Positions 1 through 64,000 of a stretch of 64,000 bases of DNA are shown here, piece after piece. This DNA is from Nitrospiraceae bacterium (GTDB lineage Bacteria; Nitrospirota; Thermodesulfovibrionia; Thermodesulfovibrionales; UBA1546). The stretch lies in assembly GCA_021373015.1 (NCBI GenBank), contig JAJFTJ010000005.1, positions 124,001 to 188,000 of the forward strand, written 5' to 3'. Below the pieces are notes generated by a model that saw only the letters and a program-made list of their open reading frames with translations, did no database searches and was not told where the DNA came from. Positions within the stretch are counted from its first letter, which is position 1; every line of letters begins with the position of its first letter. The translations under genes and the position numbers were made by a program.

Positions 1-1413
1 ACTCATGGAGATTTCTTCAGGCCAGTCGCGCATCATCCCTTCTTCGCGTGTTTTTCTTGTTGCATCAAGTCCCATCTTTGCCCCATATCTTGGCCAATTT
101 GAAGCATGGTCAAGGGCGTCAAGCGGTCCGTCAGTTACTATTACATCACGCTTCCAGTCAACATTATTAAGCACTCTCCATGCTGTATAAGAAAGATTCT
201 GCACATCCACATCATCATCAACAACTATAAGTAATTTTGAGAACATCATCTGTCCTTTTCCCCAGAGGCCGTTGATTATTTTTTTTGCATGTCCCGGATA
301 GCTCTTTTTTATCGAAATAAGCGCGAAATTATGGAATACGCCTTCCATTGGAAGATTAATGTCTTTTATCTCAGGGAAGTCTAATCTTAAAAGAGGGAGA
401 AAAATCCTCTCGGTTGCTTTTCCCATGTAGCAGTCTTCCATTGGAGGTTTTCCAACAAGTGTTGCAGGATATATCATGTCTTTTCTGTGAGTTATACATG
501 TGACATGAAAAACAGGATAGGGCTCTGCAGGAGAATAAAAACCAGTATGGTCGCCGAATGGTCCTTCCATTCTTGTCTCGCCAGGTTCAAGATATCCTTC
601 GATAACCATCTCAGAGTTTGCAGGCACTTCTATATCGCTTGTTATGCATTTAACCATTTCAACAGGTGCATTTCTCAAAAATCCTGCAAAAAGCATCTCA
701 TCGATCGATTCAGGCAAAGGAGCGCTTGAAGAATATATAACAGCAGGGTCGCTTCCAACTGCTATTGCTGCAGGCATTCTCATGCCAAGTGTTTTGTATT
801 TCTCATAATGCCGTGCTCCGTCTTTATGTATATGCCAGTGCATACCTGTTGTTGTTTTATCGTAAATATGTATTCTATACATTCCACAGTTCTGTCTTCC
901 TGTTTCAGGGTCTTTTGTGAAAACCATAGGAAATGTTATAAATCTTCCTTCATCTTCGGGCCGGCCATCATGAGGCCAACATTTTATTATTGGAAATTTG
1001 GAAAGATTAGGATTGTTTTTTTCTATAATTTCATGGCATGGAGAGTTTTTTACATATTTAGGAAGATATTTGGAAAACTCAACCAGTTTTGGCAATAATG
1101 CAAGTTTTTCTGTCAAAGTTTTTGGCGGCGCCTGATTAAGTATTTTTTCAATACGTTTTCCAATATCATCAAGATTCTTAACTTCTAAAGAAAGACATAT
1201 CCTTTCAAATGAACCAAATAGATTTGTAGTTAAAGGAAAAGCTGAACCTTTTACTTTTTCAAAAAATAAAGCCTTTCCTCCATCTTTACTTTTTGACATT
1301 CTGTCAGTAATCTCAGCTATCTCGAGTATTGGGTCGACTTCAGTTCTTATCCTATGAAGCAGTTGTTTTTGCTCTAATATTTTAATAAATTCTCTTAGGT
1401 CTTTGTATGCCAT
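1..1413 (-). CDS. ubiD: UbiD family prenylated-FMN decarboxylase (3' end outside window)
   Basis: UbiD enzymes decarboxylate aromatic or unsaturated acids using the prenylated FMN cofactor made by UbiX. In quinone-producing bacteria they act in ubiquinone or menaquinone synthesis. The 471 codons in the window run from the N-terminus (MAYKDLREF) through the conserved core, with EGPFGDHTGFYSP, the HWHIHKDGARH region and MGLDATRKT. The family is usually 480-610 residues, so the C-terminus lies off the left edge. The ATG at 1413 has GAGAGG four bases upstream and a TGGTATTAT extended -10 before that. It is divergent from the IHF gene. A matching UbiX lies at 61308-61907. Which substrate is used (quinone precursor or another acid) cannot be told from the sequence. 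Confidence 0.93.
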   Translation of the reverse strand, partial: MAYKDLREFIKILEQKQLLHRIRTEVDPILEIAEITDRMSKSKDGGKALFFEKVKGSAFPLTTNLFGSFERICLSLEVKNLDDIGKRIEKILNQAPPKTLTEKLALLPKLVEFSKYLPKYVKNSPCHEIIEKNNPNLSKFPIIKCWPHDGRPEDEGRFITFPMVFTKDPETGRQNCGMYRIHIYDKTTTGMHWHIHKDGARHYEKYKTLGMRMPAAIAVGSDPAVIYSSSAPLPESIDEMLFAGFLRNAPVEMVKCITSDIEVPANSEMVIEGYLEPGETRMEGPFGDHTGFYSPAEPYPVFHVTCITHRKDMIYPATLVGKPPMEDCYMGKATERIFLPLLRLDFPEIKDINLPMEGVFHNFALISIKKSYPGHAKKIINGLWGKGQMMFSKLLIVVDDDVDVQNLSYTAWRVLNNVDWKRDVIVTDGPLDALDHASNWPRYGAKMGLDATRKTREEGMMRDWPEEISMS

Positions 1414-1481
1414 AAAACCTCTCAAGTATAATACCACATAGTATAAATCAGTCATGACAAGAAAATTAAACTAATTTCTTC

Positions 1482-1510
1482 TTGACAATGCCCTATCTGC
1501 TTAATATAAT
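1482..1510 (+). promoter_or_regulatory. Perfect-consensus sigma-70 promoter upstream of the IHF gene
   Basis: TTGACA at 1482-1487 and TATAAT at 1505-1510 are separated by exactly 17 bp, which matches the bacterial housekeeping consensus at all 12 positions. It lies 45 bp before the IHF start and probably drives the IHF, merR and tRNA-Pro unit. Confidence 0.85.
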
Positions 1511-1554
1511 TAAGAAAAACATCATTTCAAGGCGTAGCTTTTTTGGGGGTATGT

Positions 1555-1830
1555 ATGACAAAGGCTGATCTTGCAGATGCAATCTTTCAGAAAGTAGGTC
1601 TCTCCAAAAAAGAAGCACAGGATATAATAGAGATTATTTTTGATTCTCTGAAACAAACATTCAAAGAAGGCGAGTCTGTAAAGATCTCTGGTTTCGGCAC
1701 TTTCATAGTAAGAAAAAAGGCTTCAAGAAGAGGAAGGAATCCCAAGACAGGCGAGGATATAGAAATAACTCCGCGAAAGGTTATTACTTTCAGGATCAGC
1801 AATAAGCTTAAATTAATTATCGAACAGTAA
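1555..1830 (+). CDS. ihfA: Integration host factor alpha / HU-family DNA-bending protein
   Basis: This is a 91-residue HU/IHF-fold protein that binds and bends DNA as a dimer, supporting nucleoid structure, recombination and sigma-54 transcription. The DNA-binding arm is visible as GRNPKTGEDIEITPRKV, after the SGFGTFIVRKK core strand. I chose the ATG at 1555 because GGGGG sits 5 bp upstream. A TTG at 1543 would add only four residues and would bury this site. The IHF-alpha assignment rests on the MTKADLADAIF start and the adjacent merR. The merR start is 2 bp after the stop, so the two genes form one unit. Confidence 0.9.
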   Translation: MTKADLADAIFQKVGLSKKEAQDIIEIIFDSLKQTFKEGESVKISGFGTFIVRKKASRRGRNPKTGEDIEITPRKVITFRISNKLKLIIEQ

Positions 1831-1832
1831 AA

Positions 1833-2216
1833 ATGTATAAATCTACAGCAAGAATAATCAACGCAGAAAAGCCCTATCCTGACAAACTTTTCTATAAAAT
1901 TGGAGAAGTCAGCAGAATTGCAGAGGTCGAGCCTTATGTACTCAGATACTGGGAAACTGAGTTCTCTTTTTTAAAACCAAGGAAAAATAAATCAGGGCAG
2001 AGAGTTTATGTTAAAAAAGATCTTGAGCTTATCCTTCAGATAAAAAAACTGCTATATCAGGAAAGATATACTATTGAAGGAGTAAGAAAACAGTTTGAAG
2101 AAATAGGACACAGCAAACAGATATTAGAGTCAAAGGCTGCTGATAGCATCCCCGCCAGCAGGGTTGTAGATCATGTCAAAAAAAGACTCAGAGATATTTT
2201 GAGTCAGATAAAGTAA
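1833..2216 (+). CDS. MerR-family transcriptional regulator
   Basis: This is a 127-residue MerR-type regulator. The N-terminal winged helix-turn-helix covers about residues 20-90, with [24 protein letters not shown] and then the wing segment [14 protein letters not shown] short C-terminal helix follows and there is no recognisable ligand domain. MerR proteins without an effector domain are commonly found just after ihfA in Gram-negative bacteria, often followed by tRNA-Pro as here. No Cys pair for metal sensing is present. The target is unknown. Confidence 0.85.
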
Positions 2217-2224
2217 TCGGGAAT

Positions 2225-2301
2225 CGGGGCGTAGCGCAGCCTGGCAGCGCACTCGCTTGGGGTGCGAGTGGTCGGCAGTTCAAATCTGCTCGCCCCGACC
2301 A
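2225..2301 (+). tRNA. tRNA-Pro (anticodon GGG), CCA encoded
   Basis: A complete cloverleaf can be folded. The acceptor stem CGGGGCG/CGCCCCG pairs over 7 bp, the D stem is GCGC/GCGC, and the anticodon stem is CTCGC/GCGAG with loop TTGGGGT. The anticodon GGG is at 2259-2261. The T arm has loop TTCAAAT, and ACCA ends the gene at 2298-2301. It begins 8 bp after the merR stop and is probably processed from the same transcript. Confidence 0.96.
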
Positions 2302-2384
2302 TAAAATCATCAAATGAAATCGTCAACTATTCTGTTCGTTTACAAAATTCTGATAACTGAATTAATATACAAAGAGGTTACTAC

Positions 2385-3533
2385 ATGACAAAGACTAAAA
2401 TAGAACTTAAAGATATTCCCAATCAGAAGGCTTTGCTTAGAAGAATCAGCGTATTTTCAGTTTTTATTATTGTAATTTATATACTTTTACTTTTGTCGGG
2501 TCAGTTCTGCTGCGATAATTCTGCTGGTTATGTAACTATTGTTTTGTTTCTTCTTTTAGCTATGGCAGTCATTCTTACAGGGTGCGAGTTATTTGCAAAC
2601 GGGATAGAACATGTAGGCAGAAAGCTTGAGTTATCTCACGCAACATCTGGAAGTATACTTGCAGCAGTAGGCACAGCGCTTCCTGAAACTCTTCTTCCTG
2701 CGCTTGCTCTGATCTTTGGACAGAAGGGTCATGCTGAATCAATAGCAGTCGGCGCAATACTTGGAGCTCCCTTTATGCTCTGCACATTGGCTTTTTTCAT
2801 GGTTGGCACTGTTTCTTTGATACTATGGTTTTTGAAAAAAAGAAAGCATCCTGTTGTACATACCAATATTTCTTCTTTGAAAACAGAGCTCATATTTTTT
2901 ATTGCTGTGATGACCGGTGTTCTGATGATTTCTCTGTTAAATAGCAGCCTGATAAATCACATTGGAGCAATATCATTGCTGATGGTTTACGCTTTTTTTG
3001 TAAAAGTGTCATTCAGTCATTCTGCAGAAGAAGGCGAGGAATATTCTGAACACTTCCATTTCAGTTTCATCATGGCTTGCCCTGCCAGCAGGATATGGAT
3101 AACAATTCAGACCCTTATTGGGTTAGGACTTATTGTTGTTGGTGCGCACATTTTTGTTAATTATCTTACTGTATTGTCCATAAAATCAGGTATTTCATCA
3201 CTTGTTCTTTCGCTTTTACTTGCGCCTGTTGCAACAGAGCTTCCTGAAAAATTCAATTCAATAACATGGACTATAAAAAGAAAAGATACACTTGCAATCT
3301 CGAATATTACAGGGGCAATGGTCTTTCAGTCGACAATCCCAGTTTCCATCGGATTAATGTTTACAGAATGGAAACTGGGCAGCACTGAATTGCTGAACAT
3401 TATTTTATCTCTTACTGTAGCAGCAGCGATTCTCCTTGTTGTTAACACCATGAAAAGACTGCCTTCGTGGGTATTGATGTGCTGCGGCTTGATATATCTA
3501 ATGTATATTATCAGGGTTTTTTTCCTGAACTAA
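2385..3533 (+). CDS. CaCA-superfamily cation (sodium/calcium-type) exchanger
   Basis: This is a 382-residue integral membrane protein with about ten hydrophobic segments. It carries the two inverted alpha repeats of Ca2+/cation antiporters. Repeat 1 (around residues 65-110) contains GCELFANGIEHVG and AAVGTALPETLLPAL. Repeat 2 (around 250-290) contains VGAHIFVNYL and LLAPVATELPEKF. The acidic residues in the PET and PEK motifs correspond to the ion-binding glutamates. Known members exchange Ca2+ or other cations for Na+ or H+; which ion is moved here is not readable. Its stop overlaps the stop of the convergent cobO gene by 4 bp. Confidence 0.85.
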   Translation: MTKTKIELKDIPNQKALLRRISVFSVFIIVIYILLLLSGQFCCDNSAGYVTIVLFLLLAMAVILTGCELFANGIEHVGRKLELSHATSGSILAAVGTALPETLLPALALIFGQKGHAESIAVGAILGAPFMLCTLAFFMVGTVSLILWFLKKRKHPVVHTNISSLKTELIFFIAVMTGVLMISLLNSSLINHIGAISLLMVYAFFVKVSFSHSAEEGEEYSEHFHFSFIMACPASRIWITIQTLIGLGLIVVGAHIFVNYLTVLSIKSGISSLVLSLLLAPVATELPEKFNSITWTIKRKDTLAISNITGAMVFQSTIPVSIGLMFTEWKLGSTELLNIILSLTVAAAILLVVNTMKRLPSWVLMCCGLIYLMYIIRVFFLN

Positions 3534-4054
3534 AATTCAATTCCCTTCCGAGCTTTAACTCCATTTGAAAAAGGATGTTTTGTTATCTTCATTTCTGTAA
3601 CATAGTCTGCATTCCTAATAAGTCTTTTGGTTGCTCCTCTTCCAGTAAGAACAAGTTCAAGACTGGATGGTTTATTTAAGATTAAATCCAGCGCTTCATC
3701 TTCTGTAATTAGTTTTTCTGAGAGCAGACAGTTAAATTCATCAAGTATTATCATGTCAAATTTTTCATTGCGCGTTATTTTTTTTATAAAACTGAGGGCT
3801 TTTGTCGTATTTTTTTTAAGTTGATCTCTATTTATATCCGGATTAAAGAAAGGCGAAGATATTTTAGAGAACTTTTTAATTTTTACAGATAAATTTTTTA
3901 GAACATTTGTCTCTCCTTTATCAACATCACTTTTCATGAACTGGATGAACAAAACCTTTAATCCTCTGCTTTTTGCCCTGACAGCTAATCCCACAGCAGC
4001 AGTTGTTTTGCCCTTGCCCTTGCCAGTGTATATATGTACGCAGCCATGTTTCAT
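3530..4054 (-). CDS. cobO: Cob(I)yrinic acid a,c-diamide adenosyltransferase (CobO/BtuR type)
   Basis: The enzyme transfers the adenosyl group of ATP to the cobalt of corrinoids, giving the coenzyme B12 form. The 174-residue length fits the family. The P-loop variant GKGKGKTTAAVG is at residues 11-22, followed by KVLFIQFMK. The Walker B-like strand is MIILDEF, and LELVLTGRGA is near the C-terminus. No other cobalamin gene is next to it, so it may serve salvage or be separated from the rest of the pathway. About 280 bp upstream (4055-4332) hold no gene I can support and no recognisable B12 riboswitch. Confidence 0.92.
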   Translation of the reverse strand: MKHGCVHIYTGKGKGKTTAAVGLAVRAKSRGLKVLFIQFMKSDVDKGETNVLKNLSVKIKKFSKISSPFFNPDINRDQLKKNTTKALSFIKKITRNEKFDMIILDEFNCLLSEKLITEDEALDLILNKPSSLELVLTGRGATKRLIRNADYVTEMKITKHPFSNGVKARKGIEF

Positions 4055-4332
4055 GAGATTACTTTATCATATTTATCATGGTTTCATTCTAGTAGTTGTT
4101 TTCTTCAAGTTTAACTTTAGATTTTGTATGATTAGCGACTAGCACATAAATGTCTGAACAACTAAACTTAAAATAAAAAATTTAAATGAGACACACAAAT
4201 TTCATTAAAACTTATAGTTTTGCGGGAGACTTAATGAATTTCTTCAATATCTTAAAACAAAAGAAACTTAAAGAAAAACTTTATATAAAATTATAGAGAT
4301 TAAGATTAGGTGGGAAAGTTTATTGAAGGATT

Positions 4333-6903
4333 TTATGAATTTTTCTTTAATTTTTTTAATTTTTCAAGCGCCTCCTCTGGTGTTATTGTTTCGAGATCAA
4401 TGTTCATGATATCAGTCAGAACAGGATCCTGCCTGAGCGAGAAAAGGTCTAACTGAACCCGATGTTTTTTATGTTTTTGTGAAGCGAATTTTGGCTCGCC
4501 GGCTTCATTAAGTTCTTCTTTTTCCAGGTTGTTTAAAACCTCTTTTGCCCTTGCAATAACTTCAGTTGGCAGTCCTGCAAGCTGGGCAACCTGTATTCCA
4601 TAGCTTTTGTCAGCAGGGCCGTCAACAACCTTTCTTAGAAATATTATCTCGTCTCCCCATTCTTTTACAGAGACATTATAGTTTTTTACACCTTCGAGTG
4701 TGAGTGAAAGTTCTGTAAGTTCATTGTAATGAGTTGCAAAGAGCGTTCTGGACATAAGATTTTTTGCAATATATTCCGCCACAGCCCACGCAATGCTTAT
4801 GCCGTCAAAAGTACTTGTTCCTCTTCCAACCTCGTCAATAATTATAAGGCTTTTTGAGGTGGCATTATTAAGTATGTTTGCTGTTTCGATCATCTCGACC
4901 ATGAATGTGCTCTGTCCTTTTGTCAGAAAATCTGATGCCCCGATTCTTGTAAAGATTCTGTCTGCTACGCCGATTCTTGCTTCTGATGCAGGAACAAAAC
5001 TTCCGATCTGTGCCATTAGTGCGATTAAAGCTACCTGTCTCATGTAAGTTGACTTTCCAGCCATGTTCGGGCCTGTTATTATCATGAGTCTGTTATCTTC
5101 ATTATCAAGATAAACACTGTTAGGAATGAACCGCTCATCGTTTGAAAGTCTTTCGATAACAGGATGCCGTCCGTCAATTATTTCGATGATACTTCCTTCA
5201 TCAATAATTGGTTTTGTATAGTTGTATCTTTTAGCTATAACAGCCATTGATGTAAGAAAATCTATTGAGGCGATTGAGTGGGCAGTCTTTGCAAGGCTTT
5301 GTGCCTCTTTTTGCGCCTCGTCGAGAATTTCCATAAAAACCTGATATTCCAGATTCTTGAGTTTTTCTTCCGCGCTTATGACCTTTGTTTCATATTCCTT
5401 AAGCTCAGGCGTTATAAATCTTTCTCCGTTTACAAGAGTCTGTTTTCTTATGTAATAATCAGGAACCTGATCTAGATTTGATTTTGTGATCTCAATGTAG
5501 TAACCGAATATCCTGTTATAGCCGACTTTTAGTGATGAAATACCTGTTTTTTTTCGCTCGCTCATCTCAAGTTCTGCGATGAAGTCTTTGCCGCTTGTTG
5601 ATATTTTTCTTATCTCGTCTATATCTTTTTTATAGCCGGTCTTGATTATCCCTCCGTCTTTTATGTTCATAGGAGGATCGTCGATAATGCCTGATTCAAT
5701 GAGAGACTTGAGGAGCGAAAATTCTGATATCTCATCAGCCATTGATTTGAGATGAGTTTCTTTTGATGACAAAAGCGACTTTTTTATTGATGGAAGCTGA
5801 GAAATTGAATTCTTGATTGCGATGAGATCGCGAGGGTTTGCTGTACGCGTTGCAATTCTGTTAGAAAGCCTTTCAATGTCCTGAAGCTTTCTGAAATTAT
5901 TGCGTAGAGACTCGATAAGTTCGTAGCTTCCGACAAGATATTCTACTGAATTTTGCCTCTGCTGAATTTCTTTTATATCTGTAAATGGTTTTGGTATCAG
6001 ATTTCTGAGATATCTTCCTCCCATCGGAGTGAGTGTTTCATCAAGAGCCCATAATAGTGAATATTCTTCTGTTCGGGTTTTTAGGTTGTAAATGAGTTCA
6101 AGATTGCGCTGTGTGGCAGCATCGAGCAGCATAAACGATGTCTGTTTTAATGGTGATATTTTTTTGAAATTTAGAGTTTCTTTTTGAGTTTCCTCAAGAT
6201 AGTTTATAAGAGCTCCAGCAGCAGATATGGCAGCAGACATGCCTTCACAGCCATATCCTTCAAGAGATGAGACTTTAAAATGAGTTAGCAGGGATTTATA
6301 AGCCTCAGGATATTCGTATGCCCATTCATCATAAGGAGTGACATAAAAATCATTCAGAACTTCTGCATAATGAATATTGTCCTTTAAAACTTTTGGACAG
6401 AGTATTTCTTTTGGTTCGAATCTGCTGAGTTCATCTTCAAGGGGTTCAACTGTCTCGTAAATCATAAACTCTCCGGTAGAGATATCTGCAACCGCAACTC
6501 CATGTTTTGTACCGTCAGGATAAAAGCTTAATATGTAGTTATTTTCCTTTGGATGTTCTGGAGCATGGGTTCCCGGTGTTATGACTCTTATAACATCTCT
6601 CTGAACAATTCCTTTAGCCTCTTTTGCATCTTCGAGTTGTTCGCAGATCGCCACCTTGTGTCCTGCTTTTATCAGTTTTGTTATATATGTTTCCGATGCG
6701 AAATGAGGAATTCCGCACATTGGAACAGGTTCTTCTTTTGATTTGTCCCTTGAGGTAAGGGCTATCTGAAGGATCTTTGATGCAAGTTTTGCATCCTCAC
6801 CGAACATCTCATAAAAATCTCCGAGTCTGAACATAAGGATCGAGTCCTTATATTTTTCTTTGATGCTCGAATATTGTTTCATTAAAGGAGTCAGTTCAGA
6901 CAT
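4333..6903 (-). CDS. mutS: DNA mismatch repair protein MutS
   Basis: MutS recognises mispairs and small loops and starts methyl-independent or methyl-directed repair with MutL. The 856-residue length is typical. The mismatch-binding N-terminus shows FRLGDFYEMFGEDA with the Phe-X-Glu wedge. The connector, lever and clamp domains follow. The ATPase has Walker A GPNMAGKSTYMRQ (near residue 610) and Walker B LIIIDEVGRGTSTFDG. The C-terminal tail is rich in Lys. There is no clear Shine-Dalgarno before the ATG; a TATTAT -10 ends 12 bp upstream. It follows the TgpA gene by 33 bp on the same strand. Confidence 0.97.
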   Translation of the reverse strand: MSELTPLMKQYSSIKEKYKDSILMFRLGDFYEMFGEDAKLASKILQIALTSRDKSKEEPVPMCGIPHFASETYITKLIKAGHKVAICEQLEDAKEAKGIVQRDVIRVITPGTHAPEHPKENNYILSFYPDGTKHGVAVADISTGEFMIYETVEPLEDELSRFEPKEILCPKVLKDNIHYAEVLNDFYVTPYDEWAYEYPEAYKSLLTHFKVSSLEGYGCEGMSAAISAAGALINYLEETQKETLNFKKISPLKQTSFMLLDAATQRNLELIYNLKTRTEEYSLLWALDETLTPMGGRYLRNLIPKPFTDIKEIQQRQNSVEYLVGSYELIESLRNNFRKLQDIERLSNRIATRTANPRDLIAIKNSISQLPSIKKSLLSSKETHLKSMADEISEFSLLKSLIESGIIDDPPMNIKDGGIIKTGYKKDIDEIRKISTSGKDFIAELEMSERKKTGISSLKVGYNRIFGYYIEITKSNLDQVPDYYIRKQTLVNGERFITPELKEYETKVISAEEKLKNLEYQVFMEILDEAQKEAQSLAKTAHSIASIDFLTSMAVIAKRYNYTKPIIDEGSIIEIIDGRHPVIERLSNDERFIPNSVYLDNEDNRLMIITGPNMAGKSTYMRQVALIALMAQIGSFVPASEARIGVADRIFTRIGASDFLTKGQSTFMVEMIETANILNNATSKSLIIIDEVGRGTSTFDGISIAWAVAEYIAKNLMSRTLFATHYNELTELSLTLEGVKNYNVSVKEWGDEIIFLRKVVDGPADKSYGIQVAQLAGLPTEVIARAKEVLNNLEKEELNEAGEPKFASQKHKKHRVQLDLFSLRQDPVLTDIMNIDLETITPEEALEKLKKLKKNS

Positions 6904-6936
6904 ATAAGATGTTTAATAATACCAGATATACAGGGT

Positions 6937-8838
6937 TCAATACAAAATAAGGTTTTTATACTTATTTTTTTCTTCGTTGTTTAATTCTTTTTTACCAAAA
7001 CGCACTATTTGGTAGAGGCTTATAAATTCTGAAACATTGTGTCCAATCCCAAGTCTTGAGGCTTCCTTGAGAATATCCGAAGGAGTGGAAGACTGATTTA
7101 TCTTTGCTCCCTTGCGCTTCAAAAATTTTTTAAATTTCAGATACTCTTGTGTTATAAAACTATACTTTGTTCTTTTCACCCTTTTAATCACGAAGAAGAA
7201 AAAAGCAGCTCCTGCAGTAATAAGAATAATTACAAGAAGCTTTCTGATATTTAAACCGGTTATCTTGGGAATAGCTTTCAATTTTGAGAATCTCAATGAG
7301 AAGTTGCTGAAGAGCTGTTTCTGATCAGCTGAACTGAAGCTTACAACATAACTGTACCATTTCATCCTCAAAGAATCGAGGAATAGTGAATAAGCTGAAG
7401 GCGTTGTTGTCGGAGGCGCTGGCGGGGTAGGGTCAAATCGTTTCCATTTCCCGTCAATTACAGCCTCAACCCACGAATGTGCGTCGCTCTGTCTAACAAT
7501 TATATAGTTGCCGTATTCATTTTTTTCTCCATTCAAGAAGCCTGTAACGATTCTTGAAGGTATCCCTAAAGCCCTCAGCATAAGCGCCATTGACGTAGCA
7601 TAGTGTTCGCAGTATCCCTGTTTGGTGTTAAAGAGGAAATCTTCTATTGGGTTCATGTCTTCTGGAGGTGGAGGGGTTTTTAGAGAATATCTGTAATTTG
7701 CCTTAAGATAATTTTCTATTTTAACTGCTTTATCAATAGTTTTATTTATCCCTCTTGTTATCCTTCTTGCAAAATCTGCTGTTCTTATCAGCTCCGAGGG
7801 AAGGTTGAGATAATCATATGTCTGTTCGGTTGCAGTCTGTTCCTCCAGTGTGCTGTAAATAACATAATTTAATCTTTTATATGATTTATCATGGGTATAT
7901 ACTCCACCTCCATAGTCTGCAAACAAGACTCTGGTTTCCATTTCAATTCTTGATATAGTTCCAATTCCGAAGATTACATCAGAATCAAGCGGCTCAACAA
8001 AAATTTTTTGTGTTAATATTTTTTCCTCGGGTATTTTTACAAGTTCAAAGATATCTTTATCTCTGTATATTCTGTATCTTTTTTTGAATGTATTCTGCCA
8101 TGAAATACCGTCAAAGTAATTAAGCATGACGCCGCGCCAGTAAATAGAAAAAGGTAAATTTTTTGACATCTCGGCTCTCATGATTATTTCATGATTAAGT
8201 TTTATTTCTCCAAAGGATCCAAAACTGACATTGTTTGAAAACCCTGATGTTTTTACGGACTTTTTGTAATGTTTGCCTCCAAATCCTCCTTGTAATCTCG
8301 GCGCTGCAATAAAAAATACTACGGTCACAATCAGTGTAATGACTGTTATAGCTGTTACAGGCGCTTTAAGTTTTATTTTTTTCAGTGTGCCTTCCTTTGT
8401 GAAATGCGATATGACCATGGCTGCAACCAGTGTTATAAGAAAAACAATAAATATTATTCCAAAGATTCCTGACTGCGTAAGCTCTGATGCAATGATAAGC
8501 TGTAAAAGTGACATGAAATAAACCTGCAAATGGTCCCATGGTTCCTTGATGTCATAACTTTTTAGTGCCTGAAATATTATTGTGAGATGTGCAACTGCAA
8601 TAAATATCTCGCCGGATATCAACAAAGAATCTAGAATAAAAACAAGAAGTACGGATATCGAAAGACTGCCTACTGCCAATTTTGTCAGTGCCGGTTTGTC
8701 TTTCCAGAAGCGTATGTAACCGGGAATAATGGCTGTTCCTGCAACAATCATCAATGGGTTTAATTCGCCTGTTGTTATTAGTCCTATGCAGCCTGTAAAT
8801 GCAAGTATGATTGTGAGCGCTTTATAAATCCGAGGCAT
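6937..8838 (-). CDS. TgpA-type membrane transglutaminase-like protease (DUF3488)
   Basis: The 633-residue protein has about six N-terminal membrane helices (residues 1-175), a periplasmic transglutaminase-like domain, one further helix near residue 545, and a cytoplasmic DUF4129-like tail. The catalytic triad is visible as Cys in GYCEHYATSM, His in SDAHSWVEA and Asp in RFDPTPP. The Pseudomonas homologue TgpA is essential and sits in the same moxR-DUF58-TgpA order. The start overlaps the end of the DUF58 gene by 17 bp, so the three genes are almost certainly one operon. The substrate is unknown. Confidence 0.9.
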   Translation of the reverse strand: MPRIYKALTIILAFTGCIGLITTGELNPLMIVAGTAIIPGYIRFWKDKPALTKLAVGSLSISVLLVFILDSLLISGEIFIAVAHLTIIFQALKSYDIKEPWDHLQVYFMSLLQLIIASELTQSGIFGIIFIVFLITLVAAMVISHFTKEGTLKKIKLKAPVTAITVITLIVTVVFFIAAPRLQGGFGGKHYKKSVKTSGFSNNVSFGSFGEIKLNHEIIMRAEMSKNLPFSIYWRGVMLNYFDGISWQNTFKKRYRIYRDKDIFELVKIPEEKILTQKIFVEPLDSDVIFGIGTISRIEMETRVLFADYGGGVYTHDKSYKRLNYVIYSTLEEQTATEQTYDYLNLPSELIRTADFARRITRGINKTIDKAVKIENYLKANYRYSLKTPPPPEDMNPIEDFLFNTKQGYCEHYATSMALMLRALGIPSRIVTGFLNGEKNEYGNYIIVRQSDAHSWVEAVIDGKWKRFDPTPPAPPTTTPSAYSLFLDSLRMKWYSYVVSFSSADQKQLFSNFSLRFSKLKAIPKITGLNIRKLLVIILITAGAAFFFFVIKRVKRTKYSFITQEYLKFKKFLKRKGAKINQSSTPSDILKEASRLGIGHNVSEFISLYQIVRFGKKELNNEEKNKYKNLILY

Positions 8839-9829
8839 ATATCACCATATTGGATATTGATTCCATTTTTTTTAATGAAGAGCTGTCAGATTTTAGTATC
8901 AGTATTCCTGATCCCTGCATTTCATAAATCATAGGGCAGTCCCATGTGTCTTCTTCCTCAATCATCGCCAGCAGATCAAGTATCTTGAAAAGCTGTTCGC
9001 TGCCGTTGCCAAATGGCAGTATTTTTTTGCATGTTGCAAGTCTTACAAGAAAGCCGGAATTTATGTATTTGTATGCAAAAGATGCAGCAAATGAAACAGC
9101 TTTTTCAAAAAATTCTTTATTTGAAGGTTTTATGTTATCGATTATTATAGTGACAAGCTTTGCCTCTGGCTGTCCCATTTCTTTTATCATAAGCTTTCCT
9201 GTCTTTGCAGTGGATTTCCAGTGAACCCTTCTGATTGCATCGCCGTATCTGAATTCACGTATTGACATGAATTCGTCGCCATAACCGTGTTTTGTAAGAT
9301 GTGAATTAAAATTGGAGCCTATTCCTGCAGACAATGATTCATCTATATGTTTTATTTCTGGATACACGATTATATCTCCTACAATGTCAGGTTTTATCCT
9401 TTTCTTAAAAAGAATAAAAGGAAATCCGCTCTCAATAAAAAAATCACTATGGCTGTATAATCCTCTTTTTTTAAATACGACATATGAATTTTCTATGGAG
9501 GACGATGCAGCAGGGATAAAAGGCATCAAACAATCGCCTTCTATGTTTTTTGGAAATATTATTCTGATAGAATATGAGGGGATTAATTTTTTTCTGTTGT
9601 TAATGGATATGCTGATATTTGAGCTGTTATTGGCAAAGACAGGCTGTGTTGCTGATAAAATGACAGCAAGTCCTTTTAAATTTATAATGAGCAGTAATAC
9701 GGATACTGCAAGAATTCCGAGCATCATTCCGAATATAAGATATATAAGGTTGTTCCCTGTATTAACAGCAGCAACTGCTATAAGTAATGCGGCGAGCAGG
9801 AATCTTTTGCCTTCTCTTGTCGGCTTCAC
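8822..9829 (-). CDS. DUF58 family protein
   Basis: This 335-residue protein has two close N-terminal membrane helices (about residues 10-55), a beta-rich region and the DUF58 signature YGDEFMSIREFRYGDAIRRVHWKSTAK around residues 190-220, ending in GKLMIKEM. DUF58 proteins have a partial von Willebrand A-like fold and work with MoxR ATPases, probably in assembling or maturing envelope or metal-dependent complexes. It lies between moxR (4 bp upstream) and the TgpA gene (17 bp overlap). Confidence 0.88.
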   Translation of the reverse strand: MKPTREGKRFLLAALLIAVAAVNTGNNLIYLIFGMMLGILAVSVLLLIINLKGLAVILSATQPVFANNSSNISISINNRKKLIPSYSIRIIFPKNIEGDCLMPFIPAASSSIENSYVVFKKRGLYSHSDFFIESGFPFILFKKRIKPDIVGDIIVYPEIKHIDESLSAGIGSNFNSHLTKHGYGDEFMSIREFRYGDAIRRVHWKSTAKTGKLMIKEMGQPEAKLVTIIIDNIKPSNKEFFEKAVSFAASFAYKYINSGFLVRLATCKKILPFGNGSEQLFKILDLLAMIEEEDTWDCPMIYEMQGSGILILKSDSSSLKKMESISNMVIYASDL

Positions 9830-9833
9830 AGCA

Positions 9834-10757
9834 TTATACAGGGACTGGAATGCGCTCTAAAATCTCTTTCATTATTAATTCTGCGTAATTCAAGGAATGA
9901 CCTGCTTTTAATATCAGTCTGTGCCCCAGCACAGGGGTTGCCATATCTTTTATATCGTTTGGAACAACATAATCTCTTCCTTCATAATATGCGCTTGCTT
10001 TTGCAGCCTTCATAAGGAATTGCCCGCCTCTTGTGCTTACGCCAAGTCTTATTTTTTCATTATTTCTTGTGGCGGTTATTATTGAAATAAGATAATCGAC
10101 AAGACTGTTTTCCACTATCACGCTGTCAACTTCCAACTGCATTTTAACGATCTCTTCCCCTGTTATAACAGGCTCCATTTTTTCTATAATTTCAAGGTTT
10201 TGCTGCCCGATAAGAACCTGTCTTTCATATTCTTTTTCAGGGTAGCCTAGTTTTATATGCATAAGAAATCTGTCGATCTGGCTTTCAGGCAGAGGAAAAG
10301 TGCCGTGATATTCCAACGGGTTTTGGGTTGCAATAACCATAAAAGGTTCTGGCAGAGTATATGTCTTTCTGTCTATCGATACCCTTCTTTCGTTCATTGC
10401 TTCAAGCAGAGCAGACTGTGTTTTTGGACTGGTTCTGTTAATCTCGTCAGCAAGGACAATATTTGCAAATATCGGTCCTTGTTTAAAATCAAAATTTTGT
10501 GAATCAGAGTTGTAAATACTCAATCCTATAATATCAGTCGGAAGCATGTCGCTTGTAAACTGTATCCGCTGGAATGAGCAGTTAATTGCCTTTGCAAGTG
10601 TGAACGCGAGTGTTGTTTTCCCGACTCCCGGGACGTCCTCGATAAGAAGATGTCCTCTGCTCAGGAGTGTGACAATTGCCATTCTAACAGAATTGGGCTT
10701 TCCCTTGATTACAGAGTCTATTCTTTCCTGAAGAAGGCTTAGCGACTTTCTTGCCAT
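9834..10757 (-). CDS. MoxR-family AAA+ ATPase
   Basis: This 307-residue MoxR ATPase is a chaperone-like AAA+ protein that acts with DUF58/VWA partners. Walker A is EDVPGVGKTTLA (about residues 38-49), Walker B is VLADEINRTSPKTQSALLEAMNE, sensor 1 is VIATQNPLE, and the arginine-finger region is LPESQIDRF. The C-terminal lid carries STRGGQFLMKAAKA. It is the first gene of the moxR-DUF58-TgpA operon and is divergent from the large histidine kinase. No Shine-Dalgarno precedes the ATG; an extended -10 (TGATAAAAT) ends 6 bp before it. Confidence 0.93.
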   Translation of the reverse strand: MARKSLSLLQERIDSVIKGKPNSVRMAIVTLLSRGHLLIEDVPGVGKTTLAFTLAKAINCSFQRIQFTSDMLPTDIIGLSIYNSDSQNFDFKQGPIFANIVLADEINRTSPKTQSALLEAMNERRVSIDRKTYTLPEPFMVIATQNPLEYHGTFPLPESQIDRFLMHIKLGYPEKEYERQVLIGQQNLEIIEKMEPVITGEEIVKMQLEVDSVIVENSLVDYLISIITATRNNEKIRLGVSTRGGQFLMKAAKASAYYEGRDYVVPNDIKDMATPVLGHRLILKAGHSLNYAELIMKEILERIPVPV

Positions 10758-10763
10758 AAAAAC

Positions 10764-10772
10764 ATTTTATCA
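10764..10772 (-). promoter_or_regulatory. Extended -10 promoter of moxR, leaderless arrangement
   Basis: On the minus strand TGATAAAAT (an extended -10) ends at 10764 and leaves 6 nt before the moxR ATG at 10757. The usual start site would therefore fall on the A of the ATG. No purine-rich ribosome site is present. Confidence 0.5.
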
Positions 10773-10782
10773 TATAGATGCC

Positions 10783-10811
10783 TTATCAATATCATTTTTT
10801 TAAGATATAAT
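10783..10811 (+). promoter_or_regulatory. Promoter of the large histidine kinase, near-leaderless
   Basis: TTATCA (10783-10788), a 17-bp spacer and a consensus TATAAT (10806-10811) lie only 8 bp before the ATG at 10820. The predicted leader is 0-3 nt and no Shine-Dalgarno is seen. The divergent moxR promoter lies within the same 62 bp. Confidence 0.55.
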
Positions 10812-10819
10812 CTTTACAT

Positions 10820-13800
10820 ATGGATGTAAAGCCTGTGCATAAGGGCAAGCCGACCCATAATATCTTCAATAAAATTGCACTGCTGTGTATGTCAATAGTT
10901 TTATTCATCAGTGTAGTTTCAATTGTTGGCTGGATTTCCGGCAGACTGATTGTCGCGAGTTACAGCTCGAAATATATTCCAATGGCTTTTACTACTGCTT
11001 TATTTTTTGCATTAATCAGTCTTTCATTTCTAACTTATATTCATAGCTTTTCAGATTTTTCCCGTAAGTTTGCCAGGGTTGCTGCAATTACAGTTATTTT
11101 TTACAGTTTTCTGACGCTTCTTCAACTTATTGTAAACGCTGATATAGGCATAGATACCTTTCTTGTAAGGGCACAGGATACTCTTAAAGACATCTCAATA
11201 GGCCATATGTCTCCCATAACTTCTCTGGGTTTTCTGCTTAGCGGGTTTTCACTGCTTGCTCTTACAACACGTTCTTTCAAATGGTTAGATACAAAGTACC
11301 TTTCTGCAGGATTATCATTAATAGTTGTTTCTATTGGTTTGATAATTGTTTCCGGATATATGACAGGAAGGCCGCTTCTTTACAGCGGAGGCATTGTCCC
11401 TGTAGCGCTGCCAACAGCGGTCGCATTTGTTGTCTCAGGTGCAGGAATGATTATGTCTGATATATCTCATGTTAAGTTCAGAACAAGCCAATTAATTATT
11501 TTTTCAAGAGGTCATTTATTTAATCAAAGATATTATCCTGTTGTTCTGGCATTTTTTACAGGTGTTATTTTCTCAATTACAATGGCAGTTATTGCGCACA
11601 AATTAGAACAAAAAAGCTCCAGAGACAGTTTCGATAAACATGCAGGCATTCTGTCAGCTACATTGCGAAAAAACATTGATGAAAATCTGGAAGTTTTAAA
11701 TTCTGTTAATGCTTTTTATACTGCTTCAAAGCAGGTTAGTCGTCATGAATTTCAGGTTTTTTTAGCGAAGATATTAGCTCAATATTCAGGAATTCAGGCA
11801 GTGGAATGGTTACCATTTGTTCCAGAGTCAAAACGAAATATTTATGAGCAGGCTGCTGTCAAGGACGGATTTGTAAAATTCAAATTTAAAGAACTCAATT
11901 CTCAAAACAAACTGATAACAGCAGCAAAACGCAAAGAATATTTTCCTGTGTATTTTATTGAACCTTTAAAAGGCAATGAATCTGCGCTTGGATTTGACGT
12001 AGCATCAAATCCCATAAGTCTGGAGGCATTGGAAAAGGCTCGTGATTTAGGGAAAATGGCTGGAACGGCAAGAATTAAATTAATACAAGAAACAAGCCAG
12101 CAATATGGTATTCTGATTTTTCAGCCTATTTACTTTAATGGCGGTTCTCACAATACTCTTAGTAAACGTAGGAAAAACCTTGCAGGTTTTGCACTTGGTG
12201 TGTTCAGAGTTGGTGATATTGTAGAATCTAGCTTAAAAAATCTTAATTATCAGGATTTTGGAATATACCTTTATGATTTAAGTTCAAAGACAGATGAAGA
12301 ACTTTTGTATACAAATACAAATGAACAAAAGCCAAAAAGTGTGATATTTGCATCGAAGACTTTGTTTGATATTGCAGGCCGCCAATGGATTATAAAGATT
12401 TATCCGAGTGAAAAATATTTATCTGCCCAGAACACATGGTATTCCTGGGCAGTTTTATCTGCTGGACTCATATTCACAATGATGCTCGTTGCATATATGC
12501 TTACACTTGAACGTCATGCAGCTGAGACTGAATGGTCAAAAAATGCAATAGCTTTAGATGAGGCCAGGCTTAATGCATTGTATAAACTCAGTCAAATGTC
12601 AGGCGAGTCAGAGGCAAAAATTACAGAATTTGCTTTGGAACAGGGAGTCAACCTAACAAGGAGCAAGATAGGATATCTGTATTTTTTTAATGAAGATCAT
12701 ATAAGCCTTGAACTTTTTTTATGGTCAAAAGAAGTTGCTAAGATATGCACTGCTGAAAAAATAAAACATTATCCTTTAAATGAAGCCGGGATTTGGGCTG
12801 ACTGCATAAGACAGAAGATCCCTGTTATTCATAATGACTATCAAAATAATAAAGACAAGAAAGGATATCCTCAGGGGCATGTGCATATAACAAGGCATAT
12901 GAGCATCCCGATATTCGACGGCGATAAAATAATAGCAGTTGCAGGAGTAGGGAATAAAGAAGAACCTTATGACGAAGCGGATGTGCGCCAGTTTTCGTTA
13001 TTTATGCATGACATGTGGAAGCTTTTAGAGCATAAAAGAATAAGTGAGAGAATTTTAAAGGCAAGGGATTTCTATCTAACTCTGCTCGAGACATTTCCTG
13101 CTCTGATCTGGCGTTCTGGCACAGATGCAAAATGCGATTATTTCAATAAGACATGGCTTGACTTCACAGGCAGGACTGTTGAACAAGAGATGGGAGATGG
13201 ATGGGCTGAAGGTGTTCATCGTGAAGATATTGACAGATGTGTAAAGACATACCTTGATGCGTTTAATAAAAGAGAACCTTTTGAGATGGAGTATAGACTA
13301 AGGCGTTATGACAGGGAATATCGGTGGATAGTTGATTTTGGAAGACCTTTTTATGATCTTGACAATAAGTTCGCTGGATATATAGGCTCCTGTTATGACA
13401 TTACAGATAAAAAACAAGCTGAGGAAGAGAGGCTTAAAACAAAAAAACTCGAATCAATAGGCATCCTCGCCGGAGGGATAGCCCATGATTTTAATAATCT
13501 TCTGACTGTTATCATCGGCGGGATATCTTTAGCAAGGATGCGTATAAAATCAGATAAAAATACATCTGAGCTTCTTGAAACAGCAGAAAAAGCATGCGAG
13601 CAGGCAAAAGAGCTGAGCTACAAACTTATCACATTTTCAAAAGGAGGAGAACCTTTCAAGAAAATATCATCTATATTAACGCTTATCAAGGAAGCCGCAG
13701 ATTCTTTGCTTAAAAATACAAATATAAAAACTGAGTTTTATTTAAGCCAGGAACCTTATCTTGTTGAGATAGACGAAGGGCAGATGCGACAGGTTGTAAA

Positions 13801-14164
13801 TAATCTTTTAATAAATGCCAAAGAAGCAATGCCTCAGGGCGGTAATCTTAAGATATCCGTAGACAATTTGATTGTTCATCCAAATGACAATCTTACGCTT
13901 GAACCAGGAAAATATGTAAAGATATCAATAAGTGACAGCGGAGTCGGCATACCAGAAAAAAATCTTTCAAGGATTTTCGACCCGTATTTTACGACAAAAG
14001 AAATGGGAAGCCAGAAAGGCATGGGTCTTGGTCTTGCCGTCTGCTACTCTATTATAAAAAACCATGGTGGATTGATTACCTTTGAATCAAAATATGGCGC
14101 AGGATCAACCTTTCACTTATATCTGCCTGCTTCAGCTAATCATACTAATCAGAAAGAAACATAG
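10820..14164 (+). CDS. Hybrid-sensor histidine kinase: membrane region, CHASE, GAF, PAS, HisKA, HATPase
   Basis: This 1114-residue membrane sensor kinase has about seven hydrophobic helices in the first 260 residues. A CHASE-type extracellular domain (around 270-520) is closed by another helix near 545. A GAF domain (about 585-735) is followed by a PAS domain with a PAC tail (about 750-870, ending YIGSCYDITDKK). The kinase core has phospho-His GGIAHDFNNLLTV, N box NNLLINAKEAMP, G1 DSGVGIP and G2 MGLGLAV. There is no receiver domain and no response regulator next to it, so its partner is elsewhere. The signal is unknown. The HDFNN form of the H box places it in the group often found in hybrid kinases. 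Confidence 0.88.
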   Translation: MDVKPVHKGKPTHNIFNKIALLCMSIVLFISVVSIVGWISGRLIVASYSSKYIPMAFTTALFFALISLSFLTYIHSFSDFSRKFARVAAITVIFYSFLTLLQLIVNADIGIDTFLVRAQDTLKDISIGHMSPITSLGFLLSGFSLLALTTRSFKWLDTKYLSAGLSLIVVSIGLIIVSGYMTGRPLLYSGGIVPVALPTAVAFVVSGAGMIMSDISHVKFRTSQLIIFSRGHLFNQRYYPVVLAFFTGVIFSITMAVIAHKLEQKSSRDSFDKHAGILSATLRKNIDENLEVLNSVNAFYTASKQVSRHEFQVFLAKILAQYSGIQAVEWLPFVPESKRNIYEQAAVKDGFVKFKFKELNSQNKLITAAKRKEYFPVYFIEPLKGNESALGFDVASNPISLEALEKARDLGKMAGTARIKLIQETSQQYGILIFQPIYFNGGSHNTLSKRRKNLAGFALGVFRVGDIVESSLKNLNYQDFGIYLYDLSSKTDEELLYTNTNEQKPKSVIFASKTLFDIAGRQWIIKIYPSEKYLSAQNTWYSWAVLSAGLIFTMMLVAYMLTLERHAAETEWSKNAIALDEARLNALYKLSQMSGESEAKITEFALEQGVNLTRSKIGYLYFFNEDHISLELFLWSKEVAKICTAEKIKHYPLNEAGIWADCIRQKIPVIHNDYQNNKDKKGYPQGHVHITRHMSIPIFDGDKIIAVAGVGNKEEPYDEADVRQFSLFMHDMWKLLEHKRISERILKARDFYLTLLETFPALIWRSGTDAKCDYFNKTWLDFTGRTVEQEMGDGWAEGVHREDIDRCVKTYLDAFNKREPFEMEYRLRRYDREYRWIVDFGRPFYDLDNKFAGYIGSCYDITDKKQAEEERLKTKKLESIGILAGGIAHDFNNLLTVIIGGISLARMRIKSDKNTSELLETAEKACEQAKELSYKLITFSKGGEPFKKISSILTLIKEAADSLLKNTNIKTEFYLSQEPYLVEIDEGQMRQVVNNLLINAKEAMPQGGNLKISVDNLIVHPNDNLTLEPGKYVKISISDSGVGIPEKNLSRIFDPYFTTKEMGSQKGMGLGLAVCYSIIKNHGGLITFESKYGAGSTFHLYLPASANHTNQKET

Positions 14165-14227
14165 ATATTTACTGTTTTATCGCAGCCGTAGATATTTTTG
14201 CCATTGACAAAAAAGCGGTTAACTGAT

Positions 14228-14262
14228 AAAAAAGCTGCCCTTGCGTCAGCGCAGGGCAGCTT
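14228..14262 (-). terminator. Intrinsic terminator of the Yip1-family gene
   Basis: A 9-bp stem AAGCTGCCC/GGGCAGCTT continues as TGCG/CGCA after a one-base bulge and closes on the loop TCAG. On the minus strand the stem is followed directly by a T run (TTTTTT including the stem end). It lies 14 bp past the stop at 14276. A weaker T-rich stretch on the plus side may also help the convergent kinase gene. Confidence 0.85.
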
Positions 14263-14275
14263 CAAGAGTTGTTAT

Positions 14276-14950
14276 TTATTTTTCTTTTTGCTTAGCCAGT
14301 TCTTCCTGCATTTTCTTTACTGCCTCTTCCATTTCTTTAGATGCTTTTTCCATCTCTTTAGCTTTTGTTGGCCAGTCAGATGCAAACTTTCTTGCAGCGA
14401 TCTGCGCTGAAAGTGAAACTATTATGAATATCGCAGCAATTATTCCCCATACCAGCCATGCAACATTAGACTTTATCTTATGTGTTTCGATTGACGCTAC
14501 TATCAATAAATAAAATCCCCAGATTAAAGCCAGTAAAGAACCAATATAAGGGATAAAACCGAGAATTGTTGTGATTGGGACTATTCCGCTGCTGTACGCT
14601 GCACAGCGATAAGCAACTTCATAGTTTTCCTGCGAACCCATTATTTTCCATATTACGAAAAGAATTGCAGCTGCAACAAAACTGAATACCAAGCCTACGA
14701 TAGGGCCGATGATTATCCCGATCAGCGCTCCTGCAGTGCCGGCCATTACTCCAATCGGCGCTCCGCCAATGTGCAGTAATGCGCCGATAAAGCCTATTAC
14801 CATTGCAATTACAACCATTACTATGAAAAAGATTATTGGGTCTTGAAATCCGCCGGTTTTCGGCATTTCCCTGTAAAAGCCCCAGGGATTTGTGATGACC
14901 TTTACTGCTGTTGAAAGTAAGTTTTCAATAATGTTTTTCCCACTCTCCAT
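14276..14950 (-). CDS. Yip1-family multi-pass membrane protein
   Basis: This 224-residue protein has an N-terminal segment typical of the Yip1 domain (VITNPWGFYREMPKTGG), then five hydrophobic helices (about residues 38-185) and a charged C-terminal coiled coil rich in Glu and Lys. GGGGG is 7 bp before the ATG. Yip1-type proteins in bacteria have no established function. The 35-residue C-terminal coiled coil is probably cytoplasmic and could hold a partner. It stands alone between a convergent kinase gene and the MoaE-like gene. Confidence 0.7.
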   Translation of the reverse strand: MESGKNIIENLLSTAVKVITNPWGFYREMPKTGGFQDPIIFFIVMVVIAMVIGFIGALLHIGGAPIGVMAGTAGALIGIIIGPIVGLVFSFVAAAILFVIWKIMGSQENYEVAYRCAAYSSGIVPITTILGFIPYIGSLLALIWGFYLLIVASIETHKIKSNVAWLVWGIIAAIFIIVSLSAQIAARKFASDWPTKAKEMEKASKEMEEAVKKMQEELAKQKEK

Positions 14951-15039
14951 TACCTGTCCCCCTTTTTAAAAAAATGTTATAGAACTGCTTATTCTGCAAA
15001 AGTGTAGCAGGAAAAAAAAAGGTTTGCAATAGGAAATCT

Positions 15040-15387
15040 TTAAAATTCATCTTCTGTTACAACATCTTTCTTAATACCTGAAATGAGCGCTTCAAAAACA
15101 GGTAAAACATTTTTTCTGAAATGGCCTGCGACAAGTACATACATAATGTCATCTCCAATATTCAGCCTGCCTTCATTAATCCATGCTCTTATTGCGATTA
15201 CACCTTCCTTGCGATTGTATCCTGATACCAAGGTTTCAAGCTTTGTTTTGTCATATGATAGATCCATCCCTTTTATTTTTCTGCCCTCTTTGGATGTTGC
15301 CCTGACAAGCCCATTGTGTATCAAAATCATTCCCAATTCTTCAGGGTTGGCTCTCTGTTTCACTTCTTTAATCCATTGTTCAATCAT
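15040..15387 (-). CDS. MoaE-like protein (molybdopterin synthase large-subunit fold), possibly non-catalytic
   Basis: This 115-residue protein resembles MoaE over most of its length: IHNGLVRATSKEGRKIKGMDLSYD matches the strand and loop after the MoaE N-terminus, and LNIGDDIMYVLVAGHFRKNVLPVFEALISGIKKDV matches the conserved GD-containing strand and long helix. Molybdopterin synthase needs lysines near the C-terminus (the WKKE motif). Here the tail is IKKDVVTEDEF, with lysines but no WKKE. No moaD, moaA or moeA is adjacent. It is either a divergent MoaE or a related protein with another role. A GGAGG site precedes the ATG. Confidence 0.55.
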   Translation of the reverse strand: MIEQWIKEVKQRANPEELGMILIHNGLVRATSKEGRKIKGMDLSYDKTKLETLVSGYNRKEGVIAIRAWINEGRLNIGDDIMYVLVAGHFRKNVLPVFEALISGIKKDVVTEDEF

Positions 15388-15498
15388 AAAACCTCCTTTG
15401 CAATTTTTCTATTATACTATTATTTTTTAACTTGTTATTGAGTGATTCTATATGCTAGTATTCTCTCAATTCAGGTCGCCTGACCCAGTAAAACGGAG

Positions 15499-16305
15499 GT
15501 GAAACTCTCTCTATTACGGAGGTGTAAAATAGTTAAATCTTCTGAAAAATCTGTGATATTTTATCACAGAGCGCATATACAGTTATCGAATACAAAACAG
15601 CATTTTTTACTCTTCGTTGTTTTAATGCTAGTACTGTCTGCTTCAATATATTTCATTACTCCTTCCGTGACATTTTTTATAAATGATTTTGCAAAAAACA
15701 TTCTCTCAGATTATTTTCCTTCAGATTTAATAAACATAATCGAAAAGTCTTTTGTTAAGGATATCTATATTCTTAGTATGCCTGAGAAATATCCGGAGCC
15801 TCTGCTTCCTCCTGCACTTTTTTTATTTTCGTTGTTAAGTATCTTTTTGATAATAAAAACAAAACTTCCAGCTCCTGTTGTTATATGGATAGTATATTCT
15901 TCAATAGTAAATCTTATTTCTTCGATATTTTTTATATTTTTTTACGACCAGTTCCCTTATAACATTGAGGCATTTACTGAGTTATATATAAAGACTGAAG
16001 TAAATATATGGATTTTTATCCCGATTATAATGGGCATGGCGCTTTCATCTCTGCCGTCTAGAATATTTTCGAAGGTAGGGTTAGTTGTTCTGACAATCAT
16101 CTATTCAATGATACTCGGGCTAATAAGATATGTAGCATTTATTTATGTTCTCGCAGATTTTTCTCTGATCTTTATGCCTCTTCTTTTCTTTGCCTTCGGA
16201 CCGTTTATGGACTTTGTATATATCGTAGGAATGTATTCTTTGTATATAAGCAATTATGCTAAAAAAATAGGAAAGGACCTCAGAATATGGAAATGGTTGT
16301 CTTAG
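15499..16305 (+). CDS. Multi-pass membrane protein, first gene of the exopolysaccharide operon
   Basis: I do not recognise a family. The 268-residue frame encodes a basic N-terminus and about six hydrophobic helices, including segments starting LLFVVLMLVL, LPPALFLFSLL and VGLVVLTIIYSM, and it ends in a basic tail (KKIGKDLRIWKWLS). The last 19 bp overlap the GT2 synthase gene, so it is probably its membrane partner, comparable in position to accessory subunits of other synthase systems. The start is uncertain. The GTG at 15499 directly abuts its GGAG, whereas a second GGAGG at 15518-15522 points to an AUA at 15529. Confidence 0.6.
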   Translation: MKLSLLRRCKIVKSSEKSVIFYHRAHIQLSNTKQHFLLFVVLMLVLSASIYFITPSVTFFINDFAKNILSDYFPSDLINIIEKSFVKDIYILSMPEKYPEPLLPPALFLFSLLSIFLIIKTKLPAPVVIWIVYSSIVNLISSIFFIFFYDQFPYNIEAFTELYIKTEVNIWIFIPIIMGMALSSLPSRIFSKVGLVVLTIIYSMILGLIRYVAFIYVLADFSLIFMPLLFFAFGPFMDFVYIVGMYSLYISNYAKKIGKDLRIWKWLS

Positions 16306-17600
16306 TCCTGAAAGCCTATTTTATATTTGTGGCTTTTATAATGATGATTTATGCTGTAAGGCATTACATTTTTATTTTAAACAGGATGTTTGGAGAACAG
16401 AGGATTTATTATCAGGACATAATAGATTCAGAGCTCCCCTCGGTTTCTGTTCTGGTTCCAATGCACAATGAAGAAAAAATGGCTTCAAATATTCTGGATA
16501 GGCTTGTAACCGTCAATTATCCAAAGGAAAAGCTCGAGATAGTTCCTCTGGACGGAAATGTTTATCCAAGCGGGAAGCTTGAAATAATACCAATAAATGA
16601 CCATTCAACAGATCAGACTTCGGTAATCCTTGATAAATATGCTGAAAAATATTCAACGATAAAACCTTTTCACAGGAATACAGGTGACCGCGGAAAACCA
16701 TCAGCATTGAATGATGTGTTGAAAGAGGCTAAGGGAGAGATAGTTGTAATATTTGATGCCGACTATCTGCCTCCGAAGGGAATTATACGAGACATAGCTG
16801 TTTCATTCAGCGACCCTGAAGTCGGAGCAGTTATGGGACGTGTTATCCCAATAAACACAGGAAAAAATTTTCTGACAAGATGTCTGGATTTGGAAAGAAC
16901 AGGAGGTTATCAGGTTGATCAGCAGGCAAGATATAATCTTAAATTAATCCCTCAGTATGGAGGCACTGTCGGAGGGTTCAGAAAAGATCTTATAATTGAA
17001 CTCGGCAGTTTTGACCCAAATGTGTTGACAGAAGATACAGAACTCACATTTAAATTGTTTATTAATGGATGGAAGGTGGTTTATGCGAACAGAGTCGAAT
17101 GTTACGAAGAATCACCTGAAGAATGGCGTGTAAGGGCAAGACAGATAAGGAGATGGTCAAGAGGACATTCGCAGGTAATGTTTAAATATCTAATTCCATT
17201 ACTTAAATCAAAGTGTCTGTCTTTCAGAGAAAAATTTGACGGTTCTTTATTGATGTTTGTCTATACAGTTCCATTTGTTCTTCTTACAGGACTTATCAAT
17301 GCGGCAATACTGTTTTTTTTGGGAGAAATGAATATTATTTCAAACCTTATTGTTTTTCTATTTCTTGGTATTTATAACACATTTGGAAATTTTGCGACAT
17401 TTTATCAAATCGGTACTGGTGCGGTGCTTGACGGCGCAAGTTACAGGGTGCGCCTTCTGCCATTTTTTATTTTCAATTTTTTGTTCAATATATGGTACAC
17501 ATCTCTCGGTTTTGTCGATGCAATAATTGACTTATTTACGAAAAGAAGATCCGTATGGCAGAAAACTAAAAGATACGGGAACGGAACGGTTAAGGTCTAA
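16287..17600 (+). CDS. Processive family-2 glycosyltransferase (polysaccharide synthase)
   Basis: This 437-residue membrane glycosyltransferase is probably the polymer synthase of the operon. After an N-terminal helix (residues 5-30) the GT-A domain shows VSVLVPMHNEE, the first Asp in INDHSTDQT, the DXD in VIFDADYLPP, TED in LTEDTELTF, and the processive-synthase motif QIRRW. Three or four membrane helices follow (about 325-420). The layout matches PgaC and hyaluronan-synthase-like enzymes. No PilZ domain is present. Near residues 78-107 a 15-residue unit is imperfectly duplicated, just ahead of the first catalytic Asp. The gene overlaps both neighbours and shares one base with the next start. 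Confidence 0.88.
   Translation: MEMVVLVLKAYFIFVAFIMMIYAVRHYIFILNRMFGEQRIYYQDIIDSELPSVSVLVPMHNEEKMASNILDRLVTVNYPKEKLEIVPLDGNVYPSGKLEIIPINDHSTDQTSVILDKYAEKYSTIKPFHRNTGDRGKPSALNDVLKEAKGEIVVIFDADYLPPKGIIRDIAVSFSDPEVGAVMGRVIPINTGKNFLTRCLDLERTGGYQVDQQARYNLKLIPQYGGTVGGFRKDLIIELGSFDPNVLTEDTELTFKLFINGWKVVYANRVECYEESPEEWRVRARQIRRWSRGHSQVMFKYLIPLLKSKCLSFREKFDGSLLMFVYTVPFVLLTGLINAAILFFLGEMNIISNLIVFLFLGIYNTFGNFATFYQIGTGAVLDGASYRVRLLPFFIFNFLFNIWYTSLGFVDAIIDLFTKRRSVWQKTKRYGNGTVKV
16518..16607 (+). repeat. Imperfect 45-bp in-frame tandem duplication inside the GT2 gene
   Basis: Units 16518-16562 and 16563-16607 each start TATCCAA and encode YPKEKLEIVPLDGN and YPSGKLEIIPINDH. The first ten codons agree at about two thirds of the bases, and the rest have diverged. 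The period is exactly 15 codons, so the frame is kept. Confidence 0.7.
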
Positions 17601-18598
17601 TGTCTATAATGCTGATTTTTATAGGATTCTTTATTCTTATTATGATACCTTTTATCCCTGGGATAATAGAAATGCTCAGACCAAAAGATTCGGATCCGCT
17701 TTTTATAAAAATGGATTATACGAAAGACCCAAGATATTTTGGAACTGCATTTAAAAGTCTCCTGAAAGAGAGTCTGTCAGACCTTAAGGAAGGGAATAAA
17801 GATGTAAGATTATCCAAAGATGAAGTTGTGAAAATATCCAGCTCAGAAAATATAAAAAGAAACACAGAAGTTTCTACTATTATTTATTTTCTTGGCAAGC
17901 TTGAATCCGAAGATAACGTAAAGTTTGACAAGGAGATTTACGTTGCTGATAGCGTGGAGATAGGGGCAAATGGCATTGTGAGGGCGATAGCTTGCGACAG
18001 GGATATATCTCTTTCTGAAAATGTGAATGTAATAAGATGGCTTGATGCTGAGGGGAAAATAACAGCAGAAAATGGCTGTGATTTAGGTATAAGCTCTTCC
18101 TGTTCCAAAGAATTCAGGATTGCCGATAACTGCAGATTCAAGCGTATTTTGGGCTCTCCTGTTATTACTTTCAGAAAATCTAATGGCAGGATGTCTGTTT
18201 CGAACAAAGAGAGGCATGCGATTTTGGTTGATGATGAGAAGTGCACTGTAATACCTGAAAACACAGAAACAGCAAAAACCATTATCATCAAGCAGGATCT
18301 CTTAATTAAAGACAATTGTATTTTCAGAGAGAGCGTAAAGGCATACGGGAATATTATTATCGGTAAGAATGTTCAGATTTCAGGAAATCTTTTTTCTGAA
18401 AAAAGCATAGATATATTAGAAGGTTCTCAAATCAAAGGAAATGTTTTTTCTCAGGGGCATATACAAATTAGAAATAATGTAGAAATTGGAACTAATAATA
18501 AGATGAAGTCAGTCATTGGGAAGAAAGGCGTTCTGATAGGTCAGGATGTTACCATACACGGATATATAATGACTGAGGGAGCAGGGCTAATAACATGA
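17600..18598 (+). CDS. Membrane-anchored bactofilin-like (polymer-forming) beta-helix protein
   Basis: This 332-residue protein begins with one hydrophobic anchor (MLIFIGFFILIMIPFIPGI). A charged linker follows, and then regularly spaced Ile/Val/Gly turns typical of a right-handed beta-helix, for example VYGNIIIGKNVQISG written as short strands near residues 250-320 (IIIGKNVQISGNLFSEKSI, ILEGSQIKGNVFSQGHI, VLIGQDVTIHGYI). This pattern is that of bactofilin (DUF583) domains, which form filaments and scaffold envelope machinery. Its position directly after the synthase suggests a scaffold for the polysaccharide complex. The role is inferred from context; the fold is moderately sure. Confidence 0.65.
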   Translation: MSIMLIFIGFFILIMIPFIPGIIEMLRPKDSDPLFIKMDYTKDPRYFGTAFKSLLKESLSDLKEGNKDVRLSKDEVVKISSSENIKRNTEVSTIIYFLGKLESEDNVKFDKEIYVADSVEIGANGIVRAIACDRDISLSENVNVIRWLDAEGKITAENGCDLGISSSCSKEFRIADNCRFKRILGSPVITFRKSNGRMSVSNKERHAILVDDEKCTVIPENTETAKTIIIKQDLLIKDNCIFRESVKAYGNIIIGKNVQISGNLFSEKSIDILEGSQIKGNVFSQGHIQIRNNVEIGTNNKMKSVIGKKGVLIGQDVTIHGYIMTEGAGLIT

Positions 18599-20424
18599 AA
18601 AGAATCTTGACAATGGTTTTAATTGTAGTTTCTCTTGGTATTATTTTGTATAGTACGCTGCCAATATATCAGCGTTGGAAATTGTCAAAAGATTTGTCTA
18701 TGAAGGTTCTTTTGGTTTACAGCCCCTATAAAACGGACAATAATTCAATTTTGAAAGCATACTCAAGCGTTCTGGAAGAAGAAGGTGTTTCCTATGAAAA
18801 AATAAACGCTTATTCCCTTATAATGTTAAAAGCCGAAGAAACAGCAAAAACCAAGCCTGTAATAATATTTCCTGACGGAGCAGCCCAGATCCTTCCACAT
18901 GGAATGACATCATGGATTAATGGATATCTTTCCAGCGGAGGAAGTATAGCGATTATATATGATGCGGGCACAAAAAGCCGAAAAGGAAACTTTGTAGATA
19001 ATACGGTTTTTTCGGATATCGCAGGAATAAATTATATTCAATATAATCAGCTCAAAAAAGATGCATTCACAACAGGATTTCTTAAATTTGATAGTTATCA
19101 AAAAGCTGATTTTTTAGAAATCCCACGCGGCAAGCTGGAGAATGACCTGACGTTGAGCAGTTATGGTTACGGCGCCTTAGAATATCCAATTTCGAGAAAT
19201 GAAATAAAACAAGACCAGAAAATCAACGAGATTGCTTATGTGGTTTCAAAAGATGGTAAAAGATATCCTGCTGTTGCAATCAGGCCCTTTGCTAAAGGAA
19301 ATGTTCTTTATGTGAATCTTCCATTGGGACACCTTAAGAGCAACACCGATGATCTCCCTATGAGAGCTATTTTAAGGACATTTTTATTTAAAGTTGTAAG
19401 GATTCCTCATCTGCTTAATGTTCCGTACGGAAAAGGAGGACTTGTCGTAAACTGGCATATTGACTCTAATGATGATTGGGAATGGCTTCCGTATATGATA
19501 GATAATGGATATTTCCGAAAAGGCATAGATTATTCTATGCATGTAACTGCGGGTGATTTCAGAGATAAGCCCGGAGACGGAATAGGGTTCCAGGCATGCG
19601 GAAAAGGCAGGCCATTTATTCTAATGATAAAGGATTTTGGTTTTGTAGGATCTCACGGCGGATGGGGGCACAATTGGTTTGCAGATAATATTGAAAAAGG
19701 AATCTTTAAAAAGGATGAAATAACGAAATACATAAAAAAGAACAATGACTGTCTTGAGAGTGTAACAAAACAAAAAGTCATAGAATACTCTGCGCCAAAC
19801 GGTGTTCATCCCCAGCCTGTAACAACCGAAATATTGGATAAACTTGGCGTTATCTCATACTACTCTACAGGAGATACTGGCTCACATCCGAACAGATCAT
19901 TCATAGCAAACAAAATGGTTTCCGACAAAGTCTTTGCTTTTCCTGTCATGCCTTTTGGAAAATACGCTTCGCTTTATGAGATGAAGAAAGCCGGTAAATC
20001 TGAAAATGAGATTAAAAAATGGTTTAAAGAAACTGTTGATTATATTGTCGCAAACAGAAACATCAGGCTGGTTTATTCGCATCCATACAATATCGAAGAT
20101 TACAAAAAAGGGACAAAATATTTTATTGATTATATCGAAAAACTTTACAAAGAAAATAAACTTCAGGTTAAATCAATGAGTTATTTCACGTACTTTATAA
20201 AAAGATTTTTAAATACAAAATTTATATTTGAACAAAAGGATGGTAGACTCGCGGCGCATCTGTATAACAAAGAGAATCTTGAAGGAATAACGTTGGCTGT
20301 TCCTAAAAATCTTTATAAGAAACCTGTAACAGAAAAAGCATTAATTCAGGAGGATAAAGATTACTATTATTTAGTGGTCAAGGACAAAAAAAATGAAGAA
20401 ACTTTTTATTTTGACGGCATTTAG
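18595..20424 (+). CDS. DUF2194-like protein: glutamine-amidotransferase-like domain plus NodB-like deacetylase domain
   Basis: This 609-residue protein has an N-terminal membrane anchor (residues 4-22). A flavodoxin/ThuA-like alpha-beta domain follows (about 30-270, with KPVIIFPDGAA and the GGSIAIIYDAG strand). A polysaccharide-deacetylase-like domain covers about 275-510. In the latter, WHIDSNDDW supplies acidic metal-binding candidates, SHGGWGHNW a pair of His, and YSAPNGVHP the following motif. NodB-family enzymes deacetylate or cleave acylated sugars. The order resembles DUF2194 proteins, whose activity is not established. It overlaps its neighbours by 4 and 32 bp. It probably modifies the polymer in the periplasm. 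Confidence 0.65.
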   Translation: MKRILTMVLIVVSLGIILYSTLPIYQRWKLSKDLSMKVLLVYSPYKTDNNSILKAYSSVLEEEGVSYEKINAYSLIMLKAEETAKTKPVIIFPDGAAQILPHGMTSWINGYLSSGGSIAIIYDAGTKSRKGNFVDNTVFSDIAGINYIQYNQLKKDAFTTGFLKFDSYQKADFLEIPRGKLENDLTLSSYGYGALEYPISRNEIKQDQKINEIAYVVSKDGKRYPAVAIRPFAKGNVLYVNLPLGHLKSNTDDLPMRAILRTFLFKVVRIPHLLNVPYGKGGLVVNWHIDSNDDWEWLPYMIDNGYFRKGIDYSMHVTAGDFRDKPGDGIGFQACGKGRPFILMIKDFGFVGSHGGWGHNWFADNIEKGIFKKDEITKYIKKNNDCLESVTKQKVIEYSAPNGVHPQPVTTEILDKLGVISYYSTGDTGSHPNRSFIANKMVSDKVFAFPVMPFGKYASLYEMKKAGKSENEIKKWFKETVDYIVANRNIRLVYSHPYNIEDYKKGTKYFIDYIEKLYKENKLQVKSMSYFTYFIKRFLNTKFIFEQKDGRLAAHLYNKENLEGITLAVPKNLYKKPVTEKALIQEDKDYYYLVVKDKKNEETFYFDGI

Positions 20425-21289
20425 TCTCTATTTGCTTTCTGCAGCTTATGCTGACATTGATATTTGCAAGAACCATCCTGCATTAAAAATATCAAGGCAT
20501 TTTGTCCCTGATGAAAAAGATGTGAATTATATTAATCCTTATATAGCCAATATCGAGTCAATATACCTTCTTCAAAAAGGCACAGAACCCAGGATGATTG
20601 GAGATTATATCTCCTGGTATTTAAATCACACGAATTATTCAGATAAATTTGATCTTACAGGCACAATGTATGATTACAAAATATACTGCAAGGGTTGGGA
20701 AAGGGCATTAGAATCATACGACTCGGCTGATGGTTATGCAGGGACATTTCTTTTTCTGGTTTACGAATATTTTACAAAGACTAAGGATAAAGAAATAATT
20801 TTTAAGAACAAACAAAAACTTGAAGATATAGCATATGTTATAGCTCATCTCCAGGATGAAGATGGTCTTACACGTGCTTTACCAGGTAAAAATACTAAAT
20901 ATTTGATGGATAATTGTGAAGCATACGCAGGCATAAGAGCATTTAATAAATTGTCTAAAGAAATAGGCTGGGGTGTAAATGCGTATTATGTCGAACTCGA
21001 ACAGAATATTAAGGACGGCATTTTGTCGTATCTATACAAAGAAGATAAAGAATATTTTTATTGGGCAATAGAAGGCAAGAAGGTTTTTGTGCCTGACAAT
21101 AATAAGTTTTACCCTGATGCTTTGTCACAGATATTCCCGATACTTTATGACTTAATGGATGAGAATAAGGAGTTAAAGCAAATTATGTGGAAAAAGTTTA
21201 AAGATAAATATTCGAATAAAATGAATCTTTTCTCTTCTGAGCAGAGGTTGATTTTCGAGCTTACAGAGAGGAAAATGAGCAGTAAATGA
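20393..21289 (+). CDS. Secreted alpha/alpha-toroid glycoside-hydrolase-like protein
   Basis: This 298-residue protein has a signal peptide (MKKLFILTAFSLYLLSAAYA, cleavage after residue 20). The mature part is helical with paired-helix spacing like the (alpha/alpha)6 barrels of GH8, GH88 and related enzymes. The motif YDSADGYAGTFLFLVYEY (about 97-115) supplies two Asp and is the best candidate for the active site, and NCEAYAGIRAF repeats the pattern further on. I cannot name the family. Placed after a deacetylase-like gene, it could trim the polymer, as the hydrolases in other synthase-dependent loci do. It overlaps the previous gene by 32 bp. Confidence 0.55.
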   Translation: MKKLFILTAFSLYLLSAAYADIDICKNHPALKISRHFVPDEKDVNYINPYIANIESIYLLQKGTEPRMIGDYISWYLNHTNYSDKFDLTGTMYDYKIYCKGWERALESYDSADGYAGTFLFLVYEYFTKTKDKEIIFKNKQKLEDIAYVIAHLQDEDGLTRALPGKNTKYLMDNCEAYAGIRAFNKLSKEIGWGVNAYYVELEQNIKDGILSYLYKEDKEYFYWAIEGKKVFVPDNNKFYPDALSQIFPILYDLMDENKELKQIMWKKFKDKYSNKMNLFSSEQRLIFELTERKMSSK

Positions 21290-22491
21290 AAATTCTAGTT
21301 GTGTTTGGCACCAGACCTGAGGCTATAAAACTTTCATCTGTGATTCATCTGCTGAAGGATAAGTTTGATGTAAAGATTCTGTCCTCAGGCCAGCATCTGG
21401 AACTAACCAATCAGGCAATTAATTTTTTTGGGATAAAACTGGATTATAACCTTGCTTGTATGCCAAAAAAACCGGATCTCATGGTAGTTTACGAGAAAAT
21501 TATTTTAAAAATGAAGCGTATAATCGATAAGGAAAATCCTGACCTTTTGATTGTTCAGGGAGATACCCTGAGTACTTATTCAGGAGCTTTTCTGGGCTTT
21601 ATGTTTAAAAAACCTGTTTTGCATGTTGAGGCAGGATTAAGAACTTTCAATAATTTTTCTCCATTTCCTGAAGAGATGCTGCGGCTTTTGGTGTCGCGCC
21701 TTGCATGTTTTCATTTTGTTCCTACAAAAAGATCAGCTGAGAACCTAATTGCAGAAGGCATAAAAAAAGACAAAATATTTATTTCAGGGAATACTGTGGT
21801 TGATTCTTTGCTTTATACAAAGAAAAATATTAATGAAAAGACGGTTTTTGAAGAGCTTGCAAAGACTAATCAAGGAATAGAAAAGAAAATCCATTCTAAA
21901 AAACTAATACTGATTACATCACATAGAAGAGAAAACATTGGAGAACCGCTGAGAAATATATGCAGGGCAGTGAAACAGCTTGCGGACAAGTATAAAGATG
22001 CATTTTTCTTGTGGTCTCTTCATAAAAACCCTGATATAAGAAAGATAGTGTTGGATGAAATCTCAGGAAATTCAGATAATATAATATTGTCTGAATCATT
22101 TTCATATCAAACTTTGATTTATTTAATGGAAAATTCTCATATAATAATGACTGATTCAGGAGGCATACAGGAAGAAGCGCCTACATTTCATAGGCCTTTG
22201 ATAATTCTGAGAGAATCAACAGAAAGACAAGAAGTTGTTGAAAAAGGCATAGGTTTTCTTACAGCATGCAATATAGACAAAACAGTGAATATATTTACTT
22301 CTTTATATGAAGATAAAGAATTTTATAGTAATATTTCGAAGAAATCTAATCCATTTGGAGACGGAAAGGCTTCGAAAAGGATTCTGGATTTTCTCCTGCT
22401 GGATGAAGTGAAAAGTTTTATAAAAAATTACCCTGCCTCATCGGAACAGATACTAAATGTAAAAGGAAAAGTAGATGAATTTAAAGAATGA
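21286..22491 (+). CDS. wecB: UDP-N-acetylglucosamine 2-epimerase (non-hydrolysing)
   Basis: The enzyme interconverts UDP-GlcNAc and UDP-ManNAc. The 401-residue length is close to that of WecB. Motifs include the N-terminal VVFGTRPEAIKL, QGDTLSTYSGA, HVEAGLRTF, ITSHRRENIG and the nucleotide-binding TDSGGIQEEAP. Inside this operon it most likely supplies UDP-ManNAc for the GT2 synthase, so the polymer may contain ManNAc or a derivative. No UDP-ManNAc dehydrogenase is present in the window. The start overlaps the previous stop in ATGA form, and the end overlaps the barrel gene by 17 bp. Confidence 0.9.
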   Translation: MKILVVFGTRPEAIKLSSVIHLLKDKFDVKILSSGQHLELTNQAINFFGIKLDYNLACMPKKPDLMVVYEKIILKMKRIIDKENPDLLIVQGDTLSTYSGAFLGFMFKKPVLHVEAGLRTFNNFSPFPEEMLRLLVSRLACFHFVPTKRSAENLIAEGIKKDKIFISGNTVVDSLLYTKKNINEKTVFEELAKTNQGIEKKIHSKKLILITSHRRENIGEPLRNICRAVKQLADKYKDAFFLWSLHKNPDIRKIVLDEISGNSDNIILSESFSYQTLIYLMENSHIIMTDSGGIQEEAPTFHRPLIILRESTERQEVVEKGIGFLTACNIDKTVNIFTSLYEDKEFYSNISKKSNPFGDGKASKRILDFLLLDEVKSFIKNYPASSEQILNVKGKVDEFKE

Positions 22492-23293
22492 ACTGAAAAA
22501 AACAATTGTTTTAGCCGCTGTATTTTTTGTGTTTTTCCCATGTATTATTCATGCGGAAGATGCAGATCAGGAAAAGAAAAACCGAATAGAAGCAGTTTTT
22601 TCTTATGAATATCTGAACCCTAATGAAACTTATGGAGAGTGGAAAGGGCTTTCCCTTGCATTTTACAGAACGCCTTCTAGTGACCTGACATATTTTATTC
22701 AGGGAGGAACTTTCTGGAGAAAAGAAGGAAACGGATTTACGGGAACCGTCGGCGCTTATAAAGACTGGCTTGAAAGACTTTATACCTATTCTGCAGTTTC
22801 TGCTGGAACTAATTCAGAATATCTGCCGAAATTCAGAATAGACCATGATTTTAATTTCAAATTAGGTCCTGAAAAAAATATTGTATGGATAGCAGGCATA
22901 AGCTATTTGCAGTATTTCGGCGATCATAGAGACCTAATCTTATCAACAGGAGTTGCATTATACTACCCTGAAGATTGGGTATGGGAATACAGAATTTTCA
23001 GAAACGACAGCAGCCCTGGAAATGTTATTTCTTATTCTCATCTGATAAGTGCGGGGTATGGAAGGGAGAAATGGCAGTGGACATATCTTGACGTTTCGTT
23101 TGGCAATCAGGCTTATAATGCAACCAATTTAGAAAGCCCGGAAAAGGTTGATCAAAATGCCTTAAGAGTAGGATTAAGAAATAAAACTTGGATAGGCAAG
23201 GATTATGGTGTAATGGGTGATGTAAGTTTTTTCAAGCTTCAGGACGGTTATAAAAAATATGGTTTTTCGTTGGGTGTATTCAAAGAATTTTAA
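22475..23293 (+). CDS. YaiO-family outer-membrane beta-barrel protein
   Basis: This 272-residue protein has a signal peptide ending after residue 27 (CIIHAEDA). The mature part is made of alternating aromatic strands and ends in Phe (SLGVFKEF), as outer-membrane barrels do. The pattern matches the YaiO family: EAVFSYEYLNPNETYGEW, the repeated short turns and AVSAGTNSEYLPKFRIDHDF. A 12-strand barrel would fit the length. As the last gene of the operon it could be the polysaccharide exit pore, although no TPR domain like that of PgaA is attached. AAGGA lies 8 bp before the ATG. Confidence 0.75.
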   Translation: MNLKNELKKTIVLAAVFFVFFPCIIHAEDADQEKKNRIEAVFSYEYLNPNETYGEWKGLSLAFYRTPSSDLTYFIQGGTFWRKEGNGFTGTVGAYKDWLERLYTYSAVSAGTNSEYLPKFRIDHDFNFKLGPEKNIVWIAGISYLQYFGDHRDLILSTGVALYYPEDWVWEYRIFRNDSSPGNVISYSHLISAGYGREKWQWTYLDVSFGNQAYNATNLESPEKVDQNALRVGLRNKTWIGKDYGVMGDVSFFKLQDGYKKYGFSLGVFKEF

Positions 23294-23335
23294 CGGGGAT
23301 AATTTTTACTTGAACCATAAAAAATACTCGGATTT

Positions 23336-23878
23336 TTAATCTAAACTCTCAAGCTCTTTTTTAAAAAATTCCATTGTTCTTTCATCAAAGACGCAGAATT
23401 CAATAACCTCCAGCGAAGTTTTAGGGTTATCTTTAAAATAATTTGCAGATTCTCTGACCAATATTTTTGCACATCTGTCCTTTGGAAACCCGAATATGCC
23501 TGAGCTTATTGCAGGCATAGAGATGCTTTTAAGGTTGTTTTCAGATGCAAGTTTAAGCGCACTAAGCACAGCATTCCCCAGTTTGTTGTCTTCATTGCCT
23601 TCGCCTATAATTGGTCCAACTGTATGTATGACAAATTTTGCATGGAGTCTGCCTGCATTTGTTATCACTGATGTGCCTACAGGCGTATAGCCGATCTTGT
23701 CGCTTTCTTCCTGAATTACTGCTCCGCCTTCTCTGACTATTGCTCCTGCAACGCCGCCTCCGTGTTGAAGATAAGAGTTAGCCGCATTGACAATAGCATC
23801 GACTTTTCGTTCTGTAATATCACCTTGAACGATTCTTAATGTACGGTTTTGAATAGTCTTTTCAGTTATCAGTTTCAT
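23336..23878 (-). CDS. Macro-domain protein (O-acetyl-ADP-ribose deacetylase type)
   Basis: This 180-residue single macro domain binds ADP-ribose and its derivatives. The family hydrolyses O-acetyl-ADP-ribose or removes ADP-ribose from proteins. The ligand-binding motifs are VDAIVNAANSYLQHGGGVAGAI, VIHTVGP and AISSGIFGFP. The catalytic Asn and Asp-like positions of the YmdB type are kept. It is convergent with the YaiO gene and divergent from nfeD, about 36 bp apart. Confidence 0.92.
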   Translation of the reverse strand: MKLITEKTIQNRTLRIVQGDITERKVDAIVNAANSYLQHGGGVAGAIVREGGAVIQEESDKIGYTPVGTSVITNAGRLHAKFVIHTVGPIIGEGNEDNKLGNAVLSALKLASENNLKSISMPAISSGIFGFPKDRCAKILVRESANYFKDNPKTSLEVIEFCVFDERTMEFFKKELESLD

Positions 23879-23898
23879 GAATATATCGCAAAGCTTTA

Positions 23899-23907
23899 TG
23901 CTATAAT
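23899..23907 (+). promoter_or_regulatory. Extended -10 promoter of nfeD, leaderless arrangement
   Basis: TGCTATAAT (extended -10 with a consensus hexamer at 23902-23907) ends 6 nt before the ATG at 23914. The usual start site falls on the A of the ATG. No Shine-Dalgarno is present and no good -35 is needed with the TGn element. Confidence 0.55.
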
Positions 23908-23913
23908 TTTATC

Positions 23914-25209
23914 ATGTTAAAAAACATCAGTAAACTAATCAGCATAGTTTTTTTCTTGGTTTTATTTCTGCCTTTTTTTGTTTTTTCTGAAACGCCTAAA
24001 AATTATGTTATGGTCATTACTGTCAACGGAGTAGTTAACCCTTCATCAGCTGAATATATAAGCAAGAGTATAAAAGAGGCTAACAAACAAAAATATCAAG
24101 CTCTTATAATCCAGCTCGACACACCTGGCGGCCTTGATACATCAATGCGGACGATCGTTAAAGACATTATTGCAAGTGAAGTCCCTGTTGTTGTCTATGT
24201 TTCTCCAAGCGGAGCAAGAGCTGCTTCAGCAGGAGTATTCATAACTCTTGCAGCACATGTAGCGGCAATGTCTCCTGGAACTAACATCGGCGCTGCGCAT
24301 CCTGTTGGAGTTGGTGAAAAAATGGACAAGACAATGGCTCAAAAAGCAACGAATGACGCTGCAGCTTATGTAAAGTCGCTTGCAGAAAGAACAGGAAGAA
24401 ATTCAAAGTGGGCTGAAGATGCTGTAAGAAAAAGTATATCTGCAACTGAACAAGAGGCTTTGAAAGAAAATGTCATTGATTTGGTAAGTAAGGATATAAA
24501 ATCACTGCTTTCTGAAATAGACGGCAAAAAAGTTAAAACCATTATGGGAGATAAAACACTTCATACTGCCAACTCAGGAATTGTGAAGGGTGAAATGGGA
24601 TTCAGGCATAGGATATTGAATGTTATAACTGATCCCAGTGTTGCATACATTCTCATGCTTTTAGGATTTTACGGTCTGTTTTTTGAGCTTACAAGTCCGG
24701 GTGCAGTCTTTCCTGGTGTTGTTGGCGGTATATGTCTGATACTTGCTTTTTACGCATTCCAGATGCTGCCTGTTAATTATGCCGGATTACTGCTTATTGT
24801 TTTGGCCATAATACTCTTTGTTCTTGAGGTTAAGATAGTTTCTCATGGAGCGCTTACTATTGGAGGAATAGTGTCGATGATCTTCGGTTCTCTAATGCTT
24901 TTTGATTCTCCTGAACCTTTTATGAGGCTCTCGATTCTCCTTGTCCTGCCAGCAGTGCTTGTAACAGCATTTTTCTTTATAATGGTGTTTCGACTTGCAT
25001 ACAAGGCATACAGGATAAGACCTATTACAGGAGCTGAGGGTCTTATCGGCTTAGAAGGCATTGCCAATACAGATATAACAAAAAGCGGAGGCATGGTATT
25101 GGTAAATGGAGAAATCTGGTCAGCACATTCTGATCCAGACATACTAAAAGGCGAAAAAGTAATTGTTGAGAATGTATCAGGTTTAAAATTAAAAGTAAGG
25201 AAATCTTAA
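23914..25209 (+). CDS. nfeD: NfeD-family membrane serine protease (stomatin operon partner)
   Basis: This 431-residue protein has a signal or anchor segment (residues 8-28), a ClpP-like protease domain (about 30-225), four to five membrane helices (about 240-370) and a C-terminal OB domain (NfeD, 375-431). The catalytic Ser is in RAASAGVFITLAAH and the Lys in MAQKATNDAAAY, matching the Ser-Lys dyad of the archaeal homologue PH1510. PH1510 cleaves stomatin-like proteins, and the next gene here is exactly such a protein. TPGGLDTSM forms the conserved oxyanion loop. Confidence 0.92.
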   Translation: MLKNISKLISIVFFLVLFLPFFVFSETPKNYVMVITVNGVVNPSSAEYISKSIKEANKQKYQALIIQLDTPGGLDTSMRTIVKDIIASEVPVVVYVSPSGARAASAGVFITLAAHVAAMSPGTNIGAAHPVGVGEKMDKTMAQKATNDAAAYVKSLAERTGRNSKWAEDAVRKSISATEQEALKENVIDLVSKDIKSLLSEIDGKKVKTIMGDKTLHTANSGIVKGEMGFRHRILNVITDPSVAYILMLLGFYGLFFELTSPGAVFPGVVGGICLILAFYAFQMLPVNYAGLLLIVLAIILFVLEVKIVSHGALTIGGIVSMIFGSLMLFDSPEPFMRLSILLVLPAVLVTAFFFIMVFRLAYKAYRIRPITGAEGLIGLEGIANTDITKSGGMVLVNGEIWSAHSDPDILKGEKVIVENVSGLKLKVRKS

Positions 25210-25227
25210 TTTAAACAGGAGGAAAAC

Positions 25228-25986
25228 ATGGGTTCTTTAGGTTTGGGAACGATTTTCGCGTTATTTTTTATAATTTATTTTCTTTCAAGTGCAATCAAAG
25301 TTCTGAGGGAATATGAAAGAGGCGTTGTATTCAGGCTTGGAAGGATCATCCCTGTTAAAGGGCCGGGTCTTGTCCTTATTTTTCCTGTAATCGATAAGCT
25401 TGTAAGGGTGAGTCTCAGGACCATTGCCTTTGATGTCCCTGCGCAGGATGTAATTACGAGGGATAACATCTCGGTGAAGGTTAATGCCGTTGTATATTTC
25501 AGAGTCATAGACCCTATAAGGGCGATAACAGCTGTGGAGGACTTTTATTATGCAACCTCACAGATGGCGCAGACCAGCTTAAGAAGTATTCTCGGCCAGA
25601 GCCAGCTTGATGACCTCTTGGCAAAAAGAGAGGACATCAATGCTGAACTTCAGAAGGTGATAGACCAGCAGACAGAGCCTTGGGGGGTAAAGGTTACTGC
25701 AGTTGAAGTAAAGAATGTTGACCTTCCTGTAGAGATGCAAAGGGCGATTGCAAAACAGGCAGAGGCTGAGCGTGAAAGAAGGGCAAAGGTCATACACGCA
25801 GAGGGAGAATTTCAGGCATCGCAGAGACTTGCAGATGCAGCAAAGATTATTGCAACTGAAAGCGGAGCTCTGCAGCTTAGATTTCTCCAGACACTGACTG
25901 AGATTGCAACAGAAAAAAACTCTACTATAATATTCCCTGTGCCGATAGATTTAATAAAACCATTTATTGATAAGATGGGGAAATAA
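25228..25986 (+). CDS. Slipin / SPFH-domain (band 7) membrane protein
   Basis: This 252-residue stomatin-like protein has an N-terminal hydrophobic hairpin (residues 5-22), the SPFH domain (about 25-180, [63 protein letters not shown]) and a coiled-coil tail of [11 protein letters not shown] type. Such proteins form ring-like lipid microdomains and pair with NfeD proteases. It lies 18 bp after nfeD with AGGAGG 7 bp upstream. The family usually acts in membrane organisation. Confidence 0.94.
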
Positions 25987-26014
25987 AGTCGGTACGACTC
26001 TGTGAGACAGGACT

Positions 26015-26761
26015 GTGTTTTGTCAGAGATTCACAACGAAAAGGAGTTGGATAATAACAACTTTTAAAAATAGAACTTGGTTCAAAATGGCCCTGCTTGT
26101 ATTAATTGTTGCAGGGTCAATATTTATACTTTATAAATCAGGTCTAGTTGCGTTTTTTCTCAGCAGAGAACGCATAGCTGAATTTCTTAATTCTCTCGGT
26201 CCATTTTCATTTCTTGGTTTCATCGCACTACAATCTATACAGGTTATTGCTGCTCCTATTCCAGGAGAGGTGACAGGTTTTATCGGCGGTTATGCATATG
26301 GGATATTAGGCGGCATATTGTTTTCTACAATCGGTCTGACCATAGGTTCATTTGTGGCCTTTTCCCTTACTCGATATTTCGGGCATCCATTTATAGAAAA
26401 ATTTGTAAAAAAAGAGACTATGGAGAAGTATGATTATCTATTGCATCATAAAGGAGCTTTTCTTGTTTTCCTGCTTTTCTTGATCCCTGGTTTTCCTAAA
26501 GATTCTCTCTGCTATATCCTTGGCCTTGGACACCTTACTGCAAAAGAATTTTTAATCATAAGCACAGTGGGGAGGTTTGCAGGAACAGTTCTACTCACAC
26601 TAGGAGGGGATTACATTCAGCGTAAAGAATATTACAGTTTTTCGATCCTTATAGGGATCGCAATTATTCTTATCTTTCTGGCAATGGTTTATAGGCAAAA
26701 ACTGGAATATATTTTCAAAAGACTGCACCGTACTTCCACTAAAGAAAAAGACGGAAAGTAA
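26015..26761 (+). CDS. VTT-domain (TVP38/TMEM64-type, SNARE-associated) membrane protein
   Basis: This protein of up to 248 residues has about six hydrophobic segments. The VTT/DedA signature is IAAPIPGEVTGFIGGYAYG (about residues 82-100), followed by TIGLTIGSFVAFSLTRYFG and LLFLIPGFPKDSLCY. The family includes lipid scramblase-type proteins and poorly understood permeases. The start is in doubt. GTG at 26015 has a weak AGGA. A much better AAGGAG at 26041-26046 lies 4 or 7 bp before two AUA codons at 26051 and 26054, and no normal start is close by. It ends 4 bp from the stop of the convergent gene. Confidence 0.82.
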   Translation: MFCQRFTTKRSWIITTFKNRTWFKMALLVLIVAGSIFILYKSGLVAFFLSRERIAEFLNSLGPFSFLGFIALQSIQVIAAPIPGEVTGFIGGYAYGILGGILFSTIGLTIGSFVAFSLTRYFGHPFIEKFVKKETMEKYDYLLHHKGAFLVFLLFLIPGFPKDSLCYILGLGHLTAKEFLIISTVGRFAGTVLLTLGGDYIQRKEYYSFSILIGIAIILIFLAMVYRQKLEYIFKRLHRTSTKEKDGK

Positions 26762-26765
26762 GTTT

Positions 26766-27518
26766 CTATTCACAGTTTCCTGTTTTATATAGTTTTTGCA
26801 TCTGTTCTGTATACTCTCCATTTTTTTTATAAAGATAAAGAGGTTTTTCTATTTTTATTTCAGGGCGTCCATTTTTTACTGCCTCAACAAGAACCATCTT
26901 GGCTTCACTTTCCTGATTTGAGTAAACAAGACAAAGTCTTTTTGGTTCAAGCTGTTTTTTCCTTAGAATATCTATGAGCTCAAGTAATCGAGACGGATGA
27001 TATATAATGCAAAATCTGCCTTTATTTTTCAGGAGATAACGGGCAGCATCAGCAAGATCATCTATTTTCAACATCAGTTCATGCCTTGCAACAGCCTTTT
27101 CATCAACAGGGCTTATGAATCCTGTTTGGGTTCGCCTGAAAGGCGGATTTGATACGACAAGGTCATAAGAATTGGCATTAACTAACATATTGTCATCATG
27201 TTCAGAACTAGATGATGAAATTTTTTTAATATCAAAGTTTAAAATCTCAACTCTTTTATCAAGCTCGTTTAGTTTAATGTTTTTCTGTGCAAGCTTTGAA
27301 AGTTTTTCTTGCAGCTCTATAAGTGTTATTTCAGAATTGAGGAATTTTTTTGCCAATAATATTCCTATAATTCCTGACCCAGCCCCTAGGTCAACAATTT
27401 TTTCAGACCGTAATAAATTTACAAATGAGTATAGGATAAGTGCATCAACAGAAAACCTATAACCTTTTTTATGTTGATAAAGTTTGATATTTGCTATTGT
27501 GTCAAGTGTCAGTTCCAT
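26766..27518 (-). CDS. TrmN6-like tRNA adenine-N6 methyltransferase family protein
   Basis: This 250-residue Rossmann-fold methyltransferase binds SAM through VDLGAGSGIIGILLAKKF (about residues 40-58) and has the N6-adenine motif NPPF at about residue 125. The relative TrmN6 (YfiC) methylates A37 of tRNA1Val. Flanking residues RRTQTGFISP and the later RFCIIYHPSRL support that family. It is probably monocistronic: the ATG at 27518 is about 24 bp past the stop of the phosphatase gene upstream on the same strand. The substrate is inferred from the family only. Confidence 0.8.
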   Translation of the reverse strand: MELTLDTIANIKLYQHKKGYRFSVDALILYSFVNLLRSEKIVDLGAGSGIIGILLAKKFLNSEITLIELQEKLSKLAQKNIKLNELDKRVEILNFDIKKISSSSSEHDDNMLVNANSYDLVVSNPPFRRTQTGFISPVDEKAVARHELMLKIDDLADAARYLLKNKGRFCIIYHPSRLLELIDILRKKQLEPKRLCLVYSNQESEAKMVLVEAVKNGRPEIKIEKPLYLYKKNGEYTEQMQKLYKTGNCE

Positions 27519-27541
27519 GTTTTTAAATCAATATGTTATTT

Positions 27542-28198
27542 TTAGTGTTCTAATAGTTTTGATAACTCTCTGATATCATCAATAATAAAATCAGCGTTTT
27601 TTAATAAATTCCTGCTTCTATATCCATATGTCACTGCAATAGTTTTTATCCCGGCTCTTTTCCCTGCTTGAATATCAATGTCGCTGTCTCCTACAATTAC
27701 CGCCTCATCAGGCTTGACATCCAGAGTCTCGAGCACTTTTTTTATTGGTAATGGAGAAGGCTTCTTTTCTGATACACTGTCACTGCCTATTACTATATCG
27801 AAAAAATGGATAATATTAAGCTGCTCGAGAAGTCTTTTTGAAAGAAATTCCATTTTGTTTGATATGACTGCCTTTTTGTAGGAATCAAGTTGTTCCAGGA
27901 TTGTTATTATTCCCGGATAAAGCTTTGTATTATCAGAAAGGTGCTTCGAATAGTAGTTTAAAAACCTGTCAAGAACATCTTTTTTTAATACGGCATTTTT
28001 ATCTCCCAATATTTTTTCAACTAACCTTGTCAGTCCATCGCCAACCAGCTTTACGACATCATCTTTGGTTAGGGGTTTATAATTAAAATGCTCTAAGGAG
28101 AAATTTAGAGCATTTGTAATATCCATGCTTGAATCAGCAAGAGTGCCGTCGAGATCAAAGATGATAAGCTTTGTTTTCTTAAGGTTTTTCATAGACAT
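27542..28198 (-). CDS. HAD-superfamily hydrolase, phosphoglycolate phosphatase-like
   Basis: This 218-residue HAD phosphatase has motif I IFDLDGTLADSS, motif II VISNKM, motif III Lys in SEKKPSP and motif IV VIVGDSDIDIQAGKRAG. A helical cap (about 20-85) fits the Gph or pyrophosphatase PpaX type. I start at ATG 28198 (MSMKNLKK), or 6 bp further at 28192. The longer TTG start at 28246 would add 16 residues without family similarity and would overlap the promoter of the lipoprotein gene. The physiological substrate is unknown. Confidence 0.85.
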   Translation of the reverse strand: MSMKNLKKTKLIIFDLDGTLADSSMDITNALNFSLEHFNYKPLTKDDVVKLVGDGLTRLVEKILGDKNAVLKKDVLDRFLNYYSKHLSDNTKLYPGIITILEQLDSYKKAVISNKMEFLSKRLLEQLNIIHFFDIVIGSDSVSEKKPSPLPIKKVLETLDVKPDEAVIVGDSDIDIQAGKRAGIKTIAVTYGYRSRNLLKNADFIIDDIRELSKLLEH

Positions 28199-28239
28199 AT
28201 AAGCTAACTGATGCCTAATTATAGCGGATGCATAAAATC

Positions 28240-28269
28240 TTGACAATATTTGATGCTTGTGCTAATAAT
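28240..28269 (+). promoter_or_regulatory. Sigma-70 promoter of the small lipoprotein gene
   Basis: TTGACA (28240-28245) is followed after 18 bp by AATAAT (28264-28269). It gives a leader of about 35 nt that ends in the strong Shine-Dalgarno GGAGGTGA before the ATG at 28311. Confidence 0.55.
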
Positions 28270-28310
28270 ATCAATCAGTTTTTACACTAAAATCAAAGGA
28301 GGTGAATTGA

Positions 28311-28502
28311 ATGAAGAAAACAATGGCAATAATACTTTCACTAGTGCTTATCGTAGCATTTGCACTTGTAGTATCAGGTTGCAAAAAGGCTGAGCAGCCA
28401 AAGGCACCAGAAGCACCAGTAGCAGCACCAGCAGCTCCAGAGAAGGCTCCAGCAGCACCAGAGAAGGCACCAGCAGCTCCAGTAGCACCAGCAAAGAAAT
28501 AA
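28311..28502 (+). CDS. Small Pro/Ala-rich lipoprotein
   Basis: This 63-residue predicted lipoprotein has a basic start, a hydrophobic stretch and the lipobox VVSGC with Cys at residue 24. The 39-residue mature part is KKAEQPKAPE and then an almost pure Pro-Ala-Glu-Lys tract made by a 21-bp tandem repeat. Short Pro-rich lipoproteins of this kind can span the periplasm or cover the outer membrane; no function is established. GGAGGTGA sits 6 nt before the ATG, and an intrinsic terminator follows, so it is a compact single-gene unit that should be strongly translated. Confidence 0.8.
   Translation: MKKTMAIILSLVLIVAFALVVSGCKKAEQPKAPEAPVAAPAAPEKAPAAPEKAPAAPVAPAKK
28434..28475 (+). repeat. 21-bp tandem repeat in the lipoprotein gene
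   Basis: Two full units, 28434-28454 and 28455-28475, differ at two positions (T/A changes) and encode APEKAPA twice. A degraded partial third copy follows, and imperfect copies precede it. Such repeats change length easily. Confidence 0.85.
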
Positions 28503-28516
28503 GCTTGTCTTTAATA

Positions 28517-28561
28517 TTTCAGGGGTGGTTAGAAAATAACCATCCCTGAAATTGCATTTTT
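28517..28561 (+). terminator. Intrinsic terminator of the lipoprotein gene
   Basis: A 15-bp stem TTTCAGGGGTGGTTA/TAACCATCCCTGAAA with one G-T pair and loop GAAAA (28532-28536) is followed by TTGCATTTTT. Confidence 0.88.
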
Positions 28562-28611
28562 ATCCAAAAACTGATATATTATATTTACTCTTAAAATTAT
28601 GTTTAAACTGG

Positions 28612-28640
28612 AAGAGTGGGTTTTCCCACTCTTTTGTTTT
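28612..28640 (+). terminator. Terminator-like hairpin in the rimP leader
   Basis: A perfect 9-bp stem AAGAGTGGG/CCCACTCTT with loop TTTT is followed by TTGTTTT. It ends just before the rimP Shine-Dalgarno (GAGGAAA) and lies after the lipoprotein terminator, so it may serve as an attenuator or a second terminator. Confidence 0.65.
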
Positions 28641-28650
28641 ATTGAGGAAA

Positions 28651-29127
28651 ATGCATACTGAAGCTGAATATATAGAAGAGAAACTGCTAAAGTTTGCAGA
28701 AGCTGTTTCAGAGGAGCAGCGTACTGAAGTATTTGAAGTTAAAGTTTCAGGCGGAAAAAATAGATTTCGCCTAAAAATCGTGATTGACAAAAAAGATGGC
28801 GTAACACTCGATGAATGTGCAGAATTCAGCAGGAAAGTTGCCCTGCTTATAGAAGAAAACAATATTATTCAAAGTTCTTATAATATTGAGGTTTCGTCAC
28901 CGGGGCTTGACAGACCATTGGTTACAGCAAGAGATTTTGAGAGGGTTATAGGAAAACTTGTGAGAATGAATATTAAGGATAAGGAAGGCATAGATAATCA
29001 GAAATCCTTTTTAGGGAAAATTGTCGGGATTGAAGCTGATTATGTAGTTATGGCTTTAGAAAATAAAACCATAACTATCCCGCTTAACAATATATCAAAG
29101 GCACGACTGGAGATTGAGATAAAATGA
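28651..29127 (+). CDS. rimP: Ribosome maturation factor RimP
   Basis: RimP is needed for assembly of the 30S subunit. This 158-residue protein has the conserved N-terminal domain (VSGGKNRFRLKIVIDKKDGVTLDECAEFSRKV), then the family signature VSSPGLDRPL at about residue 80 and the C-terminal Sm-like domain. I start at the ATG at 28651, which has GAGGAAA upstream; the frame stays open further upstream but that region is the terminator-like hairpin. It overlaps nusA by 4 bp (ATGA), the usual rimP-nusA order. Confidence 0.93.
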   Translation: MHTEAEYIEEKLLKFAEAVSEEQRTEVFEVKVSGGKNRFRLKIVIDKKDGVTLDECAEFSRKVALLIEENNIIQSSYNIEVSSPGLDRPLVTARDFERVIGKLVRMNIKDKEGIDNQKSFLGKIVGIEADYVVMALENKTITIPLNNISKARLEIEIK

Positions 29128-30245
29128 CAAAAGAACTATGTCATGTAATTGATCAGATAAGCAGAGAAAAGGGCATTGGACGAGAAATCCTTATAAATGC
29201 TCTTGAATCAGCATTGCTTTCTGCCGCCCGAAAAAAACATGGCGGCAGGGCAAATGTAAATCTCAGAATAGATCCCGGGACTTGCAATATAGCAATTTTT
29301 GAAACAAAGAAGATTGTTGATGCGGTTGTTGACAAAGACCTTGAAATATCAAAAAAAGATGCCAAAAAGATTGCGCCAGACAATAAAGTTGGCGACGATG
29401 TAGAGATTATGCTGGATGTACACGATTTCGGCAGAATTGCTGCACAAACAGCAAAACAGGTTATTTTTCAGAAAGTGCGCGAGGCAGAGAGAGATGTAAT
29501 TTTTAACGAGTTCAAGGATAAAGTCGGTCAGATTGTTACCGGCACTGTGATTAGAAAAGAAAGAAATATATATTTCCTTAATATCGGAAAAACAGAAGCA
29601 ATGCTGCCTCAGAGCGAGGCGCTTACAGGCGAGAATTTAAGAAGAGGCGACTTGGTTAAGGCATACATAGCGGATGTTAAGGTTACAGCAAAAGGGCCTA
29701 TGATACTGGTCTCAAGGGCAACCCCGCAGTTTGTTGCAGGATTATTCAAGATGGAGGTTCCTGAAATATCAGAGGGGCTTGTGGTTATAAAAGACATTGT
29801 GCGTGAACCTGGAGAGAGAACTAAAATTGCGGTTTTTTCAAAGGACACCTCGATAGATCCTGTTGGCGCATGTGTTGGAATGAAAGGCACAAGAGTGCAG
29901 GCTATTGTCCGTGAGCTCAAAGGTGAAAGAATAGACATTATCCCATGGACTGATGATGTACGCATGCTTATTGCGCGTGCCCTGAGTCCTTCAAGCGTTG
30001 AGAGGATAGGCATAAATGAAGAGGGAAAGACTGCTATGGTTGTTGTGAATGATCAGCAGTTATCCCTTGCTATCGGGAAGAGAGGCCAGAACGTAAGACT
30101 TGCAATGAAGCTTACTGGCTGGGACATCGATATAATAAGCGATACAGAATATGCAAAGATCAAGCTGGAAGAAGCTGACAAAGCGCTTGAAGAGAATATG
30201 AACAAGGAACCTGACAAGGAAGAAGATAAGACGGAAGAAATATAA
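29124..30245 (+). CDS. nusA: Transcription termination/antitermination factor NusA
   Basis: NusA binds RNA polymerase and affects pausing, termination and antitermination. This 373-residue form has the N-terminal polymerase-binding domain (residues 1-130), an S1 domain (about 135-200, GQIVTGTVIRKERNIYFLNIG) and two KH domains (VGACVGMKGTRVQAIVREL and AIGKRGQNVRLAMKLTGW). It lacks the acidic repeats of the longer enterobacterial protein and ends in an acidic Glu/Lys tail. infB, which usually follows, is not present here; the next gene is recG. Confidence 0.95.
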   Translation: MTKELCHVIDQISREKGIGREILINALESALLSAARKKHGGRANVNLRIDPGTCNIAIFETKKIVDAVVDKDLEISKKDAKKIAPDNKVGDDVEIMLDVHDFGRIAAQTAKQVIFQKVREAERDVIFNEFKDKVGQIVTGTVIRKERNIYFLNIGKTEAMLPQSEALTGENLRRGDLVKAYIADVKVTAKGPMILVSRATPQFVAGLFKMEVPEISEGLVVIKDIVREPGERTKIAVFSKDTSIDPVGACVGMKGTRVQAIVRELKGERIDIIPWTDDVRMLIARALSPSSVERIGINEEGKTAMVVVNDQQLSLAIGKRGQNVRLAMKLTGWDIDIISDTEYAKIKLEEADKALEENMNKEPDKEEDKTEEI

Positions 30246-30278
30246 AATTTAGTTTTATGAGCTGTTGACCATCTGAGG

Positions 30279-32384
30279 ATGGGTAAAAACCTTTCAGAAT
30301 TTTCAATTCAATATGTAAAAGGGGTTGGTCCTAAAAGGGCTAAGCTTCTTTACAGCCTTGGGATAAAGACTGCAGAAGATGCTCTTTATTATCTGCCATA
30401 CAGGTACGAAGACAGAAAAAATATTAAAAAGATAAGTAATCTTACCTATGGCAGCCTCGAAACAATAGTTGGAAAAATTATATCTGCTGATGTGATAAAA
30501 GTGCCGCGAAGAGGCAATCTGAAGATTTTCGAGCTTATAGTAACTGACGGAAGCGGCCTAGTTAAAGGCAAATGGTTCAACCAGCCGTTCATGCAGAAAA
30601 ATTTTAAAGTCGGGCAGGAAGTAATTCTAAGCGGAATTGTAAAGAGGAATCCTTATTGGGGTGTTGGATTAGAAATTGAGAATCCGGAATATGAATATCT
30701 GACCGAAGAAACATTGTCAGAAACAGACAGTCTTATACACACAGCAAGGATTGTCCCAATCTACAGAACAACTGCAGGTTTAAGCATAAAACAGCTAAGA
30801 ACAATAATGTTCAATGTAGTTAATGAATTTGCCGGCGATGCACAAGATAATATCCCTTATGAAATACTGCAAAGAGCTGCTCTCCTTCCTTTAAAACAAA
30901 GCATTGTTCAATCCCATTTTCCTGATAACGATGCTGATATCAATATATTAAACAGAGGGATAAGCATTTATCAAAAGAGGTTTTATTTTGATGAGCTCTT
31001 TATGTTTGAACTTGGGCTTTCAGTTATGAAAAAAGGAAAGGTTTTGGAAAAAGGAATAGCTTTTCAGCCGGAAGGGATTCTACTTAGAAAACTCACTGAG
31101 GCATTGCCATTTAAACTGACCTCTGCCCAGAAAAAAGTTTTTCAGGAAATTTCAGAGGACATGAAAAAACCACATCCAATGAACAGGCTGATTCAGGGAG
31201 ATGTTGGATGCGGAAAAACAGTAATAGCTGTTATGGCAATGCTTACAGCAATAGAATGCGGTTATCAGACTGCGCTCATGGCTCCAACAGAAATACTTGC
31301 CGAACAGCATTATATAAATTTACACAGGCTTCTCGAGGATATGGGACTTTCAGTATGTCTTCTTACGAGCAGCATAAAAAAGAAGCCTTTGGACGAAATA
31401 GCATCAGGAAAGATTAATATCGTGATTGGGACACATTCGCTTATCCAGGAAAGTGTTGAATTTAAGAATTTAGGAATTGTAGTAATTGATGAACAGCACA
31501 AGTTTGGTGTTATGCAGAGGGCGCTTTTAAGAAAGAAGGCTGTAAATCCTGATATGCTTGTCATGACAGCAACTCCAATCCCAAGAACACTTTCGATGAC
31601 ACTTTACGGCGACCTTGATTTTTCTGTTATTGATGAACTCCCTCCTCACAGAAAACCAATTATAACAAAGCTTTTTAATGACAAACAGAAAGACAATGTT
31701 TACAAAGCCATAACAGAAGAGACATGCAAGAAGAGACAGGTTTATATTGTTTATCCGATTATCGAAGAAAGCGAGAAATCAAATCTTAAATCAGCAATAA
31801 TAGGCAAAGAGGCTATTGAAAAAAAGTTTCCTAATCTGAAGGTAACCCTTATCCATGGGAGGATGAAGCCTCAGGAAAAAGAGAATGTTATGGCATCTTT
31901 TAAAAAAGGAGATATTGATATACTTGTGAGTACAACTGTAATAGAAGTAGGGGTAGATGTGCCTAATGCTTCGATGATGCTAATAATTCACGCAGAAAGA
32001 TTCGGACTTGCACAGCTTCATCAGCTCCGCGGCAGGGTTGGAAGAGGCAATGAACAGTCATATTGTTTTTTATTGGCATATGAACCAATAAGTGAAGATG
32101 CAAGACGAAGACTTGATATAATGGCAGAAAGTACAGATGGATTCAGAATTGCTGAAGAGGATCTAGATATAAGAGGCCCCGGTGAATTTTTTGGAACCAG
32201 GCAAGCAGGAATGCCTGATCTTAAGCTTGCAAACATTATTAGAGACGTTAAACTGCTTGAAAGCGCAAGAAAAGAGGCATTTGATTTAATTGATAAAGAT
32301 GCAGAGCTTAAATCATATCCTGTTTTAAAGAACAGGCTCGAGCATTTCTGGGAAGGCAAAATAGAGCTATTTAAAACAGGATGA
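30279..32384 (+). CDS. recG: ATP-dependent DNA helicase RecG
   Basis: RecG reverses stalled replication forks and moves branches at Holliday junctions. The 701-residue protein fits the family. The wedge/OB domain lies at about 60-150. Helicase motifs follow: Walker [13 protein letters not shown] (about residue 305), TAPTEIL, Walker [11 protein letters not shown], motif [11 protein letters not shown], motif [14 protein letters not shown] and motif [11 protein letters not shown]. The ATG has GAGG upstream and follows nusA after 33 bp. Confidence 0.96.
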
Positions 32385-32444
32385 TTTATTATAGAAGCAT
32401 TGCAAAGTTAATATAATCGGCCTTTAAAAAGATGCGGAGGAAAT

Positions 32445-32759
32445 ATGTGGAAAAGGATTAAAGATAACTTTGAGGAAGGTACAGCTAAAATAAAACGTAT
32501 ATCGTCTTTTATTGCAGAGAGGGTAAAAATCGAATTTTCAATTTTTAGACTTTTAAATGACAGAGAAAAAAAAGAAAAAACAAAAGCTGATAAAGCAAAG
32601 ATAATAGGTGAACGAGTACTAGAACTGAAAAACAGCGGAGAAAAAAATATTTTTAAGGACAAAATAGTAATTGATACAATTGCTGAAATTGAAAAACTTG
32701 ATTTAGAGATTGAGGACCTAAAGCAAAAAACAGCAGAGATCAGCAAAATAGAGGAATAA
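32445..32759 (+). CDS. Hypothetical small charged helical protein
   Basis: This is a 104-residue protein of unknown family. It is rich in Lys, Glu and Ile, without a signal peptide. The second half (ITNs like IVIDTIAEIEKLDLEIEDLKQ) looks like a coiled coil, and the middle segment has KKEKTKADKAK. GGAGG stands 5 bp before the ATG and TATAAT is at 32412-32417, so it is probably expressed. It precedes the prepilin peptidase gene by 10 bp. No function can be given. Confidence 0.65.
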   Translation: MWKRIKDNFEEGTAKIKRISSFIAERVKIEFSIFRLLNDREKKEKTKADKAKIIGERVLELKNSGEKNIFKDKIVIDTIAEIEKLDLEIEDLKQKTAEISKIEE

Positions 32760-32769
32760 ACAAAAAACT

Positions 32770-33540
32770 ATGATCACGATGTATGTAATTATTTTTATTT
32801 TTGGTTCTCTTGTCGGATCTTTTCTTAATGTATGCATCTACAGGCTTCCAAAGCAAGAATCAATTGTAATGCCCTTTTCATATTGTCCTTCATGCAAGAC
32901 ACCAATAAAGGCTTGGGATAATATTCCAATTCTAAGTTATTTATTCCTTCGCTCAAAATGCAGAGCATGCAAGGAAAAAATATCTTTTAGATATCCTGTT
33001 GTCGAGGCTTTAAATGCCTTGTTTTACTGTCTTCTTCTATGGAGATTTGGAATAGGGCTGCACTTGCTTACTTATTTCGCGCTTGTTTCTTCTTTGATAG
33101 TTATAACTTTTATCGATCTGGATTATCAGATAATCCCTGACTCTATAACACTGCCTGGTGTTGTGTTAGGTTTAATCTTAGGGTCTTTTCTTCTTCCTGA
33201 TCCTTTTTCAAGATGGTCTCCTTTGGGATATAAAGCATCACTGATAGGAGCTGTAACAGGATTCGGATTATATTATCTTATCGCTGTTCTCAGCAAAGGC
33301 GGCATGGGAGGCGGTGATATCAAGATGATGGCAATGCTTGGGGCATTTATGGGATGGAAGTCTGTTCTGCTCACAACGTTCTCAGGCAGTTTTTTAGGAG
33401 CAATATGGGGAATTTCGCTCATGATATTTGAAGGCAAAAGCAGAAAAACTAAAATACCTTTTGGGCCATTTCTCGCTGCAGGAGCATTAATAACACTTTT
33501 TTACGGACAGGAGATTCTTTACCTATACCTTAAAAGATGA
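32770..33540 (+). CDS. pilD: Prepilin peptidase / N-methyltransferase (PilD-type)
   Basis: The enzyme cleaves and N-methylates type IV pilins and type II secretion pseudopilins in the inner membrane. The 256-residue protein has an N-terminal helix, the methyltransferase zinc motif with two Cys pairs (CPSC and CRAC), and about seven further helices. The aspartic protease residues are in DLDYQIIPD (about residue 118) and GGGDIKMM (about 180). The start could also be the ATG nine bases downstream (MYVI). The stop overlaps the next ATG by 4 bp, so the kinase that follows is cotranscribed. Confidence 0.93.
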   Translation: MITMYVIIFIFGSLVGSFLNVCIYRLPKQESIVMPFSYCPSCKTPIKAWDNIPILSYLFLRSKCRACKEKISFRYPVVEALNALFYCLLLWRFGIGLHLLTYFALVSSLIVITFIDLDYQIIPDSITLPGVVLGLILGSFLLPDPFSRWSPLGYKASLIGAVTGFGLYYLIAVLSKGGMGGGDIKMMAMLGAFMGWKSVLLTTFSGSFLGAIWGISLMIFEGKSRKTKIPFGPFLAAGALITLFYGQEILYLYLKR

Positions 33541-34772
33541 ATACAGAATCGTTATTCCTATATTCATTTGTATTTCTTTTTTCTTTAGTTGTTTTTCTTT
33601 ATCTCCTCAGATTTTTCATCCGTCACAGCAGTAAAGATAAAGAAGTGGAATACAAGAGCACATCAAAGGTCGGTTTTGTTGTTGATACCTTTCATGAACT
33701 TGTCGCAAAACTAAAAGAAAAAGAAAAAGAGCTGGAAGTTCTCAAGAAGATAGCAGAACAAAGGGCTGAGGATGTTGAGAGCTACAATAAAAATATTCTT
33801 CAGAGCGTTCCGAGCGGGGTAATAAGTTTTGACAATGGATTGAAAATTAAAAGCATAAATATTGCCGCGCAAAAAATTCTTTTGCTGAGATCTGAAGATG
33901 TAATAGATAAATCTTATAATGAATTTCTAATTCAACCAATAACAAACCTTATAAAAGAAAGCAGTTTTATTGAAAGAGCAGACGTTCAATATAAGATATC
34001 AACAGGTAGAACACTTCGTCTAGGACTTACGTATTCACCGCTTCTTGACAATGCTGAGAAAAAGATTGGGAGCATACTTGTGTTTACAGACCTTACTGAA
34101 CTCAAGGCGCTGGAATCACAGGCTGAGCTGAGAAAAAGACTGTCAAACCTTGGCGAGATGTCAGCAGGCATTGCTCATGAGATTAGAAACCCTCTTGGAG
34201 TTATTGCTGGATATGCCAAACTTCTTTCCAGGAAACTTGATCCTGCATTGCTTCCGACAGTTGATGCAATTACAAAAGAGATCGAGATAATGGACAGGAT
34301 TATTTTGGATTTTCTTTCATTTGCAAAACCAATAGAAGTAGTTCCGACTAAAATAAATTTATATGAAATGATTAGCAGCTGTTTCTTTCATATTTCAACT
34401 GACAAAAAAAATATAGATGCAACCATAGATATAGATAAATTATTGAATATATCTGGGGATGAAGTTTTATTAAGGCAGGCATTTACTAATCTGATACAAA
34501 ATGCAGCTGAATCAATGAAAAATGGCGGAAGACTTGCTTTTAGATATGCTCAACAGGACAAATACGCTGAGATAGAAATATCAGATACTGGGCATGGGAT
34601 ACCTGAAGGCATAAAAGACAAAATATTTCTTCCATTTTATACAACTAAAGAAAAAGGAACCGGTCTTGGTCTTGCAATAGTCCATAAGATAATAATTTCA
34701 CACGGCGGGACTATTTCAGTAGAGAGCGCAGAAACAGGTACGACCTTCAGGCTTAAACTCCCGATAACTTAA
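33537..34772 (+). CDS. PAS-domain sensor histidine kinase
   Basis: This 411-residue kinase has one N-terminal helix (residues 5-26), a coiled coil (about 50-75), a PAS domain (about 82-195, [15 protein letters not shown]) and the kinase core. The H box is [12 protein letters not shown], the N box [10 protein letters not shown]1 DTGHGIPEG and G2 GTGLGLAIV. The arrangement resembles NtrB/AtoS kinases that pair with sigma-54 activators, though no regulator is adjacent. A partner may be the NtrC-type protein at 52576-53955 or lie elsewhere. Its stop overlaps that of convergent glnS. Confidence 0.9.
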
Positions 34773-36466
34773 TTTTTCTTCTGAGATTTTTCTATTTTAG
34801 CCCATGTATCCCGCAAAGCAACTGTGCGGTTAAATACTAATTTATTGCCTTGTGAATCAGGATCAACACAAAAATAACCGAGCCTTTCGAACTGATATTT
34901 ACTTCCAGATGCTGCTCCTGAAAGGCTTGGCTCTATGTAACATGTCTTGATTGTTTCAAGAGACTTGGGGTTTACATAAGATTTAAAGTCTAGTCCTTCT
35001 TCGTCAGTATCAGTATCTGCTTCAAAAAAAAGGTGATCATAAAGACGAACTTCTGCATTTAGCGAATGCTCAGCTGAAACCCAGTGAAGTGTTGCCTTTA
35101 TTTTTCTGTTGTCAGGTGAATTTCCTCCGCGCGTTTCTGGGTCATATGTGCAATGAAGTTCGATTATCTCGCCAGTTTTTTCATCTTTTACAACTTTTGT
35201 GCATGTGATGTAGTAAGCATATCTAAGTCTTATTTCACGTCCTGGAGCCAGGCGGAAAAATTCCTTTGGAGGATTTTCTTTAAAATCATCTTTTTCAATA
35301 TAGATTATTTTTGAGAACGGCACTTTTCTAATTCCCATACTCGCATCTTCAGGATTATTTATTGCTTCAAGCTCCTCTGTTTTTTTATCAGGATAATTAT
35401 CTATTATTACTTTTAGAGGATTTATAACTGCCATTGCACGCATCGCTGTTTTGTTTAAGTGTTCTCTGATACAGAATTCCAGCAGTGCAATGTCTACCAT
35501 ACTGTCTCTTTTTGCTACGCCTATGCGCTCGCAAAAATTCCGAATTGATTCAGGCGTATACCCGCGTCTTCTCAACCCTGCAAGAGTAGGCATTCGCGGA
35601 TCATCCCATCCTTTTACAAATGATTCCTTTACGACTTGGAATAATTTGCGCTTGCTCATTACTGTGTGGCTCAGATTAAGGCGTGCAAACTCTATCTGCT
35701 GCGGATGATGAATCTTAAGTTCATTCAGGAACCAATCGTATAATGGCCTGTGGTCTTCAAATTCGAGAGTGCATATTGAGTGAGTTATTCCTTCTATCGA
35801 GTCTGAGATACAGTGAGCATAATCATATGTAGGATATATAGACCATTTATGCCCGGTCATATGATGTTCTGCATGCAAAATACGATACATCACTGGATCA
35901 CGCATATTGATATTCCCTGATTTCATGTCTATTTTCGCCCTGAGAGTGCGTAAGCCATCAGGAAAATCACCTTTTCTCATGGATTCGAATAAGCTCAGAT
36001 TTTCTTCTATTGAACGGCTGCGATAAGGACTTTCTTTGCCTGGCTCAGTCAATGTGCCGCGATATTGTCTCATCTCATCAGCGTTAAGATCACAGACATA
36101 TGCCTTGCCGAGTTTTATTAATTCAACTGCGTAATTGTAAAGTTTTTCAAAATAATCAGATGCATGATAAAGTCTGTCTCCCCACTCAAATCCAAGCCAT
36201 TTTACATCCTGTTTTATAGCTTCGACATATTCGGTATCTTCTTTTGCAGGATTAGTATCATCGAACCTCAGGTTGCAAAGACCTTTGAATTCTTCAGCTA
36301 TTCCGAAATTCAAACATATGGATTTAGCATGACCTATATGCAAATATCCATTAGGCTCGGGAGGGAAACGCGTGTGAACTTTTTTATTATACCGGTTGGA
36401 ATCAATATCATTTTTAACGATCTCTCTTACAAAGTCAATAGTTTTTGAAGAATCTTGAATTGTCAT
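34769..36466 (-). CDS. glnS: Glutaminyl-tRNA synthetase
   Basis: This class I aminoacyl-tRNA synthetase charges tRNA-Gln with glutamine. The 565-residue length matches GlnRS. The ATP-binding signatures are [15 protein letters not shown] (HIGH motif) and VMSKRKL (KMSKS variant). The C-terminal beta-barrel anticodon-binding domains follow. It is 19 bp downstream of gltX on the same strand, so both enzymes are probably cotranscribed. GlnRS is absent from many bacteria, which use GatCAB instead. Confidence 0.97.
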
Positions 36467-36485
36467 TAAAAAATAATTATCCTTT

Positions 36486-37901
36486 TTAAAATTGAGCAGT
36501 TGCTGTTATAGAATTTATTGCTCTGTCCAGTCTTTTTAAGGTCTTTTCTTTGCCTATAACTTCCAGAACCTCAAATATACCAGGGCTTTCAGTTCCGCCT
36601 GTTATTGCAACACGTACAGGCTGAGCAAGACCTCCGAGTTTAATATTGTTTTTTTCAACTATTGATTTAAATATTTTTTCTAAATCTCCTGCTTTAAAAT
36701 CAGAAATGGATGAAAGGCCGGCCTTGATCTCTACAAGTAGATTCTTGTTTTTTTCGTTCAGAAATTTAGTTTTTGCTTTTTCATCATAATCAACATCTTC
36801 AGATATATAGTACTGTAGTGAAGCTGCAAGTTCTAGCAGAGTTTTTGAACGCTCTTTTAGAGTATCAATCGCTCTTGCAAGCCAGCTCATGTCAAGCTTC
36901 TGATTGTCACTGATGATTTTTTTGTTTATCAGAAATGGAATAACAAGTTCAGCAAGTTTTTCTGAGGGCGTGTTCATTATATACTGGCTGTTAAGCCAGA
37001 GCAGTTTTTCAGGATTGAAAACAGCAGATGATTTTCCGACATTCTCAAAAGTGAAATGTTTTATGATTTCTTCTCTTGTAAAAATCTCCTGGTCTCCATA
37101 AGACCAGCCAAGACGCACTAGATAGTTAACCAAAGCATCAGGAAGATAGCCCATGTCTTTGTATGCCATTACAGAAGTTGCCCCGTGTCTTTTGCTCAGT
37201 CTTGCTTTATCTGAGCCGAGTATCATAGGCAGATGAGCAAAGTCTGGGATGCTGTAACCCAGGGCTTTATATATATGAATCTGTTTCGGTGTATTGTTAA
37301 GATGGTCATCGCCTCTTATAATATGCGTTATTTTCATATCCACATCATCAACAACAACAGTAAAATTATAAGTTGGAGTATTGTCAGAGCGCATTATTAT
37401 TAAATCATCCAGCTGACTGTTATCAAACACAATTTTGCCTCTGATAAGATCATTTACAACAGTCTCTCCTGTTTGCGGCATTGCGAATCTTATAGCAGCA
37501 TTTTTGCCGTCTTTATTTTTGATATTTCTGCACTTGCCGGAGTATTTTATGGTTTTTCCTTGTGCTAATGCTTCCTGCCTTCTGGTTTCGAGTTCTTCAG
37601 GAGAGCAATAACAATAATATGCCTTGCCTTCATTGATAAGTTTTTCTGCATATTTTCTGTATACATCAAATCTTTCTGTCTGTCTGAAAGGGCCTTCGTC
37701 ACATTCGAGATTAAGCCATTTCATCCCCTCAATAATTGCATCTATATATTCTTCTGTAGAACGGGTTGTGTCTGTGTCTTCAATCCGTAGTATGAATTTT
37801 CCGTTTTTATTGCGGGCATAAAGATAGTTAAAAAGCGCAGTTCTTGCACCTCCGATATGGAGATGGCCTGTTGGACTTGGCGCAAAGCGAACTCTTACCA
37901 T
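36486..37901 (-). CDS. gltX: Glutamyl-tRNA synthetase
   Basis: This is a 471-residue class I synthetase. The HIGH motif is [19 protein letters not shown] and the KMSKS motif is [11 protein letters not shown] at about residue 240. A zinc-like segment CYCSPEELE precedes them near residue 100, and the helical anticodon-binding domain forms the C-terminal third. It precedes glnS. Discriminating and non-discriminating forms cannot be separated by eye. Confidence 0.96.
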
Positions 37902-37990
37902 TTACTGTTTAAATACCTCCGAAAAATTTAAGTATATAAATATAACACATTATAGGGTTAAATATAGGAAGAGTGAGCTTAAGAACGGTC

Positions 37991-39367
37991 TTATTTTGTT
38001 AGCTTTAATTCCAAAAGCAGTGCTTCCTTGGTATTGGATGTTATCTTAAATCTTTCGTCTGCTCTATAGCCTGCAACCCATATAATGTCTTTATCTGAAA
38101 GCACGATTGGGATTGTATCCCGCTCATCTCTTGGAATTCTTTCATCTACAAAGAAATCCTGAAGCTTTTTTTTCCTGCCGAAACCTGCAGGATAGAAGAA
38201 ATCACCTTCTTTTCTTGAGCGTACAATAAGAGGTGATTTTATTTTGTCAACATCAAATAACATCGTTGATTTATCTAAGGTTTCTTTGTCTTCTGTAAAA
38301 GCTGCTCTAATTAAGAGATTAGCTTCTTTAATTAACAATTCACCAGGAAGATTAAGGGTGTATTGTCCAATCTTTTCAGGCAGCTTTGATGTGAGTATTA
38401 AAGTCGAGTAGCCTTTTATGACCCTTATGCCCTTTGGAAGATTGATCCTGTCTCCTGATCGGCCGTTTTTTATCAGGTCAATAATGTCTTCAACATGAAT
38501 AAAGCTTATTCCTCTCAGCCCCTTTACTGAATCAATCGCTCTCCTGATGATCCTGTAGAGAATTGCCTTGTCTGTTGTCTCCAGAGGAACTAGAAAAAGC
38601 TCGATCATGTCATCGGTTTTTCTTGTAATGAGTCTCATGAGTGTTTTTGTGGTAATGATCTCCAGATATCTGTCTTCTTCTCTGAAGATATTGCACATTC
38701 TGCTTACTGTTTTAATCAACTCGGGGTTTTTTTTCTTAAACTCGGACATTATAGACAGTCTGAACCAGTTTCTTAAATAATCCTTCTTTAAATTAGACGA
38801 ATCGACAGCATATGACTGAGATGACGCTTCAAGAAATATTTCTATCTCTTCTCGTGCGATTTCAATAAGCGGTCTGATAATTTTGCCACGCACAGGAGGT
38901 ATTCCTGTAAGCCCTTTCAACCCTGAACCTCTTAAGATACGCATGAAAAAAGTCTCGGTCTGATCATCTGCATTGTGTGCAAGGGTAATTTTGCTTGCGC
39001 CTATTTTATATGCAATCTCTTCAAATGTCTTATATCGCAATTCTCTGGCAGCTTCTTGCTTATTTAATGATGCTTTTTTGGCATAGGAAATGACATCAAC
39101 TGACTCAACGAAAAACAATATGTTGAATTTCTTGCACAAGTCTGTGCAGAATTTTATCTCTTCAGGAGTTTCATTTGGCCTCAGATTATGATTTACATAA
39201 AGCGCTGACAGTTTGAATTTGTATATTTCTTGTATTTGCTTCAGGAGGATGAGAAGACATACTGAATCAGGACCACCTGAAAGACCAACAAGCAAATGGT
39301 CGCTTTCTGTGATCATTGAGTGTTTTTGAATAGTTTTTTTAACTTTTTCTGTTAAATCCATTCCCAT
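37991..39367 (-). CDS. tilS: tRNA(Ile)-lysidine synthase
   Basis: TilS converts the wobble cytidine of the CAU-anticodon tRNA-Ile to lysidine, which changes both decoding and charging. The PP-loop is LLVGLSGGPDSVCLLIL at about residues 26-42. TilS-specific segments follow: LSALYVNHNLRPNE, ITLAHNADDQTETFFMRILRGSG and the C-terminal TilS domain starting near residue 375. The 458-residue length is normal. The ATG at 39367 or the next one at 39361 could serve as start. The gene is essential in most bacteria. Confidence 0.96.
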   Translation of the reverse strand: MGMDLTEKVKKTIQKHSMITESDHLLVGLSGGPDSVCLLILLKQIQEIYKFKLSALYVNHNLRPNETPEEIKFCTDLCKKFNILFFVESVDVISYAKKASLNKQEAARELRYKTFEEIAYKIGASKITLAHNADDQTETFFMRILRGSGLKGLTGIPPVRGKIIRPLIEIAREEIEIFLEASSQSYAVDSSNLKKDYLRNWFRLSIMSEFKKKNPELIKTVSRMCNIFREEDRYLEIITTKTLMRLITRKTDDMIELFLVPLETTDKAILYRIIRRAIDSVKGLRGISFIHVEDIIDLIKNGRSGDRINLPKGIRVIKGYSTLILTSKLPEKIGQYTLNLPGELLIKEANLLIRAAFTEDKETLDKSTMLFDVDKIKSPLIVRSRKEGDFFYPAGFGRKKKLQDFFVDERIPRDERDTIPIVLSDKDIIWVAGYRADERFKITSNTKEALLLELKLTK

Positions 39368-39500
39368 TAAACTCTAAGTGTTAATGTTGAGTGATGTCAA
39401 TAGTTATGAATATATCAGTTAAAAAAACTTGCAACATCAGGTGGTTTATTATAGTATTTATAAAAGGAATATAATCTAATGGGATATAGATCAACGAACT

Positions 39501-39881
39501 ATGAATAAATCCGTAAAATTCGGTCATTATCTAGCAGATAAAAAACTTATTACAAGTCAGGATATACTCGAAGCCCGTTTTGTTCAAAAGAAAAATAATA
39601 GATTGATCGGAGAAATTGCGGTGGAGAAGGGCTGGATTACTGAGGAAAATGTTCAAAGGATTCTTGTTGTTCAAGAAGAGACTTTGGAAAAATTTGGTGA
39701 TACCGCAGTAAAAATGAATTTATTAACTGAGAATCAAATCGAACAACTTCTTAAAGAACAGCAAGATTCTTATATGTTTTTTGGCGAAGCGCTGGTAAAA
39801 ATCGGCGCTATTTCAAACGAAGATCTCATCAAAAATTTAAAAGAATTCAATAAGTTAAAACTGGAAGAGGATAATTCATAG
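39501..39881 (+). CDS. Small helical protein with repeated MshEN/GspE N-terminal-like motif
   Basis: This is a 126-residue protein of three similar helical units: FGHYLADKKLITSQDILEA, IGEIAVEKGWITEENVQRIL and FGEALVKIGAISNEDLIKNL. The pattern G-x-x-L-V/A-x-x-G-x-I-(S/T)-x-(E/D)-(D/Q)-L matches the N-terminal domain of the type II/IV pilus ATPases (MshEN), which binds c-di-GMP in some proteins. There is no ATPase domain. It could be a stand-alone c-di-GMP or partner-binding protein. TATAAT at 39470-39475 suggests its own promoter. The 3' end overlaps that of the MurU-AmgK gene. Confidence 0.6.
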   Translation: MNKSVKFGHYLADKKLITSQDILEARFVQKKNNRLIGEIAVEKGWITEENVQRILVVQEETLEKFGDTAVKMNLLTENQIEQLLKEQQDSYMFFGEALVKIGAISNEDLIKNLKEFNKLKLEEDNS

Positions 39882-41747
39882 CACTGCGATAAGTTTATAG
39901 AGTTCAGGATACTCATCTTTAACAAGAAAAATATCTTCTTTTAGTAATTTGATTCCTTTTGGAATATATTTTGAAAAGTATCTTTTGCCTGCTGAAGAAG
40001 AAAGAAAGCCAAATGCTCCGAGCGCCTGCATATGTCTTTGGAGTCTGCAAATAATTAATGATTCTTCAAACTTATCTTTATCAAAAAAAGCATCTTTTGC
40101 TTTGATTTGAGCAGCATAATATTTCAAAAGATTTTTTCTGGTCTTGTCTTCAAGCCTGTAATATGGATCCCAAAGTATGGATGCAATGTCATATGCAGGA
40201 AGTCCTATCCTGGCGCTTTGAAAATCAATCAATCTAGGGATACCATTATGTATCATTATGTTCTGTGATTGAAAATCACGATGAATTATAGTTTTATGAA
40301 AAGATACTGCTTTTGCGGCCAGATTGTGAAATTCATCATTTAACGAAGATGTATTTTTGATTGAAATTTCTTTTATGTTTTTTACGAGCTGTTCGATGAA
40401 GTATGATGTTTCCCATCTGTAATGTTCATAGTCAAATATTTTGTTCTGGAGCAGTGGGCACTCAGCAACTCTTGCTGTTGCCTCTGTGTGGATGAGAATC
40501 AGGATATCAAGGACTTTTCTGTACATTTGTTCTATTGTCTTATCATCATGTGTTTTTTTAAGCCAGGTATATAGTGATACATCGCCAAGGTCTTCAAATG
40601 TTGCAAGCATTTTGTCTGGTTCATAATCAACAAGTTCTGGTACTGGAACTAAATGCTTTAAAAAAAATTTAGTGTATTCTATGTGTCTTGTATAATCTGA
40701 ATCACTATTTTTGCATTTCATTACGACAAATGTTTTGTAGTTTTTTTCTACCCTGAAATATTCTCTATTGGAACCTCCTGTGCCGATGAGTATTCCGTTA
40801 TTTTTTGTTCCGAGCAAATCTGCTTCATTGAGGTCTATCTTGAAATCATGGCCGATTATGCAGTTTTCATAGTATGTGTTTTGATCCAGTCCGCTTTCCG
40901 GAAGGACTATACAATTTCTGACAGAGATTTTTTTATTAAATGTATTTTCTTTCTCAATTATTACATAACCATCTATTTCTAAATTATCAATTTTTTTTGC
41001 TGACGGATGAAAATAAGTGGTCTCTCCTTCTGAGCGAAGGTTTTTTATTATTGCAGAGGCATAAGACATGGGAGTTCCAACATCACTCCAGCAGCATCCA
41101 GTAAAATCAAGCGCCTGGACTTTCTTCCCGGCTTTTGATGCTTCTATCCATGCAGATGTTGCATGTGATTCACCGGATGGAAGAAATTGGAATATTTCAG
41201 GAGAATATACAGCTATTCCTGTATAAGCAGTTTTAAACCTGTCAGTGCTGGGATTTGGCATGGATGTCCCGGGATTCTCAACATCAATAACAAGACCTTT
41301 ATCATTAACGATGACATTGCTATATTTAGGATAATTGTGAGTTGCTAGAGTTGCAATGTTGCCGGAAATTATATGCGTCATTACAAGCTTAATAAAATCA
41401 ATGTCAGATACTATGTCGGCATTATGCACCATGAAATAACTATCAGAAAGAAAAATTTCAGCATTTTTTAATGCGCCTCCAGTACCTAGGATTGGATCTT
41501 CAGGAAACAACTCGATCCTGTCCTTGTATTCTGATTCATCAGCCCATTTTCTGATAGCCTCTGGTTTGTAGTGGAGATTTATTCCTATTTTACCTGATGA
41601 AATATCTGAGAATTTTTTAAGAATGATTTCTATCAGAGGTTTCCCGAGTAAAGGCAGTAATGGCTTGGGCATGTGATTTGTGATGGGTCTCAGTCTTTCG
41701 CCTAAGCCTGCTGCCGGAAGGAAGATTTTAAAAGAAAATTTTGACAT
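39876..41747 (-). CDS. MurU-AmgK-like fusion: sugar nucleotidyltransferase plus aminoglycoside-phosphotransferase-type sugar kinase
   Basis: This 623-residue protein has two catalytic domains. The N-terminal half (about 1-250) is a nucleotidyltransferase with LPAAGLGERLRPIT, PKPLLPLLGKPL, GTGGALKN and VHNADI, as in MurU. A short linker with LbH-like elements follows (about 250-320). The C-terminal part (about 325-600) is an APH-type kinase with HRDFQSQNIM and LIDFQSARIGLPAYDI. In Pseudomonas AmgK phosphorylates MurNAc (and GlcNAc) at C1 and MurU makes UDP-MurNAc, skipping MurA. Here both are on one chain. The next gene upstream is a NamZ homologue, so the substrate is probably MurNAc. It is not an antibiotic resistance gene. 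Confidence 0.75.
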   Translation of the reverse strand: MSKFSFKIFLPAAGLGERLRPITNHMPKPLLPLLGKPLIEIILKKFSDISSGKIGINLHYKPEAIRKWADESEYKDRIELFPEDPILGTGGALKNAEIFLSDSYFMVHNADIVSDIDFIKLVMTHIISGNIATLATHNYPKYSNVIVNDKGLVIDVENPGTSMPNPSTDRFKTAYTGIAVYSPEIFQFLPSGESHATSAWIEASKAGKKVQALDFTGCCWSDVGTPMSYASAIIKNLRSEGETTYFHPSAKKIDNLEIDGYVIIEKENTFNKKISVRNCIVLPESGLDQNTYYENCIIGHDFKIDLNEADLLGTKNNGILIGTGGSNREYFRVEKNYKTFVVMKCKNSDSDYTRHIEYTKFFLKHLVPVPELVDYEPDKMLATFEDLGDVSLYTWLKKTHDDKTIEQMYRKVLDILILIHTEATARVAECPLLQNKIFDYEHYRWETSYFIEQLVKNIKEISIKNTSSLNDEFHNLAAKAVSFHKTIIHRDFQSQNIMIHNGIPRLIDFQSARIGLPAYDIASILWDPYYRLEDKTRKNLLKYYAAQIKAKDAFFDKDKFEESLIICRLQRHMQALGAFGFLSSSAGKRYFSKYIPKGIKLLKEDIFLVKDEYPELYKLIAVL

Positions 41748-41778
41748 TTTTTATGGGTTGCTTTCTATTGCTACGCAT

Positions 41779-42957
41779 TCAGGAGTAAATAAGATATTCC
41801 TTTCGTGTTTTTTGAAATTCTCTTGATTGTTCTTTCCACCATTCTTCCATGTTTTTAAGGGATTCATTTTTCTCCAGACTTTTTCTTAGTATGTCTGTTC
41901 CTGCTAGTATATCAATAGGAGGTTTCACTGCTTCATATTCATATGGCGGTTGTTTCCATTCAAATTTGTCTCTGTAAAGTTCCATAATAGATTTTAAAAC
42001 AGCAACTCCAGTTTTGAATGGTTTGAATTTGTTCCTGTCAATAACGTGGATTTGCGCGCCTCCGCATAATTCTCCTGAGAATTTCTGAAATGTCGGTTGG
42101 AAATAAACAGGTCTGAATACAACTCCATTCAGTTTGTGTTCTTTTATTTTTTTTACTATTTTTTCAGGGTCAATAAATGGAGCCCCGAAAATTTCAAATG
42201 GACGTGTTGTTCCTCTGCCCTCGCTTAAGTTGGTGCCTTCAAGCAGACACATTCCAGGATAGACTGTTGCTGCATCCAGCGTCGGAATATTAGGGGAAGG
42301 CATAACCCATGGAAGCATTGTATCATCAAACCACATTTTTCTTTTCCAGCCTTGTGTTTTGATAATCTTCAGGTCAAGCGATGGATAAAATTTGTCTTTT
42401 AGGTAATTAGCTATTTCAGCTACTGTCATCCCATGTCTAACAGGTAAGGGGCGCTGCCCGACAAATGAAGAATATGAAGGATCAAGAACAGGGCCTTCAA
42501 AAAGAGCGCCGCTTATCGGATTTGGTCTGTCAAGCACTACTATGGATTTGCCTGATTCAAGACAAGCCTGCATACAGAGTTCCATTGTCCAGATAAAAGT
42601 ATAATAGCGAGAGCCTATATCCTGAATGTCTACTATCATTATGTCTATGTCTTTTAACATTGAAGAATCAGGTTTTCTTGTTTGGCTGTAGAGACTGTAT
42701 ACGGGAAGTCCTGTGACATTATCTTTGAATCCCTGCCATTCAATCATATTGTCCTGAGTTTCACCTCTTACTCCATGCTGCGGCCCAAAAAGAACAGTTA
42801 GTTTTGTTTTTTTTGTTTTTAAAAAAAGATTTGTAGTGTGTTCAAGTTTATTATTGACTGATGCAGGATGAACCAACAGGCCTGAGCGTAAGTTTTTCAA
42901 TTCAGCTGGCCAGTGTTTTTCGAATAAATCTGCTCCGGTTTTTACTAATTTCGGCAT
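41779..42957 (-). CDS. namZ: NamZ-like exo-beta-N-acetylmuramidase (DUF1343)
   Basis: This 392-residue DUF1343 protein (the name used for NamZ enzymes in Bacillus and Tannerella, which release MurNAc from the non-reducing ends of glycan chains) has the family motifs [60 protein letters not shown] and [21 protein letters not shown]. Unlike the known secreted forms I see no signal peptide, so it is probably cytoplasmic or leaves by another route. It precedes the MurU-AmgK fusion by 31 bp on the same strand, as expected for MurNAc recovery. A TATATT -10 ends 5 nt before the ATG. Confidence 0.85.
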
Positions 42958-42962
42958 ATCAG

Positions 42963-42991
42963 AATATACATTATTATTTTCAATACTACAA
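42963..42991 (-). promoter_or_regulatory. Promoter of namZ, near-leaderless
   Basis: On the minus strand TTGTAG and TATATT are separated by 17 bp. The -10 ends 5 nt before the ATG at 42957, and there is no Shine-Dalgarno. Confidence 0.45.
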
Positions 42992-43068
42992 GACTGATAA
43001 TTGACCTGAAGTTCTATATTCAGTTATTATTTATACAGTTCATTCTACAATGCTTCAGGAGGTTCTTA

Positions 43069-43347
43069 ATGCCAATTTATGAATATGAATGTCTGAAATG
43101 CGGAGAAACGCATGAGATATTGCAAAAATTTAGCGATAAACCGCTTGATGTCTGTTCTAAATGTGGAGGAAAAGTTAAAAAGTTGATCTCCAATACATCA
43201 TTTGTTCTAAAAGGCACTGGCTGGTATAAGACTGATAATGCCGTAGCACCTAAAAAAGATAAAAAGAAACATGGAAAGTCAGACATAAAACCTGAAGCCA
43301 AAACCGAGACAAAATCCGAACAAAAGAAAGAAACAGTAAAAACATAG
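43069..43347 (+). CDS. FmdB-type zinc-ribbon protein
   Basis: This 92-residue protein has the FmdB zinc ribbon at the N-terminus: [17 protein letters not shown] and then [15 protein letters not shown] give two CxxC pairs. The [11 protein letters not shown] segment is also typical. The last 30 residues are a Lys/Glu/Thr tail ([15 protein letters not shown]). The family is widespread but its function is not settled; regulation and RNA or protein binding have been proposed. AGGAGG lies 8 bp before the ATG. Its stop overlaps the start (GTG) of the next gene in TAGTG form. Confidence 0.88.
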
Positions 43348-44102
43348 TGCAGGATTTCCATATTCACATTCCATACGATGTGCTTGAAGAGCATCTTTCA
43401 TTTATAAAAAAACATAAATTCAATCTCGAAATTTATTTCAGCTCTAAATCGCTTGACTCTTCAAATAAAAAAAATATCTGCAAGATGAGGAAGAGACTTG
43501 GCTATTACCCGTCTTTGTCGATTCATGCACCGTTTATGGACTTATCCCCAGGCGCTGTGGATCCTAAAGTTCGTGAAATAACAGTAGAAAGATTTGATTA
43601 TATTCTGGATATCGCAGAATGCCTTGATGTTAAGACAGTTGTATTTCATTCAGGATATGAAAAATGGAAATACGGGCTTAACATGAATCTCTGGCTTGAG
43701 AACAGCCTTTTGACATGGGATAAGCTTTCCACTAAGGCCGCAGGCATTGGCGTGAAAATAGCAATCGAAAACATCTTTGAGGACGAGCCTTCAAGTCTAA
43801 TGGCATTGATGAAAAAGATGTCTTCATCTCACTTTGGACTCTGCTTTGATACTGGTCACTTAAATCTGTTTTCAAAGATGCCACTTGATGAATGGATAAG
43901 GGCTTTAAAACCTTATATTCTTGAATTTCACCTGCATGATAATAACAAGACCGCTGACCAGCATTTGCCGATAGGAGATGGCACATTTGATTTTAAGACT
44001 TTATTCGAATCGATTAAAGGACAAGATATTATTTACACACTTGAGGCTCATACTGCCGAACATGTAATGAAAAGCATCGAAAGATTAAAACAGTACTTAT
44101 AG
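43347..44102 (+). CDS. TIM-barrel protein, AP endonuclease 2 / sugar isomerase family
   Basis: This 251-residue TIM-barrel protein belongs to the xylose-isomerase-like / AP-endonuclease-2 superfamily. Metal-ligand candidates are the His in SIHAPF, His in VFHSGYEK, Glu in IAIENIFED, Asp-His in CFDTGHLNLF, His pair in EFHLHDN and Glu in TLEAHT. The superfamily contains sugar isomerases, epimerases and endonuclease IV; the sequence does not decide between them. It starts with GTG overlapping the fmdB stop and is probably cotranscribed with it. Its stop overlaps that of the convergent methyltransferase. Confidence 0.75.
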   Translation: MQDFHIHIPYDVLEEHLSFIKKHKFNLEIYFSSKSLDSSNKKNICKMRKRLGYYPSLSIHAPFMDLSPGAVDPKVREITVERFDYILDIAECLDVKTVVFHSGYEKWKYGLNMNLWLENSLLTWDKLSTKAAGIGVKIAIENIFEDEPSSLMALMKKMSSSHFGLCFDTGHLNLFSKMPLDEWIRALKPYILEFHLHDNNKTADQHLPIGDGTFDFKTLFESIKGQDIIYTLEAHTAEHVMKSIERLKQYL

Positions 44103-45239
44103 GTTGTTCAGCTGATTTTTAATAGAAAAACCCTTCAGCTCTGGTTTTCTATGTCCCTTATATTGAATCATAACCTTATGCGTTTCACCAATAGTTCCAG
44201 GAAGAATCAGATTTTTAATCTTATCTATTTCAGCAAAATAGTCAGATGATGTTTTATATATGTTCGAAATTGATTTGTCAATGCCAAGCCCTAAAAGAAA
44301 TGCTCCTTGCTGGCAAAATCCAATTGTTTTTATGCCTAACTCCTCCGCCCATTTCTTTACTGATGAAAAATTCACATGAGCAGTAATATCCTGCTCTCCA
44401 ATGTTTTGATATGGATCTTCGCTGATTTGGTGTTTGTAATAGCATAGAAGGGTGCCTCTGTTTCTTTCTTCACTATAGTAATCCCATGAAGGATAGCCAT
44501 AGTCTATTGTTAAAATAAAGCCTTCTTTTAAAATCTCACTTATTTCTTTCAGCCATTTTTTGATTTCAAGGTTTGTTTCTGTTCTATAGCCATTTTCAAG
44601 TTTAGTTGAGAATTCTCTCAGGTAATTTATTATTTCAATTGTGCTTGGTTTTTGCTTCAGCTCGGCAAGATTTTCGCCATCTGATTTAATAAATATTTCT
44701 TTGATTCCATTTTCCATCTCTATTAAGTGAACTGGAAATGAGTCAAGAAGCTCGTTCGACAAGATACATCCTTTTATCTCGCTAAGCTCTTTGATGGAAG
44801 ATTTCCAGATAACCTTATCATCAAATTCAGAAAGAAGTTTTTTTTGTTCTTCCTTCATTGCTGGATTTATTTCAATAATTATGTATTTAATGTTTTTGTA
44901 GATATTACGTGGTTTCTGTCCTCTGATTTTTACTCCTGAAAAATATTCAAGAATGTCTTTGCATAAATAACCAACTCCAGAGCCAATTTCAATAATATTG
45001 AAATCATCTGGTTTTTCCATAAGCATCCACATTTCTTCAATCTGTTTGCCGAGCATTGCACCAAATATAGGGTGAAGATGAGAGCTTGTGTAAAAATCAC
45101 CGTATCTTCCAATCCTTGCTTCTTCTGATGTGTAGTATCCAAACCCAGGCTCGAATAAGACCATTTTCATGAAAGTCTTAAAAGTAACAGGGCCGTCTTT
45201 TCTTATTTTATCTATAATTTTTTGTTTAACCGCATTCAT
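44097..45239 (-). CDS. MidA/NDUFAF7-type SAM-dependent methyltransferase (DUF185)
   Basis: This 380-residue DUF185 protein has the N-terminal FMKMVLFEPGFGYYTS, the SAM site IIEIGSGVGYLCKDIL (about 85-100), and SNELLDSFPVH and TIDYGYP further on. In mitochondria NDUFAF7 methylates an Arg of complex I; bacterial members probably methylate an Arg or another residue of a partner protein. The family assignment is firm, the target is unknown. No Shine-Dalgarno is obvious. Confidence 0.9.
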   Translation of the reverse strand: MNAVKQKIIDKIRKDGPVTFKTFMKMVLFEPGFGYYTSEEARIGRYGDFYTSSHLHPIFGAMLGKQIEEMWMLMEKPDDFNIIEIGSGVGYLCKDILEYFSGVKIRGQKPRNIYKNIKYIIIEINPAMKEEQKKLLSEFDDKVIWKSSIKELSEIKGCILSNELLDSFPVHLIEMENGIKEIFIKSDGENLAELKQKPSTIEIINYLREFSTKLENGYRTETNLEIKKWLKEISEILKEGFILTIDYGYPSWDYYSEERNRGTLLCYYKHQISEDPYQNIGEQDITAHVNFSSVKKWAEELGIKTIGFCQQGAFLLGLGIDKSISNIYKTSSDYFAEIDKIKNLILPGTIGETHKVMIQYKGHRKPELKGFSIKNQLNNL

Positions 45240-45349
45240 ATCAACATTATAGCTTTGCCTTGCTCTGCAAGCAACTTTAAATCAAATGCTTTTTATCAAT
45301 AATGAAAGCTATATTTGACAAACCACATAACAAAAAAGTAATTTAAACA

Positions 45350-45973
45350 ATGATCGCAATTGTAGATTACGGAATGGGAAATCTCCGAAGCGTAGAAAAA
45401 GGTTTTCAAAAAGTTAATGTTGATGCGCGCATTGTCTCAGACGCTAAGTCAATAGATGATGCAGATGGTGTTGTGCTTCCAGGGGTCGGTGCATTCATCG
45501 ACTGCATAAAAAATCTTACTGACATGAATCTTACTGATGCAATTATAAAGTCGATATCAAAGGGCAAGCCCTATCTTGGGATCTGCCTTGGTCTTCAGGT
45601 TTTGTTTACTGAATCAGAAGAATTTGGAACATGCAAAGGACTTAATGTGCTTAAGGGCAGGGTTGTAAGATTTCCTAAGAACAAACTTAAAGTTCCTCAT
45701 ATGGGATGGAATACAGTGGATATCAAGAAAAATTCTCCTATTTTTAGTGGAATACCGGAAAAATCATATTTTTATTTTGTACACTCGTTTTATGTGGTGC
45801 CGGATGATGAGAGTGTGATTTCAGGCACTACTGATTACGGAACCAGCTTCACTTCAATGATATGGAAGGATAATGTTCTGGCAACCCAATTTCATCCTGA
45901 AAAAAGTCAGGAACTGGGGTTGAAGATATTGAAGGGGTTTGGGGATTTTGTAAAGAAAGAGATTGCATTCTGA
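45350..45973 (+). CDS. hisH: HisH-type glutamine amidotransferase
   Basis: This 207-residue class I glutaminase has the catalytic Cys in YLGICLGLQVLF (about residue 80), and the His-Glu pair in QFHPEKS. DYGMGNLRSVEKG and LPGVGAF are typical HisH. It normally gives ammonia to HisF in imidazole-glycerol-phosphate synthesis. No hisF, hisA or other his gene is next to it; the neighbours are a methyltransferase and glycosyltransferases. Some HisH homologues instead serve nonulosonic or other amidotransferase reactions. TTGACA lies at 45315-45320 with no Shine-Dalgarno before the ATG. Confidence 0.85.
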   Translation: MIAIVDYGMGNLRSVEKGFQKVNVDARIVSDAKSIDDADGVVLPGVGAFIDCIKNLTDMNLTDAIIKSISKGKPYLGICLGLQVLFTESEEFGTCKGLNVLKGRVVRFPKNKLKVPHMGWNTVDIKKNSPIFSGIPEKSYFYFVHSFYVVPDDESVISGTTDYGTSFTSMIWKDNVLATQFHPEKSQELGLKILKGFGDFVKKEIAF

Positions 45974-46027
45974 TTTGGCATCTGAGCCAGATGTAAAGCA
46001 TAATAGGAATAAATTAGATTAATTTAA

Positions 46028-47014
46028 TTAAGTCAGTCTGCATATACTGAACATCTCCTGAAGCCTTTTTTCATAAGTATGGTCTTTTAAAGTTCTCAGG
46101 CAAGCGTTTTCTGCGATAGATATTCTGCTTGCTTGATTTAAAGAAAAATAACGCAATTTATCTTTAAGCTCTTCAATTGTTTTGTATAAAACAATCTCTT
46201 TGTCAGGTTCATACAAGTCAGGGATCTCATCTTTGTAGTCGCAAATTTGAAGAATTCCGCATCCGCTTGCCTCAAATACTCTTGGATTTGTTCCATAATC
46301 CCATTTGCCAAACCATGAATGAATGTTAAGTGCAATTTTGGATTTGCTATATATAACAACCATTTCTTCGGGCTTAAAAAAACCACCTCTTGCTATCTTT
46401 TTTCGAAGTATAGAATTTTCTCCCAACTTTTTTATCCAGGGACCAAATATTGATATATTAAAATCACGAGATAATTCAGTAAGAATATTCTCACGTGCAG
46501 GTCCCCAATCGCCTACAAAGCTTATATCGTATTCATGCCCGGTTCCTGCTATTTTGCGATGTACCAGAGGGAATGCTCCAACAGGAAGATAAAATGCCTT
46601 TTGAATTCCATGGTTGCAGTAATCTGCAAGACTGCCTCTGGCATTAGTAAAGTAGTAATCATAGTGAGATGCTTTTTCAATTGAACGTTTTATCTGAAAC
46701 GGGTCGTTAAGCCACCAGCAAATAGTCAGAATATTCTTGCTTCTTATATATTCGAGTATCTCCTTATCATGATCAAAGCCGAAAATTGTTAAGAAAATAT
46801 CAGGTTTAAATGTTTTAATGGTTTTTTTAAGCTGACGGTTTAAGTTAGAGATGAATGCAGGCTTAGAAATTTTTTTCAAAATCTTTGTATGAAACTGAGT
46901 GCTGCCGAAATTGAAAACAACCACTTCATGACCCATTGAAACAAGGGTCTCATAAACATAGGTATTCATTGGAACAGTTTTCAAATGTTCGGGGACAGAC
47001 AAAATTATTTTCAT
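46028..47014 (-). CDS. CgeB-like glycosyltransferase (DUF3880)
   Basis: This 328-residue GT-B glycosyltransferase has LLVSMGHEVVVFNFG near the N-terminus, TICWWLNDP, the spacing segment ISFVGDWGPARENIL and the C-terminal sugar-nucleotide site NPRVFEASGCGILQICDY (about 250-270). The family resembles CgeB of spore coats and several surface-glycan transferases. It is the last gene of a three-gene minus-strand group with two heptosyltransferases and overlaps the previous one by 4 bp. The sugar is not predictable. Confidence 0.8.
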   Translation of the reverse strand: MKIILSVPEHLKTVPMNTYVYETLVSMGHEVVVFNFGSTQFHTKILKKISKPAFISNLNRQLKKTIKTFKPDIFLTIFGFDHDKEILEYIRSKNILTICWWLNDPFQIKRSIEKASHYDYYFTNARGSLADYCNHGIQKAFYLPVGAFPLVHRKIAGTGHEYDISFVGDWGPARENILTELSRDFNISIFGPWIKKLGENSILRKKIARGGFFKPEEMVVIYSKSKIALNIHSWFGKWDYGTNPRVFEASGCGILQICDYKDEIPDLYEPDKEIVLYKTIEELKDKLRYFSLNQASRISIAENACLRTLKDHTYEKRLQEMFSICRLT

Positions 47015-48078
47015 ATGTTCCCCATATTTTTTTTGCCTGATTTTTTTTTGTTAAGTAAAGCCAAATTAGAGAGTATAGAATTGAGAACATCTTCTAGTGT
47101 TATAGACTTAGCGTTCTTATCTTTAGACTGCAACGCAATGTTCTGTGTTCCGTAAGGCTTCCAGATTGCAGGATTAGTTTCTCCGAAAATAGATATGACG
47201 GGAGCTCCTGCTGCAGCGCTTATATGGCTTGCTCCTCCATCTCCGGCAACAACAAAACTGCTTAAGGATGCTATTGCAGCAAAATCCATTAGTTTTTTGG
47301 TTTTGTAATAAAAGGCATTAGTGCCAATTGTTCTGCAGAGTGTATGTCCTTGTTCTTCATCTTTATCTGTGCTGGAAATAATGCATGTGAAAGCATGTTT
47401 TTCTATGAGGATGCGGCCAAGTTCGATAAATTTATCGATATCCCACGAAGATTTTTCTCTGTTATTGCTTATGTTGAATAAGATGACGGGTTTTCCCGAA
47501 GATATTTTGTTTAATGCAATAAATTCATGGACCTTATTTGTGAAATCAGCAGGGATTTCAATGCTGATATCTTTTGCGAAATCTTTGATCCCAATAACGC
47601 TTAAAATATTAAGGCATGTTTCAACTTGATGTGTATGTGCAAAATCCACAGAAGCAACAGGAAGATTGTAGCAATGTCTTAATATATGATTCTTATTAAC
47701 ATATCCAGCGCGAAGTGATGCACCGCTTATCAGTGTCAGAAGCGCAAGAGAGCTGGAAAAACCGCCTTTTACTCCAAATGCAATATCGAATTTTTTAATG
47801 GATGATTTCTTCTTGTAATTATTAATAAGCCTGTAAGATTCGAGATATTTATTTAAGAATAATTTATTATTGTTTTTATAAATGATAAATCCATTGATAT
47901 AATCAAGGACTTGCATTATCTCTTGAGCAGGTTGTTCTGTGAAAACTGTAATTTTAGCTTTTTCGAAATGGTTTCGAAGAGTTTTTAAAAAAGGCAGTGT
48001 GCATATCATATCTCCAACTTTGTTAAGTCTGAAGACGATAATATTATTTATTGAATTTTGATCAATCTTTGAAAACAT
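47011..48078 (-). CDS. GT9 heptosyltransferase-family protein (second of pair)
   Basis: This 355-residue GT9 enzyme builds lipopolysaccharide core oligosaccharides. N-terminal donor/acceptor motif VGDMICTLPFLKTLRNHF and C-terminal AGDGGASHISAAAGAPVISIFGETNPAIW are typical of heptosyltransferases. Its start overlaps the end of the upstream GT9 gene by 17 bp. Whether it moves heptose or another sugar cannot be told. Confidence 0.88.
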   Translation of the reverse strand: MFSKIDQNSINNIIVFRLNKVGDMICTLPFLKTLRNHFEKAKITVFTEQPAQEIMQVLDYINGFIIYKNNNKLFLNKYLESYRLINNYKKKSSIKKFDIAFGVKGGFSSSLALLTLISGASLRAGYVNKNHILRHCYNLPVASVDFAHTHQVETCLNILSVIGIKDFAKDISIEIPADFTNKVHEFIALNKISSGKPVILFNISNNREKSSWDIDKFIELGRILIEKHAFTCIISSTDKDEEQGHTLCRTIGTNAFYYKTKKLMDFAAIASLSSFVVAGDGGASHISAAAGAPVISIFGETNPAIWKPYGTQNIALQSKDKNAKSITLEDVLNSILSNLALLNKKKSGKKNMGNI

Positions 48079-49141
48079 GGTTTATCTTACACTTTATGGC
48101 TTTAATCACATCTAAAGGCTTTATGGCCCGCATGCAGTCTCTTAATGGAATGCCTTCACAGCTGCCCTTTTTACATGGCATGCATTTCAGATCCATTTTT
48201 ATTACAGTATGTTTTGAACTGTGCCATGGGCCCCAGCGTTTTTCATCTGTTGGTCCGAAAAGCGCTAATACAGGAGTTCCAACAGCAGCGGCTATATGCA
48301 TGGGAGCTGAATCAACTCCAAAAAATAAATCAGATGCTTCTGATATTGCACCAAGTTGTTTCATTGTTGTCATCCCTGATAAATCTACTGATGATTTCTC
48401 TGACTTTACTAATGAGAGGATTCGCTTAGTCTTTTCCATCTCTCTTTTGTCTGGAGATGCTGTGATAATAACGCGGATATTATTTTTTAAAAGCCAGCTT
48501 ATTACATCAGCCATATACTCATCTTTCCAGCATTTAAAAAGCCATCTGGCAACTGGATGTATATGCACGACAATATCAGAATCTTTTATTTGGTGTTTGA
48601 TAAATATTTCTTTTACAAAAACCTTTGCATCTTCAGATGTATAAAAATCCACATTTAAATTGTCTGTTGAAATACCGTACTGTCTGACCAAGTCAAGATT
48701 TTGTACAACTGTATGATAATCGTCAGTTGGTTTACCAAGGTGTGTATATAAATGTTTTTTCCCGATAAATCCTTTTCTGCCAGGATGAAAAGCAAGGCAG
48801 TAAGATGCTCCAGATATAAAAGAAATCACAGCGGCCCTGTCGCCGCTTGTTAAATCAACAATCATATCAAAATGTTTTTTTCTGATTGTTTTGAGAAAGC
48901 TGAATTCGTTTTTTAGTCTTTTAAAAATGTTATTTTTTTTTATCGCTCTATTGAATACTATGATTTCATCAATCAGAGAATTTCCACTGAGCATTTCCTC
49001 TGTTCCTGAGTTGACCAGCGCTGAAATATGTGCTTTAGGAAATGTTTCACGCAGAGCCCTGAAAACAGGGACTGTAAGGAGAACATCTCCGATATTGCGG
49101 AGTTTGACAACCAGAATTTTGTTAATATTTTTAAATTGCAT
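48062..49141 (-). CDS. GT9 heptosyltransferase-family protein (first of pair)
   Basis: This is a 359-residue GT9 enzyme, first gene of the operon. The N-terminus shows RNIGDVLLTVPVFRALRETFP, then VDLTSGDRAAV, and the C-terminal site is FFGVDSAPMHIAAAVGTPVLALFGPTDEKRWGPW. The sequence ends with Cys-rich MDLKCMPCKKGSCEG, seen in many WaaF/WaaQ-type enzymes. It has the same architecture as its downstream partner but is clearly a different enzyme. Together the pair is evidence of an outer membrane with LPS core. Confidence 0.9.
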   Translation of the reverse strand: MQFKNINKILVVKLRNIGDVLLTVPVFRALRETFPKAHISALVNSGTEEMLSGNSLIDEIIVFNRAIKKNNIFKRLKNEFSFLKTIRKKHFDMIVDLTSGDRAAVISFISGASYCLAFHPGRKGFIGKKHLYTHLGKPTDDYHTVVQNLDLVRQYGISTDNLNVDFYTSEDAKVFVKEIFIKHQIKDSDIVVHIHPVARWLFKCWKDEYMADVISWLLKNNIRVIITASPDKREMEKTKRILSLVKSEKSSVDLSGMTTMKQLGAISEASDLFFGVDSAPMHIAAAVGTPVLALFGPTDEKRWGPWHSSKHTVIKMDLKCMPCKKGSCEGIPLRDCMRAIKPLDVIKAIKCKINHVFKD

Positions 49142-49241
49142 CTATTCCAGGTTAGAAAATCTGCTGATCATATTCATCAAAAAAGTATTTTATTTTACCA
49201 TACTTCTATCGGATATTCTGTTTGAGATAGATTTATGAAAG

Positions 49242-49703
49242 CTAAACATTATTTAAAAAATTTAATAAATCTTTTATTGTTTTTTTAAATACAGGGTGTG
49301 TTATATGAGGAGCGATTTCGCACAATGGTTTTAGTACAAAATCTCTTTCATGCATTAAAGGGTGGGGTATTTCAAGAAGTTCTGTATTTTTTACCAAATC
49401 ATCATACAAAAGGATATCAATGTCAATGATGCGGGGCCCCCATTTTATTTCATCTGTTCTCCCCATTTTTTTTTCAATCTGTTTAAGTATATTGAGAAGC
49501 TCGTCTGGGGTTTTATTGGTTTCTGTTTCAAGAGCCATATTGATAAATTTTGGCTGGTCTTTAAACCCCCATGGCTCTGTCTCATACATCTGTGACTGTT
49601 TTTTTATTGAAATACCGGATTCTTCTATAAGGTTTATAACCTTCTCACAGTTTTCCTTTCTGCTGCCGATATTAGAGCCAATGCATAAATAAACAGTGTG
49701 CAT
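49242..49703 (-). CDS. folK: 2-amino-4-hydroxy-6-hydroxymethyldihydropteridine pyrophosphokinase
   Basis: This 153-residue FolK transfers pyrophosphate from ATP to 6-hydroxymethyl-dihydropterin in folate synthesis. Motifs are YLCIGSNIGSRKENC, YETEPWGFKDQPKFINMALE, and the ATP/metal segment PRIIDIDILLYDD followed by IPHPLMHERDFVLKPL. It lies 8 bp past the stop of the dapL gene. No other folate gene is next to it. Confidence 0.95.
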   Translation of the reverse strand: MHTVYLCIGSNIGSRKENCEKVINLIEESGISIKKQSQMYETEPWGFKDQPKFINMALETETNKTPDELLNILKQIEKKMGRTDEIKWGPRIIDIDILLYDDLVKNTELLEIPHPLMHERDFVLKPLCEIAPHITHPVFKKTIKDLLNFLNNV

Positions 49704-49711
49704 TAAAAATA

Positions 49712-50881
49712 TCAGCGCAGAGTTTTTGCAATTCTTTCTACTGCTTCTTTTATTCTCTCAGCCGATACTGTCAGCGCAAACCTGACATATCCTTCTCCTG
49801 GTTTTCCGAATCCATTTCCTGGCGTTGTGAGAACCCCTGCTTTATCAAGGAGATGTGCAACAAAAGTGGAGGAGTCAAAACCTGATGCCGCTTTTGCCCA
49901 AAGATAGAATGTTGCCTTAGGTTTTTCGAGTTCCAGTCCGAGATTCACAAGTCCTTTGTAAAGGACATCTCGTCTTTCCTGATATGTATTTCTTATGGCT
50001 GACAAAACTGAATCTTCAGTTTTTAAGGCAGTGATTGACGCTTCCTGAACAGCCTGAAATATCCCAGAGTCAAGGTTTGATTTTATTTTTCCAAGTCCTG
50101 CTATAACATCTTTGTTTCCTACGGCAAATCCTATTCTCCATCCTGTCATATTGTATGTTTTTGATAAAGAATGAAATTCTATGCCTACTTCTTTTGCTCC
50201 ATCTATCTCCATAAAACTCATAGGTTTTTCATTATCGTAATATACTTCTGAGTATGCTGCGTCATGGCATACGATGATATTATTTTTTTGGGCAAGTCTG
50301 ACAACATCTTGATAAAATTCTTTTGGCGCAGTTGCAGAAGTAGGATTATTCGGATAATTAATGAATATAAGTTTTGCTTTCTTCAGAACTGAATCAGGTA
50401 TCGATTTTATATCAGGAAGAAATTTATTTTCTTTGTTTAAAGGCATGAAATAGCTCTCTCCGCCGGCAAACAATGTAGCGACTGGATATACAGGATAGCC
50501 GGGTGAAGGCACAAGCACAATATCACCAGGATTTATAAATGCAAAAGGTATGTGTCCTATCCCTTCTTTTGAGCCAATCAAAGATAAAACTTCTGTTTTT
50601 GGGTCAATCGTAACATTAAATCTTTTTTTGTACCATTCAGCTACAGCTTCTCTGTAAGATAACATTCCCTCGTATGAGGGGTAGCGGTGGTGAGTTGTGT
50701 TTTCTACAGCCATTTTCATGGAATCTACTATATGTTTTGGCGTAGGCATATCAGGATCGCCAATGCTGAGGTCTATAAGATCGACTCCTTTAGCAAGCGC
50801 TTTCTGTTTCATGTTGTCTATTGTTGCAAATAAATATGGCGGAAGATTTTTTACTCTGTCAGCTAATTGCACAGATATCAT
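49712..50881 (-). CDS. dapL: LL-diaminopimelate aminotransferase-type PLP enzyme
   Basis: This 389-residue fold-type I aminotransferase matches DapL, which makes LL-diaminopimelate for lysine and peptidoglycan in one step. Motifs are SIGDPDMPTP, PSYEGMLSYREAVAEWYKKRF, NYPNNPTSATA, the PLP-lysine SLSKTYNMTGWRIGF (Lys about residue 235) and FYLWAKA near the substrate site. Its exact substrate is an inference: related class I/II transaminases look similar. TATAAT and AAAGGAG precede the ATG. Confidence 0.85.
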   Translation of the reverse strand: MISVQLADRVKNLPPYLFATIDNMKQKALAKGVDLIDLSIGDPDMPTPKHIVDSMKMAVENTTHHRYPSYEGMLSYREAVAEWYKKRFNVTIDPKTEVLSLIGSKEGIGHIPFAFINPGDIVLVPSPGYPVYPVATLFAGGESYFMPLNKENKFLPDIKSIPDSVLKKAKLIFINYPNNPTSATAPKEFYQDVVRLAQKNNIIVCHDAAYSEVYYDNEKPMSFMEIDGAKEVGIEFHSLSKTYNMTGWRIGFAVGNKDVIAGLGKIKSNLDSGIFQAVQEASITALKTEDSVLSAIRNTYQERRDVLYKGLVNLGLELEKPKATFYLWAKAASGFDSSTFVAHLLDKAGVLTTPGNGFGKPGEGYVRFALTVSAERIKEAVERIAKTLR

Positions 50882-50989
50882 TGACTTTAAGGCTCCTTTT
50901 AAAATTTTAACTATTATACAATAAACTTACATCTGTGTGAGAATTTGACTTTATAGCTGCTATTCTTTAGAATTACATGTGGTAAAATT

Positions 50990-51970
50990 ATGAGTAAAAA
51001 TCTCTGGGAAGTATATTTTAATTCTATAAAAAATCAGGATTGGGAAAAGGGATTAACTGCCCTTAATTCAATTCTAAAAAAAGAACCTAAAAATCCTCAA
51101 GTTCACCTGAAGATCGGCGATATTTTCCAGAAGGCAGATGATATGAATAATGCAATTGCTGCATATCATCAGGCTGGATGGCTTTTTATGAAAGAGGGGT
51201 TTTTGCAAAAGGCACTTGCAATATACAAAATAATTCTCAGGCTAGATCCAAATAATTCAGAGGCTGTAAACAAAACAAAAAATCTAATGATGGAACTGGA
51301 GAGTTCAAAATCTAAGACATCGGCAATTCCGTCTCTCGCCTCAGGAATCGAAACATTTTCGGAAGCTAAGGAGGCAGAGCAAAAGTTGGAACCAGAAATA
51401 TCACAGACAGAATATTCACAGGCTGAACAGTCTCAGGATAATGAGATTAATATTGAACCTGTGTTTACTGGCAATATGGAAGACCTGATAGAAAGAACTT
51501 CTCTGGAAAAGCCATCATTTGAAGAAAACAAACTGCAGAAAGATGAGATTCCTGTTCAGGTGCCTGCATTTATGGAAGTAATACCACGAAAAGAAATTAT
51601 CCAGATATTTAAAAAAATTCAACCTACGACATATTTGGCTAATGAGACGATTATAGAAGAAGGTGACACTGGAGATTCAGTTTACATCTTGAAATCCGGG
51701 CATGCGAATGTCGTAGCTCACATTTTGGGAAAGGAGATACAGCTTGCAAAGCTTTCGCCTGGCGATGCATTTGGTGAAGTAGCTTTTCTTACAGGAAGGC
51801 CACGAACAGCTTCTGTTATAGCAGCAGAAAGGCTTGAAGTGCTTGAGCTTAACAGGGTTGCACTCGAAGAAATATTTGATAAATATCCTGATTCGTTAAG
51901 GAAGCTTGAAGATTTCTATTACTCACGCGTGAAGGATACTGTAGAAAAGGTTAAAAAAATAAAAAAATAA
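50990..51970 (+). CDS. TPR plus cyclic-nucleotide-binding domain protein
   Basis: This 326-residue protein starts with about three tetratricopeptide-type helical hairpins (residues 5-105, with NPQVHLKIGDIFQKADDMNNAIAAYHQAG-like spacing). An acidic, Gln/Glu-rich linker (about 110-195) follows, then a cNMP-binding domain (about 205-320) with the phosphate-binding cassette LSPGDAFGEVAFLTGRPRTASVIAA. It has neither a DNA-binding HTH nor an enzyme domain, so it probably acts as a c-AMP or c-di-GMP sensing adaptor. It stands alone between dapL and the Lys-rich protein. Confidence 0.8.
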   Translation: MSKNLWEVYFNSIKNQDWEKGLTALNSILKKEPKNPQVHLKIGDIFQKADDMNNAIAAYHQAGWLFMKEGFLQKALAIYKIILRLDPNNSEAVNKTKNLMMELESSKSKTSAIPSLASGIETFSEAKEAEQKLEPEISQTEYSQAEQSQDNEINIEPVFTGNMEDLIERTSLEKPSFEENKLQKDEIPVQVPAFMEVIPRKEIIQIFKKIQPTTYLANETIIEEGDTGDSVYILKSGHANVVAHILGKEIQLAKLSPGDAFGEVAFLTGRPRTASVIAAERLEVLELNRVALEEIFDKYPDSLRKLEDFYYSRVKDTVEKVKKIKK

Positions 51971-52003
51971 AAAAAGGCATTTAATAAATAAATGCCTTTT
52001 TTT
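51971..52003. terminator. Bidirectional intrinsic terminator
   Basis: Stem GGCATTTA/TAAATGCC (loop ATAAA) is flanked by A5 on the left and T7 on the right, so it can end transcription in both directions. It lies between the convergent TPR/cNMP gene (stop 51970) and the Lys-rich protein gene (stop 52015). Confidence 0.92.
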
Positions 52004-52014
52004 AGTGAAATAAA

Positions 52015-52467
52015 TTATTTCTTTGCTGGTTCTTTCTTTACTGGTTCTTCTTTCTTTGGCTCAGCCTTCTTTACGTCTTTCTTGTCTTTCTTTGCTGAGG
52101 TCTGTTTCATAACTGACTTTGCTGTGTTTTTACCGTCAGCTGTTGTGTATTTTACAAGAACCTTGTCTCCAGCCTTTACGTCTGCGAGTGTCTTGTCATC
52201 AACGATGATAACAACATCACCCTTTTTCTTGCCTGCAACTGTGATTGTCTTTGCAACTGCGTCAACTGCCTTGACTTCACCAGTAACTGACTGAATTTTT
52301 TCTTTTACTTTCTTTTCGGCTTTCTTTTCAGCTTTCTTTTCAGTCTTTGTGTCAACCTTCTTTTCTACTGGTGCTGTTGTTGCCTTCTTCTCGTCAGCTG
52401 CTATTGATATTGATGTAACTGCAAATACGAAAAGCATTGCAACCATAAGTGCGATTATTCTTTTCAT
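52015..52467 (-). CDS. Secreted Lys-rich protein with small beta-barrel core
   Basis: This 150-residue protein begins with a signal peptide (MKRIIALMVAMLFVFAVTSISIAA). It is followed by a Lys/Glu/Ala tract (KKAEKKAEKKVKEKIQ), then a compact beta-rich segment SVTGEVKAVDAVAKTITV to KAGDKVLVKYTT (about 60-120) that looks like a DUF5666/CusF-like OB fold, and a Lys/Pro/Glu tail. The leader AGGAGGTGAATTGAATGAA is identical over 19 bases to that of the small lipoprotein gene at 28311. It is probably an abundant periplasmic or extracellular protein. Function unknown. Confidence 0.7.
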   Translation of the reverse strand: MKRIIALMVAMLFVFAVTSISIAADEKKATTAPVEKKVDTKTEKKAEKKAEKKVKEKIQSVTGEVKAVDAVAKTITVAGKKKGDVVIIVDDKTLADVKAGDKVLVKYTTADGKNTAKSVMKQTSAKKDKKDVKKAEPKKEEPVKKEPAKK

Positions 52468-52573
52468 TCAATTCACCTCCTCTCAATTTAGATTTTAACT
52501 GTTAAATAACATACAATAATCATGCCAGCACTAAATGCCTTGAAAACTTGGATATTATACTGAAAGACTTTCT

Positions 52574-52607
52574 TTTTAGGGAAGTATGTCCTCTTTTAGG
52601 GAAGTAT
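52574..52607 (-). repeat. 14-bp direct repeat at the 3' end of the NtrC-type gene
   Basis: TTTTAGGGAAGTAT occurs at 52574-52587 and again at 52594-52607, with a 20-bp period. The repeat spans the stop codon of the response-regulator gene (minus strand stop at 52576-52578), so it encodes the last residues in two frames. Confidence 0.8.
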
Positions 52608-53955
52608 TAAGCCCGAATTTCTCCCATCTATACCAGAAAGTTTTATAACTCATACCGAGAAGTCTGGCAGCTTTTGCAGCAACATTGTTTGACTTAATCA
52701 TGGCTTTTTTCAATAATTTTCTTTCAAGTTCTTCAAAATTAATGCCTTCTTCAGGTATGTCCATATCAAAAGTGCCTGCATGTTCAGAAAGTCTTAGCTC
52801 ATTTTTGACATCCTTCATTGTTATCAAAGAAGAGTCGCACATTAAGACTGCAGTCTCAATAACTGATTCAAGCTGTCTGATATTACCGGGCCAGTGGTAG
52901 TCGATCAATGCTTTAATTGCAGAATTGTCTATTCCCTTTATTCTTTTGCCAAATTCATTGTTATATTTATTAATGAAGTAATTGGCAAGTTCAAGGATGT
53001 CTTCTTTTCGGTTTCTTAAGGCAGGAAGCTCAATCCTTACGACCTTGAGCCTGTAATAAAGGTCTTCCCTGAAATTGCCTTTTTTAATTTCCTGTTCAAT
53101 GTCTTTGTTTGTTGCTGTAATTATTCTAACATCGACTTTTATAGATTCTTTTCCGCCAAGTCTTCTTATCTCCTTTTCCTGTAAAGCTCGCAGTATTTTT
53201 GATTGAGTTATAAGCGGCATGTCGCCAATCTCATCAAGAAACAGAGTGCCGCCCGTAGATGCCTCAAATAGCCCTGTGCGTCTTGATGCTGCGCCAGTAA
53301 AGGCACCAGCCTCATAGCCGAATAATTCACTCTCAAGAAGATTTTCCGGTATTGCAGCGCAGTTTATTGCAGTAAAAGGTTTTGCGCGTCTTGTGCTGTT
53401 ATAGTGTATTGCATGCGCCATCAGCTCTTTCCCTGTGCCGCTTTCACCAAGTATCAAGACGGTTGCATGACTTGTAGATATCTTTTTTGCGATGTTCAAT
53501 GCTTCTTTCATTTTTGAAGAATTCCCGATAATCCCCTCTATACTGAATTTTTCATATAAAGCCTGATGCAGCTGCTTATTTTCTTTTATTAGATCCATTC
53601 TCTCTAAAGCGCGTTTTACGGTCAGGAGCAGAACATCTTTATCTAGCGGTTTGGTCAGATAATCGAATGCGCCTTTTTTCATTGCTTCAACAGCTGATGC
53701 AACAGTGCCGAAAGCAGTCATTATTATTACAGCGGGTGATATCGCGCCATTCTTAACTTCATTAAGTACCTGAACGCCGTCCATTTCACCTAACTTAAGA
53801 TCTGTAAGAATCAGGTCAGGATTGAATTTTTTTGAGATATCTATTGCTTCTTCGCCTGAAGAGGCAACAAAGGTCTCGTAGCCATTGTCTTCCAGAATTG
53901 TTTTTAATATGTTTCTCTGTAAAGGTTCATCGTCAACTACAAGTATGCCGGGCAA
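52576..53955 (-). CDS. Sigma-54-dependent NtrC-type response regulator
   Basis: This 459-residue activator has a receiver domain (1-120, VVDDEPLQR with phospho-Asp in LILTDLKLGEMDG), the AAA+ sigma-54 domain (Walker A LGESGTGKELMAHAIH, the GAFTGAA loop contacting sigma-54, Walker B GGTLFLDEIGDMP) and a Fis-type HTH (AAKAARLLGMSYKTFWYRWEKFG). Partner is the kinase gene 12 bp upstream. The last residues carry a 20-bp-period duplication that sits on the stop codon. Confidence 0.95.
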   Translation of the reverse strand: MPGILVVDDEPLQRNILKTILEDNGYETFVASSGEEAIDISKKFNPDLILTDLKLGEMDGVQVLNEVKNGAISPAVIIMTAFGTVASAVEAMKKGAFDYLTKPLDKDVLLLTVKRALERMDLIKENKQLHQALYEKFSIEGIIGNSSKMKEALNIAKKISTSHATVLILGESGTGKELMAHAIHYNSTRRAKPFTAINCAAIPENLLESELFGYEAGAFTGAASRRTGLFEASTGGTLFLDEIGDMPLITQSKILRALQEKEIRRLGGKESIKVDVRIITATNKDIEQEIKKGNFREDLYYRLKVVRIELPALRNRKEDILELANYFINKYNNEFGKRIKGIDNSAIKALIDYHWPGNIRQLESVIETAVLMCDSSLITMKDVKNELRLSEHAGTFDMDIPEEGINFEELERKLLKKAMIKSNNVAAKAARLLGMSYKTFWYRWEKFGLNTSLKEDILP

Positions 53956-53967
53956 AATCTCCTCCAG

Positions 53968-55425
53968 TTATTCTGAAGCAATCCGTGTTTCTGCTTCATT
54001 TTGATATATTGGCAGAGTTATTATTACAGTTGTGCCTTTATTGATTTCGCTCTGCAAGTCTGCCTTTCCGTTATGTTCTTCTATAACTCTTTTTGTTGTT
54101 GCTAGCCCGAGTCCAAGTCCGTTTCTCTTTGTAGTAAAGAAGGGTTCAAAGACCTTCTGGCTATTATCAGCAGAAATACCCATTCCAGTATCACTTATTG
54201 CTATTATGAGCATATTTTTTATGTTTTCAGTTTTTATAGTAAGCTTTCCGCCTTTTGGCATTGACTGAAAGGCGTTTAATATTACATTGAATAAGCATGT
54301 TTTTATAAGCTCTGGATCGATGTTCACAACCGGAATAGATTTGTAATTTTTTATTATCTTAATATTTTCTGCTTCTGCTTTTGCCCATATTATCTCGATT
54401 ATGTCATTGAGGATGCTGTCAATCTGCACCTTTTTAAGATTAAGCCTCAGTGGTTTCCCGTAAACAAGGAAATCCTCAATAAGTTTATTAAGTCTGTGGA
54501 TTTCTTTTTTTATGTTTTCGATAAGAGAATTAAACTGTTTCGAGTCATTGTTTCTTGCAGGCGAGTATTTTTCTTTTATATGATCGATGCTAAGACTGAT
54601 AAAATTCAAAGGATTTCTTATCTCATGTGCGATGCTGCGGGATAGTTGTCCTATGCCTGACAGGTGTTCAGCTTCGCGAAGCTTGTTTTCCATATTGCGT
54701 TGCTCACGCAATTTGCCTATCATGAAGTTAAAACTGTCAGTCAAATCGCCGATCTCATCCTTGCGCGTTTCGTTTAGGGTCTGGTGGAGATCGCCTGCTG
54801 CAATTCTCTTTGCAGCTGACACAACGTCTTGAATTGGTTTTGTATATCTCCAAGACAGAAGTAAAACTATTCCTATACCAACTCCAAACACAAATAAGGT
54901 TCCTGCAACTCTCTTGATCATATTGTCCCTCAGGAGTTTGGAAAAATAATTTGCATTAATTTTCAGTTGTATATATCCGTAGTGTTCTTTGCCTGCAATA
55001 ACAGGCAATATCAGATTGTAACCTCTGCCTTCTTCACGTGATATGGACTCGCCAAATTCTGCTCTTATCAATAGTTCTTTTTTCTTGTCTCCCACCGGCC
55101 GTCCAACTTTATCAAGATTGGTGCTTGCGATTATCTCATCAGAATTATTTATTAATGATATCTCTTTGACTCCTTTTGTATTAAGGCTCTGGAGATATTG
55201 GTAAAGCCACATCTCATCCGCAGGTTTTTCACTTGTGATCTCTTCAACGCCCACTTGTATAGCCCTTGAGAGCTCGCTTATCTGTGATTCGAACTCCTTG
55301 AACATAGCTTTTTCAGCCTGTAAATATAGAACCATTAAAACTGCCGTAAGAATAGAGCTTAGAAAGAGCATCATAAGAATAAGTTTTTTGTTAAGCGAGA
55401 GGTTTATGAAAAATCCTTTCAGCAT
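53968..55425 (-). CDS. Sensor histidine kinase (HAMP, HisKA, HATPase) paired with NtrC-type regulator
   Basis: This 485-residue membrane kinase has helices at about residues 13-33 and 178-198 with a periplasmic sensor between (single Cache-like, with ISLINNSDEIIASTNLDKVG). A HAMP domain (200-250, PIQDVVSAAKRIAAGDL), H box [15 protein letters not shown] box NVILNAFQSMPKGG, G1 DTGMGISADN and G2 GLGLGLATTK follow. It is cotranscribed with the regulator gene 12 bp downstream. The signal is not known. Confidence 0.93.
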   Translation of the reverse strand: MLKGFFINLSLNKKLILMMLFLSSILTAVLMVLYLQAEKAMFKEFESQISELSRAIQVGVEEITSEKPADEMWLYQYLQSLNTKGVKEISLINNSDEIIASTNLDKVGRPVGDKKKELLIRAEFGESISREEGRGYNLILPVIAGKEHYGYIQLKINANYFSKLLRDNMIKRVAGTLFVFGVGIGIVLLLSWRYTKPIQDVVSAAKRIAAGDLHQTLNETRKDEIGDLTDSFNFMIGKLREQRNMENKLREAEHLSGIGQLSRSIAHEIRNPLNFISLSIDHIKEKYSPARNNDSKQFNSLIENIKKEIHRLNKLIEDFLVYGKPLRLNLKKVQIDSILNDIIEIIWAKAEAENIKIIKNYKSIPVVNIDPELIKTCLFNVILNAFQSMPKGGKLTIKTENIKNMLIIAISDTGMGISADNSQKVFEPFFTTKRNGLGLGLATTKRVIEEHNGKADLQSEINKGTTVIITLPIYQNEAETRIASE

Positions 55426-55545
55426 GATAAGTAGCTTATCAGGTAGGGAAACTGGAAATCAAGAAGGAGTTTGATTACTTGATACGCTTTATAACAGTGT
55501 GATATAGTGCGTATAAAATCATATAAATATTTTTTGTGAGGGGAA

Positions 55546-57108
55546 ATGAAGGTTGCTACTGCATTAGAAATGCGGGAAATTGACAGCAGGACTATAAAGC
55601 ATTGTAAAGTGCCTGCCAAAACTCTAATGGAAAGGGCAGGGTTTTCTGTTGCATTAAGAATTAAGCAGCTGTTTGCACCTCAGAAAGTTGTTGTTCTTGC
55701 AGGCGCAGGAAATAATGGCGGAGACGGCGTTGCAGCTGCAAGAATTCTTCATGAATCCGGATGGGATGTAAATATTTTGCTTTTTGAAGAACAAAAAAAA
55801 CTCAGTCCTGAATGCCTTCTCCAGTGTAAACTGGCAAAGAAAAAAGGTGTCAGTATCGAACATATTAGTAAACTGAAAGAAAAACATATCGCTGATTCAT
55901 TGGTTGTTGATTCTTTTTTCGGCACTGGCTTGCAAAGAGAAATAACAGGCTCGATTGCAGATGCAATAGCATTGTTGAATTCTAAAAATATTCCTGTTAT
56001 TGCTGTTGATATACCTTCAGGCATATCTGCTGATACCGGACAAATAATGGGTGAGGCTGTAAAAGCTGATTATACTGTTACTTTCGGTCTTCCAAAAAGA
56101 GGACACTTTTTATATCCAGGAGCTAAATATTCAGGAAAACTTTTTGTTCAAGAGATCGGATTCCCTGCTGAACTTTTAAAATCAGAAAATATAAGCACAG
56201 AACTTCTTGAAAAAAGAGAAATGTCTTTGCTCCTGCCTGAAAGACCGGAGTATTCGCATAAGGGATATTATGGACATGTGTTGATTGTGGCAGGCTCAAG
56301 AGAAAAAACAGGCGCTGCATTTATGTGTGCAAAGTCATGTTTGATGACTGGCGCTGGGATTGTTACTATAGGCATTCCGGAAACTTTAGTTAGTGCATTT
56401 CAACCAAGGGTTACAGAAGAGATGATTCTTGCTCTTCCTGACAGAGGAGACGGGACACTGTCTGCTGATGCCTCTGAAAAAATATTAAATTTCCTTTCTG
56501 AAAAAGCAGATGTATTGGCTATAGGTCCTGGACTTACTGTTACGAATGATACTACAGCCCTTATATTTAAGATTGCAGGAGCTGCAACAGTGCCAATGGT
56601 AATGGATGCAGATGCAATTAATGCCCTGGGTAAGCACCCTGATATTGTTAGTCTATTATGTAATGCAAAATCTCCTATTATATTCACACCGCACACAGGT
56701 GAGATGGCAAGGCTTCTTAAGGCTTCAAGAAATACGAGAAACGAAATTGAGACCAGAAGAGAGATAGAGAAAGACAGAGTTAATTCAGCAATAAATTTTT
56801 CAAAGTTAAGCTCTGCATATGTTGTGCTTAAGGGAGCTCCGACAATAGTCGCAGCGCCTGAGGGTAATGCTTTTATTAATACAACAGGAAATCCAGGAAT
56901 GGCAAAGGCAGGTTCTGGAGATGTGCTGACAGGAATGATCTCAGCATTTCTCAGTCAGAATTTAAGTCCTGTAGACGCTTCTAGCCTTGGAGTCTTTATG
57001 CACGGACTTTCTGGCGATATTGTTCTGAGAAAAAAAGGAGCTTATTCAATACTTGCATCAGACATAATTGATTCAATTCCTGGTGCATTTTTATCGCTGA
57101 GGCAATAA
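55546..57108 (+). CDS. nnr: Bifunctional NAD(P)HX epimerase / ADP-dependent dehydratase
   Basis: This 520-residue protein repairs hydrated NAD(P)H. NnrE (epimerase, about 1-210) has VLAGAGNNGGDGVAAA and DSFFGTGLQREI. NnrD (dehydratase, about 220-515) has VLIVAGSREKTGAA, AIGPGLTV and AGSGDVLTGMISAFLSQ. The fused order is the common bacterial one. The ATG has GTGAGGGGAA upstream, and it is divergent from the kinase gene. It starts a run of close genes: pgeF 4 bp later, then tsaE. Confidence 0.95.
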   Translation: MKVATALEMREIDSRTIKHCKVPAKTLMERAGFSVALRIKQLFAPQKVVVLAGAGNNGGDGVAAARILHESGWDVNILLFEEQKKLSPECLLQCKLAKKKGVSIEHISKLKEKHIADSLVVDSFFGTGLQREITGSIADAIALLNSKNIPVIAVDIPSGISADTGQIMGEAVKADYTVTFGLPKRGHFLYPGAKYSGKLFVQEIGFPAELLKSENISTELLEKREMSLLLPERPEYSHKGYYGHVLIVAGSREKTGAAFMCAKSCLMTGAGIVTIGIPETLVSAFQPRVTEEMILALPDRGDGTLSADASEKILNFLSEKADVLAIGPGLTVTNDTTALIFKIAGAATVPMVMDADAINALGKHPDIVSLLCNAKSPIIFTPHTGEMARLLKASRNTRNEIETRREIEKDRVNSAINFSKLSSAYVVLKGAPTIVAAPEGNAFINTTGNPGMAKAGSGDVLTGMISAFLSQNLSPVDASSLGVFMHGLSGDIVLRKKGAYSILASDIIDSIPGAFLSLRQ

Positions 57109-57112
57109 TTAA

Positions 57113-57823
57113 ATGTACAATTCGCCAGATATTTTAATATTCCCAGATATATATGATTCTAATATAAGAGCCTTTTTCTCTGGCAAGAAACCTGGCGCTG
57201 ATCTTGACAGAATCGCAGAGATATCTTCTTTTAAAAAAGAAAATATATATATGCCGATACAGAAGCATACAGACAAAGTGCTTTTATTGGACTTTGACTT
57301 TTCTCCAGCTATTGCTGATGCGGTCATAACTAATAACAGGCAAGTCCTCATCGGTGTTCAGGTTGCTGATTGTGTGCCTGTGCTTTTATATGACCCTAAA
57401 AAAACAGCAATAGGCGTTGTTCATGCAGGCTGGAAGGGCACAGCGTCAGGACTTATAAAGAATACTATAACAGCAATGCATGATAGTTTCGGGTCTTCAC
57501 CCGAAGATATTCGTGTCTCAATAGGGCCAAGCATAAGATGGTGCTGCTATAAGGTTAAAAATGATGTTCTTGACCCTGTTATAAAAGCCACCGGCGCAGG
57601 AGAATACCACATGATCAGAGACGGAGAATACTGTCTGGACATTGCATCAGCTAATAAATATCAGGCATTGTCTCTTGGTGTTTTGGAAAATAATATCTGG
57701 ATATCAGATGAGTGTACTTTTTGTTCCCCGGACAAATTTTATTCATACAGGTATTCAAAGGGACATGCTGGTCGGAGATTCGACTCTATGAGCAGACAGG
57801 GTGGATTTATAGGAATTTTTTAA
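57113..57823 (+). CDS. pgeF: YfiH/LACC1-family purine nucleoside phosphorylase (polyphenol oxidase family)
   Basis: This 236-residue protein belongs to the YlmD/YfiH/PgeF group of multicopper-oxidase-like fold proteins now known as purine nucleoside phosphorylases or peptidoglycan editing factors. Zinc-ligand and active-site segments are visible: QKHTDKV, GVQVADCVPVLLYD, VVHAGWKGTASGLI and FYSYRYSKGHAGRR. PgeF has been linked to removal of L-Ser from muropeptides, which would fit the envelope genes here. It follows nnr after 4 bp. Confidence 0.88.
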   Translation: MYNSPDILIFPDIYDSNIRAFFSGKKPGADLDRIAEISSFKKENIYMPIQKHTDKVLLLDFDFSPAIADAVITNNRQVLIGVQVADCVPVLLYDPKKTAIGVVHAGWKGTASGLIKNTITAMHDSFGSSPEDIRVSIGPSIRWCCYKVKNDVLDPVIKATGAGEYHMIRDGEYCLDIASANKYQALSLGVLENNIWISDECTFCSPDKFYSYRYSKGHAGRRFDSMSRQGGFIGIF

Positions 57824-57824
57824 T

Positions 57825-58289
57825 ATGAGAAAATTTACGAGCAAGAATAGCGAAAAAACCGAGGAAATAGGATTTGATCTTGGCAAGAGACTTACTCCAG
57901 GGAATGTTATATGTTTATATGGAGACCTTGGAGCTGGCAAGACAACTTTTGTAAAAGGAATTGCTGAGGCGCTGGGTATTCCAAAGCGAGATATAACGAG
58001 CGCAAGCTTCACGATTATTGCTGAGTATAAAACCAGGATACCTTTTTACCACATTGATCTTTATAGACTTGAAAAGAATTCAGATATCGATGGAACCGGA
58101 ATATGGGATTACATTTATGGAAACGGCATTGCTGTTGTTGAATGGGCAGAACATTTAGGAGAACCTGCTGCTGATTTTATAAGAGTAAAATTTGCTATCA
58201 TAGATGAAGAGACAAGAGATATTACAATCGAGGGTATAGATGAAAAAGATAGGAATAATTTGCAAGGCAGGAAGAACAGAACCACTTGA
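57825..58289 (+). CDS. tsaE: tRNA t6A-modification ATPase TsaE
   Basis: TsaE is the ATPase partner of TsaB/TsaD in making N6-threonylcarbamoyl-adenosine 37. This 154-residue protein has Walker A LYGDLGAGKTTFVKGI (about residues 32-48), SASFTIIAEY, YHIDLYRL and VVEWAEHL. The stop lies 50 bp inside nadK, an unusually long overlap. One base separates it from pgeF. Confidence 0.93.
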   Translation: MRKFTSKNSEKTEEIGFDLGKRLTPGNVICLYGDLGAGKTTFVKGIAEALGIPKRDITSASFTIIAEYKTRIPFYHIDLYRLEKNSDIDGTGIWDYIYGNGIAVVEWAEHLGEPAADFIRVKFAIIDEETRDITIEGIDEKDRNNLQGRKNRTT

Positions 58290-59106
58290 AATTTTAGGCA
58301 GACAAGGGAAAGACGGACTTTTAACTTGGCTTCAAAAAAAAGGCTGTGATATATTCCTTGATTTAAAAACAGCGGAAGCTCTCAGTCTTAAAGGTTTTTC
58401 CAATGAGGAAATCGCAAAGATTTCTGACGTTGTGATCGTTCTTGGAGGTGATGGAACTCTTCTGAGTGTGGCAAGACTTGTATGTAAGAATAATATTCCA
58501 ATACTCGGAATAAATTTAGGCGGACTTGGTTTCATAACAGAGGTGCAAGTTTCCGAGCTGCATGAAGTGATTGGCAGACTGCTTTCTGGACAGTTCCAGT
58601 GCGAAGAAAGAGTGATGCTTCATGCCCAGCTTCAGAGAGAAAAAAAGATTATTGGCGAGTATTCAGTTCTTAATGACATTGTAATAAACAAGAGTGCGCT
58701 TGCAAGAATTGTAGATCTCGAAACATATGTTGATAGAAAATGTGTAACTACTTTTAAAGCTGACGGTTTGATTGTATCAACGCCAACAGGCTCAACAGCA
58801 TATTCTTTGTCTGCAGGCGGTCCAATTCTGTACCCTACAATTGCGAGTATAATAATTACGCCAATATGTCCTCATACACTGACAAACAGACCAATAGTTA
58901 TTCCTGACAATGTTTTGATAGAAATTGTGCTTAAATCTTCCAGCGAAGATGTGTTTCTTACTCTTGACGGTCAGGTAGGAATGCCTTTAAAAAAAGATGA
59001 TATTGTAAAAATCAAAAAGTCACTATATACGACAAAACTTCTCATTCCTCCAGACAGGGATTATTTCCAGGTTTTAAGGACAAAATTAAAATGGGGAGAA
59101 CGCTGA
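58240..59106 (+). CDS. nadK: NAD kinase
   Basis: NadK phosphorylates NAD+ to NADP+. This 288-residue enzyme has VVIVLGGDGTLLSVARL (catalytic GGDGT about residues 68-72), ILGINLGGLGFITEV, and FKADGLIVSTPTGSTAYSLSAGGP. ATG at 58240 has GAGGG 5 nt upstream and lies inside tsaE. Downstream 59107-59237 holds no gene I can support. Confidence 0.95.
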   Translation: MKKIGIICKAGRTEPLEILGRQGKDGLLTWLQKKGCDIFLDLKTAEALSLKGFSNEEIAKISDVVIVLGGDGTLLSVARLVCKNNIPILGINLGGLGFITEVQVSELHEVIGRLLSGQFQCEERVMLHAQLQREKKIIGEYSVLNDIVINKSALARIVDLETYVDRKCVTTFKADGLIVSTPTGSTAYSLSAGGPILYPTIASIIITPICPHTLTNRPIVIPDNVLIEIVLKSSSEDVFLTLDGQVGMPLKKDDIVKIKKSLYTTKLLIPPDRDYFQVLRTKLKWGER

Positions 59107-59237
59107 AGTAAAAGATGAAAAGCACCATGATTTATTTTTTATGAATGCGATACGCTTTTTTCCATGAAAACAATAATTTTATCAGTATGTTTTATTCTGC
59201 TGGAGACTATAGACTCAAGAGGAGATATTTACAGATA

Positions 59238-60470
59238 ATGAGAAAAGCATTATTCGTGATCCTTATCCTTGTTTTTGCTGTCTCCGGGTTTGCTGATGAA
59301 AAGAAGCCGAATCAAAAACTCATGGACAACTACATTGCTGTTTTTGATGTTGAAACCGAGGGGGTGGACAAAAAGATTTCCCGGCCTTTGACCGAGAGCA
59401 TCAGGCGCGAGCTTGTGATGTCAGGCAAATACGAGGTCATAGACAGAGGAAATATGAACAAAATCCTCGGTGAGCAAAAATTGCAGCTTTCAGGGTGTGT
59501 TTCAGGCCAGTGCATAGTCGAGGCAGGACAGATACTTGGCGTTGGAAAGATAATAACAGGCTCTGTGAGCATCGTTGGAAAGACATTTTATCTCACACTT
59601 TCATTAATAAATGTTGAGACAGGGAAGATAGAAAATGTTTCGGAGGATGAATGTAAGTGTGAAGTTGATGATCTGATTAAATCGACCAAGAGACTTGTAA
59701 AAAGACTTCTCGGCGAACAGGTCACAACTCTGGAGACTGCAACAACCTCAGGCACAACCCCTGATATAGAAATGGTTTTTGTCAAAGGCGGATGTTTTCA
59801 GATGGGAGACACCTTTGGAGATAGAAAAAGTAATGAAAAATCAGTTCATGAAGTTTGCATAGATGATTTTTATATTGGGAAATATGAGGTAACACAAAAA
59901 CAATGGAAAGAGATAATGGGCAACAACAACTCACGCGAAAACTGCAGAGAGAACTTATGTCCTGTGGATATGATAAGCTGGAATGAAATTCAGGATTTTA
60001 TAACTAAGCTAAATAAAAAAACAGGAAAAAACTATAAGCTTCCGACAGAAGCCCAGTGGGAATATGCTGCTCGAAGCGGCGGCAAAAAAGAAAAATATGC
60101 AGGCACAAGCAATGAAGAAGAGCTTGGGGATTATGCATGGTATGACAAAAACTCAGGATTTGGATTTTTTAAAAATGGAAAGATATTTCCAGTAGGCCAG
60201 AAAAAACCTAATGGACTTGGGATATATGACATGAGTGGGAATGTATGGGAATGGGTAGCAGACTGGTATGATGAGAATTATTATAAGAACAGCCCAAAGA
60301 ATAATCCGACCGGGCCCAATAACGGAACTGAAAAGGTGCTCCGCGGCGGTTCCCAGCTAAACGGGACTAAGCATATGGAGGCATCTGCCCGGTACAGTTA
60401 TGTGCCCACAAAACAGTACAGCACCTTCTACGGCGATTTCGGATTCCGTTTGTTGCTTTCGGAGAAATAA
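59238..60470 (+). CDS. Secreted CsgG-like / FGE-sulfatase domain fusion protein
   Basis: This 410-residue protein starts with a signal peptide (MRKALFVILILVFAVSGFAD). An N-terminal domain (about 25-160, IAVFDVETEG, LTESIRRELVMSGKYEVIDRGNMNKIL, GVGKIITGSVS) resembles CsgG/DUF2380 outer-membrane-assembly or penicillin-binding-protein-activator-type domains. The C-terminal domain (about 180-410) is an FGE-sulfatase fold: FVKGGCFQMGD, YIGKYEVTQKQWKEIM, LPTEAQWEYAAR, GIYDMSGNVWEWVADWYDE and VLRGGS. The key Cys pair of true formylglycine-generating enzymes is not clearly present, so it is more likely a binding or structural form. The start at 59238 gives a clean signal peptide; 59145 would precede it. 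Confidence 0.8.
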   Translation: MRKALFVILILVFAVSGFADEKKPNQKLMDNYIAVFDVETEGVDKKISRPLTESIRRELVMSGKYEVIDRGNMNKILGEQKLQLSGCVSGQCIVEAGQILGVGKIITGSVSIVGKTFYLTLSLINVETGKIENVSEDECKCEVDDLIKSTKRLVKRLLGEQVTTLETATTSGTTPDIEMVFVKGGCFQMGDTFGDRKSNEKSVHEVCIDDFYIGKYEVTQKQWKEIMGNNNSRENCRENLCPVDMISWNEIQDFITKLNKKTGKNYKLPTEAQWEYAARSGGKKEKYAGTSNEEELGDYAWYDKNSGFGFFKNGKIFPVGQKKPNGLGIYDMSGNVWEWVADWYDENYYKNSPKNNPTGPNNGTEKVLRGGSQLNGTKHMEASARYSYVPTKQYSTFYGDFGFRLLLSEK

Positions 60471-60561
60471 TTTTGTGATTTTTAATAAAAAAATAGAATA
60501 AAAAATAGGGACAGCGACTGGTTTTCGTACTGCCTTTTCAAATTCACTCCTTTATTGTTTA

Positions 60562-60570
60562 TGATATAAT
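60562..60570 (+). promoter_or_regulatory. Extended -10 promoter of the UDG gene, near-leaderless
   Basis: TGATATAAT (TATAAT at 60565-60570) ends 9 nt before the ATG at 60580. The predicted leader is only about 3 nt, and no Shine-Dalgarno is visible. Confidence 0.55.
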
Positions 60571-60579
60571 TTAAAAAAC

Positions 60580-61311
60580 ATGCAAATACACGACAAAGAG
60601 ATAATAAATAATATAAGAACAGTTTTGAAATTTTATCAGGCACTGGGGTTGGAGAGACTTCCTTTGAATCTGTCTGTTAATAAATCATTATCGATAAAAA
60701 CTCAAGAGATTAAAAAGCAATCTGCGGTTGTTTCTTCCTCAGCAGAAAAGGCTGCAGCATTAGAAGAGTTAAGGAAGGAATTAGAAAACTGCCAGAGATG
60801 CAGACTATCAAGGGAAAGAAAAAATATTGTTATTGGTGAAGGCAGCCTTGATGCTGATATTATGTTCATTGGTGAAGGTCCAGGCAGAGAAGAAGATATT
60901 CAGGGAAGACCTTTTGTCGGTGATGCAGGGCAGATTCTGACAAGACTTATAGAGAAGATGGGGTTTAAAAGAGAAAATGTTTATATAGGAAACATTGTTA
61001 AATGCAGACCTCCGATGAATCGAGACCCAGAAGAGGATGAAATTGCAGCATGCCTCCCTTTTGTGCAAAAACAGATTGAGATAATCTCGCCTAAAATAAT
61101 AATCTCGCTCGGCAGAATCTCTGCACATACATTGACTGAGTCGAAAATTCCTATAACAAAACTCAGAGGTAATTTTTCAAAATATGGTCACATACCATTG
61201 ATGCCGACTTTTCATCCTGCATATCTGCTGCGAAATCCAAAAGAAAAATGGCGTGTATGGGAAGATGCGCAGAGAGTTCTTGAAAAACTAAAAGAGATTA
61301 AGCAGACATGA
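60580..61311 (+). CDS. Type-4 (family 4) uracil-DNA glycosylase with iron-sulfur cluster
   Basis: This 243-residue protein removes uracil from DNA. The [4Fe-4S] ligands are Cys in NCQRCRLS (CxxC, about 70-73), Cys in VKCRPP (about 147) and Cys in AACLPF (about 163). The catalytic segment is IGEGPGREEDIQGRPFVGDAGQIL and the DNA-binding motif HPAYLLRNP. An N-terminal helical extension (residues 1-60) resembles those of phage-polymerase-like family members and may bind a partner. It overlaps ubiX by 4 bp. Confidence 0.94.
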   Translation: MQIHDKEIINNIRTVLKFYQALGLERLPLNLSVNKSLSIKTQEIKKQSAVVSSSAEKAAALEELRKELENCQRCRLSRERKNIVIGEGSLDADIMFIGEGPGREEDIQGRPFVGDAGQILTRLIEKMGFKRENVYIGNIVKCRPPMNRDPEEDEIAACLPFVQKQIEIISPKIIISLGRISAHTLTESKIPITKLRGNFSKYGHIPLMPTFHPAYLLRNPKEKWRVWEDAQRVLEKLKEIKQT

Positions 61312-61907
61312 AAAGATTTGTCTTTGGGATAAGCGGTGCGTCGGGATCTGTTGTTGGAATAAAAGTAATAAAAGAAATTTTAAAAACCTCAGAAGTCCAT
61401 CTGATGATATCAGAACAATCTTTTTTGATTCTTGAATCTGAGAATAAAATAAAATGGCGAAGCAGCTCAGCCGAGCAAACAGAAAAGAAAATAAGAGAAT
61501 ACTTCAGTTCAGATAAAATTTATTTCCACAGTGAATCCAATCTGGCTGCTCCTGTTTCAAGCGGTTCATTTAAGACAGACGGGATGCTGGTTGTTCCGTG
61601 CTCGATGAAGACTTTGTCAGGAATTGCAAGTGGCTATGCTAATAGTCTTATTGAACGTGCTGCTGATGTGACAATTAAAGAAGGACGTATGCTGCTTCTT
61701 TCGCCAAGAGAAATGCCTTTGAGTGCTATACATCTTGAAAACATGCTAAAACTTGCAAGGCTCGGAGTCAAGATATGTCCTCCTGTCCCTGCCTTCTATC
61801 ATAACCCTGAAAATCTTGATGATATGGTTGCTTTTATAGCAGGTAAAATTCTTGACTCCATTGGAATTGAACATAAGCTCTTCAAGCCCTGGAAAGCTAG
61901 CATCTAA
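61308..61907 (+). CDS. ubiX: Flavin prenyltransferase UbiX
   Basis: UbiX attaches a prenyl group to FMN and provides the cofactor for UbiD decarboxylases. The 199-residue protein has ISGASGSVVGIKVIKEIL (N-terminal Rossmann), SGSFKTDGMLVVPCSMKTLSGIASGYANSLIERAADVTIKEGR as short segments PCSMKTL, GYANSL and RAADV, and PREMPLSAIHLENM. Partner UbiD lies at the other end of the window (1-1413). It overlaps the UDG by 4 bp and is directly followed by glgB. Confidence 0.96.
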   Translation: MKRFVFGISGASGSVVGIKVIKEILKTSEVHLMISEQSFLILESENKIKWRSSSAEQTEKKIREYFSSDKIYFHSESNLAAPVSSGSFKTDGMLVVPCSMKTLSGIASGYANSLIERAADVTIKEGRMLLLSPREMPLSAIHLENMLKLARLGVKICPPVPAFYHNPENLDDMVAFIAGKILDSIGIEHKLFKPWKASI

Positions 61908-64000
61908 ATGCTCATCAATGATCACATCAAACGTATTATCAAAAGTGAACACTGGGATCCTTTTAGCGTCCTTGGCATGCATTATGTTGATGAAAATAAC
62001 AAAAAAGGAATAGTTGTGCGTGCATTTATACCGGATGCTGATGAAACTTGGATTGTTGAAGAAGAAAATAAAAAAACATACAAAGCTGAAAAGATTGACA
62101 AGACTGGTTTTTTCGAAAAACGTTTTGAAGGAAAGAAAAAATTTTTCAGATATAAGTTAAAGATTAGAACCTTAGATAATAAGACATCAGAATTTTATGA
62201 CCCGTATTCATTTCTACCAATATTATCAGATTTTGACCTTCATCTTATAGGTGAAGGAAATCACTACAAGGCTTATGAAAAACTTGGCGCACATGTAATG
62301 AAAATTAATGGCATTAAAGGAGTTCATTTTGCTGTGTGGGCTCCGAATGCAAAAAGAATCAGTATTGTAGGCGGATTTAACAACTGGAATGGCAAAAGAC
62401 ATCAGATGCGTGTATTGGGCTCGTCAGGAATATGGGAGTTGTTTATCCCAGGTCTTAACGAAGGTGAGTTATACAAATTCGAGATAAAAACAAAATTGAA
62501 TGACATAATCCTTAAATCAGACCCGTATGCTTTTTATTCTGAATACAGACCCAAGACTGCTTCAATTGTTCATGACATTAATAAATATAAATGGAATGAC
62601 ACAGAGTGGATTAGTAAACGATCAAATAAGAATCTGCTTGAAGCGCCGATCTCAGCATATGAAGTTCATCTTGGCTCGTGGATGCGCGTGCCTGATGAAA
62701 AGAACAGATTTTTAACCTACAGAGAACTTGCAGACAAGCTTATCCCCTATGTAAAAAATATGGGATATACACATATAGAACTATTGCCGATTATGGAACA
62801 TCCTTTTGATGCATCATGGGGGTATCAAGTAATAGGATATTTCGCACCTACAAGCAGGCATGGCAGTCCAGAGGATTTCATGTATTTTGTGGATAGATGT
62901 CATCAGAATAATATCGGTTTAATACTCGACTGGGTACCTGCACATTTTCCTAAAGACTCTCATGGTCTGGCAAATTTTGATGGAACTGCTCTATATGAGC
63001 ACAGAGATCCAAGAAAGGCTGAACATAAAGATTGGGGTACTCTGATTTTCAATTATGGGAGAAACGAGGTTAAAAATTTCCTGATCTCCAATGCATTGTT
63101 CTGGATAGAAAAATATCATATAGATGGATTAAGGGTTGATGCAGTAGCTTCGATGATCTATCTTGATTATTCAAAGGAAGAAGGCGAATGGCTTCCTAAT
63201 ATTTTTGGCGGCAGAGAGAATCTTGAGGCAATAGATTTTATCAAAAAATTTAATGAAGTCATGCATTTCAATCATCCTGGCATTCTTACAATTGCAGAAG
63301 AATCAACAGCGTGGTCAGGTGTTTCAAGACCCACTTACCTTGGCGGTCTTGGATTCAGCTTAAAATGGAATATGGGATGGATGCATGACACGCTTGAGTA
63401 TTTTTCAAAAGAAGCTGTTTACAGGAAATATCACCAGCACAATCTTACCTTTGGTCTTTTATATGCATTTACCGAGAATTTTATGCTTGTGCTTTCGCAT
63501 GACGAGGTTGTTTATGAAAAATGTTCAATGCTTAACAAGATGCCGGGAGATACATGGCAGAAATTTGCCAATCTCAGACTTATATATGGATTTATGTTTG
63601 GACATCCGGGAAAGAAACTGCTTTTTATGGGCAATGATATAGGTCAATGGGATGAATGGAATTTTGACAAAAGCATTGACTGGCATCTGTTAGAATACGA
63701 ATCACATAGATCGCTTCAGAAGTATGTTAAGGATCTGAATAAATTTTACAAATTAGAAGCTTCTCTGTATGAAGTAGATTTTGTTCACAATGGATTTGAA
63801 TGGATTGATTTCCATGATACTGAACAGAGCATTATATCATTCATAAGAAAAGCTAAAAACTCTGAAAATTTTCTTTTGTTTGTCTGTAATTTTACTCCAG
63901 TGCCGAGAACTGATTACAGGATAGGCGTTCCTGCTGATGGAATTTACAAAGAAGTTTTTAACACTGATAATTCTGAGTACGGCGGAAGCAATATGCTGAA
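61908..64000 (+). CDS. glgB: 1,4-alpha-glucan branching enzyme (3' end outside window)
   Basis: GlgB forms alpha-1,6 branches in glycogen. The 697 codons present include the N-terminal modules ([11 protein letters not shown] and [24 protein letters not shown]), the catalytic Asp in [17 protein letters not shown] and Glu in [10 protein letters not shown], and [18 protein letters not shown]. GlgB is usually about 730 residues, so only a small C-terminal part is missing. The ATG overlaps the end of ubiX (TAAATG). It implies the host stores glycogen. Confidence 0.95.

Follow-up and report, generated by a model that had tools for sequence, protein, structure and literature searches.

A 2020 article counts five synthase-dependent exopolysaccharides (PMC7112194). 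Of the systems described so far, Pga contains PgaC, the nearest characterised GT2 to the synthase reported here, and combines this GT2 with a periplasmic CE4-type deacetylase, a glycosidase activity and an outer-membrane barrel, an arrangement whose counterparts are predicted in our locus. A second point of comparison is provided by the deacetylases Agd3 (CE18) and PelA (CE21) and by the Pel system, since the part of PMC7229062 that deals with domain layout describes Agd3 as a GATase1-like domain, a CE domain and a C-terminal domain, a layout that recurs in one of our proteins. The bacterial Agd3-type operons described there include GH114 and Pel-like parts, and their description names neither WecB nor YaiO nor a bactofilin. 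In Escherichia coli, the uncharacterised yaiO-yaiX-yaiP-yaiS cluster brings together a YaiO barrel, a membrane GT2, an acyltransferase (yaiX) and a deacetylase gene, yaiS, which we take to encode a different, PIG-L-type enzyme. Cellulose (Bcs) systems pair a processive GT2 with an (alpha/alpha) toroid hydrolase, BcsZ, a member of GH8.

The window analysed here is a 64,000-nucleotide stretch from a Nitrospiraceae bacterium. At positions 15499-23293 of its forward strand lie seven open reading frames with consecutive overlaps of 19, 1, 4, 32, 4 and 17 bp; the coordinates and overlaps proposed in a prior reading made from the sequence alone (hereafter the sequence-only reading) proved exact to the base. 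We refer to the genes as A to G:

A, 15499-16305, + strand: inner-membrane protein (open reading frame, alignment, AlphaFold model, hydropathy)
B, 16287-17600, + strand: processive GT2 synthase, PgaC-like (family searches, motif alignment)
C, 17600-18598, + strand: bactofilin-like beta-helix with a single transmembrane helix (family searches, hydropathy, SPOR-TM-beta-helix fusions)
D, 18595-20424, + strand: membrane-anchored, probably periplasmic predicted deacetylase (homologue profiles, comparison with the Agd3 architecture)
E, 20393-21289, + strand: secreted protein with an (alpha/alpha) toroid fold, probably a glycoside hydrolase of the periplasm (predicted fold, conserved residues)
F, 21286-22491, + strand: WecB, non-hydrolysing UDP-GlcNAc 2-epimerase (family searches)
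G, 22475-23293, + strand: YaiO outer-membrane beta-barrel without a TPR domain, candidate exporter (family searches)

Both neighbouring genes, a MoaE-like gene (15040-15387) and a macro-domain gene (23336-23878), are encoded on the opposite strand and thus bound the operon. Its GC content of 0.33-0.37 is at most mildly low relative to 0.35-0.41 in the surroundings, and this comparison gives no clear mark of a compositional island. No Rfam match to a c-di-GMP or other riboswitch was found upstream of the operon. A promoter scan gave matches no more numerous than in shuffled sequence, and the terminator scan likewise gave a result close to shuffled sequence, neither scan being informative.

Family searches of the seven proteins identified B as a PgaC-like GT2, F as WecB and G as YaiO, and returned weak or no matches for A, C, D and E. 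Compared to Pga, the locus has no homologue of PgaD, of the TPR-porin PgaA or of PgaB, and it adds a separate toroid (E), a bactofilin-like helix (C), WecB and membrane protein A. Specifically, D does not match E. coli PgaB, no window protein matches PgaA, and family searches of the seven proteins gave no PgaD match, the comparison for PgaD being by family and not by reference sequence. The Pel glycosyltransferase, a PelG-like gene and GH114 or GH166 domains are also absent, as are matches to BcsB, BcsC and PilZ. Homologues of A, C, D and E were not detected in the E. coli yai cluster. Within the open-access literature on YaiO, bactofilin and exopolysaccharide, synthase-dependent systems and poly-N-acetylmannosamine, we found no published description of the seven-gene set.

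Predicted synthase, membrane partner and bactofilin-like protein

B contains every motif of a processive GT2 that the sequence-only reading had listed (D, DXD, TED and QxxRW), namely D105, DAD157-159, TED248-250 and Q286xxRW290. The catalytic D, E, Q, R and W residues are invariant among 20 homologues, and of the TED motif the ED pair is kept in all. A profile of B scored 124 bits against E. coli PgaC and 60 bits against YaiP; orthology with YaiP was therefore rejected, PgaC scoring twice as high. The best NCBIfam match is PgaC/IcaA (TIGR03937), at 122 bits far below the cut-off of 422, and the CelA family is matched weakly (71 bits against a cut-off of 699). Among PDB entries, B is closest to GT2 family enzymes and cellulose synthase. 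Some related GT2s (HpnI, MftF and ArnC-like enzymes) act on lipids or cofactors, and B could accordingly decorate a lipid or short glycan destined for periplasmic modification and transfer to the outer membrane, where YaiO would be an accessory barrel. We regard this as very unlikely, because the processive-synthase motifs, including QxxRW, are all invariant in the 20 homologues and because a glycosidase-type toroid, a deacetylase and an outer-membrane barrel together follow the synthase-dependent pattern. The window's B also carries a 15-residue in-frame insertion that is absent from 19 homologues; in this region (16518-16607), a self-match at an offset of 45 bp (26 of 45 bases, against a background of 7-15) suggests that a tandem duplication arose just before the D105 motif and has since diverged.

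The sequence-only reading had left A as an unknown membrane protein. Its membrane nature holds, with six predicted transmembrane helices and a hairpin between the first two, whereas the label "unknown" gives way to a more specific description. P99, FPY152-154, S222, F231, GP234-235, D238 and Y246 are invariant among 17 homologues, and the AlphaFold model is a confident six-helix structure (pLDDT 85) for which Foldseek found no relative in the PDB (best E 0.2). Sequence searches gave no Pfam family and nothing usable from the PDB. A is thus best described as a conserved, predicted partner of the GT2 within the core, and its modelled fold has no counterpart in the PDB. Weak matches of the GT2 to Xrt-associated glycosyltransferases raised the idea that A is an exosortase; this identity was rejected, as the hhalign probability in the comparison with PF09721 members was 0.1%, whereas an exosortase positive control reached 94.9%, and A has no conserved Cys.

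For C, the proposed bactofilin-like character finds support in the homologues, 16 of 19 of which match PF04519 at E up to 1 (best 1.4e-7), but not in the window protein itself, which remains below the cut-off (15 bits against 27.9, E 0.03). C has one transmembrane helix, and in most homologues more positive charges follow the helix than precede it, which by the positive-inside rule would place the beta-helix domain in the cytosol. This charge pattern suggests that the domain serves as a cytosolic scaffold. The view that it stands in place of PgaD/PilZ parts is only an analogy. Both the recurrence of the bactofilin-like domain and its likely cytosolic side also fit a reading in which A and C are the main novelty and C polymerises as bactofilins do, so that the cluster would build a localised structure (a stalk, a holdfast or a polar adhesin, for instance) in place of a general matrix. 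With the window's C below the bactofilin cut-off, we consider this rather unlikely; it is more a refinement of the exopolysaccharide reading preferred below than its opposite. In other Nitrospirota, C has distant relatives of SPOR-TM-bactofilin-like architecture (L021:8187-9797, L020:991-2676 and L023:6794-8554), the first of which adjoins a SPOR-TPR protein.

Predicted periplasmic enzymes and outer-membrane barrel

D begins with a GATase1-like domain, continues with one that is CE4-like and ends in a C-terminal tail domain. The window protein falls below the cut-off of the deacetylase family PF01522 (E 0.046), whereas 20 of 22 homologues match this family (best 2.9e-6) and six of the 22 match a GATase-like N-terminal domain. 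The GATase-plus-NodB protein named in the sequence-only reading can be described more closely: in its layout D is closer to multi-domain deacetylases of the Agd3/PelA type than to a plain NodB enzyme, and the first motif is HxD where canonical CE4 enzymes have DD. The CE4-like residues are H288xD290, H354, H359 and H496; the alignment shows HxD, HxxxxH and H496 to be conserved, although D290 aligns with a Cys in Cupriavidus. The second motif, HxxxxH, differs from the HxxxH of CE4 MT2, and H496 would correspond to the MT5 His. Agd3 and PelA differ from D in the same two places, with DD or HxDxD in the first motif and HxxxH in the second. PDB sequence searches gave no deacetylase and nothing else usable, and a profile search of the PDB returned neither CE18 (Agd3) nor CE21 (PelA) proteins at E up to 10. 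The likeness to Agd3 and PelA is one of domain layout only. PelA may nevertheless offer a partial precedent by analogy, since the MT3 Arg is also absent from it and a conserved His is present in its motif 1 (PMC12022489). D is predicted to be a membrane-anchored deacetylase, probably of the periplasm.

The sequence-only reading's call of E as a signal-peptide alpha/alpha-toroid protein is matched by a confident fold prediction (pLDDT 89), and Foldseek places this model with (alpha/alpha)6 glycoside hydrolases and AGE epimerases. Besides the epimerases, the nearest structures are enzymes of GH78, GH116, GH94, GH100 and GH76. Residues D110, D113, D173, N174 and E176 are kept even in Cupriavidus. 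Based on the predicted fold, E is probably a periplasmic glycoside hydrolase with a glycosidase-type toroid.

G exceeds both YaiO family cut-offs by a wide margin (PF19413, 101 bits against 23.9; TIGR04390, 141 against 32), as expected from its earlier assignment as a YaiO barrel. Family searches found no TPR domain in it, unlike the TPR-bearing exporters BcsC, PgaA and AlgK/PelB of synthase-dependent systems. We infer that G is a candidate outer-membrane exporter of the polymer. The machine would work in the manner of those systems, with the TPR part that defines them missing or replaced.

Recurrence and lateral transfer of the gene block

A search with the C protein in the window's own class identified two genomes of the same taxonomic order that carry all seven genes, arranged F-A-B-C-D-E-G and F-G-A-B-C-D-E. 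In a genome from another family of the phylum (G269), A-B-C-D and D-E-F-G occupy two separate contig ends, matching the arrangement in the window; its cluster WecB (L096:1540-2566) is split into two overlapping reading frames, possibly a frameshift or an assembly error. The megaplasmid pMTS1 of Cupriavidus also has all seven genes, divergent in sequence (D is only about 26% identical) and fully reshuffled as F-D-B-C-E-G-A. The presence of all seven genes together in distant genomes indicates that their association is not due to chance.

Scanning genome contigs with D as a single sequence gave nothing, whereas an alignment-based scan found 25 loci in named genomes: Nitrospirota, Sporomusa malonica, Phascolarctobacterium faecium, a Firmicutes MAG, Elusimicrobiota, Aquificota, Acidobacteriota, Cloacimonadota, Calescibacteriota, an unclassified proteobacterium and an Eremiobacterota MAG. 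About 20 loci from some eight phyla, Negativicutes loci among them, have the core genes adjacent in the order A-B-C-D, as do nearly all loci where the contig extends far enough. The sequence-only reading had staked its proposal on the genes co-occurring outside the source genome, and the gene-order search found that they do so widely. E, F and G flank the core in variable order, and comparison of the flanking genes revealed no further gene recurring as part of the block. The clusters of Sporomusa, Phascolarctobacterium and Calescibacteriota do not include F, and no G was found at the Phascolarctobacterium and UBA3943 loci. In P. faecium, the place expected for YaiO is taken by a 574-residue, secreted-looking protein without a family (L045:12704-14428), which may be another outer-membrane exporter. 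Consistent with an envelope-spanning machine, the system occurs in lineages that are, or are presumed to be, diderm.

The system is rare among Nitrospirota, being present in 4 of 396 genomes. Well-supported groupings that cross phylum borders are consistent among the trees of A, B, C and D (Aquificaceae pair with Thermodesulfovibrionales, for example), and these shared pairings in the sequence trees indicate that the cluster has been transferred laterally between phyla as one unit. Solo homologues of D in Bacillota, the phylum of Sporomusa (L088-L094), mostly lie near pfkA/pyk with no A, B or C alongside and constitute a second use of the D family. A Cloacimonadota MAG contains two D genes in tandem (L048:3-3205).

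Donor sugar and the proposed machine

F is a WecB by a wide margin (TIGR00236, 359 bits against a cut-off of 210), in line with its first assignment, and is the only WecB of the source genome. All 13 system-bearing genomes examined encode a WecB above the cut-off, compared with 20 of 60 system-free relatives (Fisher 6.6e-6), and in five genomes the only copy sits inside the operon. Where F is missing from the locus, WecB is encoded elsewhere in 7 of 7 genomes, a frequency that exceeds the 20 of 60 relatives (Fisher 0.001) and is not significant against 14 well-known control genomes (10 of 14, p 0.25); the co-occurrence is thus support for a UDP-ManNAc donor and no proof of it. The WecG/TagA family of ManNAc transferases is absent from the five genomes checked that have WecB in the operon. 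Because the source genome encodes a nucleotide-sugar dehydrogenase, the sugar could also be ManNAcA; in another genome with an operon WecB (G071, 92% complete), no such dehydrogenase scored above the cut-off, which favours ManNAc over ManNAcA there. UDP-ManNAc, the donor named in the sequence-only reading, is therefore the best-supported candidate. Alternatively, the same machine could use UDP-GlcNAc to make a PNAG-like polymer, WecB feeding a minor branch or another surface sugar, as might be expected from PgaC/IcaA being the nearest GT2 family of B and from the three lineages whose cluster is without F. That each F-less genome tested encodes WecB elsewhere, that the operon copy is the sole one in five genomes and that even the divergent Cupriavidus cluster has WecB make this alternative unlikely.

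Taken with a UDP-ManNAc donor, these data make it probable that the seven genes encode one envelope-spanning, synthase-dependent exopolysaccharide machine with export through YaiO. Two general features of such systems are found here: a processive inner-membrane GT2 (DXD, TED, QxxRW) and predicted periplasmic modification enzymes, with D and E linked at most loci. A c-di-GMP receptor (PilZ, PgaD or PelD) was not found among the seven proteins by family searches. In the proposed scheme, F would convert UDP-GlcNAc to UDP-ManNAc, and B with its constant partner A would build a hexosamine polymer, most likely one that consists of ManNAc or contains it, and extrude this chain across the inner membrane, while C, as a cytosolic bactofilin-like helix, would cluster or position the synthase. 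In the periplasm, D would hold the chain by its GATase-like domain and take off some of the acetyl groups, E would trim the chain, and G would let it exit through the outer membrane. The sequence-only reading is thus partly supported overall: a new combination of the synthase-dependent kind is upheld by the gene set, the GT2 motifs and the recurrence as a unit. We suggest, more tentatively, an unrecognised class of machine, spread to at least eight phyla by lateral transfer, that would use a cytoskeleton-like scaffold and a synthase partner of new fold to produce a cationic, partly deacetylated polymer of mannosamine. Our open-access literature search turned up no mannosamine homopolymer of the proposed type.

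If correct, this would add a further, phylogenetically broad synthase-dependent exopolysaccharide, set apart by its own synthase partner (A), a bactofilin-like component, a deacetylase of non-canonical type and a barrel that lacks TPR, and would widen the rules for polymer passage through two membranes. Annotators would gain names for three nameless protein families (A, D and E). The system occurs in culturable organisms, among them the gut commensal P. faecium, Sporomusa and Cupriavidus, and is therefore directly testable.

Two observations concern the surroundings of the operon. Upstream, the window encodes a large PAS/GAF sensor histidine kinase (10820-14164), which is possibly regulatory; a related reading frame lies near the Sporomusa operon (L034:5146-6645). 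Downstream (23914-26761) are genes for an NfeD-like protease and stomatin/HflK-like proteins together with a third gene, and relatives of the NfeD-like gene are also located near two Aquificota loci (L041 and L057).

Follow-up and report, generated by a model that had tools for sequence, protein, structure and literature searches.

A predicted NodB-fold deacetylase with an unusual active site, encoded in a seven-gene cluster that may make a mannosamine-type surface polymer

The locus and its seven genes

The window analysed here is a stretch of 64,000 nucleotides from a Nitrospiraceae bacterium. It carries a cluster of seven genes on the forward strand, listed in Table 1 together with the domains and motifs of the reported gene, P0001. 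The open reading frame of P0001 is exact and uninterrupted at the position given for it in the earlier note, and no frame of comparable size was found on the opposite strand of 18595-20424. As homologues with 22-58% identity occur in many phyla, P0001 is a real gene. Nitrospirota, Aquificota-named MAGs, Elusimicrobia, Acidobacteria and Betaproteobacteria are among their hosts. A scan of genome contigs with the single P0001 sequence found nothing; the alignment-based scan detected 25 loci with P0001 homologues. Residue conservation was counted in an alignment of 26 rows (A2), setting gapped rows aside.

Table 1. Genes of the cluster and features of P0001, with positions in the window
Feature	Position	Strand	Remarks
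'mem', polytopic membrane protein, 268 aa	15499..16305	+	in 21/25 loci
GT2 processive glycan synthase, 437 aa	16287..17600	+	PF13641 9e-24; in 22/25 loci
TM + bactofilin/hexapeptide-like beta-helix protein, 332 aa	17600..18598	+	TM 1-19; in 22/25 loci
P0001, reported gene	18595..20424	+	609 aa; predicted envelope de-N-acetylase
P0001 membrane anchor / uncleaved signal helix, residues 2-32	18598..18690	+	model helix 2-32; hydrophobic 4-22
P0001 GH42-domain-B / ThuA-like alpha/beta domain, residues 34-275	18694..19419	+	model, fold search
P0001 NodB barrel, residues 278-541	19426..20217	+	fold search
P0001 MT1, N286-W-H288-I-D290	19450..19464	+	H288 at base position, D290 at metal position
P0001 MT2, H354-GGWG-H359	19654..19671	+	alignment
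P0001 MT3, E397-Y-S-A-P401-N-G403	19783..19803	+	no Arg, invariant Glu
P0001 E462, candidate MT4 acid	19978..19980	+	alignment, hhalign
P0001 MT5, R491-LVY-S-H496	20065..20082	+	candidate catalytic acid His
P0001 C-terminal beta domain, residues 542-608	20218..20418	+	model, fold search
'toroid', predicted exported (alpha/alpha)6-barrel, 298 aa, glycoside-hydrolase-like	20393..21289	+	in 16/25 loci
WecB, non-hydrolysing UDP-GlcNAc 2-epimerase, 401 aa	21286..22491	+	in 17/25 loci
YaiO-family outer-membrane beta-barrel, 272 aa	22475..23293	+	in 20/25 loci

Upstream of P0001, the membrane protein 'mem' shows 8 hydrophobic stretches, some of them overlapping, and no Pfam or NCBIfam match at E<=0.01. 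The GT2 protein reads from its sequence as a processive inner-membrane synthase, with conserved processive motifs (D157-A-D159, E249-D250, Q286xxR289-W290), hydrophobic stretches and BcsA matches in the PDB. Its best NCBIfam match is PgaC/IcaA (3.5e-35), at 121.7 bits far below the cut-off of 422.3. The bactofilin-like protein matches Hexapep (6e-5) and Bactofilin (0.03), in both cases below the cut-off. Downstream, the model of the toroid (pLDDT 91.2) resembles 9ju0 (Z 22.6) and MmpH (7qsj, Z 20.4), and its residues D110, D113, N174 and E176 are conserved. WecB scores 359.4 bits against the TIGR00236 equivalog (cut-off 210.15), matches PDB entry 1f6d at 5.6e-82 and is encoded by the sole wecB copy in the genome, while the YaiO barrel reaches 141 bits with TIGR04390 (cut-off 32) and 101 bits with PF19413 (cut-off 23.9). 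An outer-membrane barrel and predicted periplasmic modifying enzymes are encoded in one cluster, as in synthase-dependent exopolysaccharide systems. The genome also encodes one strong UDP-sugar dehydrogenase, which reads like Ugd. Sigma-70-like sites over 14900-23950 are not in excess (26 found, 33.6 expected).

Fold and active-site residues of P0001

The predicted model of P0001 is of high confidence (pLDDT 92.8) and contains a NodB fold, which is what the earlier note had proposed to look for by structure prediction. The order of a flavodoxin/ThuA-like domain followed by a NodB-like domain, as described there, is confirmed, and an N-terminal transmembrane anchor and a C-terminal beta domain come in addition. 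Regarding the N-terminal domain, the broad class was right, and the closest relatives among the matches listed in fold and profile searches are more precisely domains B of GH42/GH164 enzymes; PF08532 was found in 3 of 26 family members. We take GH42 domain B to be of the same broad class as ThuA. In the case of the barrel, the 50 fold matches listed include 3rxz (Z 23.7, 239 aligned, rmsd 2.7), and the fold search also gave 3qbu (Z 23.6) and ArnD (8t0j, Z 22.9). When residues 34..607 of the model were compared with 5xb7, Z was 18.8 with 252 aligned and an rmsd of 4.5. PelA (9CGY), Agd3 (6NWZ) and the PelADA structure are not among the 50 fold matches listed, which is no evidence against likeness. 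One locus (L032) carries an extra gene that consists of the N-terminal domain alone.

At the sequence level, the proposed DUF2194 identity was dropped after four tests. PF09960, the profile of this family (curated cut-off 30.4 bits), matched neither P0001 nor any protein of the genome at E<=10, and none of the 26 family members at E<=1. The CE4 profile PF01522 (Polysacc_deac_1) gave 14.1 bits with P0001, below the gathering score of 23.1, and matched 22 of the 26 members at E<=1. When ten members were scanned singly, L044 reached 23.9 and L036 23.1 bits, and the remaining eight had lower scores or no match at E<=0.05. PDB sequence searches returned no deacetylase, either with P0001 itself (E<=1) or with profiles of 5 and 26 rows (E<=10), the latter giving weak matches, several of GH42 type. 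The link of P0001 to NodB rests on the fold and on the weak PF01522 matches.

Both motifs that had been picked out from the sequence are present, WHIDSNDDW as residues 287-295 and SHGGWGHNW as residues 353-361. As a motif, the former stands only in its first part: N286-x-H288-x-D290 is conserved and SNDDW is not. H288 is found in 25/25 and D290 in 24/25 rows, the lone exception being a Cys in L054, a locus with a P0001-type protein that lacks the cluster. H354, H359, R491 and H496 are likewise invariant (25/25 each), as are E397 and P401 (26/26 each). E462 is Glu in 24 of 26 rows, with one Asn and one gap, and was aligned by hhalign with the 'TWDEV' stretch of ArnD. Residue 292 is variable (N, S, F, K, A and others), and residue 399, at the position of the MT3 Arg, is Ser in 23 and Ala in 3 of the 26 rows. 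In the sequence alignment, D290, H354, H359 and H496 retain the metal and acid positions of NodB. At MT2 the spacing is H-x4-H, with the second His one residue farther than in HxxxH, a spacing known also in NodB2 (part of PMC10967932). P0001 shares with CE4 the NodB barrel, the two MT2 His and the MT5 His, and it has N-x-H-x-D instead of the tandem-Asp MT1 of CE4 and PF01522.

The register of MT1 was taken from an ungapped profile offset, because hhalign gave only a local match to canonical CE4 proteins from relatives, with MT1 outside of it, and misaligned MT1 in the case of ArnD. The best offset against the ArnD profile places H288 on D9 and D290 on D11 of ArnD (z 4.3, runner-up 2.8, 190 offsets). 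Pairwise alignments are noisy in this region: the same register appears in only 60 of 225, MT1 is unaligned in 81, H288 falls on the metal position in 19 and D290 on the base position in 4.

Because of the fold and of the invariant or nearly invariant D290, H354, H359 and H496, a metal-dependent NodB deacetylase is predicted, and P0001 probably is such an enzyme with an unusual active site. The earlier note had expected an unusual site with its metal ligands kept; the main change, a His at the base position and the loss of the MT3 Arg, was not named in it. The alignments suggest that H288 replaces the catalytic-base Asp of D-x-D relatives and that an Asp-Arg pair has been swapped for a His-Glu pair (H288-E397). 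The base-holding Arg of MT3 is absent, but an Arg in another part of the protein may take its place; R491 is invariant.

Recurrence of the gene set

All seven genes are present in 11 of the 25 scanned loci, several of the others being truncated, and the gene set recurs with altered order. Within the phylum, the three other genomes carrying a homologue have all seven, and in one of these they are distributed over two contig ends with wecB split. The full set is also found on a Cupriavidus plasmid. In two loci (L033, L041) wecB lies outside the cluster despite long flanks, elsewhere in the same genomes; for L039, the contig of which is truncated, a search of the genome record gave no wecB. At L030 the synthase is nearest that of the window (67%), whereas WecB is nearest Acidobacteria (58%, against 38% to the window), and at L040 the two lineages are discordant in the same way. 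As the lineage of WecB differs from that of the synthase at these loci, our data suggest that the same WecB activity was recruited repeatedly. A literature search found no paper on this gene cluster, and the words YaiO, WecB, mannosamine and epimerase are all missing from the main text of one survey of operons that was systematic in scope (PMC7112194).

Proposed function, alternatives and known systems

The genome context, which was outside the scope of the earlier note, is the strongest clue to the function of P0001. Taken as a whole, with the steps below included, the explanation that we favour with moderate confidence is that P0001, tethered to the inner membrane on its periplasmic side, removes N-acetyl groups from a nascent exopolysaccharide in a metal-dependent reaction. 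This polymer would be synthase-dependent and is probably ManNAc-based. WecB would convert UDP-GlcNAc to UDP-ManNAc, and the GT2 synthase together with the membrane protein would polymerise it across the inner membrane. In P0001, the GH42B/ThuA-like domain may then hold the chain, which would pass the NodB groove. There, a cation on D290, H354 and H359 would activate water, His288, paired with Glu397 in replacement of the Asp-Arg pair, would accept a proton, and His496 would give one to the leaving amine. Next, the (alpha/alpha)6 protein would cleave or trim the chain, and the polymer would exit via the YaiO barrel. The sequence, the predicted folds, the invariant residues and the conserved gene set are observations, while we infer the catalytic roles, the substrate and the order of events.

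Altogether, a widely shared gene set may here be responsible for an undescribed surface polymer of the mannosamine type. More tentatively, it is possible that P0001 represents a new carbohydrate-esterase family, with H288-E397 in place of Asp-Arg, within an undescribed, widespread exopolysaccharide system whose product is partly de-N-acetylated poly-N-acetylmannosamine, a cationic biofilm polymer. Synthase-dependent bacterial matrix polymers form a short list of cellulose, PNAG, alginate and Pel. If the explanation is true, a ManNAc-built polymer would be added to this list, the catalytic base would be exchangeable within the NodB fold, and a dedicated deacetylase and a hydrolase would be at hand to test the ManNAc glycans that are proposed and unproven.

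Counted against this explanation are the joint absence of the MT1 base Asp and the MT3 Arg, the noisy MT1 alignments, L033 and L041 with wecB elsewhere in the genome, L039 with none found, and L054 without the cluster. One CE4 protein lacking both base Asp and MT3 Arg is described, 2VYO, in which a metal His is also gone and which is probably inactive (part of PMC10967932). The losses of the base Asp and the MT3 Arg in P0001 would also fit a pseudo-deacetylase whose NodB groove and N-terminal domain merely bind or guide the polymer, deacetylation being left to another enzyme or not occurring. CE4 pseudoenzymes exist in the PDB, e.g. BA3943 (7bkf), and the extra gene of L032 implies that the N-terminal domain is able to work apart. 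However, the MT5 His and, apart from the Cys in L054, the metal ligands are kept down to 22-28% identity although binding alone would not need them, E397 is invariant, and the genome has no PF01522 protein to act in its place, which makes this reading unlikely. An ordinary D-x-D deacetylase in a shifted register, with H288 equal to PelA H526, D290 equal to the base D528 and the metal on H354, H359 and another residue, appears quite unlikely: PelA does have an H-x-D pair in H526-x-D528-x-D530 (part of PMC12022489) and the 4 pairwise alignments mentioned place D290 on the base, but the profile offset favours H288 as base and D290 as metal ligand, and residue 292, the would-be ligand, varies.

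Regarding the substrate, the presence of ArnD and the allantoinase 3cl6 among the nearest folds listed would fit removal of O-acetyl or N-formyl, or hydrolysis of another C-N bond, as in the ArnD deformylase and the PuuE allantoinase of the same NodB subgroup. We judge this improbable, as PuuE-type proteins are described without the metal ligands that P0001 keeps (part of PMC10967932), and the cluster encodes a polymer synthase, a barrel and a UDP-HexNAc epimerase. Somewhat less unlikely is a polymer of PNAG-type poly-GlcNAc, with the wecB gene as a passenger or in the service of another envelope glycan. The PgaC/IcaA match of the GT2 and the two loci with wecB outside the cluster speak for it; yet that match is just 121.7 bits against 422.3, the single wecB of the genome sits within the cluster, wecB is found in 17/25 loci with several of the remaining ones truncated, and WecB shows two apparent lineage swaps.

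Among known systems, E. coli yaiS-yaiP-yaiX-yaiO similarly adjoins a deacetylase, a GT2, a hexapeptide-type protein and a YaiO barrel, but it has no WecB and no (alpha/alpha)6 gene, and yaiX is disrupted by IS2 in K-12. YaiS is presumably a PIG-L-type protein, judged by its AHPDD motif. The cluster profiles did not find E. coli YaiO or YaiS and found YaiP only as a GT2. The E. coli NGR system (WecB, NfrA, NfrB), for which a ManNAc polymer is proposed, resembles the cluster, judged from its genes, in WecB dependence, a membrane GT2 synthase and an outer-membrane barrel (part of PMC8669472). The relation is confined to the generic GT2 domain, the GT2 profile finding NfrB weakly (E 6.7e-9) and no cluster profile finding NfrA or YbcH. 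YbcH (296 aa) was considered as a counterpart of the 298-aa toroid and was unsupported by profile comparison.

At the protein level, PelA of Pseudomonas (CE21) has a ThuA-like alpha/beta domain, a NodB-type deacetylase and a beta-rich domain in the same order, domain order being what was compared. It shares with P0001 the lack of the MT3 Arg, the two-residue MT1 spacing and a Glu instead of Asp as MT4 acid, a candidate role in the case of P0001. It also modifies, in the periplasm, a hexosamine polymer made by a synthase, as is proposed for P0001. In contrast, its hydrolase domain is absent from P0001, the cluster having a separate (alpha/alpha)6 gene, and the position of its base Asp528 is His288 in P0001, which lacks the H-x-D-x-D of CE21 at MT1 (PelA features from part of PMC12022489). 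No Pel genes were recognised in the cluster, where WecB, YaiO and the bactofilin-like protein are present instead. The B. cereus PelADA (CE26/CBM114; part of PMC13254593) and Agd3 (CE18/CBM87; part of PMC7229062) also combine an alpha/beta/alpha carbohydrate-binding domain, a CE domain and a beta-rich domain. Both act on GalNAc polymers, PelADA binding GalNAc oligosaccharides, and both keep a base-coordinating Arg farther downstream and the D-D at MT1 of CE18 and CE26, which P0001 lacks. The closest solved barrels among the matches listed are ArnD, HP0310 and 3rxz of the NodB1.2 group (part of PMC10967932). They are similar to P0001 in an MT2 of the GxH...H kind, and ArnD also in the D-x-D spacing at MT1, whereas ArnD has a base Asp, is a deformylase and is without such N- and C-terminal domains. 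These two flanking domains have the folds of domains B and C of GH42/GH164 enzymes, with the catalytic TIM barrel of the latter missing and the NodB barrel lying between the two.

Gene, predicted fold and relatives

P0001, the proposed envelope de-N-acetylase, is encoded by a reading frame that overlaps both neighbouring genes, the overlaps ranging from a few bases to some tens. Family scans assigned it to no Pfam or NCBIfam family at E<=0.01, and its best Pfam signal was Polysacc_deac_1 (E 0.046, residues 351-418). The earlier note had described a DUF2194-type protein; this label fails, as PF09960 matched neither P0001 nor its own genome (E<=10), and none of the 26 family members (E<=1).

Coordinates of the features in the window and in other loci
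Feature	Position	Strand	Remarks
P0001 ORF	18595-20424	+	intact, 609 aa
Block of seven tightly packed genes	15499-23293	+	single strand
Bactofilin/hexapeptide-like beta-helix protein	17600-18598	+	N-terminal TM; with synthase in 22/25 loci
CHASE-GAF-PAS histidine kinase	10820-14164	+	1114 aa, upstream of cluster
Extra gene, Aminicenantes MAG	L032:2837-3706		directly before deacetylase; TM and N-terminal GH42B/ThuA-like domain, no NodB barrel
Cluster wecB, Nitrospirota G081	L029:1540-2566		in two frames, middle of protein absent
Lone P0001 homologue, Clostridia MAG	L054:7845-9644		without cluster

An AlphaFold2 model from the 26-row alignment of P0001 and its family members had a pLDDT of 92.8, a pTM of 0.91 and no segment below 50. 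Among the matches listed, the barrel (residues 278-541) superposed on 3rxz (Z 23.7, 239 aligned, rmsd 2.7), on HP0310 3qbu (Z 23.6, 234 aligned, rmsd 2.4) and on ArnD 8t0j (Z 22.9, 235 aligned, rmsd 3.1). The N-domain, taken together with the C-terminal beta domain, matched domains B and C of GH42/GH164 enzymes, as in 5xb7 (Z 18.8, rmsd 4.5 over 252 aligned residues, model 34..607). Because these two domains match B and C, the NodB barrel stands at the passage from GH42 domain B to domain C; sequence support for the GH42/GH164 likeness is weak. In the model, residues 1-32 make up a single helix whose core is hydrophobic; we read it as a putative inner-membrane anchor.

Scanning the genome contig collection with P0001 alone gave no relatives. 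In the phylum search of 395 genomes, 33 had a match at E<=1. Four of these, one of them the window's own genome, have true homologues; the weak matches in the remaining 29 genomes (E 0.003-0.9) we treat as chance. The alignment of the phylum homologues, used as query on the contig collection, gave 25 loci with 22-58% identity to P0001. Four of these (L030, L037, L038, L043) are, judged by length, contigs that the phylum search also gave, and L038 and L043 are two halves of one gene. Given this halved gene and the close pairs (L048/L049, L044/L046, L051/L053, L031/L034, L047/L052), the 26 rows represent about 20 lineages. The records carry the names Nitrospirota, Elusimicrobia, Aminicenantes, Sporomusaceae, Persephonella, Thermocrinis, Sulfurovum, Acidobacteria and one Clostridia, together with several Betaproteobacteria (Aquitalea, Chromobacterium, Xenophilus, Oxalobacteraceae, Burkholderiales); individual labels may be wrong, because most are MAGs.

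A candidate His-Glu pair in the active site

Residues were counted over the 26 rows, with gaps set aside. Of the NodB/CE4 motifs MT1-MT5, MT1 has H288 in 25/25 and D290 in 24/25; 'SNDDW', part of the motif HIDSNDDW proposed in the earlier note, was not conserved in the family alignment. In MT2, H354, G355, G356 and H359 are each found in 25/25 and W357 in 24/25. The MT3 region keeps E397, Y398, A400, P401 and G403 in all 26 rows, E462 is present in 24/25, and R491, Y494 and H496 of the MT5 region are each present in 25/25. The lone homologue L054 has Cys for the metal Asp290 and Asn for the candidate MT4 Glu (E462), and retains every His.

Alignment by hhalign to the ArnD profile placed GSHGGWGHNWF of P0001 opposite GLHAWDHHAWQ, EYSAPNG opposite the CSAAAG stretch, and it paired the regions around E462 and H496 with ArnD stretches; these matches are weak (p 0.0018, 5e-5, 1.6e-4; probabilities 15%, 39%, 51%). 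For the register of MT1, the ArnD profile (9 sequences) was slid ungapped along P0001 over 190 offsets. The best offset was 279 (z 4.3; runner-up z 2.8), which pairs H288 with D9 of ArnD and D290 with D11; G320 then falls on G41, in the 'SIFFSVGPD' strand. Free pairwise alignments agree with this register in 60 of 225 cases and leave MT1 unaligned in 81; the remainder disagree.

In PelA, D528 of the D-x-D pair is the base and D530 binds the metal (PMC12022489), and we infer the same roles for ArnD D9 and D11. From this register and these roles, an invariant His would therefore occupy the base position of P0001. The position of the MT3 Arg is Ser or Ala in the family, and the preceding strand carries an invariant Glu. 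It is an attractive reading of these sequences that a candidate His-Glu pair replaces Asp-Arg. P0001 would work in the manner of PelA, Agd3 and PelADA, but its MT1 departs from the one that defines them, and for this reason we place it in none of CE4, CE18, CE21 and CE26.

The seven-gene cluster and its partners

The ORFs of every locus were searched with a profile for each of the seven window proteins. Out of 25 loci, the deacetylase occurred in 25, the GT2 synthase and the bactofilin-like protein in 22 each, the membrane protein in 21, the YaiO barrel in 20, WecB in 17 and the toroid, an (alpha/alpha)6-barrel protein, in 16; the full set was found in 11. A Cupriavidus sp. P-10 plasmid also carries all seven. 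Many misses fall at truncated contigs. Despite long flanks, the toroid is missing from L047, L041, L052 and L031, WecB is missing from L033 and L041, and L054 has none of the partners. The gene set is stable between clades and the gene order varies. All cluster matches lie on a single strand, the sole opposite-strand match being a histidine kinase in L031. The CHASE-GAF-PAS kinase is a possible regulator of the cluster; among the 25 other loci, kinase matches close to the cluster were limited to L031 and L033. For an exopolysaccharide synthase, a bactofilin-like beta-helix protein is an unusual partner.

The cluster WecB, the sole one of the window's genome, passes its equivalog cut-off and retains D93, E115, E129/E130 and H213, which correspond to catalytic residues of E. 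coli WecB. By identity ranks, the nearest neighbours of WecB and of the synthase differ at L030 and L040, which would fit the recruitment of different wecB genes there. Six genomes were searched for a WecB outside the cluster region; five have one (L033, L041, L042, L035, L054), and in L039 none was found. The split wecB of L029 reflects decay or an assembly error. The synthase carries the sequence motifs that mark processive GT2 enzymes. The toroid model (pLDDT 91.2) is an (alpha/alpha)6 barrel. Many glycosidase and phosphorylase barrels resemble it, the nearest of the matches listed being 9ju0 (Z 22.6), followed by MmpH (Z 20.4); by this likeness the toroid is likely a hydrolase.

Proposed working and known systems

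The seven-gene set has the plan of synthase-dependent polymer systems. Sugar-nucleotide supply in the cytoplasm would feed the synthase in the membrane, the periplasmic deacetylase and hydrolase would act on the polymer, and the outer-membrane barrel would follow. A mannosamine polymer is a prediction based on WecB alone. Our literature search, which covered few subscription journals, found no paper on this cluster.

PelA unites four parts in one chain, a hydrolase, a ThuA-like domain, a deacetylase and a beta domain (PMC12022489); here the hydrolase-like protein and the deacetylase are separate genes. In PelADA, an alpha/beta/alpha domain of such type is described as able to bind the polymer (PMC13254593), and by analogy the N-domain of P0001 likely does so. 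The N-domain-only protein of L032 is 37% identical to the N-domain of the neighbouring deacetylase, and this extra gene suggests that the GH42B/ThuA-like domain works on its own.

The NGR glycan of E. coli is WecB-dependent, made with a GT2-type synthase and proposed to be ManNAc-based (PMC8669472); its partner proteins are unrelated to those of the window cluster. A smaller parallel is yaiS-yaiP-yaiX-yaiO of E. coli K-12, with an uncharacterised deacetylase, a GT2, a hexapeptide-type protein and a YaiO barrel, which is broken by IS2 in K-12.
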